Positions 1 through 41,165 of a DNA stretch of 41,165 nucleotides are shown piece after piece (position 1 is the first letter of the stretch; each line of letters begins with the position of its first letter). Location of the stretch: the IMG/VR virus record IMGVR_UViG_3300032299_000929, positions 1 to 41,165 of that record. One strand, 5' to 3'. Under the pieces are notes generated by a model. That model was not told the DNA's origin. It made no database searches and was given only the letters and a program-made list of their open reading frames with translations. The translations under genes were made by a program, and so were the position numbers. This stretch comes from a virus.

Positions 1-80
1 ATAATATATTCAAAAACAATTTGATCGCTGTTTGGATCAATTACGGGTTGGTTGGACTGTTCTCGAATTTTTATAGCCAT
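1..80 (-). CDS. 5' end of an unidentified protein, cut by the window edge
   Basis: The minus strand is open from an ATG at 80 to the window edge and begins MAIKIREQSNQPVIDPNSDQ. Only 26 residues are visible, so no family can be assigned. The start is chosen because a sigma70-like promoter (TTGATA, 16 bp, TAAATA) ends exactly 6 bp upstream of this ATG, the geometry seen at several other genes in this window. It is divergent from the gene at 126. What is seen: an open frame with ordinary codons and a correctly placed promoter. Inference: it is a real early-type gene continuing to the left. Confidence 0.6.
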   Translation of the reverse strand, partial: MAIKIREQSNQPVIDPNSDQIVFEYI

Positions 81-86
81 ATCACA

Positions 87-114
87 TATTTACGTCTGTG
101 TCTTAAAATATCAA
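87..114 (-). promoter_or_regulatory. sigma70-like promoter, leaderless geometry
   Basis: On the minus strand TTGATA (114-109), a 16-bp spacer and TAAATA (92-87) are followed after 6 bp by ATG at 80. The expected transcription start falls on the start codon. The -35 abuts the opposite-facing TAAATA box at 115-120. Confidence 0.55.
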
Positions 115-120
115 TAAATA
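115..120 (+). promoter_or_regulatory. late-type box TAAATA
   Basis: TAAATA is followed by 5 bp and then the ATG at 126. It matches the core of the T4 late promoter TATAAATA recognised by gp55. The spacing implies a transcript starting at or next to the start codon. Confidence 0.5.
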
Positions 121-125
121 GTTTT

Positions 126-494
126 ATGCTATCTTTAGAGTTAATTTATGAAAAAATGCTGAACGAGGACCGTTCAATGTTTTATTCGTGGATGGATGAT
201 CTTGGAAATATACACAAAGTTTCTCAAGACGAGACGCATACAGAGTTTGCCGACTTTCTTTTGAGAAAAGAGCCTGTTAATATCCGGTCAAGACTCATAG
301 ACCGTTTATTTGTTAAACACTGGCTTCGAATTACGCATTATGGCGATTCGGTATATGCTCATAACAATTTTTATCCACCAAATTCTAAACAGCTATCCGA
401 ATTAAAAAATCTTGCCATCGAACACAATATGAAAAACATTATATGGGACAACGAAGACGTTGATAAGATTATGTGGGACAATCAAGACTGGTAA
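126..494 (+). CDS. hypothetical small phage protein
   Basis: A 122-residue protein of unknown function. The frame stays open upstream to position 21, but the ATG at 126 is preferred because a TAAATA box lies 5 bp before it and because the N-terminus (MLSLELIYEKMLNED) then resembles the tag-like N-termini of several other proteins here. Residues about 16-40 (WMDDLGNIHKV...THTEFADFLL) recall a pattern common in small hypothetical phage proteins. The C-terminus carries an imperfect repeat, IIWDNEDVDK then IMWDNQDW. The last 26 bp overlap the convergent 3' end of the gp46-like gene, so no terminator separates them. Confidence 0.75.
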   Translation: MLSLELIYEKMLNEDRSMFYSWMDDLGNIHKVSQDETHTEFADFLLRKEPVNIRSRLIDRLFVKHWLRITHYGDSVYAHNNFYPPNSKQLSELKNLAIEHNMKNIIWDNEDVDKIMWDNQDW

Positions 495-2277
495 TACCGC
501 CTTTTTTGATAACGTTAATTGTATTATCAATATCAAAATTGGTCACATTCTTGTTGTGACTGATGATATAAACAGCATCTAGGTTCTTACGCACACCATC
601 TCTCAGTATTTCGAGAATTTTCACTTGGGCCTTTTGGTCTAATGCTGAGTCGAACGCCTCGTCTGCCATGAAAAGATTAAAAGAAATTCCTGTGTTTAAC
701 TTTAAAAAATCTCTCCACATGAATATGATTGATGTGTCCAATCTCTTTTTCTCTCCACCGCTTAAATTGTAATATCCAATTTCGGTTCCGTTGATATTTT
801 TCATATCCACATCAAACGTTTCGTTGAACTCACAGCGGCACGGTGCGTCTAAAAGGTTGAGATAGTAGTTTAAACGCCCGTTTAAAAAACTCAGATTTTT
901 TTTTATTATCACCGATTTTATACCGTTTTCGCTGACAATCTCTTTGGACATTTCTAAAATTTCCAAATCTTTGTGTAAAACTTTGATATTCTCCTGATAG
1001 TTTTTAATTTTCAACCCAGAACCTTCGATTAATTCGTCGATCCCGTCAGTTTCTTCCTCTGTTGCTTTGATATTTTTTAGAATTTCTTCGTTTTTTGCTT
1101 CGATAATTTTGATTTTGTTGTCTAACCCTGACAATCTATCGATTTCAAGCTTTATTTTTTTGACTTCCGCTTCAAAATTTGTCAAATCGGTATCGAATTT
1201 CGAAAGTTCTTTATCAGCAGCAACCTTATCAACCTCTATTTGTTTAATCTCTTCAACAATCTTGAATATATCTGCTGTGATATCTTTGATTGTTTCTGTC
1301 GGATCGCAAGTGGATTCGCTGTATGCTCTTTTGCATGTCGGACATACCGCATTAACGGTCTTCAAATCATCGATTTCTTTTTTCTTGGCTTCTATTCTTA
1401 TTTTCTTTTCAGAAATTTTGCTCTTTAGGTCTTGAATTACGCTCGGCAACTCTTTATATCTCGCGTCATCCTTAATGGCTTGGATAGATTTTTCAGTTTC
1501 CTCTATTAGCTTTTGATTTTCCGCCAAAGCTTCTTCGACGTTTGTATCTTGTGCTTGCAAAGCTACTATCTCTTCTTTGTTTGCATCAATTCTGTCGTTG
1601 AGTTCCTTTATTTTTTTCTTTTTTGCCTCTGCGTTGGTGACTTTTTGGACTTTAAGGTTTTCCAGATTCTTTTGTTCGGCTGTAAAGAGAGCAACTTCGG
1701 TATCAGATTCTTTTTTCTTCTCGTTGTAGTCGTTTCGCACCGATTTGAGCATGTCGGAAAAGAAATTCAGATTCATTACACCCTCAACAAAATTTCTCTT
1801 CTCAACCTTTTTTTGTGCCATGAACGGTATCGTTTTTTCGCTGGTCACAATAACCGAATTTTTGAAAACTTGTTGGTTGACACCTAAAAGTTTTTGTATA
1901 TATTCATCGTTTTTCGGTATGGTTGATATGGTTAAATCTGAACCATCCTTTGTGATTGTCACGCTACTAGGTTCTAGGACACGTTTGATGGTGTAAACGC
2001 TACCATCAACCACAAGAGTCAACAAAACAGAACACTCTCCTTTTGTTATGTTGTTTTGTATTTGTTGCTTTTTGAGTTCTCCGATTGTTTCACCAAATAT
2101 TACCCAATATATGGCATTCAATATCGCACTTTTACCGATACCGTTTCTGCTGCCGATATTGTCTAGATTTTCACCAGTAATAATGGTGATTCCTTCGGAA
2201 AACTCGATTTCGACGGGAGATTTCCCGATTGATAGAAAGTTTTGAATTGAAAGTTTTTGAAATTTTACCGATTTCAT
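469..2277 (-). CDS. 46: gp46-like recombination nuclease subunit (SbcC/Rad50 ATPase)
   Basis: A 602-residue SMC-type ATPase, the partner of the gp47 nuclease; in T4 the pair resects DNA ends for recombination-dependent replication. Visible features: Walker A GSRNGIGKS near residues 42-50, long flanking coiled coils rich in Glu/Lys, a central zinc hook CPTC near 311-314, the ABC signature LSGGEKKR near 505, and Walker B with D-loop (LFMADEAFDSALD) near 533-545. The length is close to T4 gp46 (560). The start overlaps the stop of the upstream gene by one base (TAATG), so translation is probably coupled. It is the last gene of the minus-strand operon running from 10434 and is separated from its partner gene 47 by about 13 kb of glycosyltransferases and hypotheticals, whereas in T4 the two are close. 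Confidence 0.95.
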   Translation of the reverse strand: MKSVKFQKLSIQNFLSIGKSPVEIEFSEGITIITGENLDNIGSRNGIGKSAILNAIYWVIFGETIGELKKQQIQNNITKGECSVLLTLVVDGSVYTIKRVLEPSSVTITKDGSDLTISTIPKNDEYIQKLLGVNQQVFKNSVIVTSEKTIPFMAQKKVEKRNFVEGVMNLNFFSDMLKSVRNDYNEKKKESDTEVALFTAEQKNLENLKVQKVTNAEAKKKKIKELNDRIDANKEEIVALQAQDTNVEEALAENQKLIEETEKSIQAIKDDARYKELPSVIQDLKSKISEKKIRIEAKKKEIDDLKTVNAVCPTCKRAYSESTCDPTETIKDITADIFKIVEEIKQIEVDKVAADKELSKFDTDLTNFEAEVKKIKLEIDRLSGLDNKIKIIEAKNEEILKNIKATEEETDGIDELIEGSGLKIKNYQENIKVLHKDLEILEMSKEIVSENGIKSVIIKKNLSFLNGRLNYYLNLLDAPCRCEFNETFDVDMKNINGTEIGYYNLSGGEKKRLDTSIIFMWRDFLKLNTGISFNLFMADEAFDSALDQKAQVKILEILRDGVRKNLDAVYIISHNKNVTNFDIDNTINVIKKGGITSLDCPT

Positions 2278-3065
2278 TAGTATTTGATAAATTCTCCAGT
2301 GTTATATAGGTGTATTATGTTTTTAAGATTTCCTCTATATATTATAGGAACAAACCCACAATTTCCACTATGAGTTATAATTTTTTTAGAATTTGAAATA
2401 ATTCTCATGATTGATTCAAAATTTACAGCCCATTGTTCTCGATTATTCTGGGGTAAAACATATGAATTGTTAAACAGCATTTCATCAAATATAAAACATT
2501 TATCTTTAAAATGGTTTAAAAAACCATTTTTGAAATTTTCCTCATCTGTTTGAATTAAAATTCTTTCTCCGTTATAAAAATTTTCTATTTCTTGTATCCA
2601 AGAGTTTAAATCGACCAGTTTCGCCTCTCGATGTTTGTCGTTACCTCTATGTAAAACCGCCAATGTGTTCGAATCTTCGATAGAATATTTTGATATTAAA
2701 AAATTCGTGGTTGTTATGACTTTATCAGACGGGGAGAAGTATATTTTTTCTATAATATCGGTATTTTTAAAATCTAAAACATCAAAACGTATACCTGTGG
2801 GGCAGAATCTTTTGAAATTGAAATTTTTAACTTCATCTATATTAGACAAATCTTTTTTATATAAAATATTATAATAATTTTGATTTGGATGGTCTTTATA
2901 CCAATTTAAAGTATGTGTTAGATCGATATTCTCTGGGAAAATTCCTTCCGTAATTAATTCATACAGACTTGCTCTGGTCGTATTTATGCAAGAATAAAAA
3001 CCCGCTTCGTGTTTACCATAAAGAGTTTTATCTTTTTCTGAATATTCTGCTCCAAAAATCCACAT
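2277..3065 (-). CDS. putative glycosyltransferase (fucosyltransferase-like, GT-B)
   Basis: A 262-residue protein. The C-terminal half contains LAVLHRGNDKHREAK (about 135-150), a segment ILIQTDEENF (about 168) followed by the fate of a residue stretch ending in FDEML, and SKKIITHSGNCGFVPII (about 227-243). This order of an Arg-rich HxRGxDK-like motif, a 'TDD' strand and an S/G-rich loop is typical of fucosyltransferase-like GT-B enzymes (GT11/GT23 type). The match is by pattern only. It lies in a run of sugar-modifying genes and has very AT-rich codon use compared with gene 46, suggesting later acquisition. Alternative: another GT-B family member. Confidence 0.45.
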   Translation of the reverse strand: MWIFGAEYSEKDKTLYGKHEAGFYSCINTTRASLYELITEGIFPENIDLTHTLNWYKDHPNQNYYNILYKKDLSNIDEVKNFNFKRFCPTGIRFDVLDFKNTDIIEKIYFSPSDKVITTTNFLISKYSIEDSNTLAVLHRGNDKHREAKLVDLNSWIQEIENFYNGERILIQTDEENFKNGFLNHFKDKCFIFDEMLFNNSYVLPQNNREQWAVNFESIMRIISNSKKIITHSGNCGFVPIIYRGNLKNIIHLYNTGEFIKY

Positions 3066-3102
3066 TATTTTGTGTGCGTTCCTGTTTAAAATTTCATATC
3101 TG

Positions 3103-3717
3103 CTATTTTAAAGTTAAAACTAAATTTTCAGAATTGTATATTTTAACATCATAAAAATTTCCAAATTTTTCCAACAGTAAATCTTTCTTATAATCGTGTT
3201 CGATACAAATACAATCTGGTTTAACCCTGCTTAAATCTAAACACAATGCTAAATCGGCTGAGAATCCCTCAACGTCTATTGAAAGAAAGTTAATTTTTTC
3301 CTCTCGGTATAAAATAAAATCGATTAAAATTGACAAATCTATACTCGGTAAAAATATTTCTTTGTTATTTTTTTCAAAATCTTCTTTGTCTGCAAAATAT
3401 TTTTTAGTATGTTCTTTTTCAATTGACGAAACAGCCGAAAACGGGGATTCATAAAAAGAAATTAAATTATTATTAGGTTCTTTTGTAATTAAACTGTTGA
3501 TTAGATGGACGTTTTTATCTTGTTTATAAACTTCAAACAATTTTGTTATACAAAATGGTGACGCATCAACCAAATATGATGTCCAACCCCTTTCGATTAA
3601 AGCTCTTGAATTTGAAAGGGTTTTAGCATCGTATGCTCCTATTTCTAATTGAACGCCTGTTTGATAGTTTTCAAAAAATTTTATATAAAAATCGTCTTCG
3701 TTATTTTGACTATACAT
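3103..3717 (-). CDS. FkbM-family SAM-dependent methyltransferase
   Basis: A 204-residue protein. Features: SQNNEDDFYIKFF at the N-terminus, the SAM-binding strand-loop QLEIGAYDAKTLSNS (about 23-37), an acidic strand end YLVDASP (about 48-54), and NFLSIDVEGFSADLA (about 143-157), the hallmark D-x-E-G of FkbM (Methyltransf_21) enzymes. These enzymes usually O-methylate sugars, which fits the surrounding glycosyltransferases. Separated by 9 bp from the upstream gene, so in the same operon. Strongly AT-rich codon use. Confidence 0.8.
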   Translation of the reverse strand: MYSQNNEDDFYIKFFENYQTGVQLEIGAYDAKTLSNSRALIERGWTSYLVDASPFCITKLFEVYKQDKNVHLINSLITKEPNNNLISFYESPFSAVSSIEKEHTKKYFADKEDFEKNNKEIFLPSIDLSILIDFILYREEKINFLSIDVEGFSADLALCLDLSRVKPDCICIEHDYKKDLLLEKFGNFYDVKIYNSENLVLTLK

Positions 3718-3726
3718 ATTCTTATT

Positions 3727-4407
3727 TTACATACCTCTACAAACAAAGCAAGTTTTTTCTTTGTATATCTCTGACGGATTCCAATATTCAAAAAATTGCC
3801 CATCTTCGTCGTTCATATTTAATTTGTTTAAAATTAAACTTAATATACTTTGGTCGTGGCGATGCCCACAACATCTAGAGTCTGTTGATTCGCTGTTGTT
3901 TGAATTGTTCCAGTTACCTTGTAAAAACGATAAAGAATTTTCATATAAACTGTAAAAGTTTTCAAAATTTTTATAGTTTTTATTAATACCAAAACAACCA
4001 CTATATATATGTCGGGTTTTTTCAGCTTCATCTCTGGTTAATCTAAAATGTTCTAGCGTTCGATCATTTGTCCATTGTGCATTATTAAACTCAGACCACG
4101 TTACAGCATATCCAACATTTTTAATATGATCAAACACATGATCTATGGGTTTGATGCAATACATCGAGGAATCTAACCATAGCACATTTTTATAACCCAT
4201 ATCTAAAGCTTTTTTTAAACTTTTAAACTTAAAAACATAATTTAAAACGTGATGATGGGGTGACTCTATTTGACTATAATCGTTAAAAAAAACTAAATCA
4301 TATGATGATGTATCGTTTTTATAATTTAAGATTGTATCATATAATCTTTTAGCACCATTTTGATACCAAGCACCATTAGCAAAATTTATAACGCATGACT
4401 TATTCAT
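3727..4407 (-). CDS. putative nucleotide-diphospho-sugar transferase (GT-A-like)
   Basis: A 226-residue protein. Visible: a Rossmann-like first strand (CVINFANGAWYQNGAKRL), KSLKKALDMGYKNVLWLDSS (about 63-82), where the D-x-S replaces a canonical DxD after a hydrophobic strand, then IYSGCFGINK (about 134-143) and GHRHDQSILSLIL (about 181-193), a terminal Asp/Gln motif common in GT-A enzymes that act on glycans. Overlaps the upstream methyltransferase by 8 bp. I infer sugar transfer; acceptor and donor are unknown. Confidence 0.55.
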   Translation of the reverse strand: MNKSCVINFANGAWYQNGAKRLYDTILNYKNDTSSYDLVFFNDYSQIESPHHHVLNYVFKFKSLKKALDMGYKNVLWLDSSMYCIKPIDHVFDHIKNVGYAVTWSEFNNAQWTNDRTLEHFRLTRDEAEKTRHIYSGCFGINKNYKNFENFYSLYENSLSFLQGNWNNSNNSESTDSRCCGHRHDQSILSLILNKLNMNDEDGQFFEYWNPSEIYKEKTCFVCRGM

Positions 4408-4984
4408 TTATAAAAAATAACCCCCTTTCTTTAAAATGTAAATGTGATAAATTTCTCAATTTTTCTGTATCTTTTGATAAAAATTTAAAATTGTATTTTT
4501 TAAAAATATCAATCCAATATTCTTGTGTATTGCAATTTACATGGTGATGTCCCCATTGATTCGGTCCTGCAAACGTTACTGCTGCATATTTACATTGTTG
4601 AAAATCTTTCATGTAATTTTCTTGGTATTTTTCCTCAACGTGTTCTAAGAATTCACAAGACCACGCTAGATCAAAATTTTTTATTCTTGCGTCAGAAATT
4701 GTATAATCGTTTAATAAAAAATTTTCGGGTATTATGGTCAGTTCTTTGGCTTGCGTCGAGCCGTCTATGCCTAACACATCACAACCTAAACTTTTAAAAT
4801 ATTTTGTAGAATATCCTCTCCCACATCCGATATCAACAACAGATTTTATGTTGTATTTGTGTATTAACGCATCCCACATCGTTGGATAATACGTTCCAAT
4901 ATCCCCGCCGTCGATAAATCCTCCCAAATGATTTTCTACAACCATTTTTCCCATTTTTTGTTCTAAAATTTCACCGTTATTCAT
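4400..4984 (-). CDS. class I SAM-dependent methyltransferase
   Basis: A 194-residue protein. Motif I VVDIGCGRGYSTKYF (about 50-64) is a textbook SAM-binding loop, followed by VLGIDGS (about 70-76) with the acidic strand-2 end, and LAWSCEFLEHVEE (about 106-118) as motif post-I. It looks like a Methyltransf_11/23 small-molecule or sugar methyltransferase rather than a DNA methylase; no DPPY or PCQ motif is seen. Overlaps both neighbours by 8 bp. Confidence 0.75.
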   Translation of the reverse strand: MNNGEILEQKMGKMVVENHLGGFIDGGDIGTYYPTMWDALIHKYNIKSVVDIGCGRGYSTKYFKSLGCDVLGIDGSTQAKELTIIPENFLLNDYTISDARIKNFDLAWSCEFLEHVEEKYQENYMKDFQQCKYAAVTFAGPNQWGHHHVNCNTQEYWIDIFKKYNFKFLSKDTEKLRNLSHLHFKERGLFFINE

Positions 4985-5717
4985 ATTTTTTAGCTATTAA
5001 ATTTAAAACTTCGTGATGTATATATTGGTGAACACATGTAACAACGTTTCCACGTTTTAACAGGTTTCCAAAACTGTCAAATTCAAAGTTTTTTTGATAT
5101 CCAACCGTGCATAATTCATCAGATTCGAAACTTTCCTTATCTACCAATGCGTGATAATAACAATTATGAACCGCTTGATCTAAATTAGAAGTCACGCCTT
5201 TTAAACGATCTGTCATAAATTTCAAGTATTCTAAAATGTGATCATATTTTCCACGAATTGCTCCCGCGCAAGATACATAGTCATTTTTTAACTTTTCAAT
5301 AAAATTTTCTCCCATATTTTTTCCCAAAAGCTGAACAAGCCAATCTTTGTTGATCGGACAATCTTTTAGTTGAATACTTTCCATAGAAAATTCCAAATTT
5401 CCATGAAAATCGAATGGATTTTTTTGCCAAAACGTGTCTACCAAATCTATCATGAAAATTTTATTCGGTTTATATTCAGTTTCTTTTAAAAATCTCTCCC
5501 AATAAAAAAATCTATCAACACAATAATGTATTATACAAGGATATGGGACAATGTGGTAATTGTATTGTTTGGATTTTTCAATAAAAAGATTATCAGGTTG
5601 ATTGTTTGTGAATACAAATACATCACCAATATAATATTTTCTCAAACTATTAAAAAATATTGATTCCTTTGGGCCAAAATTTAATCCCGAATGGGATGTT
5701 AGGATTAACTCAGTCAT
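4977..5717 (-). CDS. putative glycosyltransferase with DxxD...NPF motif
   Basis: A 246-residue protein. FMIDLVDTFWQKNPF (about 90-104) corresponds to the 'DSRDVxFQxxPF' motif of nucleotide-diphospho-sugar transferase-like proteins; SCAGAIRGKYDHILEYL (about 149-165) and NLDQAVHNCYYH (about 178-189) follow in the usual order. No signal peptide or membrane segment. Overlaps the neighbouring genes by 8 bp on both sides. The donor sugar cannot be read from sequence. Confidence 0.55.
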   Translation of the reverse strand: MTELILTSHSGLNFGPKESIFFNSLRKYYIGDVFVFTNNQPDNLFIEKSKQYNYHIVPYPCIIHYCVDRFFYWERFLKETEYKPNKIFMIDLVDTFWQKNPFDFHGNLEFSMESIQLKDCPINKDWLVQLLGKNMGENFIEKLKNDYVSCAGAIRGKYDHILEYLKFMTDRLKGVTSNLDQAVHNCYYHALVDKESFESDELCTVGYQKNFEFDSFGNLLKRGNVVTCVHQYIHHEVLNLIAKKYE

Positions 5718-6987
5718 GAGAGGTTGTAGTATCAGAGTTAAATATATAATGATATAATACCTTTGGAATGTTATATTCTGTTTTTGCTATTTTACAGAGT
5801 TGTTCCAACCAAACCCAATCTTCGGTTTTTGAAATGTCTGGAAATTTCACCTGTTTTGTAATATCGGTGTTCCAAACGCACATGTGAAATGGTTTTCTTT
5901 TTATAACCCCGTTTGGATAATATTCTTCATTTTCATATTTTAAACTAAAAATTATTTTAGATGGTTCGTTTTGATTTATATGAGCAATTTGTTCAAATGT
6001 TACCACATCAACATTGTTATTCTTTTCTAAGGCATTAACAATTTCAAATATATAATCGTTTGAAATATCATCGTCATCGTCTATGAATGTAATATATTTT
6101 CCTTTACAAATATCCAACAAGGATTGTCTTTTTGACCCAACGCTTCGATTTTTATTGTCAACTAATGCCAAAAGTTCAACTTTTTTTTCTGCGCTATGTT
6201 CAACAATTTGATCGTTAATTTTTTTTGTTAATTTTTGAAACGATTCCAATCTTTCTGGAATCCCTAAAAGTAGCACGGAAAATAATATACCATTATTTTT
6301 TTTAATATCAAAATTTCTTTCTTTTCTTCTTTCATACGTCTCTTTATCAACATGAAAAAAAGATTCGTTTTTAACATACAGTTCGTCGTAATTTGTTTTT
6401 TGATAAACAGGGTGTTGGTGTTCAATGATGACTTTATCGGATTTATAACATTTGTTTAAAGCCAAGCTTACGTCTGTAAACTCGTTATCACACCAAAGAC
6501 TGATATATTCGGGGTTGTAAATGTAATTAAATTCATCGTAATATTTTTTTCCCATTATCGATAATGTATTTATATTATTTTGACCGCCATCGGAATACCA
6601 TAAAACACCGTCCATATCTCTAAAATGGTCATTCATATCGCTTCGGATAATGGTGTCATATCCGCGAACAACGGGGATCATATCGTCGGATGCCAACAAT
6701 ACGATGTCCCACCCTGTAACTTTATCCATATCAGCGTTTATTGCTTGAACCTTTGATGTATTGTTTCCGTAAAAATATACAATCTTGACAGCATTACCCC
6801 CCAAATGTTTAAAGTGTTCTCTAACTGGCTCGTTGTTCATGGATGAATCGTCTACATCCATGCTGATTAAAAAGGCAATTCTCGATAAATCATCAGCTTT
6901 ATCGATATATTCTTGCAAGACATTGAAAAATTTCGCAGGTCTTCCGCGAGTCGGGAACTTGATTAAAATTTTAGAATCGGTTTTCAT
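5710..6987 (-). CDS. tandem-domain glycosyltransferase (GT2-like C-terminal domain)
   Basis: A 425-residue two-domain protein. The N-terminal half (about 1-220) starts ILIKFPTRGRPAKFFNVL and has DIVLLASDDMIPV (about 94-106), a GT-A-like DD motif. The C-terminal half (about 235-425) begins FSVLLLGIPERLESF and carries VGSKRQSLLDICKGKYITF followed by IDDDDDISNDYI, the GT2 DxD region, and DISKTEDWVWLEQL, the GT2 acceptor-site ED motif. The C-terminal domain resembles the single-domain protein at 7170-7709 (RSVGTKRNNLL, FIDDDDYISPFY), so the two are probably paralogues. Confidence 0.7.
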   Translation of the reverse strand: MKTDSKILIKFPTRGRPAKFFNVLQEYIDKADDLSRIAFLISMDVDDSSMNNEPVREHFKHLGGNAVKIVYFYGNNTSKVQAINADMDKVTGWDIVLLASDDMIPVVRGYDTIIRSDMNDHFRDMDGVLWYSDGGQNNINTLSIMGKKYYDEFNYIYNPEYISLWCDNEFTDVSLALNKCYKSDKVIIEHQHPVYQKTNYDELYVKNESFFHVDKETYERRKERNFDIKKNNGILFSVLLLGIPERLESFQKLTKKINDQIVEHSAEKKVELLALVDNKNRSVGSKRQSLLDICKGKYITFIDDDDDISNDYIFEIVNALEKNNNVDVVTFEQIAHINQNEPSKIIFSLKYENEEYYPNGVIKRKPFHMCVWNTDITKQVKFPDISKTEDWVWLEQLCKIAKTEYNIPKVLYHYIFNSDTTTSHD

Positions 6988-7165
6988 ATTTTTTATCGAA
7001 ATCTTCCATTATTTTCTGATCATATCGCATTTTCACCAACCGATAACACTCAAACATATATTCTTTTAGACCCATTTTACTCATTTCTGCTTCCATTAAC
7101 CCAAATCGGGTAGAAACACGCTCTTTTCCGTTCGCTATAGTTATTGTTATAAGTTCGTCGTGCAT
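6971..7165 (-). CDS. small hypothetical protein
   Basis: A 64-residue protein rich in Met, Lys and Glu (ANGKERVSTRFGLMEAEMSK...). It fills the space between two glycosyltransferase genes, overlapping the start of the downstream one by 17 bp, which fits a translationally coupled operon gene. No family recognised, no membrane segment, no metal-binding motif. It might be a small partner of the adjacent enzymes, but nothing in the sequence shows this. Confidence 0.55.
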   Translation of the reverse strand: MHDELITITIANGKERVSTRFGLMEAEMSKMGLKEYMFECYRLVKMRYDQKIMEDFDKKYENRF

Positions 7166-7169
7166 TTTA

Positions 7170-7709
7170 TTAATTTGTTGGGTAATAGAAATATAACGGG
7201 TCTATAATATATGTTTCTGTTTTTAATTCTGGTCGTAATCGAACCGAATAATCCATATCTTCATGATATGATATATCTGGAAATCCTACTTTAATAGCAA
7301 TTTCCCGTTTAACCGGATTTAAATGGTTTGGACATCGGTAATATGCGTTATCATCCTCCGACCACTCTTTGTATTTTAAAGAATGAATAAAAAGTTTCGG
7401 TTCTCTTCTCGGCTGAACTATAATACCGCACAATCCGATACAATCTACACCTGTTTCAATCGCTTTTAAAATGTTTGATGTATAAAATGGAGAAATATAA
7501 TCATCATCGTCGATAAAACAAACATATTCTCCCGATGCGTTGTATAATAGGTTGTTTCTTTTTGTTCCGACAGACCGTTCGCCGTTGTCGATATCTGCTA
7601 ATATTTCAACGTTTTCGTTACCTTGTAATTTTAAACATTTAACAAGGTTTTCCAGCAACTGCTTTCTTTTTTCCAAAGCGCAGATTAAAATTGATAGTTT
7701 TTTACTCAT
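7170..7709 (-). CDS. family 2-like glycosyltransferase, single domain
   Basis: A 179-residue GT-A enzyme. Features: KLSILICALEKRKQLLENL at the N-terminus, SVGTKRNNLLYNASGEYVCF then IDDDDYISPFY (the DxD region), and FPDISYHEDMDYSVRL (the ED motif). The frame continues upstream to 7742, but the ATG at 7709 overlaps the stop of the previous gene as ATGA, so it is the likely start. It is short for GT2 and close in sequence to the C-terminal domain of the protein at 5710-6987. Confidence 0.75.
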   Translation of the reverse strand: MSKKLSILICALEKRKQLLENLVKCLKLQGNENVEILADIDNGERSVGTKRNNLLYNASGEYVCFIDDDDYISPFYTSNILKAIETGVDCIGLCGIIVQPRREPKLFIHSLKYKEWSEDDNAYYRCPNHLNPVKREIAIKVGFPDISYHEDMDYSVRLRPELKTETYIIDPLYFYYPTN

Positions 7710-8260
7710 GATAATCGGTATAATCTTTCTACGTTTAAACAAAAATGGAACGCATTTTTCTTCTTCAAACTTAGATATTTATTCATCGTGTCCAAAGTTC
7801 CACCATCTTTCAACTTTTTGCCTTCCCCGAATGTAAATGCCAAAAGAATGTCAGATTTTTCAGCAATATCCGTATTTCTTTCTTTAAATCCTGATCGGTA
7901 AACGGTATCGCAGCGCAAATCTCTTATCGCTGTGCCGATTTCTTCTAAAGAGTCTTTGTTTATAGCCTTAGAAAATTCTTTGTGGTAAAAATTTGCAGTA
8001 TCGGCTATGCCAGCAGTTTTTGATGCAAACTTATTTTTGTCGAATCGGCATGGTAAAAACAAATCATATCCTAGACCTTTGTTGTGTAAAAACATTTCCG
8101 TTGCCAAGCTGTCTGACCATGCCGCACCCCCGCTAACCAATCGATCTGGTTGGTATATCTCTAGAAAAGAATCTGCCACCATAGCCATCGTTTCCCATCG
8201 TGATGGTAGCTCGTATCCATCTTGCCCTCGTCCCGCTGTCCCAATAATCCCTAAATTCAT
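7706..8260 (-). CDS. SLOG/DprA-like Rossmann nucleotide-binding protein
   Basis: A 184-residue protein. LGIIGTAGRGQD (3-14), RLVSGGAAWSDSLATEMFL (about 40-58), then RNTDIAEKSDILLAFTFGEG and GGTLDTMNKYL fit the SLOG superfamily (LOG/DprA/TIR-like nucleotide-binding Rossmann fold), where the GG loops bind a nucleotide or nucleotide-sugar. In phage genomes such proteins are common and mostly uncharacterised. Directly abuts the upstream gene (TAA then ATG) and overlaps the downstream glycosyltransferase by 4 bp. It could supply or sense a nucleotide-linked ligand; this is inference. Confidence 0.6.
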   Translation of the reverse strand: MNLGIIGTAGRGQDGYELPSRWETMAMVADSFLEIYQPDRLVSGGAAWSDSLATEMFLHNKGLGYDLFLPCRFDKNKFASKTAGIADTANFYHKEFSKAINKDSLEEIGTAIRDLRCDTVYRSGFKERNTDIAEKSDILLAFTFGEGKKLKDGGTLDTMNKYLSLKKKNAFHFCLNVERLYRLS

Positions 8261-8956
8261 TTATCGCAAGAGTATAATATGTTTGGCTTCGCTTTGTTTG
8301 GATAATGCGATTGTGTTGTTCAAAGATTCCAGATAAACCGGAGTTTCCATCTTTAAAAATATCGCAAAATCTGTTAATAATTCGACGTATTTCGAATCGC
8401 TGTTGAGATTCCAAATCGAAACATACGAGTGGTCCATATCCTTTTGCTTTGGTATGGCAACACCCGAATATTCAAAATCTAAAATACGGGAATTTGGCTT
8501 TCTGAACTCTTTAACGAAACCGTCAGCGTTTTTCTTTATGACTATTTCGCGTAGCAACAAAGAATGACTGGCGATATCTTTCAAATTGGCATAAAAAAAG
8601 CCGTTGAGTTGTTTGTCTGATATAAAAAGCGTTGATCCGTCAAGATATTCATGTCGGGGATACTCTCTTTTATCCAAGCCGACAATTGTATCAGGATTTT
8701 CGGTCAACATTTTATGACACTCTTTAAGTTGGATATCACTATCTTTTCGTTCGACAACGTGCCAAGTTTTACCGCGAGCGAAACAGACATATCTTCCCAC
8801 TTGCTTAAAATCATTAGCTTCCATCAAATAATCAATCTCTACGACTTCTTCTGGGTTTTCTTCGTTGAAGAAATGGTCAGCAAACATCTTGAAATAATTT
8901 CTGACGTAGAAATTTTCATATACTCGTTCTAATACTTTGGAATCTAAGTCTTTCAT
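8261..8956 (-). CDS. hypothetical protein with tag-like N-terminus
   Basis: A 231-residue protein of unknown function. The N-terminus MKDLDSKVLERVYENFY is similar to those of the unrelated proteins at 10483 (MKDSDSLILEELYENL), 10958 (MRDKDTQLLEEAYTKI) and 28755 (MKYKDHTVLEELYDTI). The rest has no motif I recognise; it is neither a membrane protein nor a coiled coil. Overlaps the upstream glycosyltransferase as ATGA, so it is expressed in the early-type operon, unlike most tagged genes, which sit behind a TAARTA box. Confidence 0.7.
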   Translation of the reverse strand: MKDLDSKVLERVYENFYVRNYFKMFADHFFNEENPEEVVEIDYLMEANDFKQVGRYVCFARGKTWHVVERKDSDIQLKECHKMLTENPDTIVGLDKREYPRHEYLDGSTLFISDKQLNGFFYANLKDIASHSLLLREIVIKKNADGFVKEFRKPNSRILDFEYSGVAIPKQKDMDHSYVSIWNLNSDSKYVELLTDFAIFLKMETPVYLESLNNTIALSKQSEAKHIILLR

Positions 8957-10434
8957 ATTTTTATTTTGTAATGTTTAAAATTTTTTCTCTCATTTACCAG
9001 AGTAACAGAATATCGGGAGATGTCAAGATTACTTATTCCGTTTTTTTGAAAATCCGTCTTCCCAGAAAATTCATCCTCTCGCTTTTGACCATTGATGATA
9101 TGCATGTCGTATTCTTCTGGATTTGTTATTCTCGGTGTGTGTGGAACCGACATATATTGTCCGAATGGATGAGTGTAAACATCCAAACCCACCTTTAAAC
9201 ATCTGTTGTGCAACGCTCGGTCCTCTGATCCCCAACCAACAAAATCGTTCGGGTATCCGTTTACTTTTTGAAAGTGTTCTTTTTGAAAAACAATTACACC
9301 ACCCATCAATGCTGTCGGGTCTTCAACATAATTGAATTGGCTGCAAAATCTGCTGAGATGTGATGGATTTTCGGGATACGAATAATCAGAAAACTCTGGA
9401 AGTAGGTCAACATCGTGGAAACAATAATAGTCTGCATCAGGATTTAGCAAAAATCCTAAATTATTCAGAATTCCTTTGTTGAAAAGATTGTTATCGTCTT
9501 GTTCGACCACCGAAATATCGAAATTTTTGACTTGTTTGGATACATAATCTTCCAATTTTGGTAAGATAAGGTTCAAAGCTGTCTCTCTATCTCTGTATGG
9601 TATGATTATTGAGAGTTTTTTATCAGCGTTTACTGCTTTTTTCTTGGAATATGTCGTTTCCAAGAATTTTAACGATTTTTCAAGACCCTTTATCCCGACA
9701 TCGGGAATTTGGTTGGTGAAATATCCGTGTTTGTTGATAAACCATTTGGCAGACCTTTCCCAATTGTCTTTATATTGGTCTTTGTTTGTGATTGTGGAAT
9801 TCTCATCAGACCCTTCAATGGTTTCAAGGTATTTTTCCGAATCTAAAACATCAGGAAAATACCAAAACGGTGGGCATACGTTGTTTTTTGATAAATTGTA
9901 TTCAAAATCTATGTGTTCGAAGGCATTCATATATTCTTCGTCGAAATATCCAAGTTTTTTGATGATGTTTGCGTTAAAATAGGAAAATGCGCCTTGTGGA
10001 TTGTGATAGAATCCTAAAGCACACCCATTTGGCGCATGGTATTCGTATTTTAATGTTTTTTCGTTCCCTGCTACCTTGAGGAAGTTCAAGTGATGTATGC
10101 CGAATGTTTGGGCGTGTTCGATGTATGCGTCAAAAACATCATCATCCTTGATGATTACGTCATCTTCGATCAAAAATATGTGCTCGCACCCTCTTTCGAT
10201 GAGATTTTTAAGTGCTTGGTTTTTTGCCCAAGCGATTCCTCGTTGTGTTTTACCGTAAATGACAGGATATCCCGTTTGATCGAATTGTCCGGTTGCTGGT
10301 GAAGGAACATACGTGTCTTCGCCGTCATTAACCACCACTAATTTACTAAATCTCCCAAACGGCAGACTTGAATACACTTTCCCGTAATAATCTGGTCTGT
10401 TGTAAGTTAAAAGTCCGACACCGATGCTGCTCAT
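8953..10434 (-). CDS. bifunctional glycosyltransferase: GT2-like plus beta-1,4-galactosyltransferase-like (GT7) domain
   Basis: A 493-residue protein with two GT-A domains. N-terminal domain (about 1-265): IGVGLLTYNRPDYY, GIAWAKNQALKNLIERGCEH, IFLIEDDVIIKDDDVF (DxD region) and FDEEYMNAFEHIDFEY. C-terminal domain (about 270-470): LSIIIPYRDRETALNLIL, VVEQDDNNLFNKGILNNLGF, YCFHDVDLLPE (about 335-345) and GGVIVFQKEHFQKVNGYPND followed by FVGWGSEDRALHNRC. The FNRxxLLNxGF, FHDVDLxP and W(G)WGxEDxD order is the signature of GT7 beta-1,4-galactosyl/GalNAc transferases. First gene of the minus operon, with a leaderless-type promoter. The N-terminal domain is paralogous to the protein at 11743. Confidence 0.8.
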   Translation of the reverse strand: MSSIGVGLLTYNRPDYYGKVYSSLPFGRFSKLVVVNDGEDTYVPSPATGQFDQTGYPVIYGKTQRGIAWAKNQALKNLIERGCEHIFLIEDDVIIKDDDVFDAYIEHAQTFGIHHLNFLKVAGNEKTLKYEYHAPNGCALGFYHNPQGAFSYFNANIIKKLGYFDEEYMNAFEHIDFEYNLSKNNVCPPFWYFPDVLDSEKYLETIEGSDENSTITNKDQYKDNWERSAKWFINKHGYFTNQIPDVGIKGLEKSLKFLETTYSKKKAVNADKKLSIIIPYRDRETALNLILPKLEDYVSKQVKNFDISVVEQDDNNLFNKGILNNLGFLLNPDADYYCFHDVDLLPEFSDYSYPENPSHLSRFCSQFNYVEDPTALMGGVIVFQKEHFQKVNGYPNDFVGWGSEDRALHNRCLKVGLDVYTHPFGQYMSVPHTPRITNPEEYDMHIINGQKREDEFSGKTDFQKNGISNLDISRYSVTLVNERKNFKHYKIKI

Positions 10435-10440
10435 GTAGAT

Positions 10441-10468
10441 ATTTTATCAAAATTTTCAGAAAAATCAA
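10441..10468 (-). promoter_or_regulatory. sigma70-like promoter of the glycosyltransferase-gene 46 operon, leaderless geometry
   Basis: On the minus strand TTGATT (10468-10463), a 16-bp spacer and TAAAAT (10446-10441), then 6 bp, then the ATG at 10434. It abuts the opposite-facing TAAATA box at 10469. Confidence 0.65.
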
Positions 10469-10474
10469 TAAATA
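10469..10474 (+). promoter_or_regulatory. late-type box TAAATA
   Basis: TAAATA then 8 bp then the ATG at 10483. It directly abuts the -35 of the divergent promoter at 10441-10468. Confidence 0.5.
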
Positions 10475-10482
10475 TTTTAAAT

Positions 10483-10914
10483 ATGAAAGATTCGGATAGT
10501 TTAATTTTGGAAGAATTATACGAAAACTTAAATATTGTTTGGGCGCGGGGTGGAGATATTAGAGAAGTTGATGGTCAATGTGGTTACGGTGTTTATTGTT
10601 TTCCGTTTGCAAACAAAGCTATGCTAAATTACTATACAAAAAATGGTGAAATTTTATACATAATACAACCAACGAGTGAAGTTGTGGACACTAGAAGACA
10701 TGTAGAAACAATCATAAAATATGCGAAGATGCAAAACATAAAATGTAACTCCACAGATTATTACAAACAACCGTTCGCGTTAAAAGCTTTTATGTTAAAC
10801 GAATATCCAAACGCTTCTGGATATATTTGCCCACATAAAGGAGAAGGTATCCCAACAGGAATACAGGCAATTTTTGATATCGATAAAATTGATACAGAAG
10901 TATATGAGATGTGA
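10483..10914 (+). CDS. tagged hypothetical protein, possible ADP-ribosyltransferase-like fold
   Basis: A 143-residue protein. N-terminus MKDSDSLILEELYENL is a member of the tag-like family in this window. The remainder shows GYGVYCFPFANKAMLNYY (about 34-51) followed by NGEILYIIQPTSEVVD, and near the C-terminus GIPTGIQAIFDIDKI. A 'GxGvYf...A..Y....G.iL.v' block plus a final 'xQaivfDxxxI' strand is the layout of ADP-ribosyltransferase-like domains in phage and toxin proteins. I do not see a clear catalytic R-S-E or H-Y-E set, so activity is uncertain. Alternative: an unrelated alpha/beta protein. A packaged ADP-ribosyltransferase would parallel T4 Alt. Confidence 0.55.
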   Translation: MKDSDSLILEELYENLNIVWARGGDIREVDGQCGYGVYCFPFANKAMLNYYTKNGEILYIIQPTSEVVDTRRHVETIIKYAKMQNIKCNSTDYYKQPFALKAFMLNEYPNASGYICPHKGEGIPTGIQAIFDIDKIDTEVYEM

Positions 10915-10917
10915 GCT

Positions 10918-10945
10918 ATTTTATCAAAATACCCAACAAAATCAA
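10918..10945 (-). promoter_or_regulatory. orphan duplicate promoter, pointing antisense
   Basis: On the minus strand TTGATT (10945-10940), 16 bp, TAAAAT (10923-10918), identical in elements and spacing to the promoter at 10441-10468. No start codon lies at the expected distance and no minus-strand gene follows, so a transcript would run antisense to the gene at 10483. Confidence 0.4.
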
Positions 10946-10951
10946 TAAATA
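10946..10951 (+). promoter_or_regulatory. late-type box TAAATA
   Basis: TAAATA then 6 bp then the ATG at 10958. It lies in the duplicated upstream segment, abutting the orphan -35 at 10940-10945. Confidence 0.5.
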
Positions 10952-10957
10952 TTTAAT

Positions 10958-11383
10958 ATGAGAGATAAAGATACCCAATTATTAGAAGAAGCCTATACAA
11001 AAATTCTTGCCAAAGAAGAATTTGATGAAGATTTGGTTAGAGGTTCGACAAATATGCCGCACGGACAAGGGTATCCAAACGTTTCAAGCGACGATAATAT
11101 GCAATTGGATGATGTTTTATCAATTGATGACACTGTTTCATATCCAGCATATGTTACGGCATACGACATAACGCGAGAATTTGGCGGTCATGAAGAGGGT
11201 GGGTGGTATTACACAAACTATGCTGTTATCGACACGTATCCCAAACAAGCAAATTCCGAAGAAGAGGTTGTAGCCATTGCGAAAAAAATGTTAAAGATAA
11301 TTGGCGATGTTGACGGAAAGCTTAGAATTTTCGCAGAAAACGAAGTCGGATCGATGGTTTCTGATAGACCGCATTACGAATAA
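10958..11383 (+). CDS. tagged hypothetical protein
   Basis: A 141-residue acidic protein. N-terminus MRDKDTQLLEEAYTKILAKE belongs to the tag-like family. The core contains VTAYDITREFGGHEEGGWYY (about 68-87), an EGGWYY pattern that I have seen in small hypothetical phage proteins but cannot tie to a function. The upstream DNA and first codons resemble those of the preceding gene, so the 5' portions of both genes look duplicated while the bodies are unrelated. It ends 7 bp before the convergent gene at 11391, with no hairpin terminator between. Confidence 0.7.
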   Translation: MRDKDTQLLEEAYTKILAKEEFDEDLVRGSTNMPHGQGYPNVSSDDNMQLDDVLSIDDTVSYPAYVTAYDITREFGGHEEGGWYYTNYAVIDTYPKQANSEEEVVAIAKKMLKIIGDVDGKLRIFAENEVGSMVSDRPHYE

Positions 11384-11390
11384 GAGTTTT

Positions 11391-11738
11391 TTATTCTTTC
11401 GGTTTAATCTTTTTGTTCCAAAAACCTGCTACTAAGATTGCTGTAAGTGTTGTAGCGATTGCGGTAAGAAACCAACCGTTCCAAACCAAAAACAAAACGA
11501 ACGCCGTATCGTAAACAAACGACATCCACGCAGGAACCGATCTTCCTTTTTTTTGAATTTTTTCAATTTCCTCGTCTGGTAAAAAGAAAGAAAGAGAAAC
11601 TAGCGAAAGGACAAACCACGTTACAAACACTAAAACATTTGCTGCTCCCATGCTTCCGTTTACTGCATACCACGCAAGCGCGGCCATTGCCGAATTTGTA
11701 GCGGTCCAATATATTGCTCTTAGTATTATATTTTTCAT
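11391..11738 (-). CDS. small integral membrane protein
   Basis: A 115-residue protein with about three to four hydrophobic segments (roughly 10-29, 33-52, 70-86 and 88-106) separated by a charged loop PDEEIEKIQKKGRS (about 54-67), ending in a Lys-rich tail NKKIKPKE. No enzymatic motif. Last gene of the minus operon from 15210. It might anchor or transport a precursor for the glycosyltransferases, but this is only context. Confidence 0.65.
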   Translation of the reverse strand: MKNIILRAIYWTATNSAMAALAWYAVNGSMGAANVLVFVTWFVLSLVSLSFFLPDEEIEKIQKKGRSVPAWMSFVYDTAFVLFLVWNGWFLTAIATTLTAILVAGFWNKKIKPKE

Positions 11739-11742
11739 ATTT

Positions 11743-12576
11743 TTAAGTTTCTCTATTGTTGTATATGTTTTTCAGAAAGTCAAGACATTCTTTTTCTGAT
11801 ATAAAAGTTTCTGGTGGTCCGTAACCGATAACCACGCTAAAATCGTTCTTCTTGATAAAGAAATCTAAAGCTTTTTGGAAATTTCTCATAAAGGTTTCGT
11901 CTCTGATAACACTATTTTGGTGATCAGGCTTGATATCTTTCAAATACAACTCTGAATCTGCTATATCACAGAACCATCGAAACGGTGAGGTATAGCCTTT
12001 TAAATATGCCTGATACGTATGGTCTACGTGTTCTAAGGCGTTGTAAAAGTTTTCATCCATCAATCCGATACCTTGTATAACGCTTTGGTGGTAGTAGCTA
12101 AACGCACCCAAAAGTTCAGGGTATAGGTTTATAACGGTATCGTCTGGATATTTAATAGATTTTTTAATGGCGGGTTCTCTATTATCATATCTCAAATTGT
12201 GATTGCCGTGCAAAGCAAAGTTAAAATGTTTGATTCCGGTGGATTTGTATGCGTCTATGTATTTTTGAAACACGGCATCGTCAGTTATGACAATATCATC
12301 TTCCATTAAAAATATATGCTCGCACCCGACACGCATCAAAAATTTTAATGCACAATTTTTAGCCTTACCTACACCAATTTTTTTATTGGTTTGGATGTAA
12401 TTGCGAGGAGTTTGGATGTAATTGCGAGGATAGTATGGTAATTCTTCACCATCGTTAATAAGAATGTGTTCAATCCCCAAATGCTCAACGGCTTTCGCCA
12501 CACTTGCCATCGATTCTTTGTAGAATTCGGGCCTATCGCATGTGATTAATCCGATTCCTATTTTATTTTTTTTCAT
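11743..12576 (-). CDS. GT2-like glycosyltransferase, paralogue of the N-terminal domain at 8953-10434
   Basis: A 277-residue protein. IGIGLITCDRPEFYKES at the N-terminus, VGKAKNCALKFLMRVGCEH, IFLMEDDIVITDDAVFQKYI (DxD region), LLGAFSYYHQSVIQGIG and MDENFYNALEHVDHTYQ line up along their length with the N-terminal domain of the protein at 8953-10434 (CEHIFLIEDDVII, FEHIDFEY). A 7-residue tandem duplication near residues 50-63 (RNYIQTP twice) comes from a perfect 21-bp DNA repeat and lies between the first Rossmann strands and the KN motif. The acceptor is unknown. Confidence 0.7.
   Translation of the reverse strand: MKKNKIGIGLITCDRPEFYKESMASVAKAVEHLGIEHILINDGEELPYYPRNYIQTPRNYIQTNKKIGVGKAKNCALKFLMRVGCEHIFLMEDDIVITDDAVFQKYIDAYKSTGIKHFNFALHGNHNLRYDNREPAIKKSIKYPDDTVINLYPELLGAFSYYHQSVIQGIGLMDENFYNALEHVDHTYQAYLKGYTSPFRWFCDIADSELYLKDIKPDHQNSVIRDETFMRNFQKALDFFIKKNDFSVVIGYGPPETFISEKECLDFLKNIYNNRET
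12389..12430. repeat. perfect 21-bp tandem duplication inside a glycosyltransferase gene
   Basis: Two identical head-to-tail copies (12389-12409 and 12410-12430) keep the reading frame and add seven residues. No mismatch between copies, so the event is recent or conserved by conversion. Confidence 0.9.
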
Positions 12577-13204
12577 CTTCTAACTTTTTAATCTTTTCAT
12601 CGATTTCTTCTAGAACCGAATCTTTGTATCTATAAAACATTCCATTGAATATGTTTTTAAGGCTATAAACAAACCTCGAAAGAAGTTCATCGACTGTTGC
12701 GCTTTCAAAAATTTCACCCTTTTTCATGTTGAACAAATAACTGTTTATCCCTGAAAAGGTATAAACAAATTGGTAGAACAAAGATCGGTTGAAAATGTGT
12801 GTATTTCTTTGATTTTTCAAATTCTCCAATTCATTTTCTAAAGTTGCTGGATGATGACCGTAAAGTGCGCCAATATTGTTATATTGAATCAAATTTGCTT
12901 CCTTTTCTCCGGTAGTTTTGTTGACGAACGGAAGTTGGGCAAAAAAGATAACAGGAATTTCCTTCTTTCGAAAGTCTTCCAATACTTTTTCGACGTATTT
13001 GTGTTGGTTTCTCTCTTTTGCGCTCAAAAGGGTGTCGATGATTTTATTTCTTTCAACATCAACCTTTTTTTGTTGTTTTACTCTGTTAGCTTTTGTTGGT
13101 AGTTTCGTTTTTTCTATCGAGTTCTGCAAAATCTCACCACTTTCAGCAAGGAGATTTTTACCATCTTCCAGCATATCTTTATATTTTTCTTCTATATTCT
13201 TCAT
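12563..13204 (-). CDS. hypothetical protein sharing an N-terminal module with the gene at 13483
   Basis: A 213-residue, Lys/Glu-rich, probably helical protein. The first 34 residues (YKDMLEDGKNLLAESGEI, then LQNSIEK) closely match the N-terminus of the 67-residue protein at 13483-13686 (YTDMVEDCKNVLSESDAI, then LQNAMKN). The central part includes VEKVLEDFRKKEIPVIFF and a segment NNIGALYGHHPATLENEL; no known domain recognised. Overlaps the downstream glycosyltransferase by 14 bp. Confidence 0.7.
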   Translation of the reverse strand: MKNIEEKYKDMLEDGKNLLAESGEILQNSIEKTKLPTKANRVKQQKKVDVERNKIIDTLLSAKERNQHKYVEKVLEDFRKKEIPVIFFAQLPFVNKTTGEKEANLIQYNNIGALYGHHPATLENELENLKNQRNTHIFNRSLFYQFVYTFSGINSYLFNMKKGEIFESATVDELLSRFVYSLKNIFNGMFYRYKDSVLEEIDEKIKKLEDEKK

Positions 13205-13215
13205 GTTTTGTTTTA

Positions 13216-13443
13216 TTATAAAATTTGTTCAATTACTCCACCAAATTTTCCACCGTCTCGATAACATTGTATGCAGAAGGCCATATATTCTCTAAATTTG
13301 TTTTCGTCTGTTTTGGAGAATTTTCTTTCTATATATTCCAAGTGTTCAGCACATTCTTGGTGATATTCTTCCAGCACAAAAGAACCGTCTGTTGGTCTTT
13401 TGGTTATTAATAACGGTTTCCATTTTTCTGTTGTTTTATTCAT
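13216..13443 (-). CDS. small hypothetical protein
   Basis: A 75-residue protein (MNKTTEKWKPLLITKRPTDG...). An in-frame ATG lies four codons earlier (13455), but the one at 13443 has the AAAAAT-ATG context seen at most minus-strand starts here. It contains ECAEHLEYIERKF and CIQCYRDGGKFGG; a CxxC is present but no second metal pair. Lies between two genes that share an N-terminal module. Function unknown. Confidence 0.55.
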   Translation of the reverse strand: MNKTTEKWKPLLITKRPTDGSFVLEEYHQECAEHLEYIERKFSKTDENKFREYMAFCIQCYRDGGKFGGVIEQIL

Positions 13444-13482
13444 ATTTTTTTCCATAATCTTTCTGCAAGCCCTCCATAAATT

Positions 13483-13686
13483 TTATTTTGTATTAAGTTC
13501 TTTACTAAAATTTTTCATCCGTTTCAGAATTTTTTCCAATTCTCCGAAAAATTCTTTATCATCGTCAGATGCGCCGTTAGCATCTTTAACGTTTTTCATC
13601 GCGTTTTGCAAAATCGCGTCACTTTCAGAAAGGACGTTTTTACAATCTTCGACCATATCTGTGTATGTTTTTATTTCTTTTTTCAT
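13483..13686 (-). CDS. small protein, N-terminal module paralogue of the gene at 12563
   Basis: A 67-residue protein. Residues 1-34 are about as similar to the N-terminus of the 213-residue protein at 12563-13204 as two diverged copies would be: shared pattern Y-x-DM-x-ED-x-KN-x-L-x-ES-x-x-ILQN. The rest (ASDDDKEFFGELEKILKRM) is charged and helical. It may be a truncated copy that stays in frame, or a stand-alone version of the module. Function unknown. Confidence 0.65.
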   Translation of the reverse strand: MKKEIKTYTDMVEDCKNVLSESDAILQNAMKNVKDANGASDDDKEFFGELEKILKRMKNFSKELNTK

Positions 13687-13691
13687 AATTT

Positions 13692-14084
13692 TTATATTCT
13701 AGGTGCTATGTTATAATATTGCACATCATCAAGAGAGGTTACACGGTTATTTTCATCAACCGTTCCTACGGATGTGGGAGTTATACAAAATGTTTTTGGG
13801 TCGCTTAGAAGTTCTTTTACCACCAAAGCGGTTGTTGTATCTAACAATTTTATATCGATGACTATTCTATCGTTAACAAGTCTAGAATTTTCAACAACTC
13901 CAACAGCATTTGTTAAATCGTTTCCAAGCGTCGAATATAAAAGAACTGGTTTTTTCTTTAGTATATTAAGATTGGTTTTGTTGACTATCTCGTTGATAAC
14001 ATCTTTGCTATAAATTCGACCATTTGCCGTTGGCACATCTGGTTGAATCAGATCGATTGTGTATACAATATCAGGATTTTCCAT
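13692..14084 (-). CDS. prohead-protease-like protein lacking the catalytic residues
   Basis: A 130-residue protein that follows the layout of the gp21-type protease at 40167: ANGRIYSKDVINEIV (about 20-34) matches NNRIYPLEEMVKEV; NDRIVIDIKLLDTTTALVVK (about 71-90) matches the strand-helix with STPMGQIVKSL; GTVDENNRVTSLDDVQYY (about 107-124) matches QLTEKNGKSMVSDFRLVAI. The position of the catalytic His (GELEHP in gp21) reads LYSTLGN, and that of the catalytic Ser (GVSSRALG) reads CITPTSVG. So the fold is probably kept and the protease activity lost. Overlaps its upstream neighbour by 14 bp, far from the head genes. Role unknown; possibly a scaffold- or substrate-binding relic. Confidence 0.6.
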   Translation of the reverse strand: MENPDIVYTIDLIQPDVPTANGRIYSKDVINEIVNKTNLNILKKKPVLLYSTLGNDLTNAVGVVENSRLVNDRIVIDIKLLDTTTALVVKELLSDPKTFCITPTSVGTVDENNRVTSLDDVQYYNIAPRI

Positions 14085-14847
14085 AATTTTTTTGTAAATC
14101 TCCCATGAAAACCATCAAATCTTCTTTGGATATTGTTTCGGTTTCTTCCATGTCGGGAATGTAATTCCATCTGTGCTTGAAATATCCATAAGAAAATCCA
14201 ACGCTTCTGTTTTCAACATCTAACGTGTCGCTGTGATCGATTCTTTCAATCTTTTCTTTTTCGTATGTTGCCACACGACCAACCGTTGTGTGAAATGGAT
14301 GTTTTGGATACATCCCGTTCTTTCTGGCCGTGTTGATGTAGTCCAATACGTCCAAATCTTTGGTGTTGACGTATCTTTCGTCGAAATATCCCAAAGTTCC
14401 CGCGACACCAGACCGAATAAACACAAAATCCGTGTTTAATTTGTTGTTAATCTCCAAACTTTGACCGCTATCGTCATCTAATATGGTTGGTGTTTCGTTG
14501 TTTCCTGTTAAAAACCAAGTTCCGAACGTTTCGGCGGTTTTTATTGTATTTTTAACAAAATCTGGATCGGTAATCGTTACGTTTGAGTTGAGCAAGAATA
14601 TATATTTGACACCCATGCTTCTAAAATGCGCCACACAATGATTTCGTAGTGCCGCCATACTAACTTGGTGTGTAATATGCTTGTTGAACTCAACATCAGA
14701 CGTTTTTATTTTCTTGTTTGATATGATGTATGATGGTGATTGGGCTGCGTCTGAACGAATTACAGATTCAATGCATCGTTTCAGTGACGCATCGCTGTAA
14801 ATGTCCAATATTCCAATTCCAACATCAGTGTTTTTTAAATCTTCCAT
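14071..14847 (-). CDS. degenerate GT2-like glycosyltransferase paralogue
   Basis: A 258-residue protein. VGIGILDIYSDASLKRCIES at the start, MAALRNHCVAHFRSMGVK and YIFLLNSNVTITDPDFV align with the two paralogues at 11743 and 8953, whose equivalents read IFLMEDDIVITDD and IFLIEDDVIIKDD. Here the ED-D metal site is replaced by N-S-N. Later LGYFDERYVNTKDLDVLDYI keeps the FDExY block but loses the (F/L)EH(I/V)D motif. I infer a fold kept without standard metal-dependent catalysis. It could act as a partner subunit. Confidence 0.6.
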   Translation of the reverse strand: MEDLKNTDVGIGILDIYSDASLKRCIESVIRSDAAQSPSYIISNKKIKTSDVEFNKHITHQVSMAALRNHCVAHFRSMGVKYIFLLNSNVTITDPDFVKNTIKTAETFGTWFLTGNNETPTILDDDSGQSLEINNKLNTDFVFIRSGVAGTLGYFDERYVNTKDLDVLDYINTARKNGMYPKHPFHTTVGRVATYEKEKIERIDHSDTLDVENRSVGFSYGYFKHRWNYIPDMEETETISKEDLMVFMGDLQKNYGKS

Positions 14848-14850
14848 ATT

Positions 14851-15210
14851 TTATAATATACTTTTAATTGCTGCGAGTTTATTGTTTGCCATCATAACAT
14901 CGCGTTCCAATTTTTCTATAGAGTGGTATGCTTCCTCAAAAATATTAATCAAAGCAAAATTATCAAAAAGCATTGGACCTTTTCTTCCACGTAATCGTGC
15001 GTCTGCCGAATATGGTGTTACATAATAAACGTTAGGGTGTTGATGTTCTTGTTCTAACATTTTTGCATGATTAAAATTTTGCGCAACTACGATAGCTGTT
15101 TGTGTTTCTGGAAGGTTTTTTATGCCTTCAAACATTACTGTCGTATGACCAGATTGCCTTGACACATCATAATAGGTCAAAAAGCTTTTTAAAACATTTT
15201 TAATATTCAC
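14851..15210 (-). CDS. P-loop-like hypothetical protein
   Basis: A 119-residue protein with a GTG start at 15210, supported by the promoter just upstream and by the absence of any near in-frame ATG. SRQSGHTTVMFEGI (about 17-30) looks like a Walker A with the GK replaced by GH, TAIVVAQNFNHAKML like the next strand, and LRGRKGPMLFDNFALINI (about 73-90) like a Walker B region. Small phage proteins with this RQSGHTT...FDN pattern are, to my knowledge, uncharacterised. Possibly nucleotide binding; no evidence of hydrolysis. First gene of its operon. Confidence 0.6.
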   Translation of the reverse strand: MNIKNVLKSFLTYYDVSRQSGHTTVMFEGIKNLPETQTAIVVAQNFNHAKMLEQEHQHPNVYYVTPYSADARLRGRKGPMLFDNFALINIFEEAYHSIEKLERDVMMANNKLAAIKSIL

Positions 15211-15217
15211 AATACCA

Positions 15218-15246
15218 ATCTTATCTTATATCTTGCGCATTGTCAA
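15218..15246 (-). promoter_or_regulatory. sigma70-like promoter, leaderless geometry
   Basis: On the minus strand TTGACA (15246-15241), a 17-bp spacer, TAAGAT (15223-15218), then 7 bp and the GTG at 15210. Drives the operon 15210-11391. Confidence 0.7.
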
Positions 15247-15250
15247 ATTT

Positions 15251-16300
15251 TTAAACGGCGTATTTTTGATAGAGTTCTCCGATATATTTTTTAATCGGCT
15301 CTTTATTTTCGGTATCCAACCCGTCAATGTATTCATCGATGATTACCGAGATGTCCACCGCTTCTGATCCATCGTTACCGTCAGAAGAAATGTCAATATC
15401 TGGCAAATCAAAGTCTGGTTTCAAGAATTTTGGCGATAGATTTTGAATTTTCGAAAGTAGCATCGCTTGGGTGTCGGGTTTTATCGGATGGTCAACAATC
15501 AACGACACGATATTGTTTGGAACCATTTCTTGCAAGTCGGAACTCTTGATTTTTTTCGATATCAATTCACTAATTTTTATTTTTTGGTGTTTTGGTGATA
15601 TTGTGTTTTCGATAAAGTCGAACGTTTCTTTTTCAAGATCGAAAACATAAATTCCGCGCTCGTCACCAACTTCCCCAAAGTTCATTTGATACGGACTACC
15701 CAAATACAAGATTTTTCCCTTGCTGTATTCTCTCAAATCTCTTTTATGAAAGTGTCCTGATATGACATATCTGGATTTTAAAAACAAGTCTGCTGATTCA
15801 AACCCATGTTCGCACAAATTGTAACCGTTCATATAAAACGATTTGATATCCATGTGTCCGAACATGATATCTGCGGTTGGCATTTCTTCCAAACTCGTTC
15901 CCCAAGGTAAAACAGAAATAGTTTTATCCATTGTTGTTTTAAACACTCTGGGTGTATCGACAATCTCTACATTTTTCCAACCGTTGAGTAATCCCAACGA
16001 ATGGACATCACTATCATATTTTTTGTAACAGTCGTGGTTGCCAACCGGAACAACCAGTTGAAATTCTTTAAAATATTCAAAGAATTTTTGCGCAACGCCT
16101 AGAGTTCTTACAGATATTTCAGAACGGTTGTCAAAAACATCTCCCAATATGGCAATCTCGGTTATCCCCAAAGCTTCGAATTTTTTCGAAGACCATTCCG
16201 CAAAATCCAAAGCGGTTTCATGCCACAACTCACTGTCTTGGCGAACACCGATATGTAAATCGGATAACATTCCGATCTTTTTGCTTTTAAATGTATCCAT
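15251..16300 (-). CDS. 47: gp47-like recombination nuclease (SbcD/Mre11 metallophosphoesterase)
   Basis: A 349-residue calcineurin-like phosphoesterase, nuclease partner of gp46. Motifs in order: SDLHIG (13-18), GDVFD (53-57), GNHD (87-90), GHMD (148-151) and SGHFHKRD (181-188), giving the full two-metal site. The C-terminal region (about 290-349) is acidic and probably the gp46-binding part. Length matches T4 gp47 (339). Its start overlaps the stop of the upstream gene as TAATG. Last gene of the operon uvsY-uvsW-55-orf-47. Confidence 0.95.
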   Translation of the reverse strand: MDTFKSKKIGMLSDLHIGVRQDSELWHETALDFAEWSSKKFEALGITEIAILGDVFDNRSEISVRTLGVAQKFFEYFKEFQLVVPVGNHDCYKKYDSDVHSLGLLNGWKNVEIVDTPRVFKTTMDKTISVLPWGTSLEEMPTADIMFGHMDIKSFYMNGYNLCEHGFESADLFLKSRYVISGHFHKRDLREYSKGKILYLGSPYQMNFGEVGDERGIYVFDLEKETFDFIENTISPKHQKIKISELISKKIKSSDLQEMVPNNIVSLIVDHPIKPDTQAMLLSKIQNLSPKFLKPDFDLPDIDISSDGNDGSEAVDISVIIDEYIDGLDTENKEPIKKYIGELYQKYAV

Positions 16301-16662
16301 TATTCCGAAATTAAAATTTCACCATTGCATATTAACGTTTTTCGGTGCAAATCAAAATCTAATTCTACCAGTATTCGACAACCGCATGTTGAAAAATGTC
16401 CACATGTCGCGGTTTTTTCTTCAAACCGTATTTTACTTGGTGTAATATCACAATACATCGGATGTTGTTGAAAAATATCAATAATATCTACTCCTGCATG
16501 AAATTTAAATTGTGATTTGCCTACATCATCGATTGCGTCAAATAATAAAGATGTTATTCTGTTGTTACGACTGTATAACAATGGGTTTGCCGCTACATCA
16601 TAACAGTTTTCGCCACCGTATATCAAACGGTTGTAAGACATGTAATAATCGCTTTTTTTCAT
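16300..16662 (-). CDS. hypothetical protein between genes 55 and 47
   Basis: A 120-residue protein. The frame is open further upstream, but the ATG at 16662 follows the stop of gene 55 with one base between (TAATATG), so it is the likely start. Contains NRLIYGGENCYDVAANPLLY and a Cys/His cluster TCGHFSTCGCRILVEL (about 85-100; C-x-H-x3-C-x-C) that could hold a metal. The family is not recognised. Position in the recombination/transcription operon suggests a role in nucleic-acid processes, no more. Confidence 0.7.
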   Translation of the reverse strand: MKKSDYYMSYNRLIYGGENCYDVAANPLLYSRNNRITSLLFDAIDDVGKSQFKFHAGVDIIDIFQQHPMYCDITPSKIRFEEKTATCGHFSTCGCRILVELDFDLHRKTLICNGEILISE

Positions 16663-16663
16663 A

Positions 16664-17344
16664 TTAATTTTCTGGTATAATTCTAACATTTCTGTTCTTT
16701 GTGATTGTATTATAGTTGTCGGCAAACATCAAGAGTTCATCACGATATTTTTCGTGAGTTTCTTGCGTATGCTTTTCTTTTTTGATCCGACAGATAAACG
16801 AATTGAAAGCAATTCGGGTAAAATACGAAAACGGATTGCTCCCTTTGTCGTGCTGGTATTTTTTCCCAATCAAAGCTTTCATCATTTTGACAACTGCATC
16901 ACCGATCATATCATCTTTGTAACTGTAGTTGATGAAGTTTGGACTAAAGCTTAATTTGTTTGCAATTTTTTCCACCATCAAGGCTAATTCGTCTGACATT
17001 ACTCCGGTGTTGTAATATTTTATGATTTCATCATCAAACTCTTTGGGCTGTATATAAAATTTTGCTTTGTCGGGCTTTTTAATCTTATATTTTCTCGCAG
17101 CCTTAACAGGTTTTTCCTCTTCGTCAACAATATCTTCAAGTGCTTCCTCGTCATCATCGAGTTCTTCATCTTCATCTTCGTCAACATCTTCGTCAGAGTC
17201 TTCATCTTTTATTAATGATGAAAGAATGTGATCTTCTTCTGGATGATCGATATCATACAAGACAATCTCCTTCTCAACCTCATGAATTGTTTCTTCATCG
17301 TCGGTTATCAGGTCTTCGATTTTTATTCTTCTTTTTCTTTTCAT
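16664..17344 (-). CDS. 55: gp55-like late-transcription sigma factor
   Basis: A 226-residue protein. The region about 120-200 matches T4 gp55 (185 aa): ANKLSFSPNFINYSYKDDMI, then KYQHDKGSNPFSYFTRIAF, then NSFICRIKKEKHTQE, equivalent to the sigma region-2 segment that contacts the late -10 TATAAATA. Two differences: an acidic extension at the N-terminus (Asp/Glu run about 45-78), and a C-terminus ending ITKNRNVRIIPEN, without the hydrophobic clamp-binding tail (SLDFLYE type) of T4 gp55. The many TAARTA boxes in this window are its plausible targets. ATGA overlap with uvsW. Confidence 0.85.
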   Translation of the reverse strand: MKRKRRIKIEDLITDDEETIHEVEKEIVLYDIDHPEEDHILSSLIKDEDSDEDVDEDEDEELDDDEEALEDIVDEEEKPVKAARKYKIKKPDKAKFYIQPKEFDDEIIKYYNTGVMSDELALMVEKIANKLSFSPNFINYSYKDDMIGDAVVKMMKALIGKKYQHDKGSNPFSYFTRIAFNSFICRIKKEKHTQETHEKYRDELLMFADNYNTITKNRNVRIIPEN

Positions 17345-18765
17345 AAATTTCTTTCTACGTATGGGTAGTTTTCGGCGGTATACAATTCTTTTCTCTTTTC
17401 CTTGTGAATTGCTCCGTAGTAAGTGTTATCCGAGATATCGAAAATTTTTGCGCTTTTCTTTGTCGGATGTTTGCGCAACGATCTACCAATACTTTGAATG
17501 ATTTTGATTTTAGCTTTACCCGCGCTGGCAAAAATGATATTGTGCAAGTTTGGGATGTTAATACCTGTGGAAAATATCTTGCTAACAGAAATAACTATCG
17601 CATCGGTGGTATTTTCCATCAAATTTTTAATTTTTTCACGGTCTTCGACTTCGGTTTCACCTTGAATGAAAAATATTGGGCGGTTGGGTGCTTTATGTGT
17701 TAAATTTTTCAACAAAGCTTCTCCGTTTATCAAACGATCCACCATGATTACAGTATTTCCGTCGAGTTTTGACGCCAAATTAGAAATAATGTTGTTGCGG
17801 TTGGGATTTGTTATCAAATATTTCAATTCCCTCATATATTTCAAGGCTGGTGTTTTTTTATCGCCCGAAAACGTTTTCCCTTTGTGATCGATGTTTAAAA
17901 TATAGATTTTAAAATCAGATACATGCTTTTCATTTTTCAATTCTTCGATTTTTTTCTCGTATAACACCTTTCCGAACTTGCCGATGATGTTCCATTGATC
18001 AATTTTTTCAGACGGCATCGTTCCGGTTAATCCGAATCGGTATGGCGTGTTAATAAATTTGAATACTTTGTTTAAAACGTTCGCTTTTTTATAAACGTGA
18101 ACTTCATCTCCGATAAAAATATCAACATCAGCCAAAACTGACAAGTCTGTGTTCTTCCCTGTTAAATTTTGGGTTCCCGCAACAATAATTTTTGCCGTGT
18201 GGTCCAATTTATTGTCTCCCGACCACTTGGTAATGCTGGTTAACCCGTATTCTTCGAAATCTTTTGATGTTTGCTCAACTAATTGTAGCGTTGGAACGGT
18301 TATTAACACCTTTGCATCGGGTTTTCCTATCGCAGTTCGAATATTTTCGATCAAACCAGCAGTTAAAAGTGTTTTTCCACCACCCGTTCCCACCAACACA
18401 ACACCGTTTCCTGCTTTTACACAGTTTTCTATCGCGTCTTCTTGGTAATCTCGGTATGGAAGGGCTAAATGGACAGAAAGTTGAAATTCTGGGCGTTTAA
18501 ACGAATTTAAATACTGTTTTAAAGCATCCGAAAGCTCATAAGCAAAGGCATACTCTTTTAAAACGTCCAAAACTGCATCTAATAAACCAATATCAAACCT
18601 ACCGCTAGGAGTAATTGCGTATAGTCTCGCGGGAATAAACTTTTTTTTAGAAATATAAGCTGGATTTGGGACCGAAAAAGAATCCCGAATGATTTCCAAC
18701 TCGTTCGCATCTCCAAAAAATTGTAAAAGGCTTCTCTTTTTACCTGAAAAGTCAATTTTTATCAT
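17341..18765 (-). CDS. uvsW: UvsW-like recombination helicase (SF2)
   Basis: A 474-residue SF2 helicase; in T4 UvsW (503 aa) unwinds R-loops and branched DNA and shifts replication from origins to recombination. Motifs: LPYRDYQEDAIE (Q-motif region, about 102-113), VGTGGGKTLL (Walker A, about 125-134), IGDEVH (motif II, about 218-223), FGLTGTM (motif III), TGINIPNLHNIIFAS (motif V) and QSIGRSLRKHP (motif VI). The N-terminal about 100 residues correspond to the UvsW substrate-binding domain. Overlaps uvsY and gene 55 as ATGA on both sides. Confidence 0.92.
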   Translation of the reverse strand: MIKIDFSGKKRSLLQFFGDANELEIIRDSFSVPNPAYISKKKFIPARLYAITPSGRFDIGLLDAVLDVLKEYAFAYELSDALKQYLNSFKRPEFQLSVHLALPYRDYQEDAIENCVKAGNGVVLVGTGGGKTLLTAGLIENIRTAIGKPDAKVLITVPTLQLVEQTSKDFEEYGLTSITKWSGDNKLDHTAKIIVAGTQNLTGKNTDLSVLADVDIFIGDEVHVYKKANVLNKVFKFINTPYRFGLTGTMPSEKIDQWNIIGKFGKVLYEKKIEELKNEKHVSDFKIYILNIDHKGKTFSGDKKTPALKYMRELKYLITNPNRNNIISNLASKLDGNTVIMVDRLINGEALLKNLTHKAPNRPIFFIQGETEVEDREKIKNLMENTTDAIVISVSKIFSTGINIPNLHNIIFASAGKAKIKIIQSIGRSLRKHPTKKSAKIFDISDNTYYGAIHKEKRKELYTAENYPYVERNL

Positions 18766-19157
18766 GTTGTTTCCATTTTTATGAGGTTGACCATGTTTGT
18801 GAAGTCAAAACTCATAGCTGAGAATATCTTTTCGACCCTTTCTAAATAATCGATTATTATTTCTATCTCATCCATCTCTGCTGTTATTTCTTTTATCTTT
18901 TCAGATGATTCGATTTTTGCCTCCAACGCAACTTTTGGAATTTTACTCGGAATGCTTTTGGATATAGACTCCATTACACTGGCCTTTAGCTCGTTTTTTT
19001 TACGTTTAAGCTTATTCAATTGTTTTTTACAGTCGATTAACCGAGCAACCCACTTGTGTTTCAACGCTGGCAACATTAATTGTTTTTCCAGTATGTTCAA
19101 CTGGTCAACTTTAACGTCAGCCTTGATTTCTTCTTTGTATTGGTCTAAAACTTCCAC
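18762..19157 (-). CDS. uvsY: UvsY-like recombination mediator
   Basis: A 131-residue, mainly helical, Lys/Glu-rich protein. Start QYKEEIKADVKVDQLNILEK and the following LPALKHKWVARLIDCKKQL resemble T4 UvsY (137 aa: ...EELKKDVFIDSTKL...KWLNKHSSIKKEM...), which loads UvsX recombinase on gp32-coated DNA. Assignment rests on size, helix pattern and position directly before uvsW, as in T4. GTG start (19157), with a TATAAT 10 bp upstream. First recognised gene of the recombination operon. Confidence 0.7.
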   Translation of the reverse strand: MEVLDQYKEEIKADVKVDQLNILEKQLMLPALKHKWVARLIDCKKQLNKLKRKKNELKASVMESISKSIPSKIPKVALEAKIESSEKIKEITAEMDEIEIIIDYLERVEKIFSAMSFDFTNMVNLIKMETT

Positions 19158-19167
19158 GATGTAAACT

Positions 19168-19195
19168 ATTATACTATACTATTATACAATTGCAA
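19168..19195 (-). promoter_or_regulatory. sigma70-like promoter of uvsY, near-leaderless
   Basis: On the minus strand TTGCAA (19195-19190), 16 bp, TATAAT (19173-19168), then 10 bp and the GTG at 19157. A second TATAAT lies at 19186-19181 without a good -35. Confidence 0.5.
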
Positions 19196-19334
19196 ATTTT
19201 TTAATACTTGACTTTTCCAGAATCTTGGATATTCTATAGAAGGGCGGGAGGGTGGGTATAAATATATAAATTCTGGATACAACTGTATGTATTAAGAATA
19301 CATTCTTAATCTTTTGGTAATATTCCGAATACAT
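19182..19334 (-). CDS. possible 50-residue leaderless ORF upstream of uvsY
   Basis: An ATG at 19334 lies exactly 6 bp after the -10 of a perfect sigma70 promoter and opens a 50-codon frame (MYSEYYQKIKNVFLIHTVVS..., ending KKFAIV). It runs through the inverted repeat and the C-rich complement of the G-quadruplex motif (residues PTLPPF). It has the same promoter-to-start geometry as real genes in this window. Against it: the sequence may instead be part of an origin, and the peptide has no recognised family. Confidence 0.4.
   Translation of the reverse strand: MYSEYYQKIKNVFLIHTVVSRIYIFIPTLPPFYRISKILEKSSIKKFAIV
19208..19235 (+). promoter_or_regulatory. sigma70-like promoter whose start is the G-quadruplex motif
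   Basis: TTGACT (19208-19213), 16 bp, TATTCT (19230-19235), then 6 bp to the first G of the run at 19242. The RNA would begin with four GGG tracts. It points toward the CCA-enzyme gene, 141 bp downstream. Confidence 0.5.
19242..19256 (+). other. perfect G-quadruplex motif, candidate origin element
   Basis: GGGCGGGAGGGTGGG: four GGG tracts with one-base loops, the most stable type of intramolecular quadruplex motif, in an AT-rich intergenic region. It is immediately followed by TATAAATA at 19257-19264, an exact T4 late consensus with no start codon at the usual distance. In T4 the equivalent position (upstream of uvsY) is a replication origin that primes from an R-loop. Confidence 0.8.
19291..19310. 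repeat. 9-bp perfect inverted repeat
   Basis: ATTAAGAAT, 2 bp, ATTCTTAAT. Dyad symmetry between the G-quadruplex motif and the minus promoter, so an operator or a cruciform at an origin is possible. There is no T tract after it, so a terminator is unlikely. Confidence 0.7.
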
Positions 19335-19340
19335 TCTGTA

Positions 19341-19369
19341 ATTATACATATTCTTGCCCGAATTGTCAA
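19341..19369 (-). promoter_or_regulatory. exact-consensus sigma70 promoter
   Basis: On the minus strand TTGACA (19369-19364), 17 bp, TATAAT (19346-19341). ATG of the 50-residue ORF follows after 6 bp, and uvsY lies 180 bp downstream. One base separates its -35 from the opposite-facing TAAGTA box. Confidence 0.85.
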
Positions 19370-19370
19370 G

Positions 19371-19376
19371 TAAGTA
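19371..19376 (+). promoter_or_regulatory. late-type box TAAGTA
   Basis: TAAGTA then 6 bp then the ATG at 19383. Next to the -35 of the divergent minus promoter. Confidence 0.45.
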
Positions 19377-19382
19377 TTTTCA

Positions 19383-21047
19383 ATGTCAAACAAATTTAAC
19401 AGTTTTTTTAAGCGCATAACAGAAAGTCGCATCGAAGTTCCCGATAATCCAATGTATTCTGCGGCGGTTAAGGTATTAAATCGGATCGAAAGCGAATTAT
19501 CAGAAAAGGCTTATATTGTTGGTGGGTGTGTTCGTGATATCATCATGGGCAAAGAGCCAAAAGATGTGGATATCGCATCATCAGCCGATCCTGAACAAAT
19601 ATCTCAAATTTTTAAAACGCATGACATCGGAAAATCCAAAGATTTCGGAATTGTCGTGGTTCAACAAGACGGATTCAGTTTTGAAGTCGCTCAATTCAGG
19701 GAAGATGGAGAATATACTGATAATAGAAGACCTGATAGCGTAAAAGCCGTTAAATCGTTTGAGAAAGACGCTATGCGTAGAGATTTTACGATCAATGCGT
19801 TGGGAATCGACAAAGACGGTGAAATTATAGACTATGTTGGCGGGTTAGACGATTTAAAAAACAAAATAATCAAAGCGGTTGGTGATCCAAAGAAAAGATT
19901 CAAAGAAGATGCTTTGAGAATACTAAGATTGTTGCGATTTGCTGCTAAAACAGGTTTTGATGTGGATGAAAACACTTTAACTAGCGCAACTGAACTTTTA
20001 GACTCGTTACAAACCTTATCAGTAGAGAGAATTCGTGATGAGTTTTTCAAATCGGCGGAAACTGGCGAATCTTTAGCCCGATTCATCGAAAAATTAGACG
20101 AATTGGGAATCCTAGAAAGATTGATACCAGAATTTCACAAAATGAAAGGGTTGAAGCATAATCCAAAGCACCATCCAGAGGGTGGACCATACGAACATAC
20201 TTTATCAGCCTTACGTGCTTCAAAATCGACAAACCCGTTAACAAATTTGGCTGTATTGTTTCACGATTTGGGCAAAACAACCACATTAGGTTATAAAAAC
20301 GACCAACCAACTTATTATGGTCACGAAGCGGCGGGTGTTCCGATATTTAACGGGATAGCTGCACGTTTGAAGTTCTCCAACGATGATAAAGAGGCTATCA
20401 ACTATGCAATAGAGAACCATATGCGCGGTCACAACATCGATAAGATGAACGATAAGAAAATTTTGCAATTACGACACAACAAACATTGGGATTTGCTCAA
20501 AGATGTTATATATTCCGACGAAGCATCCCGATTACACGTATTTGAACCTGAAAAATTCGAAACCAAGATGGGTAAAGTCGAAGATGTGTTGAAAAAGTTT
20601 GAAAACAAACCAGTAAACGAATTTGAAAAACAGATGGGAACGATAATTAATGGTAAAATGATCATGGAACTCTTGCCGAACGTAAAAGGCGAAGAAATTG
20701 GTCGCATTAAAAATGCCGTCAGAGATTGGGTGATCGAAATGGGTATGAAAGTTACACCAGAACAAGTAAAAGAAAAAATCAAAGCTGTAGGAACGATGAA
20801 AGAAAGTTCTTTCAGCAAAAAAGCTGATGAATATTTGGAATACCTTGAGGAAAATTCTGCGGCGGGTGCGATGAGCGTTTTTGGTGACGTTTCGGCAACA
20901 GCAACACAATTTTCCGGTGATCACTACGCACCAAACGATGCAAGAGTTCCGAAAATCTTAGGAAAGGTTCAGAGACGAACATTTCCCGAATTAACAACCG
21001 CCAAAAAGAAAACAAAGAAAAAACGTGGCAAACAAATCAAAAAATAA
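19383..21047 (+). CDS. cca: CCA-adding enzyme / tRNA nucleotidyltransferase with HD domain and extra tails
   Basis: A 554-residue protein. Nucleotidyltransferase head: AYIVGGCVRDIIMGKEPKDV then DIA (about 42-64; GG-x-VRD and DVD metal site), RRDFTINALGID (about 133-144), EDALRILRLLRFAAKTGF (neck). HD domain: HTLSALRASK and LAVLFHDLGKTT (about 276-305). Enzymes of this class repair or add the 3' CCA of tRNAs; some are poly(A) polymerases. Additions outside the family: a short N-terminal segment FNSFFKRITESRIEVP of the type seen on other tagged proteins here, and a C-terminal tail of about 70 residues with DHYAPNDARVPKILGKVQRR and a terminal Lys/Arg run. No tRNA gene was seen in the window. Confidence 0.9.
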   Translation: MSNKFNSFFKRITESRIEVPDNPMYSAAVKVLNRIESELSEKAYIVGGCVRDIIMGKEPKDVDIASSADPEQISQIFKTHDIGKSKDFGIVVVQQDGFSFEVAQFREDGEYTDNRRPDSVKAVKSFEKDAMRRDFTINALGIDKDGEIIDYVGGLDDLKNKIIKAVGDPKKRFKEDALRILRLLRFAAKTGFDVDENTLTSATELLDSLQTLSVERIRDEFFKSAETGESLARFIEKLDELGILERLIPEFHKMKGLKHNPKHHPEGGPYEHTLSALRASKSTNPLTNLAVLFHDLGKTTTLGYKNDQPTYYGHEAAGVPIFNGIAARLKFSNDDKEAINYAIENHMRGHNIDKMNDKKILQLRHNKHWDLLKDVIYSDEASRLHVFEPEKFETKMGKVEDVLKKFENKPVNEFEKQMGTIINGKMIMELLPNVKGEEIGRIKNAVRDWVIEMGMKVTPEQVKEKIKAVGTMKESSFSKKADEYLEYLEENSAAGAMSVFGDVSATATQFSGDHYAPNDARVPKILGKVQRRTFPELTTAKKKTKKKRGKQIKK

Positions 21048-21071
21048 AAATTTAATTTGTTAGGTATTCTA

Positions 21072-21079
21072 TATAAATA
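21072..21079 (+). promoter_or_regulatory. late-type box, exact TATAAATA
   Basis: TATAAATA then 6 bp then the ATG at 21086; identical to the T4 late consensus. Confidence 0.6.
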
Positions 21080-21085
21080 GTTAAT

Positions 21086-21832
21086 ATGGTTATAAAATAC
21101 CCGTTAGAATATATCATAAAAACAAAATTAAATATTTCTTGTGTGTATAAAATTTTGTGTGATACAAATGGTAAGTTTTACATCGGAAGTTCTAAAAATT
21201 TATATAAAAGATTTTTAGAACATTATCGAAATTTAAATAAAAAATTACATGATAATAAAAAATTACAAAATGTATACAACAAATACGGTAAAAGTGCTTT
21301 TTATGTAGAAATTTTAGAAATTTTTGATCCGAATGTGGTGAATTATTTTGATATAGAGCAAAAATATGTGGATAAAAATATAAAAAATAAATTGTGTTTA
21401 AATATTAATCCTATATGCTCAAAACCGCCGATATATAAAGGTAAAAGAAGTATAGAACTGATGAATATTAAAACGGGAAAAATTAAAAAATGGAAATATT
21501 GTTTTTTAGCGGCTAAAGAATTATCCTGTAATCGATCAGATTTGGTTGCAATTTTAAAAGGCGATCAAAAATCTGTGAAAGGATGGTGTTTGGTGGGCGC
21601 AGATATGACCAAAATAGGAAAACAACATAGCGGATATAATACTTGGATATATTTAAAATTTTTAAATGTAACGAGTGGAGAATTGTTAGAATTTCGAAAT
21701 ATTAAAGATGCTGAAAAAAATTTGAAAATATCTAGATTTAAAATTAAAAAAATGATTAAAACCAATTGTGTCATAAAATCTTATCAACTTTTAGAAGTTG
21801 ATAGTTATAAAAATCGATTATCAAATGTCTAA
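21086..21832 (+). CDS. GIY-YIG homing-type endonuclease
   Basis: A 248-residue protein. Nuclease domain about 18-110: VYKILCDTNGKFYIGSS (the GIY..YIG pair), KRFLEHYRNL with the catalytic Arg, NKYGKSAFYVEILE and FDIEQKYVDK with the Glu. Two DNA-binding repeats of NUMOD type follow: MNIKTGKIKKWKYCFLAAKE (about 129-148) and LNVTSGELLEFRNIKDAEKN (about 195-214). It is more AT-rich than the CCA gene before it, typical of a mobile insertion. It has its own TATAAATA box and its stop overlaps the next start by 8 bp. Free-standing, no intron seen. Confidence 0.85.
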   Translation: MVIKYPLEYIIKTKLNISCVYKILCDTNGKFYIGSSKNLYKRFLEHYRNLNKKLHDNKKLQNVYNKYGKSAFYVEILEIFDPNVVNYFDIEQKYVDKNIKNKLCLNINPICSKPPIYKGKRSIELMNIKTGKIKKWKYCFLAAKELSCNRSDLVAILKGDQKSVKGWCLVGADMTKIGKQHSGYNTWIYLKFLNVTSGELLEFRNIKDAEKNLKISRFKIKKMIKTNCVIKSYQLLEVDSYKNRLSNV

Positions 21833-22322
21833 TACATCTAAAGCGAAGGGAAAGCGAGGCGAAACGGCAGTATGTAATATGTTGTCGGAATGTTTTAACC
21901 TCCCCTTTATGCGAGTTTTTGGATCGGGTTCGTTTTTTGGTGGTAAAAATATATCTAAATTTAATAATTTTACAAAAGAACAACAAAATTTAAACGAAGG
22001 GGATATTGTTGTTCCAGAAGAACTCGATCATTTAAGTTTAGAGGTTAAAAATTATAAAGATTTTCCTTTTCATGCACTTTTTAACGACGAATGCGCAGTT
22101 TTAGATGGTTGGATTTCACAAGCGAGTCATACAAATAAACCGTTTTGGTTATTGTTTTTTAAAATAACCCATAAAAATGTATATGTTTGTTATTTAAAAG
22201 AATATAACTTTATAAAAACAGGTAATGTAATGATTTACAAGGATAAGTTTTTAATAGAATTAGCCAAACCGTTTTTGGCCGAAAACAAACAAAGAATACT
22301 CGATTTAAAGGTGGAACAATAA
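21825..22322 (+). CDS. PD-(D/E)XK nuclease, Holliday-junction-resolvase-like
   Basis: A 165-residue protein; the ATG at 21825 is chosen because it begins the conserved SNTSKAKGKRGETAV stretch, although the frame is open from 21798. Motifs: GKRGE with E13, VFGSGSFFGGKN (31-42), EGDIVVP with D60, SLEVKNYKD with E73 and K75. This order (Glu, then GSG, then D, then ExK) is that of archaeal Hjc and related phage resolvases. It could replace T4 gp49 endonuclease VII, which is not seen here. Alternative: an RecB-type nuclease acting on other structures. Confidence 0.65.
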   Translation: MSNTSKAKGKRGETAVCNMLSECFNLPFMRVFGSGSFFGGKNISKFNNFTKEQQNLNEGDIVVPEELDHLSLEVKNYKDFPFHALFNDECAVLDGWISQASHTNKPFWLLFFKITHKNVYVCYLKEYNFIKTGNVMIYKDKFLIELAKPFLAENKQRILDLKVEQ

Positions 22323-22326
22323 AAAA

Positions 22327-22863
22327 ATGAAATGTATGTATTGCGCATCCTCGTCTTATGGACAACCGTGTATTTATAGTCCAACAAATACACACGTTCA
22401 TGCTGACGAACCCAACAAATGCATCTATTGCGGCTCAACTTCTTACGGAAGCGGTTGCGCATACAATCCATACAGCAATTATCACGTAAGAGGCGGAACA
22501 ATCTTTATGCAAATCCAAGAACAAGTTAAAAAATCAGCAGTTATGACGCACATGTTAGAAATGCTGCAACAAAAAAACGACAAAAAATACAAATCCCCGC
22601 TGGATCGAATGTATAAAAGATTGTCAGAAATGGTTTTGCGTTTATCCGAACCATTGTTGGAAGCATTTGCCATATCGCAAACACCAATCATCGAAGGAAA
22701 AGACGCCAACCAAACCGAAGAGATTGAAAATATCAAAGACAGGCTTGTTGAAGAGTTCAAAGACATTCGAGCGACTTTGAAATATGCAAATGCTGCTCTA
22801 CCCGTCGAAATAGTTGAAAAGATTTTAATATCCGCTATACTTGATAGCGATGATAAATTTTAA
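22327..22863 (+). CDS. tandem zinc-knuckle protein
   Basis: A 178-residue protein. Two near-identical N-terminal repeats: CMYCASSSYGQPCIYSP with His at 23 (3-25), and CIYCGSTSYGSGCAYNP with His at 53 (32-53). Each has C-x2-C-x8-C followed by His 8-9 residues on, so each probably binds one zinc. The rest (about 60-178) is helical with KKSAVMTHMLEMLQQKN and IENIKDRLVEEFKDIRATL. The family seems phage-specific; function unknown, possibly nucleic-acid or protein binding. Confidence 0.7.
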   Translation: MKCMYCASSSYGQPCIYSPTNTHVHADEPNKCIYCGSTSYGSGCAYNPYSNYHVRGGTIFMQIQEQVKKSAVMTHMLEMLQQKNDKKYKSPLDRMYKRLSEMVLRLSEPLLEAFAISQTPIIEGKDANQTEEIENIKDRLVEEFKDIRATLKYANAALPVEIVEKILISAILDSDDKF

Positions 22864-23314
22864 AGACTGTTTTTATTGCGTCTTATCCGAAAGATTGTTG
22901 CTTTTTTCGGTGTCGAATTACGTCGAACGATTAGCGTTGGACACTTTGGACTTTTTACACGAATGGAACCTTCTAAAAGACGGTAAAATTCAAAAATATA
23001 ACCGATGCACGAACGATTATATTCTAAAACACATCGAAGAAACCAAAGCTAAGATCGAAGAAACATCCAAAGCCTTGAACATGAAGGTGTATTTCTTTGA
23101 TTTCGATAAAAATCCAGAAATTTATTCAGATTATATCGACGATCTGGAAGCTTTTAGCAAAAAGGTTAAAACCTGTTGCAAAAAAAACTTGTGCGGTGGG
23201 AAAAATATTCCAAAACTAGAATCCGATTTGGTTTCAAGCGGTGAATACCAAAGTTTGAAGTGTTTAAACTTGGGTGGAGAACAATTGGAAAAGGTTTTGA
23301 AAGCTTTGTTATAA
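22850..23314 (+). CDS. hypothetical Cys-rich protein
   Basis: A 154-residue protein. A TTG lies 9 bp upstream, but the ATG at 22850 overlaps the previous gene by 14 bp and is the more likely start. Cysteines cluster at the start (DCFYCVL) and at VKTCCKKNLCGGKNIPKLES. The middle segment KHIEETKAKIEETSKALNM is helical. Ends overlap the convergent endolysin gene by 6 bp. No family recognised. Confidence 0.65.
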   Translation: MINFKDCFYCVLSERLLLFSVSNYVERLALDTLDFLHEWNLLKDGKIQKYNRCTNDYILKHIEETKAKIEETSKALNMKVYFFDFDKNPEIYSDYIDDLEAFSKKVKTCCKKNLCGGKNIPKLESDLVSSGEYQSLKCLNLGGEQLEKVLKALL

Positions 23315-24016
23315 CAACGCAGCCTGGAAATGCATCCAATCGTAATTGCGAGAGCGTCCCAAACTTACCCATCCTTCACCCTCTACAATTTTCCAAAAAG
23401 GTTCATATTCTTTTTTAGCGAAGGCGGCTTTATCTTTCCCCCACTTTAATTGGTTGTTATCAGGATCAAGGTCTAATGCTGCACCCCAAGAATGGATGCT
23501 CCATGCACTACCACCACGCATTTTGCGAACGTTTAAACAACCACCGAATAAATCCAACTTTAATTTGGATATATCTTTTTGACCGTAAGATTTTAAAGTG
23601 TCTTCGAGAATTTTATACAAAGAGTGTGCAACCTTTTCGTTACATGTGATCTTCTTTATAACTTGAGATGGTTCCCACGCAATAATCAGCGGATATGGAA
23701 CATCGATTGATGTTTGGTTTTCACCAACAGGCCCGTAAAACTCCACCATAGAATCATAGTTTTGTTTTGGCCATTTTTTTGTCAAATCTATTGTCGGATC
23801 GGACTTGTCAGCGAATTTGAAAGTTTTTGGACCAACAACACCATCAACCGTAAGACCGTTTGCCTTTTGAAAAGCTTTTGTTTGTGAATCTGTTACGGGA
23901 CCGAACGCACCATCAATAATGGGAATGTTATAACCAGACTTTTTTAAAAACTCTTGCCATGTTTTTACCTCTAACCCGAAACTTCCTAATTTTAAAGGTG
24001 TCATATTATTTGTCAT
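23309..24016 (-). CDS. endolysin: peptidoglycan-binding domain plus M15 peptidase
   Basis: A 235-residue lytic enzyme. Residues 8-68 are a PG_binding_1 domain (GLEVKTWQEFLKKSGYN, DGAFGPVTDSQTKAFQ, TVDGVVGPKTF). Residues about 120-235 are an M15 (VanY/D-Ala-D-Ala or L-Ala-D-Glu peptidase) domain with SIHSWGAALDLDP (H175, D182) and DWMHFQ (H229) as zinc ligands. It cuts peptide cross-links of the cell wall at lysis. No signal peptide, so release probably needs the holin-like protein encoded just upstream (11-bp overlap). Confidence 0.9.
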   Translation of the reverse strand: MTNNMTPLKLGSFGLEVKTWQEFLKKSGYNIPIIDGAFGPVTDSQTKAFQKANGLTVDGVVGPKTFKFADKSDPTIDLTKKWPKQNYDSMVEFYGPVGENQTSIDVPYPLIIAWEPSQVIKKITCNEKVAHSLYKILEDTLKSYGQKDISKLKLDLFGGCLNVRKMRGGSAWSIHSWGAALDLDPDNNQLKWGKDKAAFAKKEYEPFWKIVEGEGWVSLGRSRNYDWMHFQAALL

Positions 24017-24470
24017 CCTTTAAAGCCCAATCGATTGGGGCGTAGCTTGGGTCGTTTTTGTATTTTTCGGCGTATTTATGAACAATTACTTGTTCAACCT
24101 TTTCGGTGGTAACTTTATTTTCTCCACTGTAATTTACATTAGAGTTTGAACCGTATTTAAAATCTAAAGTAGCTTGAAGACCGAGATATACTGATACGAT
24201 GATAACCAAAACTTCCAAAGTTTTGGTAAAAATTGTCACAAACGGTGCGATGATGTCGGGTAACGGACTTGTTAAAAACAAAATGAATGTTCCCACGCCG
24301 AAATATGCCAAGATTATTAAAAAGGAACTAAAAACGATAAAGAATTTTTTACTTCTTAAAAAATTGGTTTCCTTTAATTCGTCAATATATTCCGGTGGCG
24401 TGTTTGGTGGTGCGCTGTTCGTTAACATCGAACCAGCACCTTTTACCATGTTCATGAATGTGTTCCACAT
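24006..24470 (-). CDS. putative holin
   Basis: A 154-residue membrane protein with two clear hydrophobic segments (about 43-66, FFIVFSSFLIILAYFGVGTF; and about 72-97, with LEVLVIIVSVYLGLQA), an N-terminal cytoplasmic-looking part and a charged C-terminal tail of about 50 residues. No sequence family recognised. The holin call rests on two membrane spans, size and the overlap with the endolysin gene. The charged tail is longer than in typical class II holins. Confidence 0.55.
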   Translation of the reverse strand: MWNTFMNMVKGAGSMLTNSAPPNTPPEYIDELKETNFLRSKKFFIVFSSFLIILAYFGVGTFILFLTSPLPDIIAPFVTIFTKTLEVLVIIVSVYLGLQATLDFKYGSNSNVNYSGENKVTTEKVEQVIVHKYAEKYKNDPSYAPIDWALKDDK

Positions 24471-24475
24471 AAGTT

Positions 24476-24700
24476 TTAAGGAATGGTTTGTATCTTTTGA
24501 AAGAGTTCTTGTTTATTTTTTGCCGTTACCAGAACTTTACCATTAAGTCTAATTTCATACATCGAAGCGGGTGCAGCAGGACGAGGTTGTGTCGGAGTTG
24601 GTGATATTTGGGTCGAGTCTGGTTGACTGGTATCTTTCATATTTTTGATATCAGCCATCATGTTGTCCAAGTTCTCGCTAACGATTTTTTTGAAATTCAT
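24476..24700 (-). CDS. small tagged hypothetical protein
   Basis: A 74-residue protein. N-terminus MNFKKIVSENLDNMM is tag-like, followed by a Pro/Thr/Ser-rich linker (about 25-45) and a short folded-looking end, YEIRLNGKVLVTAKNKQEL. It has its own TAAATA box although it sits inside the lysis block. Function unknown. Confidence 0.65.
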   Translation of the reverse strand: MNFKKIVSENLDNMMADIKNMKDTSQPDSTQISPTPTQPRPAAPASMYEIRLNGKVLVTAKNKQELFQKIQTIP

Positions 24701-24708
24701 ATATTAAC

Positions 24709-24714
24709 TATTTA
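24709..24714 (-). promoter_or_regulatory. late-type box TAAATA
   Basis: Minus-strand TAAATA, then 8 bp, then the ATG at 24700. It would also serve the holin and endolysin genes downstream. Confidence 0.45.
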
Positions 24715-24900
24715 CTGTTTTGACATGGCAATTAGTTCTTTTATTGCATCCTCAAATCCGACAAACCGAGTTTCGTTGACTTTAACAGAATTCGGGGGTG
24801 CTTCCGGTGGACAAATCTCTTTGATTTTTTTTAATAAATCAGATTCTAACTTGTTGATCGTTTGGTCGCGCTCAACAGTAGCACCAAAAAAGTTCCGCAC
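24712..24900 (-). CDS. small hypothetical protein in lysis block
   Basis: A 62-residue protein with a GTG start 3 bp after the stop of the spanin-like gene. Sequence NKLESDLLKKIKEICPPEAP then a hydrophilic end; no membrane segment or lipobox. Not recognised. The tight spacing supports a real co-translated gene. Confidence 0.5.
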   Translation of the reverse strand: MRNFFGATVERDQTINKLESDLLKKIKEICPPEAPPNSVKVNETRFVGFEDAIKELIAMSKQ

Positions 24901-24903
24901 GGT

Positions 24904-25500
24904 TTAGAGGATTCCTTTGATGCGCAGATAAACAGCCGCCGCCATTGTAGCAATAAGAGAAACGATTACAATATTTCTCCAAAGAATAGCCAAGTCCTTT
25001 TCCACCAGCTTTTTCTGCATAGTGTTCAAATCTTGGATCATTTTGTTTTGCATCTCGTTCTGTTTGGTCAATTCTTTCTCAACATTGGTTTTCAATGTGG
25101 TTAGGTTGATATTATCAATCTTTAATTGTTCGGCAAAATCTTTATTTTTTAAAAGTTCTTCCCATTCAGGCGAACCCACAACCAAAATGTCAGATCGTTC
25201 CAATTCTTTCGGAACAACAATTCGCGTAACAGTGTTTGTTGTTATAATAGAAGTTTTGGCGTCTACGGTTTCTTTTTTAGTCACTAAACCTGATATTTTT
25301 ATTTTGTGTTTTGGTGGAAACGCAAGCTTTACAGCTTCTTTCGAATATTGGTTCGCCAGATCAAATCTTGCAACGTCGATAGAGTCTGAGGTTGCTGTGA
25401 CAGCTTGTGACAAAGCTTCTGATCGCTTTTCGGTATAGACTGTGCATGACGTTGAAAGTAGGGCCATGACGGATATTAGTAAAATTGTTAAATATTTCAT
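24904..25500 (-). CDS. putative unimolecular spanin (u-spanin)
   Basis: A 198-residue protein. N-terminal lipoprotein signal KYLTILLISVMALLSTSC with lipobox LSTSC, Cys at 19. A long hydrophilic and coiled-coil segment (about 120-170, KTNVEKELTKQNEMQNKMIQ) spans the middle. A single C-terminal membrane segment lies at about 172-193 (IVIVSLIATMAAAVYL). An outer-membrane lipoprotein joined through a periplasmic coil to an inner-membrane anchor is the u-spanin layout (T1 gp11 type), which fuses outer and inner membranes at lysis. Position upstream of holin and endolysin agrees. It implies a Gram-negative host. Confidence 0.7.
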   Translation of the reverse strand: MKYLTILLISVMALLSTSCTVYTEKRSEALSQAVTATSDSIDVARFDLANQYSKEAVKLAFPPKHKIKISGLVTKKETVDAKTSIITTNTVTRIVVPKELERSDILVVGSPEWEELLKNKDFAEQLKIDNINLTTLKTNVEKELTKQNEMQNKMIQDLNTMQKKLVEKDLAILWRNIVIVSLIATMAAAVYLRIKGIL

Positions 25501-25524
25501 ATAAGTAATTATTCAGGACAGCTA

Positions 25525-25530
25525 TAAGTA
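25525..25530 (+). promoter_or_regulatory. late-type box TAAGTA
   Basis: TAAGTA then 5 bp then the ATG at 25536. Confidence 0.4.
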
Positions 25531-25535
25531 TATAT

Positions 25536-25922
25536 ATGGAATCAAAATTTAACGAATACTTTAAAAATTCTTACCGCAGATTATTTGAAGAAGAAGCACC
25601 CGAAGAAACAGCGGAAATCAAGGATATACCTAGAATAGACCCACAAACCGCCGCCCCAACACCACCAACCGATGGCATGACTGGCGAGATTCCACCAGAA
25701 ACCGAAAGCGAGTTGCCTGATCCAAAAGAAGCAGAGACAGTAACAATCGATCTTTTGAACATGTTTATCGATTTCGTAAACTTATCCGATAAAGAAAAAA
25801 TCAACTTCTTAAAGGAATATGGTTTTACGAATGATCGCGCAAATTCTGACAATTACAAAGAGAAATTGGACGCATTAAAGGCAATTACAAAATCCGATTT
25901 TCCCGAAGCGGCTAAAATATAA
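25536..25922 (+). CDS. small tagged acidic protein
   Basis: A 128-residue protein. N-terminus MESKFNEYFKNSYRRLFEEE is amphipathic and tag-like, followed by a Pro/Thr/Glu-rich flexible stretch (about 22-68) and a helical C-terminal part (LNMFIDFVNLSDKEKINFL). No known domain. The build of tag, linker and small helical domain resembles the protein at 24476. Confidence 0.65.
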   Translation: MESKFNEYFKNSYRRLFEEEAPEETAEIKDIPRIDPQTAAPTPPTDGMTGEIPPETESELPDPKEAETVTIDLLNMFIDFVNLSDKEKINFLKEYGFTNDRANSDNYKEKLDALKAITKSDFPEAAKI

Positions 25923-25925
25923 AAA

Positions 25926-25953
25926 TTGACTTTTGCCAACTTTGATATAATAT
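25926..25953 (+). promoter_or_regulatory. sigma70-like promoter, near-leaderless
   Basis: TTGACT (25926-25931) followed by overlapping -10 candidates: TATAAT at 25946 (14-bp spacer), TAATAT at 25948 (16 bp) and TATAAA at 25951 (19 bp). The ATG at 25962 lies 5-10 bp after these. The exact -10 is ambiguous. Confidence 0.45.
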
Positions 25954-25961
25954 AAATCATT

Positions 25962-26279
25962 ATGAATAATGATGATGTAGTAAATGTCAATTTAACAGCC
26001 AGAGAATATCAGCTAATTTTAGAATCCATTCTGTTTACGTGTTCAATCGATGTTAGTTGTAACGTGTATCGAGAAGAAACAGAAGATATAAAAAATCTTG
26101 GGATAAAACTTCGCAAGTTGTATCCAGAAATTTTAACCGAAAATGTTAAGATTACAGAGATACCACCGTATGCCACAAAGTTTGGTGATGGGGGAGAGTT
26201 TTACTGCGACGAACACACACCCGAAATTTTACATTACTTCCCAGAGATAGTTGAAAACTCAAAATGCATCAGTAAATAA
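25962..26279 (+). CDS. hypothetical protein
   Basis: A 105-residue acidic protein (VNVNLTAREYQLILESILFT...). It contains LGIKLRKLYPEILTEN, then a region with single cysteines (FYCDEHTPEIL). No family recognised, no membrane segment. Followed after 5 bp by the P-loop kinase-like gene, so probably one transcript. Confidence 0.65.
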   Translation: MNNDDVVNVNLTAREYQLILESILFTCSIDVSCNVYREETEDIKNLGIKLRKLYPEILTENVKITEIPPYATKFGDGGEFYCDEHTPEILHYFPEIVENSKCISK

Positions 26280-26284
26280 TTTTT

Positions 26285-26947
26285 ATGAAGATAGCAGTAA
26301 TCGGAACACAAAATATTGGAAAAAGCACTTTCATTGATGATTTTTTAATGAAATGGCCGATGTATAAAAGACCGGACAAAACATACCGTGATTATGTTAA
26401 AGAGGAAAACCTTCCAACCAGCAAAGAAGGAACCGAAGAAAGTCAAAAAATAATTTTAAACGCACTAATCGACCAATCTTTGGGTTACGATAAAAGTGAT
26501 AACGTAATATTTGATCGCTGCGCCATTGACAATTTGGCTTATTCATCGTGGTTGAATCTCAACGGTAAACTTTCGGATGATTTTCTAGATACCAGCGTAA
26601 CAATCGCAAGAGAATCTTTGAAAATGTATGATATCATTTTCTTTCTACCGTTAACAAAATATTCAAATATTCCTATTGAAGAAAACGGAACCCGCGACAT
26701 TGATGAGGTATATCGTCAAGAGATTGATGCGATATTCAAAGCTTTCCAACAATCGTATCACAAAGGAGATGGTAAAGTATTTCCAAAAGATGATTGTCCA
26801 CCGATGATTGAGATTTTTGGAAACCGTCAAGAGCGAATTATGTTGGCATCTTTGTATGTTAGCGAGACAGGCGGGTTCTATGGAGAAGACTCAAGTTTAG
26901 TGTCGGATTTATATTTACCGCCAGAAAAAGAGATTATTGTGCCGTAA
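26285..26947 (+). CDS. P-loop NTPase, NadR/AAA_28-like (nucleoside or nucleotide kinase type)
   Basis: A 220-residue protein. Walker A IGTQNIGKSTF (about 6-16) at the N-terminus, VIFDRCAIDNLAYSSWL (about 78-94) as the DR-containing Walker B-like segment, then YDIIFFLPL (about 117-125), a strand typical of thymidylate-kinase-like and NadR-kinase folds. Phage proteins of this sort are usually annotated as ATPase or kinase without a known substrate. The substrate cannot be read from sequence. Confidence 0.7.
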   Translation: MKIAVIGTQNIGKSTFIDDFLMKWPMYKRPDKTYRDYVKEENLPTSKEGTEESQKIILNALIDQSLGYDKSDNVIFDRCAIDNLAYSSWLNLNGKLSDDFLDTSVTIARESLKMYDIIFFLPLTKYSNIPIEENGTRDIDEVYRQEIDAIFKAFQQSYHKGDGKVFPKDDCPPMIEIFGNRQERIMLASLYVSETGGFYGEDSSLVSDLYLPPEKEIIVP

Positions 26948-26952
26948 AATGA

Positions 26953-26958
26953 TAAATA
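26953..26958 (+). promoter_or_regulatory. late-type box TAAATA
   Basis: TAAATA then 13 bp then the ATG at 26972, slightly longer spacing than most. Confidence 0.4.
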
Positions 26959-26971
26959 TTTAAAATTTCAT

Positions 26972-27766
26972 ATGGAAAAAACAAAATTTGATCTATTAGT
27001 CGAGCACATGCTTAACATCGCGGAAGGTCGCAAACCAAAACAATACAATAAAATGGTTATCGACTTTGATAAACTTGAATCCGATATCAACGGTCTTTCC
27101 GACCAAAATCCATTCAAGAAATTGTATCAACACGCGATCAGTGGCTTAAAGAGCTACGGTGGTGACAATTATTTCTCAAATGAAGAAATGTCACAAGAGG
27201 CAAAAACCCTTCCAGAATGGGAAGAAGCTATCAATAATGCCTTTCTCGGTCATTCTTTGAGCAAGCTTGAAAGAAAGCGTTTTGGAGAAAGATTCTTTAA
27301 TTTTGTTAAAGACCCAGATAGAGAATATTTTTCAGAATACGTTGCAGAGCCATCAGTCGATAAATCTATCGCAAGCATGGAGCAACATATCTTTGATTAT
27401 GTTAGCCAATCTGACGAGGAATCAACAACCAAAGAAGAAATTGTGCAATATATCGCAAGATACGGTCACGATTCCGAAGAAGTTTCCAAGGTTATTGAAA
27501 AGATGGTTACTGACGGTCAATTGATCGAAATGGACGGTAAGTTCAAAGCAGCAAACGATCCATCCGATGATGTCGATCCCGAAGATGCAGACTTGGACAA
27601 GTTATCAACCACATCCGAAGACCCAACAGAAATTTTCGCAAACGATAGACTCGAAGACGAAGAAGATGAAAAGGGTGCTAGAATCCCGCCAGAGTTAGCA
27701 GATGAGTTTGGTATCGACGCCAACGACCCATTCGGAGATGAAGACTATCTCCGTTCAACAGATTAA
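26972..27766 (+). CDS. tagged protein with a possible winged-helix segment
   Basis: A 264-residue acidic protein. N-terminus MEKTKFDLLVEHMLNIAEG is tag-like. Residues about 130-192 (MEQHIFDYVSQSDEEST, KEEIVQYIARYGHDSEEVSK, VIEKMVTDGQLIEMDGKF) have the helix-turn-helix-wing length and hydrophobic pattern of a winged helix, ending with a wing-like 'GQLIEMDGKFKA'. The last about 70 residues are highly acidic. No database family recognised. It could bind DNA or a nucleoprotein, but the high acidity argues against simple DNA binding. Confidence 0.65.
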   Translation: MEKTKFDLLVEHMLNIAEGRKPKQYNKMVIDFDKLESDINGLSDQNPFKKLYQHAISGLKSYGGDNYFSNEEMSQEAKTLPEWEEAINNAFLGHSLSKLERKRFGERFFNFVKDPDREYFSEYVAEPSVDKSIASMEQHIFDYVSQSDEESTTKEEIVQYIARYGHDSEEVSKVIEKMVTDGQLIEMDGKFKAANDPSDDVDPEDADLDKLSTTSEDPTEIFANDRLEDEEDEKGARIPPELADEFGIDANDPFGDEDYLRSTD

Positions 27767-27775
27767 TAAAACATC

Positions 27776-27804
27776 TTGACTAGCTCAAGATAGTTTGCTA
27801 CACT
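27776..27804 (+). promoter_or_regulatory. sigma70-like promoter of primase, leaderless geometry
   Basis: TTGACT (27776-27781), 17-bp spacer, TACACT (27799-27804), then 6 bp, then the GTG at 27811. The expected start coincides with the GTG. Confidence 0.65.
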
Positions 27805-27810
27805 TTAAGG

Positions 27811-28758
27811 GTGGAGTTGTCTGAAAGCTATATTTTAAACGCTGTTTATACCTATTCGGGTAAACCTACGTTCAACAAATACGAAGGAACATATAATTGC
27901 GGGTGTCCGATTTGTCACGAAGGCAAATCTTGGGGAAAAAAGAAGCGATTATATTACTATCCAAAAACTAAAAGTTTTTATTGTTTCAACTGCAACCGTT
28001 CATGGTCTGCAAAAAGTTGGATTCATAACGTTTCGGGTTTGTCTTATGCAGAAATGCAAGCGGGTGACAGCGTAAGAGACGTTTCCAAAACAATTTCCAG
28101 CGGAAACTCTGCTAAAATTGTCGAACAATCAAACCTCCCACACGATTCGATTAGTTTGTTGTCGGAAAGTCAGCAAAAATATTATAGAAACAATATTCAC
28201 TTTTCAAGAGCTTTGGAATATGTCAAAAAAAGACGCTTGGATGTTGCCGTGAATCGAGTAGACAATTTTTTTATATCTGTAAATGACAAGTATCACAAAA
28301 ATCGATTGATATTACCATTCTATAACACAAAAGGGGATGTAATTTTTTACCAAACCAGAAGTTTGGATGGTAGTGAACCGAAATACGTTGGAAAATACGG
28401 TGGAGACAAATCCGTTTTCAACATCGATAAAATCGATCCTAATTTTGAGTATATCTTTTTGTTTGAAGGTCCAATCGATGCCATGTTTATCCGAAACGGT
28501 GTCGCGTTGGCAGGATTAAAGCTAACAGAGCTACAAGAAAAACAACTCCAACTCTTTCCTTTCCATAAAAAAATATGGGTTATTGACAATACAGCCGTTT
28601 CGAAGGACGAAGAAACCAAAAAGACTGTTTTAAGATTGCTGAACGATTCCCAAAGCGTTTATCGGTGGAACAACCAATACAAGGATTTCAACGAATGGTG
28701 TGTTGAAGAAGAATTAAACGAGATACCGACTGACGAAGTTTTAAAAAACTTGTATTAG
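27811..28758 (+). CDS. 61: gp61-like DNA primase
   Basis: A 315-residue primase. Zinc-binding domain: CGCPICHEGKSW (C30, C32, C35) and FYCFNCNRSW (C58, C61). TOPRIM-type core: YIFLFEGPIDAMFIRNGVAL (about 213-232, Glu and Gly of motif 4) and KIWVIDN (about 253-259, the D motif), followed by YKDFNEWC (DxN-type end). The size is near T4 gp61 (342). The start is GTG with no in-frame ATG nearby. No helicase (gp41) gene is adjacent in this window. Confidence 0.88.
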   Translation: MELSESYILNAVYTYSGKPTFNKYEGTYNCGCPICHEGKSWGKKKRLYYYPKTKSFYCFNCNRSWSAKSWIHNVSGLSYAEMQAGDSVRDVSKTISSGNSAKIVEQSNLPHDSISLLSESQQKYYRNNIHFSRALEYVKKRRLDVAVNRVDNFFISVNDKYHKNRLILPFYNTKGDVIFYQTRSLDGSEPKYVGKYGGDKSVFNIDKIDPNFEYIFLFEGPIDAMFIRNGVALAGLKLTELQEKQLQLFPFHKKIWVIDNTAVSKDEETKKTVLRLLNDSQSVYRWNNQYKDFNEWCVEEELNEIPTDEVLKNLY

Positions 28759-29153
28759 TTCGGATAAGCGAGGATTTCGTAGACGGGATCGCCTTGCTCG
28801 TCTGTGCGCAACAGTTCCCAATTGAAAGATATTCGGGAGTTGACAATTTCTGGGTGTTCTTCGAACGGTTGGGTAGCGTCTGAGTATTTTCTGTAACCCA
28901 AAAGGCGGGAACCCTTTTCACCCAAAAGAATGTCACCAGTAACCATATTCAATTCATAACCGACTTCTTGTAAAGCCGCGCTCAATCTGGCAATACCTTT
29001 GGATACATTACCAAATCTACCGTTTCCGTCTAAACCGTGCTTTTTTAAAACATCGAATATTTTAGACTTTTCAGACTTTTTGATACGATAGCCTAAATTT
29101 TCAGCTATGGTATCATACAGTTCCTCTAGAACGGTATGATCTTTGTATTTCAT
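28755..29153 (-). CDS. tagged hypothetical protein
   Basis: A 132-residue protein. N-terminus MKYKDHTVLEELYDTIAENL matches the tag family closely. The body includes GYRIKKSEKSKIFDVLKKHG and IARLSAALQEVGYELNMVTG; mixed alpha/beta, no recognised family. Starts one base before the upstream gene's end and overlaps the convergent primase end by 4 bp. Confidence 0.7.
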   Translation of the reverse strand: MKYKDHTVLEELYDTIAENLGYRIKKSEKSKIFDVLKKHGLDGNGRFGNVSKGIARLSAALQEVGYELNMVTGDILLGEKGSRLLGYRKYSDATQPFEEHPEIVNSRISFNWELLRTDEQGDPVYEILAYPN

Positions 29154-29770
29154 TACTTGGTTCCTTGAATGTCTTGATCACGCATCTTTTTAGGTGCTGT
29201 GATGATGAAGGTGTTGAGAACTTCTTTTAACTTTTCAACTTCACCAGCAATTCTGGTGATAGAATCCGATGCTTTACGGGTTACACCACGTAAGAGACTT
29301 CCGGGACGGTCAGCATCAGCCAAAATACGGTGTAATGATGTTCCCTTGTCAGGATCGTTTAAGAAGTTTGCGAACTCATCGAGTTTATCAGCCCATGTTT
29401 TGATTTGATCGATGTTTTGTTGTGTTACGTGAGCAGGAATACCTTCGGTGTTGAAAGTTTCGGGTTGAGTTTCAGGCGAAAGGCTTTGCTCAAAATCTTG
29501 GGCATTTTTTTCTGGTGTGAAATCAGAAGGCGCGGATACGCTAGAAGGTGTCGGAGTCGTTTCGATAGGTTCGCTATCGTTTTCTCCCTGTTCGACTAAA
29601 AGATGCTTAACAAAACTCTCAATAAACGGAATTTCCGATTCATTAAAGTTGATTAATTTCATATTAGCGTCTAAAATTCGCTTAACTTCTTTTTTGTGCT
29701 TGGGGGAAGCTTGAGGAACGGAACTTTTCATAGATTTTTTGGTTTTTTTGCTTTTCACACTCTTTTGCAT
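29153..29770 (-). CDS. hypothetical protein with basic N-terminus and helical C-terminal domain
   Basis: A 205-residue protein. Lys/Ser-rich start (KSVKSKKTKKSMKSS), then ANMKLINFNESEIPFIESFV with LLVEQ, a long Pro/Ser/Thr linker (about 65-115) and a helical end (IDQIKTWADKLDEFANFL; RKASDSITRIAGEVEKLKEV). The FIESFVKHLLVEQG segment resembles the internal protein-type signals seen elsewhere here, which end in L-x-E. Possibly virion associated; uncertain. Confidence 0.6.
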   Translation of the reverse strand: MQKSVKSKKTKKSMKSSVPQASPKHKKEVKRILDANMKLINFNESEIPFIESFVKHLLVEQGENDSEPIETTPTPSSVSAPSDFTPEKNAQDFEQSLSPETQPETFNTEGIPAHVTQQNIDQIKTWADKLDEFANFLNDPDKGTSLHRILADADRPGSLLRGVTRKASDSITRIAGEVEKLKEVLNTFIITAPKKMRDQDIQGTK

Positions 29771-29779
29771 GTTATAAAT

Positions 29780-29785
29780 TACTTA
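29780..29785 (-). promoter_or_regulatory. late-type box TAAGTA
   Basis: Minus-strand TAAGTA, then 9 bp, then the ATG at 29770. Confidence 0.4.
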
Positions 29786-29806
29786 TCCCAGACAGAAACA
29801 ATTTAT

Positions 29807-29834
29807 TTGACAATTTAATCAAAGCTGTTACACT
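29807..29834 (+). promoter_or_regulatory. sigma70-like promoter, leaderless geometry
   Basis: TTGACA (29807-29812), 16-bp spacer, TACACT (29829-29834), 6 bp, then the ATG at 29841. Confidence 0.65.
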
Positions 29835-29840
29835 ATAAAA

Positions 29841-30521
29841 ATGGAAAATATCGAAAATCTTCTATTTGTTACCGCAACGAAGGGGTCTGGAACTGAATTA
29901 CTACTCAATAAACCGTTAGGGTTATTCCTAGAGAAATCAAAGATGGACAAACAAACGGACATTGTAGAAAATAACAAGACAGGCTTAACAAAAGTATACA
30001 ACAAGTATCTAACGGAAGAATATCGAGACAAATATATCATTTTTGTTCATGATGATGTTATCATCGATGACCTTTTTTTCGAAGAGAAGATTATAAACGG
30101 TTTTTCCGATTACGATATCATCGGGTTGGCGGGTTCTAAAAAGTGCGATTTGACCGCATCTGTTCCAGCATGGCATATGATGTCACAAAGAGAAGATTTT
30201 GTCGGAGAAGTGGCACATCGAAAGGATGATGTCATATGGACAACCTGTTTCGGTCCAACAAAATCCAGAGCATTGGTTATAGATGGTCTTTTTATCGGCG
30301 TAAATGTAAACCGAGCATTGGAAGTCGGTTTAAAGTTTGACGAAAATTTCGATTTTCACCACTACGATATAACATTCTGTTTAATGGCAAACAAATTAAA
30401 GCTAAAAATGGGCGTAATACCTCTACGCGCAATCCACTTTGGGTTGGGTGACAGTATGAATACACCAGAATGGGCAAAATCCGCCGAAACTTTTAAAAAA
30501 TTATACAAAGATTTTGAATGA
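29841..30521 (+). CDS. GT-A glycosyltransferase (GT2/StrF-like)
   Basis: A 226-residue protein. IENLLFVTATKGSG at the start, YIIFVHDDVIIDDLFF (about 65-80, the DxD region), GLFIGVNVNRALEVGLKFDE (about 149-168) and FHHYDITFCLMANKLKLKMG (about 173-192), as in StrF-type glycosyltransferases where HHYD/xxED is the base. It lies far from the minus-strand sugar cluster and has its own leaderless promoter. Acceptor unknown. Confidence 0.7.
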   Translation: MENIENLLFVTATKGSGTELLLNKPLGLFLEKSKMDKQTDIVENNKTGLTKVYNKYLTEEYRDKYIIFVHDDVIIDDLFFEEKIINGFSDYDIIGLAGSKKCDLTASVPAWHMMSQREDFVGEVAHRKDDVIWTTCFGPTKSRALVIDGLFIGVNVNRALEVGLKFDENFDFHHYDITFCLMANKLKLKMGVIPLRAIHFGLGDSMNTPEWAKSAETFKKLYKDFE

Positions 30522-30807
30522 TACTGAAAATATTCTGTTATGTGCCATTTCGTATACCGTAACACGAAAGCATAACACCTTTATTTTTGATGAAAAGAGT
30601 GGATTTTGGGGGTGTTGGGCAAGTTTTACTTTACATTGGCGCGGAACCGATTGGTATTTGGTTGATTTTGCCACCAGCGGAAATGGTATATTTGTCCCAC
30701 ACATAAAAGCTGCCTATAAATGGTTAGAAGAAAACTTTGAACCACAATACGAAAACGGAACTGCTCAAATCATAAAAAGAAAAAATAAAAATGGAAAACA
30801 TTTTTGA
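30514..30807 (+). CDS. small hypothetical protein
   Basis: A 97-residue protein. No ATG is available; the TTG at 30514 overlaps the previous gene by 8 bp and is the best start. Trp-rich core (FWGCWASFTLHWRGTDWYLV) followed by a helical end and a basic tail (KRKNKNGKHF). Function unknown. The end overlaps the next gene by 17 bp. Confidence 0.55.
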   Translation: MNDTENILLCAISYTVTRKHNTFIFDEKSGFWGCWASFTLHWRGTDWYLVDFATSGNGIFVPHIKAAYKWLEENFEPQYENGTAQIIKRKNKNGKHF

Positions 30808-31159
30808 ACTTTTAAACTGGATTTTGCGAAAAACAAAATCGTTTCCGATAGATGAAAACGATTTGAGTCTTTTCATGCTGAACCGTTGGTTGTCAATGGC
30901 GAACTCTGACGTTGCCAAGATTGTAAATCTTACATATAACAGGTGGAATATATCTAAAGACGAATATGACAGGGACCACGTTATTCGGTTTTATCAGAAA
31001 ATTATACCCAAATACACCAAAAGAATAACGTATATTAAAAAAACTAAAAAGGTCAAGGATAAAGAGGCGGTGGACGATATAACTGTGTGTCAAAATTTAG
31101 AAATTTCCAAGAAAGAACTGATTCGTTATAATAAGTTACTTGAAGATTTGAAAACATGA
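30791..31159 (+). CDS. possible clamp-loader small subunit (gp62-like)
   Basis: A 122-residue protein. LFMLNRWLSMANSDVAKIVN (about 27-46) resembles the 'pFxxNRxlS....D....N' pattern of phage clamp-loader subunit gp62, and IPKYTKRITYIKKTKK (about 72-87) with ISKKELIRYNKLLEDL fits the basic end of those proteins. The T4 gp62 protein is longer (187 aa). No gp44 or gp45 gene is in the window to support it. Pattern match only; alternatives include an unrelated DNA-binding protein. Confidence 0.45.
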   Translation: MENIFELLNWILRKTKSFPIDENDLSLFMLNRWLSMANSDVAKIVNLTYNRWNISKDEYDRDHVIRFYQKIIPKYTKRITYIKKTKKVKDKEAVDDITVCQNLEISKKELIRYNKLLEDLKT

Positions 31160-31160
31160 G

Positions 31161-31166
31161 TAAATA
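31161..31166 (+). promoter_or_regulatory. late-type box TAAATA
   Basis: TAAATA then 6 bp then the ATG at 31173. Confidence 0.5.
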
Positions 31167-31172
31167 GTTTTC

Positions 31173-31556
31173 ATGATCGATAGACCTAACACTGAAAACT
31201 TAAACAAAGGCTTAGTAGAGCTTGAAAACTATAAAAATTCTGACATTAATCTTGACGGTTGGAATTTAACCACCGTTTTAGACGATATATTGTTCGTTCA
31301 ATACGTAGACGTATCTGACGATGGTAGAGAAGTCAGACGGGGAAACTTATGGGTTCCTGTTGACGCAGTTACTTTTACTTGGAGAATTGGTAAAGTTGTT
31401 CTCGCAGGAGTTGGGTGTAAAACGGTCAAGACTGGCGACCATATCATGTTCCCCAATGATAAAGGAATTAAAGCCGCAAACGTTAATGGTTTGAAGAATG
31501 TTGTATTCTTGAGCGAAGCCCGAATCTTCGGTGTAGTTGAAGCGAAGACAGCATAA
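31173..31556 (+). CDS. GroES-like co-chaperonin (gp31-type)
   Basis: A 127-residue protein. The layout is that of a GroES/gp31 beta-barrel: DDILFVQYVDVSDDGREVRR then GNLWVP (about 36-61), RIGKVVLAGVGCKTVKTGDH then IMFP (about 68-92), and VVFLSEARIFGVVE at the end, matching 'xGxVVxvGxG...xVkvGDxVxf...e......ee.Ilavv'. The mobile-loop region corresponds to about 47-60. In T4 gp31 replaces GroES for folding the capsid protein. The start follows a TAAATA box and the end overlaps the next gene as TAATG. Confidence 0.55.
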   Translation: MIDRPNTENLNKGLVELENYKNSDINLDGWNLTTVLDDILFVQYVDVSDDGREVRRGNLWVPVDAVTFTWRIGKVVLAGVGCKTVKTGDHIMFPNDKGIKAANVNGLKNVVFLSEARIFGVVEAKTA

Positions 31557-31981
31557 TGGCCCTATCTAGAGATGCTTTAAAGAGATTAGCATTGACGAAC
31601 GTTGTGGAAATAATTTTCACACGCAGGGATAAAGACAGAAGACCCCGAACCCGTCGAATGCTTATGACTCTTGATCCCCTTTTGCTGAATTCAGCTTTGG
31701 GTAAAAAGGTTTTAAGATTCAGAGCACCGAGATTTCAAGCATCCTATAACGCCGCATCGAAAAATCTCTTAATTGTTTGGGATATAATCATGCAAGACTG
31801 GCGATCCGTCCCGCTTGAGGGAACGCGCATCATCCCAACAGGTGTAATACCCACACGGTCCCAAAAAAATATAAACAACACGTTGGAAAACAAGAAAGCC
31901 CAACAAACTTTTTGGGAATATTTCAACGGAACCATCTTAAAGTGGACGCCAGCACAAAAAAGCGTTTTCATGGACAAATAA
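31556..31981 (+). CDS. hypothetical SH3-like beta-barrel protein
   Basis: A 141-residue basic protein. TNVVEIIFTRRDKDRRPRTR then RMLMT (about 14-38), and ASKNLLIVWDIIMQDWRSVP (about 66-85). This resembles a small family of phage proteins of about 100-140 residues, described to my knowledge as SH3-fold proteins of unknown function. The assignment is weak. Starts one base before the end of the GroES-like gene. Confidence 0.5.
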   Translation: MALSRDALKRLALTNVVEIIFTRRDKDRRPRTRRMLMTLDPLLLNSALGKKVLRFRAPRFQASYNAASKNLLIVWDIIMQDWRSVPLEGTRIIPTGVIPTRSQKNINNTLENKKAQQTFWEYFNGTILKWTPAQKSVFMDK

Positions 31982-31982
31982 T

Positions 31983-32351
31983 ATGTTAATAAACGGAACA
32001 CACATTGAAAAATGCTGCAAAGACTTGTTGCAAAAAAACGTTACCTTTGAACTTAAAAATAAAGTTTTAAAACGAGGAAAAATTGTTCTGTTTTTCCAGC
32101 GAAACTTCCATCTGGTTTTCCTGATCGATTCTGAAAAAAAATCCAAAGATAAAATTGAAATTCCGATCCCCTTTAAAATAACACGCGACGATGACAAGAA
32201 TGTGTTACAGTTTGATTACAGAATTTCAACACTATCAAATCACTTTTCTACAGCAGAGCCGAATTTAACAGTTTTCACACCAAAACTTGCAAAGAACAAA
32301 TTCTTTGATACAATACTAAAGATAAATGAACAAAAACTTAATAGTATATAG
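31983..32351 (+). CDS. hypothetical basic protein
   Basis: A 122-residue, Lys/Phe-rich protein (FELKNKVLKRGKIVLFFQRN, HLVFLIDSEKKSKDKIEI). The alternating hydrophobic strands suggest a beta-rich fold. No family recognised. Starts 1 bp after the previous stop and overlaps the next gene by 26 bp. Confidence 0.6.
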   Translation: MLINGTHIEKCCKDLLQKNVTFELKNKVLKRGKIVLFFQRNFHLVFLIDSEKKSKDKIEIPIPFKITRDDDKNVLQFDYRISTLSNHFSTAEPNLTVFTPKLAKNKFFDTILKINEQKLNSI

Positions 32352-32562
32352 TGTTTTTTCAGGATGTATCTTCGAGATGCCCGAAATCGACTCTAAAATC
32401 TTAGACGTTACCCAAATACCACTAAAACAATATCCCAAAAAGAATTGTAACAAGTGTTACGGGAGATATTACACCAGCAGGGATACAAGCAATTTTGCCT
32501 ATTATGCTTGCAACTGTGTGAGAAAAGTCGTTGACCGAGCAAATTACACAGAAAAATTATAA
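32326..32562 (+). CDS. small zinc-ribbon-like protein
   Basis: A 78-residue protein. LIVYSVFSGCIFEMPEIDSK at the start, then NCNKCYGRYYTSRDTSNFAY and YACNCVRKVVD (about 40-69), a C-x2-C...C-x-C set that could bind one zinc. Similar short phage proteins end in 'CxCVRKxVD'. Function unknown. Its end overlaps the convergent gene by 6 bp. Confidence 0.6.
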   Translation: MNKNLIVYSVFSGCIFEMPEIDSKILDVTQIPLKQYPKKNCNKCYGRYYTSRDTSNFAYYACNCVRKVVDRANYTEKL

Positions 32563-32862
32563 TTTATCGATAACTGGATGACTCAGTTTAAGATAGTTTT
32601 TCAACCATCTCTTAATTGGATAAATCGCCTTGTCGCCACGATCAACCGTTAACATTCTCATATTAAAGGGCAAACTACCTGCAATAGATTCGGGTGCTTT
32701 TAAAATATGCCCCTTTGTTGTTTCTTTTATAGCGCAACCGAGTTGTCTTGCTATCTCAATCAATTCACCATACTCCTTGTAGGAATGTTTACCCTCTTCG
32801 ATTGTGGGTTCTTCTGGGGAAAATACGTTTAAAAAGCTTTCGACTAATTTTTCAAATTTCAT
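32557..32862 (-). CDS. tagged hypothetical protein
   Basis: A 101-residue protein. The frame is open to 32901, but the ATG at 32862 follows a TAAATA box and gives the tag-like N-terminus MKFEKLVESFLNVFSPEE. The core LIEIARQLGCAIKETTKGHI and a basic C-terminal end follow. No family recognised. Confidence 0.65.
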   Translation of the reverse strand: MKFEKLVESFLNVFSPEEPTIEEGKHSYKEYGELIEIARQLGCAIKETTKGHILKAPESIAGSLPFNMRMLTVDRGDKAIYPIKRWLKNYLKLSHPVIDKL

Positions 32863-32869
32863 ATGTATA

Positions 32870-32875
32870 TATTTA
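32870..32875 (-). promoter_or_regulatory. late-type box TAAATA
   Basis: Minus-strand TAAATA, then 7 bp, then the ATG at 32862. It lies at the 3' end of the upstream gene. Confidence 0.45.
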
Positions 32876-33067
32876 TTGCCCTTTAATGTCAAATGTCGCA
32901 TTTTGATACATTTTCAGATGATCGGATCGAAAATGTAAGATTTTTCCACCATCTTCCAAAACAACACACCAAATATCGTTTTCAAAAGTTCCGCCGTCTC
33001 TGACATATATCGCATAACCTTGACCCATTGGTGTGATTACAGGGATAGGATTTTTAAATTCAAGCAT
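32873..33067 (-). CDS. small hypothetical protein
   Basis: A 64-residue protein, beta-rich in appearance (PVITPMGQGYAIYVRDGGTF, ENDIWCVVLEDGGKILHFRS). This looks like a small SH3/KOW-like barrel, a guess from strand pattern only. A TAAGTA box lies 7 bp upstream of its ATG, facing away from the helicase promoter. Confidence 0.6.
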   Translation of the reverse strand: MLEFKNPIPVITPMGQGYAIYVRDGGTFENDIWCVVLEDGGKILHFRSDHLKMYQNATFDIKGQ

Positions 33068-33074
33068 GGAAAAA

Positions 33075-33080
33075 TACTTA
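33075..33080 (-). promoter_or_regulatory. late-type box TAAGTA
   Basis: Minus-strand TAAGTA, 7 bp before the ATG at 33067, directly abutting the -35 of the divergent helicase promoter. Confidence 0.45.
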
Positions 33081-33108
33081 TTGATCTATGGACAAAAGGT
33101 GCTACAAT
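33081..33108 (+). promoter_or_regulatory. sigma70-like promoter of helicase, leaderless geometry
   Basis: TTGATC (33081-33086), 16-bp spacer, TACAAT (33103-33108), 6 bp, then the ATG at 33115. Confidence 0.65.
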
Positions 33109-33114
33109 GTAAAA

Positions 33115-34761
33115 ATGCTAAAAGATTTCTTTCCTAAAGATTTTACACCAAGAACACAACAAATCGATGCTCTTGATAAGATTGAAAAAATATGGAGTTC
33201 GGGTAAAAGGGTTGCAATCGGTGTGTTACCAACAGGTTCGGGCAAGTCTCACATCGCCAAAACGATTGCTGACAGTTCAAAAGACATCGATCCACACTTA
33301 GAATCGTTGATAGAGACTTATCAGATATACAAGGTCAACAAAGAGGGTGCTTATACGGTTGCCAACGAATTTTTAGACGCAAAACCGTTTGGGGCGTTCG
33401 TTTTGACCGTTACGAAGTCACTTCAAGACCAATACAAAAACATATTTTATGATGATTACGTCATAAAAGGTAAAAATAACTACGAATGTGACGTAGACAA
33501 CAATTTTACCGCCGAATTTGCACCTTGTTCGATTTTACCAGAGCAAAAACAAAGATGTTTCAACGAAAACAGATGCCCTTATTACAAAAACAGAAATTTG
33601 GGGTTGGCATCGAAGTGTGCGTTTCTGAATTACAGCGTATTTTTCAATTTGCCCGACTTTTTGAAAAAAAGAGAGCATTTGATTCTTGATGAAGCGGGTG
33701 AGTTGGAAGAAGAGTTGGTCGCAAAATACACAACCAGCTTAAACTATAAAAATCTGAAATATGAACGCATCGATTTTAAGCCTTTGAAATCTGATGATGC
33801 AAAAGAAGCCGAAATTTGGTTGAGAGATATTCACAGCAAACTCAACAACGCATTGGATGACGCTATGGCCGAAGCTTCCCAAAAAACAAGTAGTTCTGGA
33901 TTCTCTTCGATTGATTCCAAAATGTCTCAGAAAATATTCAGATTAAAAAATTTAACATCCACCATTGGAGACTCGTTGGAATATTGGAGGCCGTGCCAAT
34001 TCATGGTTGAGAAGGTTGATGCTGATGGAGTGGTTTTTACACCATACGATATCAAACCATTGGCTAGTGTCATTTTTAACAGTTCAGATAAAATCTTATT
34101 AATGTCTGCGACGATATCAGACCCAGAAGAGTATGCAAAGTCTTTGGGTATCGCTAAAGACGATTATGAATTTTTTGAAATAGACTCGATTTTCGACACA
34201 AAGAAATCTCCGATTGTTTGTAGCAGAAAATATGCATTAAATTTCAAAAATATGGATATGCTTTTGCCGAAGTTGGTTGTTTCTGCGATTGAATTGTGTG
34301 AAAACCACAAAGATGAGAAGGGTCTTATCCATACGCATACTCATAAGATCACCCAAGAGTTTAAAAAGCAAGTAAAAGGCAATCCGCGATTTCTTTTTAG
34401 AGAAGATGGAGCAACAAACGAACAAATATTGAAAATTCACCACGATTCCAAAGAGCCGACTATATTGGTTAGTCCATCATTGGACACAGGCGTAAGCTTG
34501 GATGATGAGTTGGGCAGATTTCAAATTGTTTGTAAAGCACCGTATCTTCCTTTGGGTTCAAATCGAATCAAACGCATGTTCAAGGAAAATCCTCGGAAGT
34601 ATATGATGAAGATGTTGGACAATACAATCCAAATGAGTGGAAGATGCACAAGATCGATAGAAGATTATTCGATTACATACATTTTGGACGGAACATTGGT
34701 CAACGCCATACAGAGAGAGTCCCGACATCTTCCCAAACATTTTTTGGAAAGATTTGTCTAA
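33115..34761 (+). CDS. XPD/DinG-type SF2 helicase with cysteine cluster
   Basis: A 548-residue helicase. The frame is open from 33088, but the ATG at 33115 sits at the promoter-defined start. Motifs: VLPTGSGKSHIAK (Walker A, about 37-49), a cysteine cluster with YECDVD, FAPCSIL, RCFNENRCPYY and SKCAFLNY (about 125-176), ILDEAGELEEEL (motif II, about 190-201), MSATISD (motif III), VSPSLDTGVSLDDELG (motif V) and QMSGRCTRSIEDY (motif VI). The cysteines between motifs Ia and II fit a 4Fe-4S cluster of XPD/DinG helicases, which move 5' to 3'. Which phage process it serves is not shown. Confidence 0.85.
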   Translation: MLKDFFPKDFTPRTQQIDALDKIEKIWSSGKRVAIGVLPTGSGKSHIAKTIADSSKDIDPHLESLIETYQIYKVNKEGAYTVANEFLDAKPFGAFVLTVTKSLQDQYKNIFYDDYVIKGKNNYECDVDNNFTAEFAPCSILPEQKQRCFNENRCPYYKNRNLGLASKCAFLNYSVFFNLPDFLKKREHLILDEAGELEEELVAKYTTSLNYKNLKYERIDFKPLKSDDAKEAEIWLRDIHSKLNNALDDAMAEASQKTSSSGFSSIDSKMSQKIFRLKNLTSTIGDSLEYWRPCQFMVEKVDADGVVFTPYDIKPLASVIFNSSDKILLMSATISDPEEYAKSLGIAKDDYEFFEIDSIFDTKKSPIVCSRKYALNFKNMDMLLPKLVVSAIELCENHKDEKGLIHTHTHKITQEFKKQVKGNPRFLFREDGATNEQILKIHHDSKEPTILVSPSLDTGVSLDDELGRFQIVCKAPYLPLGSNRIKRMFKENPRKYMMKMLDNTIQMSGRCTRSIEDYSITYILDGTLVNAIQRESRHLPKHFLERFV

Positions 34762-34773
34762 AGTGTTGAGCAT

Positions 34774-34795
34774 CTACTTATTTTATAATAAGTAG
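34774..34795. repeat. inverted repeat at start of the head-neck block
   Basis: CTACTTAT, 6 bp, ATAAGTAG: perfect 8-bp arms. The right arm contains the TAAGTA box of the next gene, and the left arm is the same box facing the other way. It is either a dyad promoter or a weak hairpin; there is no GC and no T tract, so a terminator is unlikely. Confidence 0.7.
34789..34794 (+). promoter_or_regulatory. late-type box TAAGTA
   Basis: TAAGTA then 6 bp then the ATG at 34801. Confidence 0.45.
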
Positions 34796-34800
34796 TTTCA

Positions 34801-35547
34801 ATGCAAAAATACACGTTTAATTGGGAAATACAAACTTTATTAGAGCAATTTATCGGTGCGTTCAATGATATTGTCATAAAAAGATACGACAAGGACAAAA
34901 CTTTGATGACGAACCCTAGTTCTATCAAGGTTTCTTACGTATACTCCCCCAAATCTCGCGTTTTCCAAACTTTAAATAATCCAGCACCCGGTGGGCTGGT
35001 TCTTCCCGTTGTCGCAGTAAACATTTCGAGAATATCCCGCGACAACACCAGAGTTTTCAATAAAATTGATGGTTTCAACGTCCCGTATAACAACGGAACC
35101 ACAAGTTTAGAAATTGGTAAGCGTATATTACAACCCGTCCCTGTTAATATCGGTGTTAACATGACGATGATCACCAAAACGCAATCCGACATGGACCAAA
35201 TTCTTTCGAATTTCATACCATATAACGATCCGTATGTTGTAATTTCTTGGAAAATTCCAAATTTAAACGAAAACTTTCCAGTAGAAATCAGATCGGAAGT
35301 ATTGTGGGGCGGCGATGTGACACTGAACTATCCACTCGATTTACAGGGAAACCAGTCGTATCGAATAACCGCAGACACTGGATTTACAATAAAAGGTTGG
35401 ATGTTCAAAGAGATTGGCGATAATTATAGTAAAATATACACGATAGATTCCGAAGTTAAATCATATTCTGGTTCTAACAATCTATTACAAAGTTTTGATG
35501 ATTTTTCAACAGAAACATTGTCATTGTCAGCGCGACCACAGTTTTAA
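34801..35547 (+). CDS. 15: gp15-like tail sheath stabiliser / tail completion protein
   Basis: A 248-residue protein. The pattern FNWEIQTLLEQFIGAFNDIV, then KVSYVYSPKSRVFQTLNNP and later QSDMDQILSNFIPYNDPYVV (about 129-148) follows T4 gp15 (272 aa: ...LFSNIQIKR...VPITYASKEHFM...MFQIVEQILPYFQP...). The C-terminal half keeps the 'NGWMxxP'-like strand as IKGWMFKEI. gp15 caps the tail and joins it to the neck. Similarity is low but the order of elements and the location in the structural block agree. Confidence 0.6.
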   Translation: MQKYTFNWEIQTLLEQFIGAFNDIVIKRYDKDKTLMTNPSSIKVSYVYSPKSRVFQTLNNPAPGGLVLPVVAVNISRISRDNTRVFNKIDGFNVPYNNGTTSLEIGKRILQPVPVNIGVNMTMITKTQSDMDQILSNFIPYNDPYVVISWKIPNLNENFPVEIRSEVLWGGDVTLNYPLDLQGNQSYRITADTGFTIKGWMFKEIGDNYSKIYTIDSEVKSYSGSNNLLQSFDDFSTETLSLSARPQF

Positions 35548-35548
35548 A

Positions 35549-35992
35549 ATGAGCAGAATATACCCAAATAGAATTTATGTAGGGACAAACACACCCGCAT
35601 CCAGCATTGACGTTCTCGTTCGTGGAAAGCTTTTATTAAATTTAAGAAATTTATATCTAAGTGCATCGAATCCTGCGATGTTTACTGGAACAACGCAGTA
35701 TAATCCGTTTTCGGCGTGTGGTAACAGAATAAAAAACGCCTATCCTGCGTTTGAAGCAGTATTAATACCGAACTTTACAACAATTTCCGATGATATTGTT
35801 GTATTCACCTTTCCAGAAACACCAAAAACTGTTGGATACGTCGATATAATAGCAGAAAACGAAGCAGGATACGGAAAATTCACAACAGACACAATGTTAC
35901 CATATCTTAGCTCGTTCCCAGATTCCGTAAATATTCAATTTCCTTGGACCTTGGGTATAACCGTGTGCTCAAACCCGCTGTATCCGATATAA
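35549..35992 (+). CDS. putative virion protein
   Basis: A 147-residue protein. The frame is open from 35495, but the ATG at 35549 lies one base after the gp15 stop. The sequence (SRIYPNRIYVGTNTPASSID, then strands like VVFTFPETPKTVGYVDIIAE) is beta-rich and of immunoglobulin-like or TIG-like look. No family recognised. Its position between the gp15- and gp20-like genes suggests a structural role. Confidence 0.6.
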   Translation: MSRIYPNRIYVGTNTPASSIDVLVRGKLLLNLRNLYLSASNPAMFTGTTQYNPFSACGNRIKNAYPAFEAVLIPNFTTISDDIVVFTFPETPKTVGYVDIIAENEAGYGKFTTDTMLPYLSSFPDSVNIQFPWTLGITVCSNPLYPI

Positions 35993-36017
35993 CCATTGAA
36001 TATAAACCACCTTTAAC

Positions 36018-36023
36018 TAAATA
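36018..36023 (+). promoter_or_regulatory. late-type box TAAATA
   Basis: TAAATA then 5 bp then the ATG at 36029 of the portal gene. Confidence 0.55.
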
Positions 36024-36028
36024 TTTTT

Positions 36029-37924
36029 ATGCCTTCTAATTTTTACAGCAAATCCGGTAACGCACCAGACCAAGGGCGCGGGTTTATATCCAGCATTTTA
36101 TCAAAACTTCCATATTCCAACATTGTTCAAGATGTTGATGAAAGTAATCCAAAGTATGAGTTGTTTAATCGGATAACCAAGAACCGCGATTACAAAATAA
36201 TGAAACAGTCGGTTCTGACTGGTCCTTATTTGGACCAATCTTGGGACCAAAGTGGAGCAGGAGCAGGGTTTTCTTCCGATGCGGGATATCACCAATTCAT
36301 TTACGCAAAGCTTGACACGGATAAAGTTAGAAGACTGTCAGAATATAGAAGAATGGCCGCTTTTGCGGAAGTGTCAGACTGTTTGGATGAAATTTGTGAC
36401 GAATTTATCAACAAAGATGATAACAACCGAATTGTAACTATTGGATTTCAATCTCACAACAAACTCGAACCCGAAGAAAAAAATGAAATCGAAAAAGAGT
36501 TTTACAAGTTCATAAACATTTACGAACTCGAACGAAAAGGTTGGGGTTATTGTAGAAACTGGTTAGTAGAAGGTGAAGTGTTTTTTGAAAACGTTGTCCA
36601 CGAACAAAAAACAGATTTAGGCGTTGTTGGATGCTTGCCAATCCCCGGTGATTTGATCAATCCGGTTTATGACAATATACAAAACACAGTCATTAACAAT
36701 TTCTTGTTTCAAAAGCCTGTTGATATCGAAGCTAATCGAAACATGGCGAACCAGCTTAAAAACACAAACACAAATCCTATAAATTCGCTGCAACAACAGA
36801 TTATTACATTAGAAGGTAAGCAAGTTACTTACATACATTCTAGTATATGGAACGAAGACTTTACCACAAGAATTCCTTTCTTGGAAAATTGTCGTAGAGC
36901 ATACAAACAAGTATCTTTGATCGAAGACGCAATCATCATATACCGTATGGTTCGTGCGCCAGAGAGATTGAAGTTTAAAATCGATGTCGGATCATTACCA
37001 CCTGTAAAGGCCGAAGCTTACATCAAACAAATGATGCAGCAATATAGAAACCGCAAAGTTTTTGACGGATCGAGCAGCGCACCCGGAGCATCCAACGTAT
37101 ACGAACCTCTTTCGATGTTAGACGATTATTGGTTCGCTCGCAGAAACGGTGAAGCTGGTTCAGACGTAGAATCGATTCAAGGCGGTGGACAATTGGGCGA
37201 GCTATCAGACTTGTCATATTTCGTTAAGAAGCTATACCAATCTCTCAAAGTTCCGATCAGCCGTTTGTCGCCCGAACAAACATTTAGTGACGGTGCAGAA
37301 ATTCTAAGAGAAGAATTGAGATTTGCAAAATTCATTTTAAGAATACAACAAGCATTTGCTCAAGGATTTAAACACGCATTCGTAACACACCTGAAACTTC
37401 GTGGTTGGTGGAAACAATACAAGATGCATGAGTCATATTTTGACTTGGCGTTTACACCACCAGCAAGTTATTTCGCAATCAGACAACAACAATTGTTTGA
37501 ATTGAAATATAACAACTTTAACAACCTATCCAACAACGATTCGATTTCAAAAACATTCGCTCAAAGATATTATTTGGGAATGACCGATGAGAAAATATCG
37601 GAAAACATGGAATGGAAAAGAAAAGACCAAGCATTGGCGTGGGAATTACAACAAATTGCACAATTCGGACCAAATTGGAGAGAGCATTTAGAAGCGATGA
37701 ATACCGCACAAGCTGAAATGAACGCTGGCGGCGGTGGCGGCGGTATGCCGATGGATGCTGGCGGTGGAATGGGCGGTGGCGTTGGAACACCAGCAGGTAG
37801 TATTCCGCCGTTTGGTGATGAAACAGGTGGCGCGGAAGCAGCAGGAGCAGAAGCACCAGCAGCAGGAGCAGCACCAGCAGCAGGAGCAGGAGCAGCACCA
37901 ACAGCCGAAGCACAACCAGCCTAA
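36029..37924 (+). CDS. 20: gp20-like portal protein
   Basis: A 631-residue portal protein. Conserved blocks: SEYRRMAAFAEVSDCLDEIC (about 103-122), KGWGYCRNWLVEGEVFFENV (about 170-189), FLENCRRAYKQVSLIEDAII then IYRMVRAPERLKFKI (about 283-318), NVYEPLSMLDDYWFARRNGE (about 355-374) and VPISRLSPEQTFSDGAEILR (about 409-428), the typical T4-type portal clip and stem. It forms the ring through which DNA enters the head and to which the tail joins. An unusual C-terminal tail of about 65 residues, nearly all Gly, Ala and Pro, is absent from T4 gp20 (524 aa). Confidence 0.93.
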   Translation: MPSNFYSKSGNAPDQGRGFISSILSKLPYSNIVQDVDESNPKYELFNRITKNRDYKIMKQSVLTGPYLDQSWDQSGAGAGFSSDAGYHQFIYAKLDTDKVRRLSEYRRMAAFAEVSDCLDEICDEFINKDDNNRIVTIGFQSHNKLEPEEKNEIEKEFYKFINIYELERKGWGYCRNWLVEGEVFFENVVHEQKTDLGVVGCLPIPGDLINPVYDNIQNTVINNFLFQKPVDIEANRNMANQLKNTNTNPINSLQQQIITLEGKQVTYIHSSIWNEDFTTRIPFLENCRRAYKQVSLIEDAIIIYRMVRAPERLKFKIDVGSLPPVKAEAYIKQMMQQYRNRKVFDGSSSAPGASNVYEPLSMLDDYWFARRNGEAGSDVESIQGGGQLGELSDLSYFVKKLYQSLKVPISRLSPEQTFSDGAEILREELRFAKFILRIQQAFAQGFKHAFVTHLKLRGWWKQYKMHESYFDLAFTPPASYFAIRQQQLFELKYNNFNNLSNNDSISKTFAQRYYLGMTDEKISENMEWKRKDQALAWELQQIAQFGPNWREHLEAMNTAQAEMNAGGGGGGMPMDAGGGMGGGVGTPAGSIPPFGDETGGAEAAGAEAPAAGAAPAAGAGAAPTAEAQPA

Positions 37925-37930
37925 TAAATA
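37925..37930 (+). promoter_or_regulatory. late-type box TAAATA
   Basis: TAAATA then 8 bp then the ATG at 37939, starting two bases after the portal stop codon. Confidence 0.5.
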
Positions 37931-37938
37931 TTTAAAAC

Positions 37939-38796
37939 ATGTCAACATTACCCACATCATTTGGATCAACAACGTTTAGTCCGAAAGTAACAAGCTATGA
38001 GTTAATGGCTCAAAGAATTCGTCGCCAATTGGGTGAACCGATGATTGATGTCGAATCGGCAAACGAACAGATATACGAAATCATCGATCATAGTATCGAA
38101 TTTTTCACAAAGTTTGCAGGAACAACCGAAGAATATTTGGTTTTTGATTCATCTTTATACATACCTAATGTTGGTCTACCTGTCGATAAATTAATCAACA
38201 CTACATTAGACATGACAAGCACATTGGTTGATGGTTTGAGTAGTGGTTACGACTACGATCTTAACAATTGGAGAAAAGTTGTAGAAGTATTTTCGTTCGA
38301 ACAAGGAAACAATAGCGGTGTTAATACATTGTTTACTATAGAACACACTATTGCTCAACAAGCATACTTCGGACACTTGCTAGGTAATGTTGGATACGAT
38401 TTGGTTACTTGGCATTTACTCAAACAATGGTTAGATGTTCGTGAAAAAATGTTAGGCATGACACCATACTTGAGATTCTATCCCGAACAGCAAATATTAA
38501 AAATAATTCCACAACCATCGATGAATAGTAGATACTACGGCTTGGTTGGATGCAAAGTTTTGAAACCGATTAAAGAATTGGTATCCCAATTGTGGGTATA
38601 CAAATATGCGATGGCATTGGTGAAAGAAAACATTGGATTTATCCGTGGAAAATATACCGGAACAATATTATTTGGTGGTCAACAAGTCAACTATACAGAC
38701 ATATATCAAGCTGGTGTCAAGGAAAAAGAAGCACTCGAAGCCCAAATGATCGCAAACGGTTATGACGCAGAGCCGCCGAAATTCTTTTGCGGCTAA
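37939..38796 (+). CDS. 13: gp13-like neck protein
   Basis: A 285-residue protein. YELMAQRIRRQLGEPMIDVE then SANEQIYEIIDHSIEFFTKF (about 15-54) matches the first helices of T4-type neck proteins gp13 (309 aa: LGxPxxDIELTDEQI..ai..al). Later FGHLLGNVGYDLVTWHLLKQ with YLRFYPEQQILKIIPQP (about 133-185) also fit. Neck proteins close the filled head and connect the tail. It lies directly after the portal gene, whereas in T4 gp13 is upstream of gp15, so the order is changed. Confidence 0.65.
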   Translation: MSTLPTSFGSTTFSPKVTSYELMAQRIRRQLGEPMIDVESANEQIYEIIDHSIEFFTKFAGTTEEYLVFDSSLYIPNVGLPVDKLINTTLDMTSTLVDGLSSGYDYDLNNWRKVVEVFSFEQGNNSGVNTLFTIEHTIAQQAYFGHLLGNVGYDLVTWHLLKQWLDVREKMLGMTPYLRFYPEQQILKIIPQPSMNSRYYGLVGCKVLKPIKELVSQLWVYKYAMALVKENIGFIRGKYTGTILFGGQQVNYTDIYQAGVKEKEALEAQMIANGYDAEPPKFFCG

Positions 38797-38799
38797 TTT

Positions 38800-39255
38800 G
38801 TGAAAAAGTATAGTCGAAGCACCGGATTCAAACAAGGTATATATCGTTGCAATAACCCAGAAAAATACAAAGGGTCTTATCCGATAGTATACCGTTCTGG
38901 ATTAGAATTGAAGTCTATGCGTTGGTTGGATTTCAATAAAAATGTTTTAACATGGGGTAGTGAAAGCGTTGTCATACCCTATCAAGGAGTTGATGGTAAA
39001 TTACACAGATATTTTGTGGATTTAGTTTGCGAAATGGTTAGAAAAGACGGAAATCGAGAAAAATATCTCATCGAAGTTAAACCCGAAAGCCAAACAACCC
39101 CACCTATTGACACAGGTAGAAAAAGCGCAAAAACACTATTATACGAATCCTATAGATATGCTACAAATCGAGCAAAATGGGCAGCAGCGACAAAATGGGC
39201 TGAAAGCAAATCGATGAAATTCATAATTTTAACCGATAAACATCTAAATATTTAA
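38800..39255 (+). CDS. 4: gp4-like head completion protein (TnsA/PD-(D/E)XK nuclease fold)
   Basis: A 151-residue protein with a GTG start 3 bp after the previous stop. NNPEKYKGSYPIVYRSGLEL (18-37), KSMRWLDFNKNVLTWGSESV, VIPYQGVDGKLHRYFVDLV and YLIEVKPESQTTPP match gp4/gp50 head completion proteins of T4-type phages (150 aa). Active-site candidates E36, D74, E92 and K94. These proteins act on the DNA end when the head is sealed. Confidence 0.85.
   Translation: MKKYSRSTGFKQGIYRCNNPEKYKGSYPIVYRSGLELKSMRWLDFNKNVLTWGSESVVIPYQGVDGKLHRYFVDLVCEMVRKDGNREKYLIEVKPESQTTPPIDTGRKSAKTLLYESYRYATNRAKWAAATKWAESKSMKFIILTDKHLNI
39245..39250 (+). promoter_or_regulatory. late-type box TAAATA
   Basis: TAAATA then 6 bp then the ATG at 39257; it lies inside the last codons of the gp4-like gene. 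Confidence 0.5.
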
Positions 39256-39256
39256 A

Positions 39257-40123
39257 ATGGACCTTTCTCACAAATATTCAATGCTAAAAGAAGGTGTGTT
39301 TGCGGTTCCGAGACATGTTTGGTCGGATGTATTTGATTTTGTTTTGGAATCTATAAAAACAATAAAGTCTGAAAACAAAAATTTCTACAGAAGATCGACT
39401 ATAAAGCCACAAACCTTTGATTTAGACTTTAGCGGAACATCGTTTGAACGCTTGAATGTTATGAAACCAAAAATAAAGGTTTTCATATTAAACAAACCCA
39501 AAGATTATAACTCTGCTTACTTTTGGTCGTTTGATCAAGATTTGAAAGAAAATACAATCGATGATCATGGAAACATATACATAAATGCAGCAGGACCAGC
39601 AGAAAGAATTTTGGTGTTAAACGTCGAACACGAATTATTGCACTACGTCCAATACCTCATAAGAGAATATAGAGAAGACAACAACCTCGTCAATTCTGAT
39701 CATAATATGGGAGGAATGCCGCCACAAAAGAAAATTCCAAAGGATATATCTCTCAGTGGTTATAAAAAATCAGGTAAGAAAACAAAAAGAGTAAAACACC
39801 ACACCAGACCAATTGAATATTACACAAATCTGAACACAATATTACGTGATACTCAATACAAATATTTTACAGCTTTAAAGATTCATCGAAAAGAAGACAA
39901 TACAGAAAACCGAAAAGCGTTTTTTGTAAATACGCTCAAACGCTCAAATGAAAGAAGTGATAAAAACAGCCGAACCATAAGAGTTCTGGGCGATATAAAA
40001 CAATTTGACTCGAAGTTATATCAACTGTATTTGAAGCTCTTATACAAAGGGTTTGTCAACGACGAAACCAAGATTGAGCTAGAAACCGTTGAGGACGAAA
40101 TAAATAAAGTCTACGATCTATAA
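39257..40123 (+). CDS. putative zincin metalloprotease in the head gene block
   Basis: A 288-residue protein. VEHELLHYVQYLI (about 123-135) holds an HExxH zinc motif (H125, E126, H129). About 60 residues later HHTRPIEYYTNLNTIL (about 181-196) offers a third ligand, E187, in a 'RPxE' context. YINAAGPAERILVLNVEHE gives the strand that normally precedes the active helix. The N-terminus MDLSHKYSMLKEGVFAVP resembles the tag family. No standard T4 gene corresponds to it, since T4 uses only gp21. Substrate unknown; catalysis not proven. Confidence 0.6.
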   Translation: MDLSHKYSMLKEGVFAVPRHVWSDVFDFVLESIKTIKSENKNFYRRSTIKPQTFDLDFSGTSFERLNVMKPKIKVFILNKPKDYNSAYFWSFDQDLKENTIDDHGNIYINAAGPAERILVLNVEHELLHYVQYLIREYREDNNLVNSDHNMGGMPPQKKIPKDISLSGYKKSGKKTKRVKHHTRPIEYYTNLNTILRDTQYKYFTALKIHRKEDNTENRKAFFVNTLKRSNERSDKNSRTIRVLGDIKQFDSKLYQLYLKLLYKGFVNDETKIELETVEDEINKVYDL

Positions 40124-40145
40124 TGGATTTTGCATAGATTAAAGA

Positions 40146-40151
40146 TAAATA
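40146..40151 (+). promoter_or_regulatory. late-type box TAAATA
   Basis: TAAATA then 15 bp then the ATG at 40167; longer spacing than most. Confidence 0.4.
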
Positions 40152-40166
40152 ATTTATAGACACTAT

Positions 40167-40832
40167 ATGGAACCATACAAACTTATTGTAGAATCACCGA
40201 ATTATGACATTAAATGCATAGTCGAAAAGCAAAACCGCAACGCAAACCCGACTCTACACATCCAAGGTCCGTTTTTAATGGCCAACGAAGCCAACCGAAA
40301 CAACAGAATCTACCCTCTCGAAGAGATGGTAAAAGAAGTTACCCGTTATAGTGACGAAATGATCAAAGAAAACCGCGCAACGGGTGAATTGGAGCATCCA
40401 AACACACCAACGGTTAATTTGGAAAGAGCCTGTCACGTAGTTACCGAGTTAAAACAAAACGGTAACATATTCGAAGGCAAATCTAAGATTTTATCAACAC
40501 CAATGGGCCAGATTGTTAAATCTTTGATATCCGATGGTGTCAAATTGGGTGTTTCTTCTCGCGCATTGGGTCAATTAACCGAAAAAAACGGTAAATCAAT
40601 GGTTTCCGATTTTCGATTGGTCGCAATCGACGTTGTAGCTGATCCAAGTGTTCCAAGTGCCTTCGTAAACGGTATCTTGGAATCGAAAAAGTGGATATTG
40701 GGCGAATCTGGTGCGTTCGAACCAATTTATGAAGATTTTGAGAAGAAAATTTCCAAACTTCCTAAAAAAGCCCAACAAGATTTCTTAAAAGAACAAGTAA
40801 TCAATTTTATTAATGCACTCAAAAGTGTATAA
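40167..40832 (+). CDS. 21: gp21-like prohead core protease
   Basis: A 221-residue protein, matching T4 gp21 (212 aa). NEANRNNRIYPLEEMVKEV (about 40-58), ATGELEHPNTPTVNLERACH (71-90, catalytic H77), LGVSSRALGQL (127-137, catalytic Ser at 130 or 131) and VVADPS (156-161, D159). The enzyme cleaves scaffold, capsid and internal proteins in the prohead after L/I-x-E sites. The N-terminus MEPYKLIVESPNYDIK is itself tag-like, as expected for a protease that enters the prohead and is cut there. Confidence 0.92.
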   Translation: MEPYKLIVESPNYDIKCIVEKQNRNANPTLHIQGPFLMANEANRNNRIYPLEEMVKEVTRYSDEMIKENRATGELEHPNTPTVNLERACHVVTELKQNGNIFEGKSKILSTPMGQIVKSLISDGVKLGVSSRALGQLTEKNGKSMVSDFRLVAIDVVADPSVPSAFVNGILESKKWILGESGAFEPIYEDFEKKISKLPKKAQQDFLKEQVINFINALKSV

Positions 40833-40835
40833 ATA
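40828..40835 (+). promoter_or_regulatory. late-type box, exact TATAAATA
   Basis: TATAAATA then 5 bp then the ATG at 40841; overlaps the last codons of gene 21. Confidence 0.6.
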
Positions 40836-40840
40836 CTTAT

Positions 40841-41020
40841 ATGACATTAAAATCCTTATATTCTAAATTTGTTATGAGCATTTGCGAAAATAAATACTCG
40901 CAAGCAGACACAATTCTCGATGAAATTTTAACCGAGAAGGTTAAAAGAAAAGTCGCAAAAGCAGCAACTGAAAAGTGTGATAAAAAATCATGCTGCGGTG
41001 GGCGTTGCAAAAAAGATTAA
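40841..41020 (+). CDS. 59-residue protein between genes 21 and 22
   Basis: A small protein, MTLKSLYSKFVMSICENKYS with ADTILDEILTEKVKRK, then KCDKKSCCGGRCKKD at the C-terminus. The Cys-rich end (C-x4-CC-x2-C pattern) and charged helices are seen; no family. It has an exact TATAAATA box. Its place in the scaffold region recalls the small core proteins gp67/gp68 of T4, which flank gene 21, but no sequence similarity is visible. Confidence 0.65.
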   Translation: MTLKSLYSKFVMSICENKYSQADTILDEILTEKVKRKVAKAATEKCDKKSCCGGRCKKD

Positions 41021-41075
41021 TTACGAAGGCGATCTATCAATCAAAAAAAATAAACGATTTGATAACAAACAAAGA

Positions 41076-41081
41076 TAAGTA
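41076..41081 (+). promoter_or_regulatory. late-type box TAAGTA
   Basis: TAAGTA 14 bp before the ATG at 41096; a weak case because of its spacing. Confidence 0.3.
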
Positions 41082-41095
41082 ATTGTATAAAAAAT

Positions 41096-41165
41096 ATGAA
41101 TATCAAAGATTTGCTCCAAAATTTGGATAAAAATTTAATTTCAGAAGAAATTGCAAACGAAATCG
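41096..41165 (+). CDS. 22: 5' end of a probable scaffold (gp22-like) protein, cut by the window edge
   Basis: The visible 23 residues, NIKDLLQNLDKNLISEEIAN plus two more, form an acidic amphipathic helix with an I/L-x-E motif. Position after gene 21 fits T4 order 21-22-23, where gp22 is the prohead scaffold. The assignment is by position and helix character only. Confidence 0.4.
   Translation, partial: MNIKDLLQNLDKNLISEEIANEI

Follow-up and report, generated by a model that had tools for sequence, protein, structure and literature searches.

In origins of the ColE1 type, the G-rich RNA II pairs with a C-rich template, and the persistent hybrid primes replication. The CSBII tract of human mitochondria is of the GGG-A-GGGGGG kind. 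At this site, a hybrid G-quadruplex-stabilised R-loop becomes a replication primer after processing by RNase H1 (PMC6317783). In bacteriophage T4, oriF, i.e., ori(uvsY), consists of a middle promoter, in which a MotA box replaces the -35 element, and an AT-rich DUE, and it forms R-loops that are unwound by the helicase UvsW (PMC3016281). R-loop origins at uvsY in T4 and primers stabilised by G-tracts are each already known; the literature searched, a body with most subscription journals outside its coverage, yielded no phage that combines the two.

The DNA analysed here (the window) comprises positions 1 to 41,165 of IMG/VR record IMGVR_UViG_3300032299_000929, a fragment of an uncultured T4-like phage. 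It encodes gp46/gp47-like nucleases and, at its right end, a gp20-like portal protein and a prohead protease; a long minus-strand cluster (2277-14847) contains several glycosyltransferase-like and methyltransferase-like proteins, as judged by eye from the translations. The intergenic region of interest lies between uvsY and a divergent plus-strand gene for a tRNA nucleotidyltransferase fusion protein. The uvsW gene adjoins uvsY in the same operon, and both are located on the minus strand together with a gp55-like gene. A T4-like R-loop origin containing a perfect G-quadruplex motif had been predicted for this region, and all features named in this original prediction are present in the sequence. 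The genes and signals are as follows.

16664-17344, minus strand: gp55-like late sigma factor (PHROG 234)
17341-18765, minus strand: uvsW-type DNA/RNA helicase (PHROG 16, ResIII/Helicase_C)
18762-19157, minus strand: uvsY recombination mediator (PHROG 231, PF11056)
19168-19196, minus strand: uvsY-proximal promoter-like site TTTGCA-17-TATAAT, with TTTG-type counterparts in relatives
19208-19213, plus strand: TTGACT box; TTGAC is kept 31-34 nt before the G-tract in all modules of the clade
19228-19233, plus strand: GATATT, -10-like, 14 nt after the TTGAC box; the geometry recurs in relatives
19230-19235, plus strand: TATTCT, alternative reading of the -10 element, 16 nt after TTGACT
19242-19256, plus strand: G-rich tract GGGCGGGAGGGTGGG on the RNA-like strand of rightward transcription, with counterparts in all clade members
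19257-19290, plus strand: AT-rich stretch that follows the G-tract and melts easily, a candidate unwinding element
19257-19264, plus strand: TATAAATA, within the AT-rich stretch
19291-19310, no strand: 9-bp inverted repeat ATTAAGAAT-AC-ATTCTTAAT with a 2-nt loop
19341-19369, minus strand: exact TTGACA-17-TATAAT promoter-like site reading towards uvsY
19370-19376, plus strand: GTAAGTA, T4-late-promoter-like, just before the divergent start codon
19383-21047, plus strand: small uvsY-divergent gene with a fused-in tRNA nucleotidyltransferase (PHROG 2244, PF01743)

With T4 oriF, the site shares a T4-like phage background, the position at the upstream edge of uvsY, a promoter-type box 14 nt from a -10 element, an adjoining AT-rich melting stretch, and a phage-encoded UvsW helicase. 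Specifically, the spacing in the oriF sequence (TGCTTC-14-TATAAT) equals that of five modules of the clade described below, including the one in the window. However, sequence comparison revealed no G-run at this place in T4, which has a MotA box where a TTGAC box is found here. Furthermore, whereas the T4 primer is the uvsY transcript, the candidate RNA at this locus is G-rich, leads away from uvsY, and often belongs to tandem modules, with the G-rich strand and the box pointing away from uvsY in all clade members. Since the uvsY transcript as primer is a defining feature of the oriF type, the element is not assigned to that type. The place, the box-14-(-10) layout, and the AT-rich stretch fit the predicted T4-like origin; the direction, which is opposite to that of the T4 primer, does not support it. 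Searches for the RNase H, gp59, and MotA families gave no matches in these incomplete fragments, and the control genomes were silent, too. A G-rich non-template tract downstream of a promoter is shared with human mitochondrial LSP/CSBII; there, however, transcription is terminated by the tract, which begins only after ~100 nt of transcript, whereas the phage tract lies at the predicted 5' end, in a different context and without homology. Similarly, G-rich RNA on a C-rich template favours a persistent hybrid in ColE1 RNA II, but the latter is a plasmid system with a long structured pre-primer and a hybrid near the 3' end.

Signals in the uvsY-divergent gap

The arrangement of four GGG runs with 1-nt loops in GGGCGGGAGGGTGGG occurs only once in the 41 kb and was obtained by chance in 1 of 300 first-order and in 0 of 300 third-order Markov shuffles, confirming the rarity that had been claimed for a GGG-rich run. 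The tract is also the top G4Hunter window of the 41 kb, and in duplex stability the 34 bp following it fall within the lowest 2.5% of all 34-bp windows.

The accompanying signals of the original prediction were all present, but several of them are weaker than had been suggested. The plus-strand promoter TTGACT-16-TATTCT matches the consensus in 9/12 positions, which is within shuffle expectation. The octamer TATAAATA after the G-run is common (5 occurrences in the window vs 3.7 expected), and the same holds for 9-bp inverted repeats (8 vs 3.65 expected), the one at 19291-19310 being probably incidental. The exact minus-strand promoter is rarer, with 0.11 expected per window, but has no evident counterpart in the intergenic sequences of the relatives. 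An interpretation of TATAAATA after the tract as a late promoter was rejected, as the exact sequence is found only in the window and in L003 and the shared motif is TAAGTA, which is invariant next to the divergent start codon in five aligned clade members. A further copy of TATAAATA (21072-21079) is located just upstream of a gene for a GIY-YIG family protein, likely a homing endonuclease (21086-21832). T4-type late motifs were enriched in 257 upstream regions from the window and the G004, G006, G007, and G008 loci, with 36 ATAAATA (6.0 expected) and 25 ATAAGTA (1.5 expected); the distance from their end to the start codon is most often 5-9 nt, so that many late mRNAs would be nearly leaderless.

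The cumulative GC-skew of the window has its minimum at 18-19 kb. It was rejected as origin evidence, because the turn follows gene orientation and thus provides no independent replication signal; third-position skew, split by strand and side, showed no leading-strand effect.

The divergent gene encodes a small conserved protein that starts with NKFNxFFxRI.. and ends with NSAGG..SVFGDV.., and in the window (19383-21047) a tRNA nucleotidyltransferase is apparently inserted into it in frame. In L007 (2569-2805), the small protein stands alone, and in L003 (2290-2841) a partial remnant is left, including the region matching residues 390-538; these forms suggest gain and partial loss.

The promoter/G-tract module in close relatives

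Five members of the clade were found, in three lineages: the window; L003; and L007, L008, and L009. Four records with identical intergenic sequence (L003-L006) were counted as one lineage, and L002/L019, being 100% identical to the window over the stretches compared, are not independent. The other clade members have UvsW proteins with 57-65% identity to that of the window. A nucleotide search of named phages yielded no match to this DNA, identity to the closest uvsW and portal sequences of such phages being about 30-34%, and a genome-contig scan found no relative.

Loss of the G-run in related phages had been named as an outcome that would speak against an origin. Instead, every close relative found carries a G-rich tract at the same place and in the same orientation: all five clade members have tracts in the uvsY-divergent gap, which is wide in these phages, and the G residues are always on the strand that reads away from uvsY. 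L003, L007, and L009 have two tracts each, L008 and the window a single one. In dozens of wider relatives (uvsW ~54% identity or less) the tract is absent and the gap is narrow; as these possess the same genes, such phages do not require the tract. The tract bearers form one group in the UvsW tree with a support of 100/99, and the module therefore probably arose once and persisted, although its flanks have become too different between the three lineages to be aligned reliably. Exact matches to GGGAGGGGGGNGGGTTT were found 10 times among 2.9 million viral contigs; three are from this clade, and the other seven contigs contained no uvsY in the stretch retrieved, with three of them inspected and recognised as unrelated.

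In all eight modules, the TTGAC box is positioned 31-34 nt before the tract, and five of the eight have a GATAAT-like element 14 nt downstream of the box (TTGACA-N14-GATAAT, TATAAT, GATACT, or GATATT, and TTGACT-N14-GATATT in the window); the pattern TTGACA-N14-GATAAT-N5..8-GGG recurs. The second modules of L003, L007, and L009 have the same box, spacing, and orientation. For a sigma-70 promoter, 14 nt is an unusual spacer length, and elsewhere in these phages TTGACA promoters tend to have spacers of 16-17 nt. The geometry resembles that of a middle-type promoter, and the module may function as one. The combination of TTGAC box and G-tract is confined to this locus in every clade contig searched, including one of 83 kb, and the tract was consequently rejected as a general promoter feature. 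Between two modules, L007, L008, and L009 contain a near-invariant block, TACTGTTA..TTTTAT..TCTGTTAAC (about 13290-13331 of G006, minus strand), seen only in these three members; the block lies upstream of the second TTGAC box, and the CTGTTA repeated within it is possibly a protein-binding repeat.

The rigid box spacing, the tandem copies, and the MotA-like geometry would also suit a binding site, in the TTGAC box and/or the G-tract, for a phage regulator that controls the divergent uvsY promoter pair as a middle-promoter or repressor-type switch, with nucleic-acid structure being irrelevant. We regard this as improbable: the combination is found at no other promoter, and the tract sequence varies (GGGCGGGAGGGTGGG, GGGAGGGGGGCGGG, GGGAGGCGGACGGGGTGGAGG) with its G-richness kept, so that structure or composition fits better than a fixed protein site.

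What is conserved is not a strict G-quadruplex. Only the window has four GGG runs, the tracts of the relatives (GGGAGGGGGGCGGG and similar) having fewer, and the perfect three-tier quadruplex was rejected as a conserved property; the relatives retain G-richness alone. Judged from this comparison, the property kept by selection is G on the RNA-like strand. Such a pattern is more easily reconciled with RNA:DNA hybrids and hybrid quadruplexes, for which, as at CSBII (PMC6317783), fewer G-runs per strand suffice, than with an intramolecular DNA quadruplex. RNA quadruplex prediction was strong only for the window and L003b. For the window tract it reached -44.0 kcal/mol vs -11.6 kcal/mol without quadruplex, a very strong value that would favour a 5' RNA quadruplex protecting the early mRNA or controlling its translation. 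Such a function is nevertheless quite improbable, as most relatives have weak two-tier quadruplexes and one module has none, and the upstream tract of tandem modules is far from the gene. Even taken jointly, cis-regulatory roles other than a transcription-enhancing R-loop appear unlikely.

Hybrid tendency and the candidate origin

The tendency to form RNA:DNA hybrids was scored for 15-mers on both strands by comparing RNA:DNA with DNA:DNA nearest-neighbour energies, using the published values of Sugimoto 1995 and SantaLucia 1998. In five clade contigs of 20-83 kb (the window, G006, G004, G007, and G008), the tract was the rank 1 hybrid-favouring 15-mer of either strand, and in three clade contigs the second tract copy ranked 2 or 3. 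Equally extreme scores were reached in 5 of 200 third-order shuffles of the window and in 0 of 100 of the 83-kb contig. Nothing comparable was present at this locus in the two wider relatives checked; the top G-rich site of one wider relative (G011, 11237) was set aside, as it is located inside an ORF and lacks a TTGAC module. The stable R-loop originally expected of a G-rich 5' RNA is in agreement with the ranking, in which the tract is the strongest predicted R-loop site of the clade contigs. Two or more G-runs lie on the non-template strand downstream of the putative promoter, and R-loop initiation is known to depend on clustered non-template G near a start site (Roy and Lieber 2009, as cited in PMC12137161).

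That the tract is a chance G-rich sequence without function might be suspected from the perfect G-quadruplex in a single clade member, but this reading is close to refuted and highly improbable, given that all clade members retain the tract at the same location despite the divergence of the flanks and is the rank 1 hybrid site in five contigs.

In vitro, a G-quadruplex sequence on the non-template strand increases RNA output via successive R-loops if it is located downstream of the start site (PMC7341879). The position and strand of the tract would fit such an enhancer, in which an R-loop or G-quadruplex formed by the non-template G-tract raises the rightward transcript, the module not being an origin. 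We consider this rather unlikely, though less so than a regulator site. The downstream gene has its own late-type motif beside the start codon, so that late mRNA would not need the tract; elsewhere in the clade this gene encodes a small protein without assigned function; and no other promoter in these contigs has a tract.

Of the functions considered, the most likely one, put forward tentatively, is that of an R-loop origin, the element representing a clade-specific promoter/G-tract module that favours R-loops. In the mechanism that we infer for such an origin, the promoter, with its TTGAC box 14 nt from the -10-like element, would start RNA at or next to the G-tract, and the G-rich 5' end of this RNA would pair unusually stably with the C-rich template. 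By analogy with mitochondrial CSBII, the displaced G-rich strand, alone or together with RNA, may fold into a (hybrid) G-quadruplex that keeps the loop open, and melting of the AT-rich stretch just downstream would expose DNA for the replisome. As proposed from T4 oriF, the RNA would prime leading-strand synthesis early in infection, here rightwards and away from uvsY; late in infection, the R-loop would be removed by UvsW, whose gene belongs to the uvsY operon. Overall, the predicted origin is partly supported by G-tract conservation, locus, hybrid rank, and layout, but has to be revised with respect to the perfect G-quadruplex, the minus-strand promoter, and the T4 direction. The UvsW gene in the same operon and the late-type motif of the divergent gene also favour an origin, whereas the direction opposite to the T4 primer, the missing G-run in T4 oriF, the tract's absence from wider relatives, and the lack of GC-skew support count against it. 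It is conceivable, with more reservation than for the origin function as such, that this phage lineage evolved, independently of mitochondria and ColE1, an origin in which a promoter and a G-tract lock the primer RNA to its template via a hybrid quadruplex; such an origin would point away from uvsY, and several members would have a tandem duplicate of it.

Apart from T4 itself, T4-like phages have hardly any mapped origins, and in T4 there is little sequence similarity between oriF and oriG. With a short element that is conserved, specific to one locus, and predictive of R-loops, origins of uncultured phages could be recognised in their sequences, and if the module is indeed an origin, it would be a convergent case of the mitochondrial CSBII mechanism.

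Follow-up and report, generated by a model that had tools for sequence, protein, structure and literature searches.

A probable tagged zinc metallopeptidase gene between the head closure and prohead protease genes of a T4-like phage, and its possible role as head cargo

The locus and its candidate zinc-binding motif

The DNA analysed here (the window) is the whole of a 41,165-base virus record. Portal and head genes lie at its right end, all on the plus strand, in the order portal (PHROG 213), head-tail adaptor (PHROG 211), head closure (PHROG 218), metallopeptidase ORF and S77 prohead protease. The ORF lies exactly where an earlier sequence-only reading of this DNA had placed it, at 39257-40123 between gene 4 and gene 21 on the plus strand, and begins with an ATG. 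This initiation codon is one base past the stop of the upstream gene, and 43 bases separate the end of the ORF from the protease gene downstream. The features discussed below are as follows (a slash in a sequence marks a predicted cleavage point throughout).

38800-39255, plus strand: gene-4-like head closure protein, the upstream neighbour (PHROG 218, E 2.1e-46; Pfam TnsA-like nuclease, 3e-17).
39257-40123, plus strand: probable tagged zinc metallopeptidase, 288 aa, calculated pI 9.3 (ORF with ATG; direct homolog L346).
39257-39292, plus strand: first 12 residues of the protein, MDLSHKYSMLKE, which would form a capsid-targeting propeptide with an LxE prohead-protease site at its end (from LxE[AGS] and box enrichment; the corresponding stretch of the L327 model, residues 1-11, is disordered).
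39284-39310, plus strand: N-box LKEGVFAVP, residues 10-18, aligned with LNEGLIQIP, LNEGVITVP and LAESKIQIP of relatives.
39629-39652, plus strand: HELLHYVQ, residues 125-132, with predicted zinc ligands H125 and H129 and general base E126 (invariant in alignment A6 and in L346).
39758-39805, plus strand: basic loop GYKKSGKKTKRVKHHT between HELLHYVQ and RPIEYYTNL, longer in L346 (from the sequence).
39806-39832, plus strand: RPIEYYTNL, residues 184-192, with predicted third zinc ligand E187 (column invariant in alignments A5/A6; all nine residues identical in L346).
40167-40832, plus strand: gp21-like S77 prohead protease, the predicted cutter of the tag (PHROG 207 head maturation protease, 2.8e-62; Pfam Peptidase_S77, 9.9e-30).

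Elsewhere in the window, the minus strand of the interval 3103-16725 carries several genes that look glycosyltransferase-like or sugar-related, as judged from their translations by eye.

An HExxH motif by itself is weak evidence. Among the 2,586 distinct ORFs that the window and related contigs contain, 27 have it, against 13.1 in shuffled sequences, and it appeared in 339 of 20,000 shuffles of the 288-aa protein. The fuller arrangement singled out in the sequence-only reading, HELLHYVQ with a later RPxE, is present and exceeds chance in the same kind of test: HExxHxxQ followed 30-90 residues on by PxE arose in none of the 20,000 shuffles, which rules out a chance motif, and was observed in 2 of the 2,586 ORFs versus 0.0 expected. 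No Pfam match above the gathering score was obtained for the protein, only unrelated families far under the cut-offs; SprT, M48 and other named Pfam peptidases are thereby ruled out.

Used alone as a query, the 288-aa protein retrieved nothing from phages, viral contigs, genome contigs, PDB sequences or NCBIfam, the few weak matches being unrelated, and no PHROG, Pfam or NCBIfam family fits it. Relatives were also missed by exact-peptide searches. A direct homolog came from a final scan with an alignment headed by the window protein (E 4e-22). The same homologous protein occurs on a 248-kb contig (L346) and an 80-kb contig (L347), each of which also holds a gp21 relative with 46% identity. By blastp, L346 is 26% identical to the window protein over 344 columns (E 3e-24). 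HELLHY, QYLI and the full RPIEYYTNL are identical in the two proteins (HELLHYIQYLI in L346). The N-terminal box is altered in the homolog, where it reads LLE/TISLAK and lacks the proline. A scan of genome contigs with the window protein and L346 together found nothing. Lack of conservation in relatives had been named at the outset as a finding that would speak against the metalloprotease reading; the motif is retained in a protein of only 26% identity and is very probably functional.

Distribution of the gene and its wider family

Eighty related loci were fetched by means of gp21, and 44 of them contained gp4-like and gp21 genes in order. The gap between these genes measured at most 101 nt in 36 of the 44 junctions and 306-902 nt in eight. 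No HExxH ORF was found in any of the 44, the eight wider gaps included, and a metallopeptidase search of 50 related records, many of them short, gave no match. The metallopeptidase gene is thus accessory. Two of the wide junctions hold short, Lys/Arg-rich, tag-like proteins (MNKFDILANNIIEE in L009 and MKFDLLVESLLQE in L011; 69 and 93 aa). The presence of these cargo-like proteins at the gap identifies the gp4-gp21 junction as a site where cargo-like genes come and go.

These data bear on the first role suggested for the enzyme, a second zinc-dependent processing step in head assembly. A maturation protease of this kind would complement gp21 by cutting head proteins during assembly. It would be in keeping with the same-strand position directly between head genes, one base past the gp4-like gene, and with a tag that would put the enzyme in the prohead. 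However, the gene is absent from 44/44 junctions, 36 of which offer 101 nt or less, the 50 related records yielded no match, and about 20 kb separate gp21 from the homolog in the 248-kb contig. Since close relatives should keep an essential processing step, the absence of the gene argues against a required function in head assembly and for packaged cargo. A conserved head-assembly gene is ruled out on these grounds, and a maturation protease appears very unlikely.

Scanning viral contigs for HEL-hydrophobic-H-Y-hydrophobic-Q returned at least 80 loci, so that the family census given here is a lower bound. The scan uncovered a group of proteins combining T4-like starts (MKTFQKFALNE/GLIQIPPKIYK) with HELMHYVQ. 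Similar proteins, mostly stand-alone, are encoded by viral contigs L327-L338 and by the named phages XacN1, RAS14/CM1 and SCTP-2. They belong to an uncharacterised HExxHxxQ family found in large phages of the T4 superfamily, to which the window protein bears a more distant resemblance than to L346. Pattern scans for HELxHxxQ with RP[IV]E picked out 24 stretches, one of which (L091) is a family member, the others being chance matches or members of different families. Serratia phage BF carries two adjoining longer family proteins (gp319 and gp320), filed as virion structural proteins; gp319 matches 31 of 50,697 phage records. An 11-row alignment of the family is collinear through the N-box, HExxHxxQ, the E[FY] motif and the C-terminus, with E11, P78, H156, E157, L158, H160, Q163 and E192 invariant (L327 numbering).

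The jumbo-phage virion proteins of PHROG 18596/22033 (BF gp319 and gp320; CBB_321 and CBB_322) resemble the window protein in their LxE...hydrophobic-x-V-P N-box, HELxHxxQ and later xE[FY]. They differ in length (528-847 aa) and in having E[FY]xxQ in place of EYYTNL, and their pairwise match with the window protein is not significant. Proteins of PHROG 34216/38692 (XacN1 ORF117, RAS14, Salicola phage SCTP-2 gp56) are stand-alone and of similar length, with HExxHxxQ and an N-box (LNEGVITVP in SCTP-2 versus LKEGVFAVP), whereas the window protein has no PHROG match at E<=1.

In an hmmsearch with a 16-member profile, the window protein scored E 0.0012, three other HELxHYxQ ORFs scoring slightly better. 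An hhalign comparison with the family gave E 2.7e-5 and a probability of 75, a level also reached by one shuffle in 60 when the HExxH block was left intact. Among the 206 targets of this profile comparison, the protein ranked above all 199 non-family sequences and below six family sequences. Masking the HExxH block removes the signal. Because most of the score comes from that block, and a shuffle and other ORFs reach it, these scores make the family link only suggestive; the N-terminal box at the same place provides separate support. We consider it probable that the window protein belongs to the wider HExxHxxQ family.

Several relatives have unusual features. In L337 (4927-6402) another region precedes the metallopeptidase domain in one fused protein, with an LEE/G box where the two meet, which suggests that the prohead protease could separate them. 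The open frames of L334, L335 and L336 have no ATG ahead of the conserved box, and a GTG is found in all three. Another HExxH candidate, in the relative L154, shows no homology to the window protein.

A single-sequence model of the window protein was not usable (pLDDT 33.1). The AlphaFold model of L327, built from the 11-row alignment, reached a pLDDT of 83.1 and a pTM of 0.82. Its residues 1-11 are disordered (under 50), ending at the predicted cut LNE11/G12. An N-terminal helix and four strands precede the helix (136-168) that contains HExxH (156-160). Zincin-like peptidases have the same order of elements, with the HExxH helix followed by a helix bearing a conserved Glu (PMC5512222). As far as the order of elements goes, the structural doubt raised in the sequence-only reading was not borne out, the model of this relative displaying the zincin order. 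The Glu predicted as third ligand would lie on the next helix, the E187 column being invariant in the 11 rows and E192 falling within helix 190-207 of the L327 model. Foldseek found no match to this model in the PDB at E<=0.001, which we do not take to indicate a new fold. The best VIA-align hit, 2ejq_A, had a Z of 5.0 (81 aligned, rmsd 3.5), under the informative level of the tool; metallopeptidases recur at Z 2.5-3.8, mixed with unrelated folds. In BFVD, the best row was a 275-aa protein (E 6.3e-9) and the fifth a BF structural protein (E 1.3e-4).

The N-terminal box and packaging

The T4 protease gp21 cleaves after L/I-x-E, and ten residues are enough for head targeting (PMC9026906). A predicted cleavage site of the T4 internal-protein type, LKE12/G13, is found at the start of the window protein. 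Of 1,586 genes in the window and related contigs, 90 (5.7%) have LxE[AGS] at residues 6-20, compared with 38/1,575, 33/1,324 and 25/1,103 at internal offsets (2.3-2.5%); with D, K, Q or N replacing E, the N-terminal excess was about 1.5-fold at most. Taken alone, the 248-kb phage that carries the homolog showed weak enrichment (17/348, versus 9/346, 9/261 and 10/196 internally, or 2.6-5.1%). The impression of a tag-like start (MLKE12/G13) thus held up, both in the site itself and in the N-terminal enrichment of LxE[AGS].

The longer box [LIM].E[AGS].[IVLF].[ILVA]P was found four times at N-termini in 1,934 genes and twice in 451,977 internal amino acids, a fold enrichment that is flattering, as the pattern was partly drawn after seeing the window protein and its relatives. 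With a slightly looser box, the LxE form gave 4 N-terminal and 7 internal occurrences and the D/K/Q/N control 1 and 35. The four N-terminal carriers are the window protein, the product of window positions 19383-21047 and two proteins of the 248-kb phage. An LxE...P box is present in 18 of the 19 listed family proteins, near the start or, in the three longest, at residue 60-61; L346 is the exception.

These counts can be set against the possibility that the enzyme is a cytoplasmic phage protease, never packaged, whose LxE start is a coincidence. With LxE[AGS] in about 2.4% of internal windows as opposed to 5.7% of N-termini, a single site could arise by chance, and members of PHROG 38692 and 34216 are without assigned function. 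On the other hand, the full box is about 21-fold enriched at N-termini, on the partly fitted pattern, and it stands at the same place in relatives that were recovered via the HExxH motif, not via the box. A coincidental start therefore seems unlikely.

Virion data exist for one distant relative. CBB_322, the CBB counterpart of BF gp320, bears LDEASGVGILKVP, with a predicted cut after LDE at residue 62, and HELQHAMQ, and adjoins CBB_321, the gp319 counterpart. Mass spectrometry of virions detected it through 30 unique peptides, the highest peptide count of the table, at a coverage of 43.57%; CBB_321, the closer-sized CBB paralog, is absent from that virion table (PMC5259590, Table 4). The BF label "structural protein" was rejected as deriving from mass spectrometry on BF, since the BF paper reports none; the evidence comes from CBB. 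Mass spectrometry has also been carried out on Erwinia phages (PMC7760394). An S77 protease gene was present in all seven family-carrying records over 200 kb and in 0 of 12 shorter fragments. This co-occurrence is weak support, because large phages of this kind generally have such a gene anyway. A portal search on the 12 fragments gave no match anywhere and was hence uninformative. Of the initial idea of a metalloprotease acting in the context of the head, the conserved motif stands, and the tag box and, distantly, CBB_322 speak for packaging; the assembly step is not supported.

A proposed injected enzyme

We propose, with a probability of roughly 0.6, that the 39257-40123 product is a tag-trimmed, zincin-type zinc metallopeptidase, carried as head cargo and most likely ejected into the host to cleave a host or defence protein. 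H125, H129 and E187 would be the zinc ligands and E126 the base; zinc binding and proteolysis are predictions from these residues. The first 12 residues would serve the same purpose as the capsid-targeting sequences on T4 internal proteins and bring the protein into the prohead core, where the gp21-type protease of the phage would cut the tag after LKE12. The trimmed, basic enzyme would remain in the head with the DNA and most likely be ejected at infection, then cleaving its host or defence target. We infer tag cleavage, packaging, ejection and target from the comparisons made here. Packaged cargo is favoured over a head-processing protease and an injected effector fits better; ejection into the host is probable.

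The T4 internal proteins IPI-III and Alt are alike in having a short N-terminal targeting peptide that gp21 cuts after L/I-x-E and in being ejected with the DNA (PMC9026906). They differ in that none is described as a metallopeptidase in the parts of the source drawn on here; Alt is an ADP-ribosyltransferase. The zincin-like MPTase domains of polyvalent proteins (Iyer et al. 2017; PMC5512222) likewise have an HExxH helix followed by a conserved-Glu helix and are delivered with phage or plasmid DNA; they differ in lying within multidomain proteins, the likeness being one of element order. Autoprocessing of packaged multidomain proteins has been proposed for these domains (PMC5512222). By analogy, the enzyme could process itself or further packaged proteins, either within the full head or while they are being ejected, a notion with which the fusion in L337 and its similar LEE/G box agree. 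The window protein, however, is short, stands alone and lacks a partner domain or known target, and action of this sort is quite unlikely.

Another possibility is a packaged, zincin-shaped internal protein that binds DNA or serves as filler, in the manner of the small T4 internal proteins, which are basic. The calculated pI of 9.3 and the basic loop would suit such a function. The catalytic residues are nevertheless kept across very divergent members, some of which are acidic (SCTP-2, pI 4.9), and we regard this role as very improbable.

If the proposed injected enzyme is confirmed, the cargo of T4-like phages would extend to a new kind, a protease marked by a tag and packaged in the head; to our knowledge, few cargo enzymes of T4 are known. 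No published description of tagged metalloproteases of T4-like phages was found in the open-access literature. The finding would give a function to jumbo-phage "virion structural proteins" seen by mass spectrometry yet unexplained, and would offer a signature by which further injected enzymes could be recognised in sequences. A related gene, Sharanji gp291, with a predicted cut after LQE at residue 8, belongs to a phage whose recorded host is E. coli K-12 MG1655. More tentatively, T4-superfamily phages might use a common, modular tag for delivery, LxE/(G/A/S)-x-hydrophobic-x-hydrophobic-Pro, the first half of which is cut by the prohead protease. Placed on unrelated enzymes, it would define an exchangeable first-strike set, including proteases that destroy a host defence protein before phage gene expression. 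Examples within the window would be the metallopeptidase and a CCA-adding/poly(A)-polymerase-like nucleotidyltransferase.

The latter (19383-21047, plus strand) combines a CCA-adding/poly(A)-polymerase-like region (Pfam PolyA_pol, 1.6e-37) with an HD domain and starts MSNKFNSFFKRITE/SRIEVP, the same box. The start MKTFSEFINE/SAIDLP is found on a nucleotidyltransferase-like protein (L357:6220) encoded by the 248-kb phage. A different start, M(K/R)xKDxxLLEEAY, ending in an LxE site, is shared by the products of window positions 10483-10914 and 10958-11383 (plus strand) and 28755-29153 and 8261-8956 (minus strand). It recurs in L107, L154 and L155 on proteins that are otherwise different, and possibly represents a second type of head-packing tag. 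Finally, the adjoining genes L161:15772-17097 and 17115-17954 have T4-like tags (MKKFISFVVEKK and MKSFRNFLLEK) and no Pfam match; the first contains HEWAHLW, and the second has a start, YHATGLDVIARILKTGEI, that we take to resemble the ADP-ribosyltransferase type.
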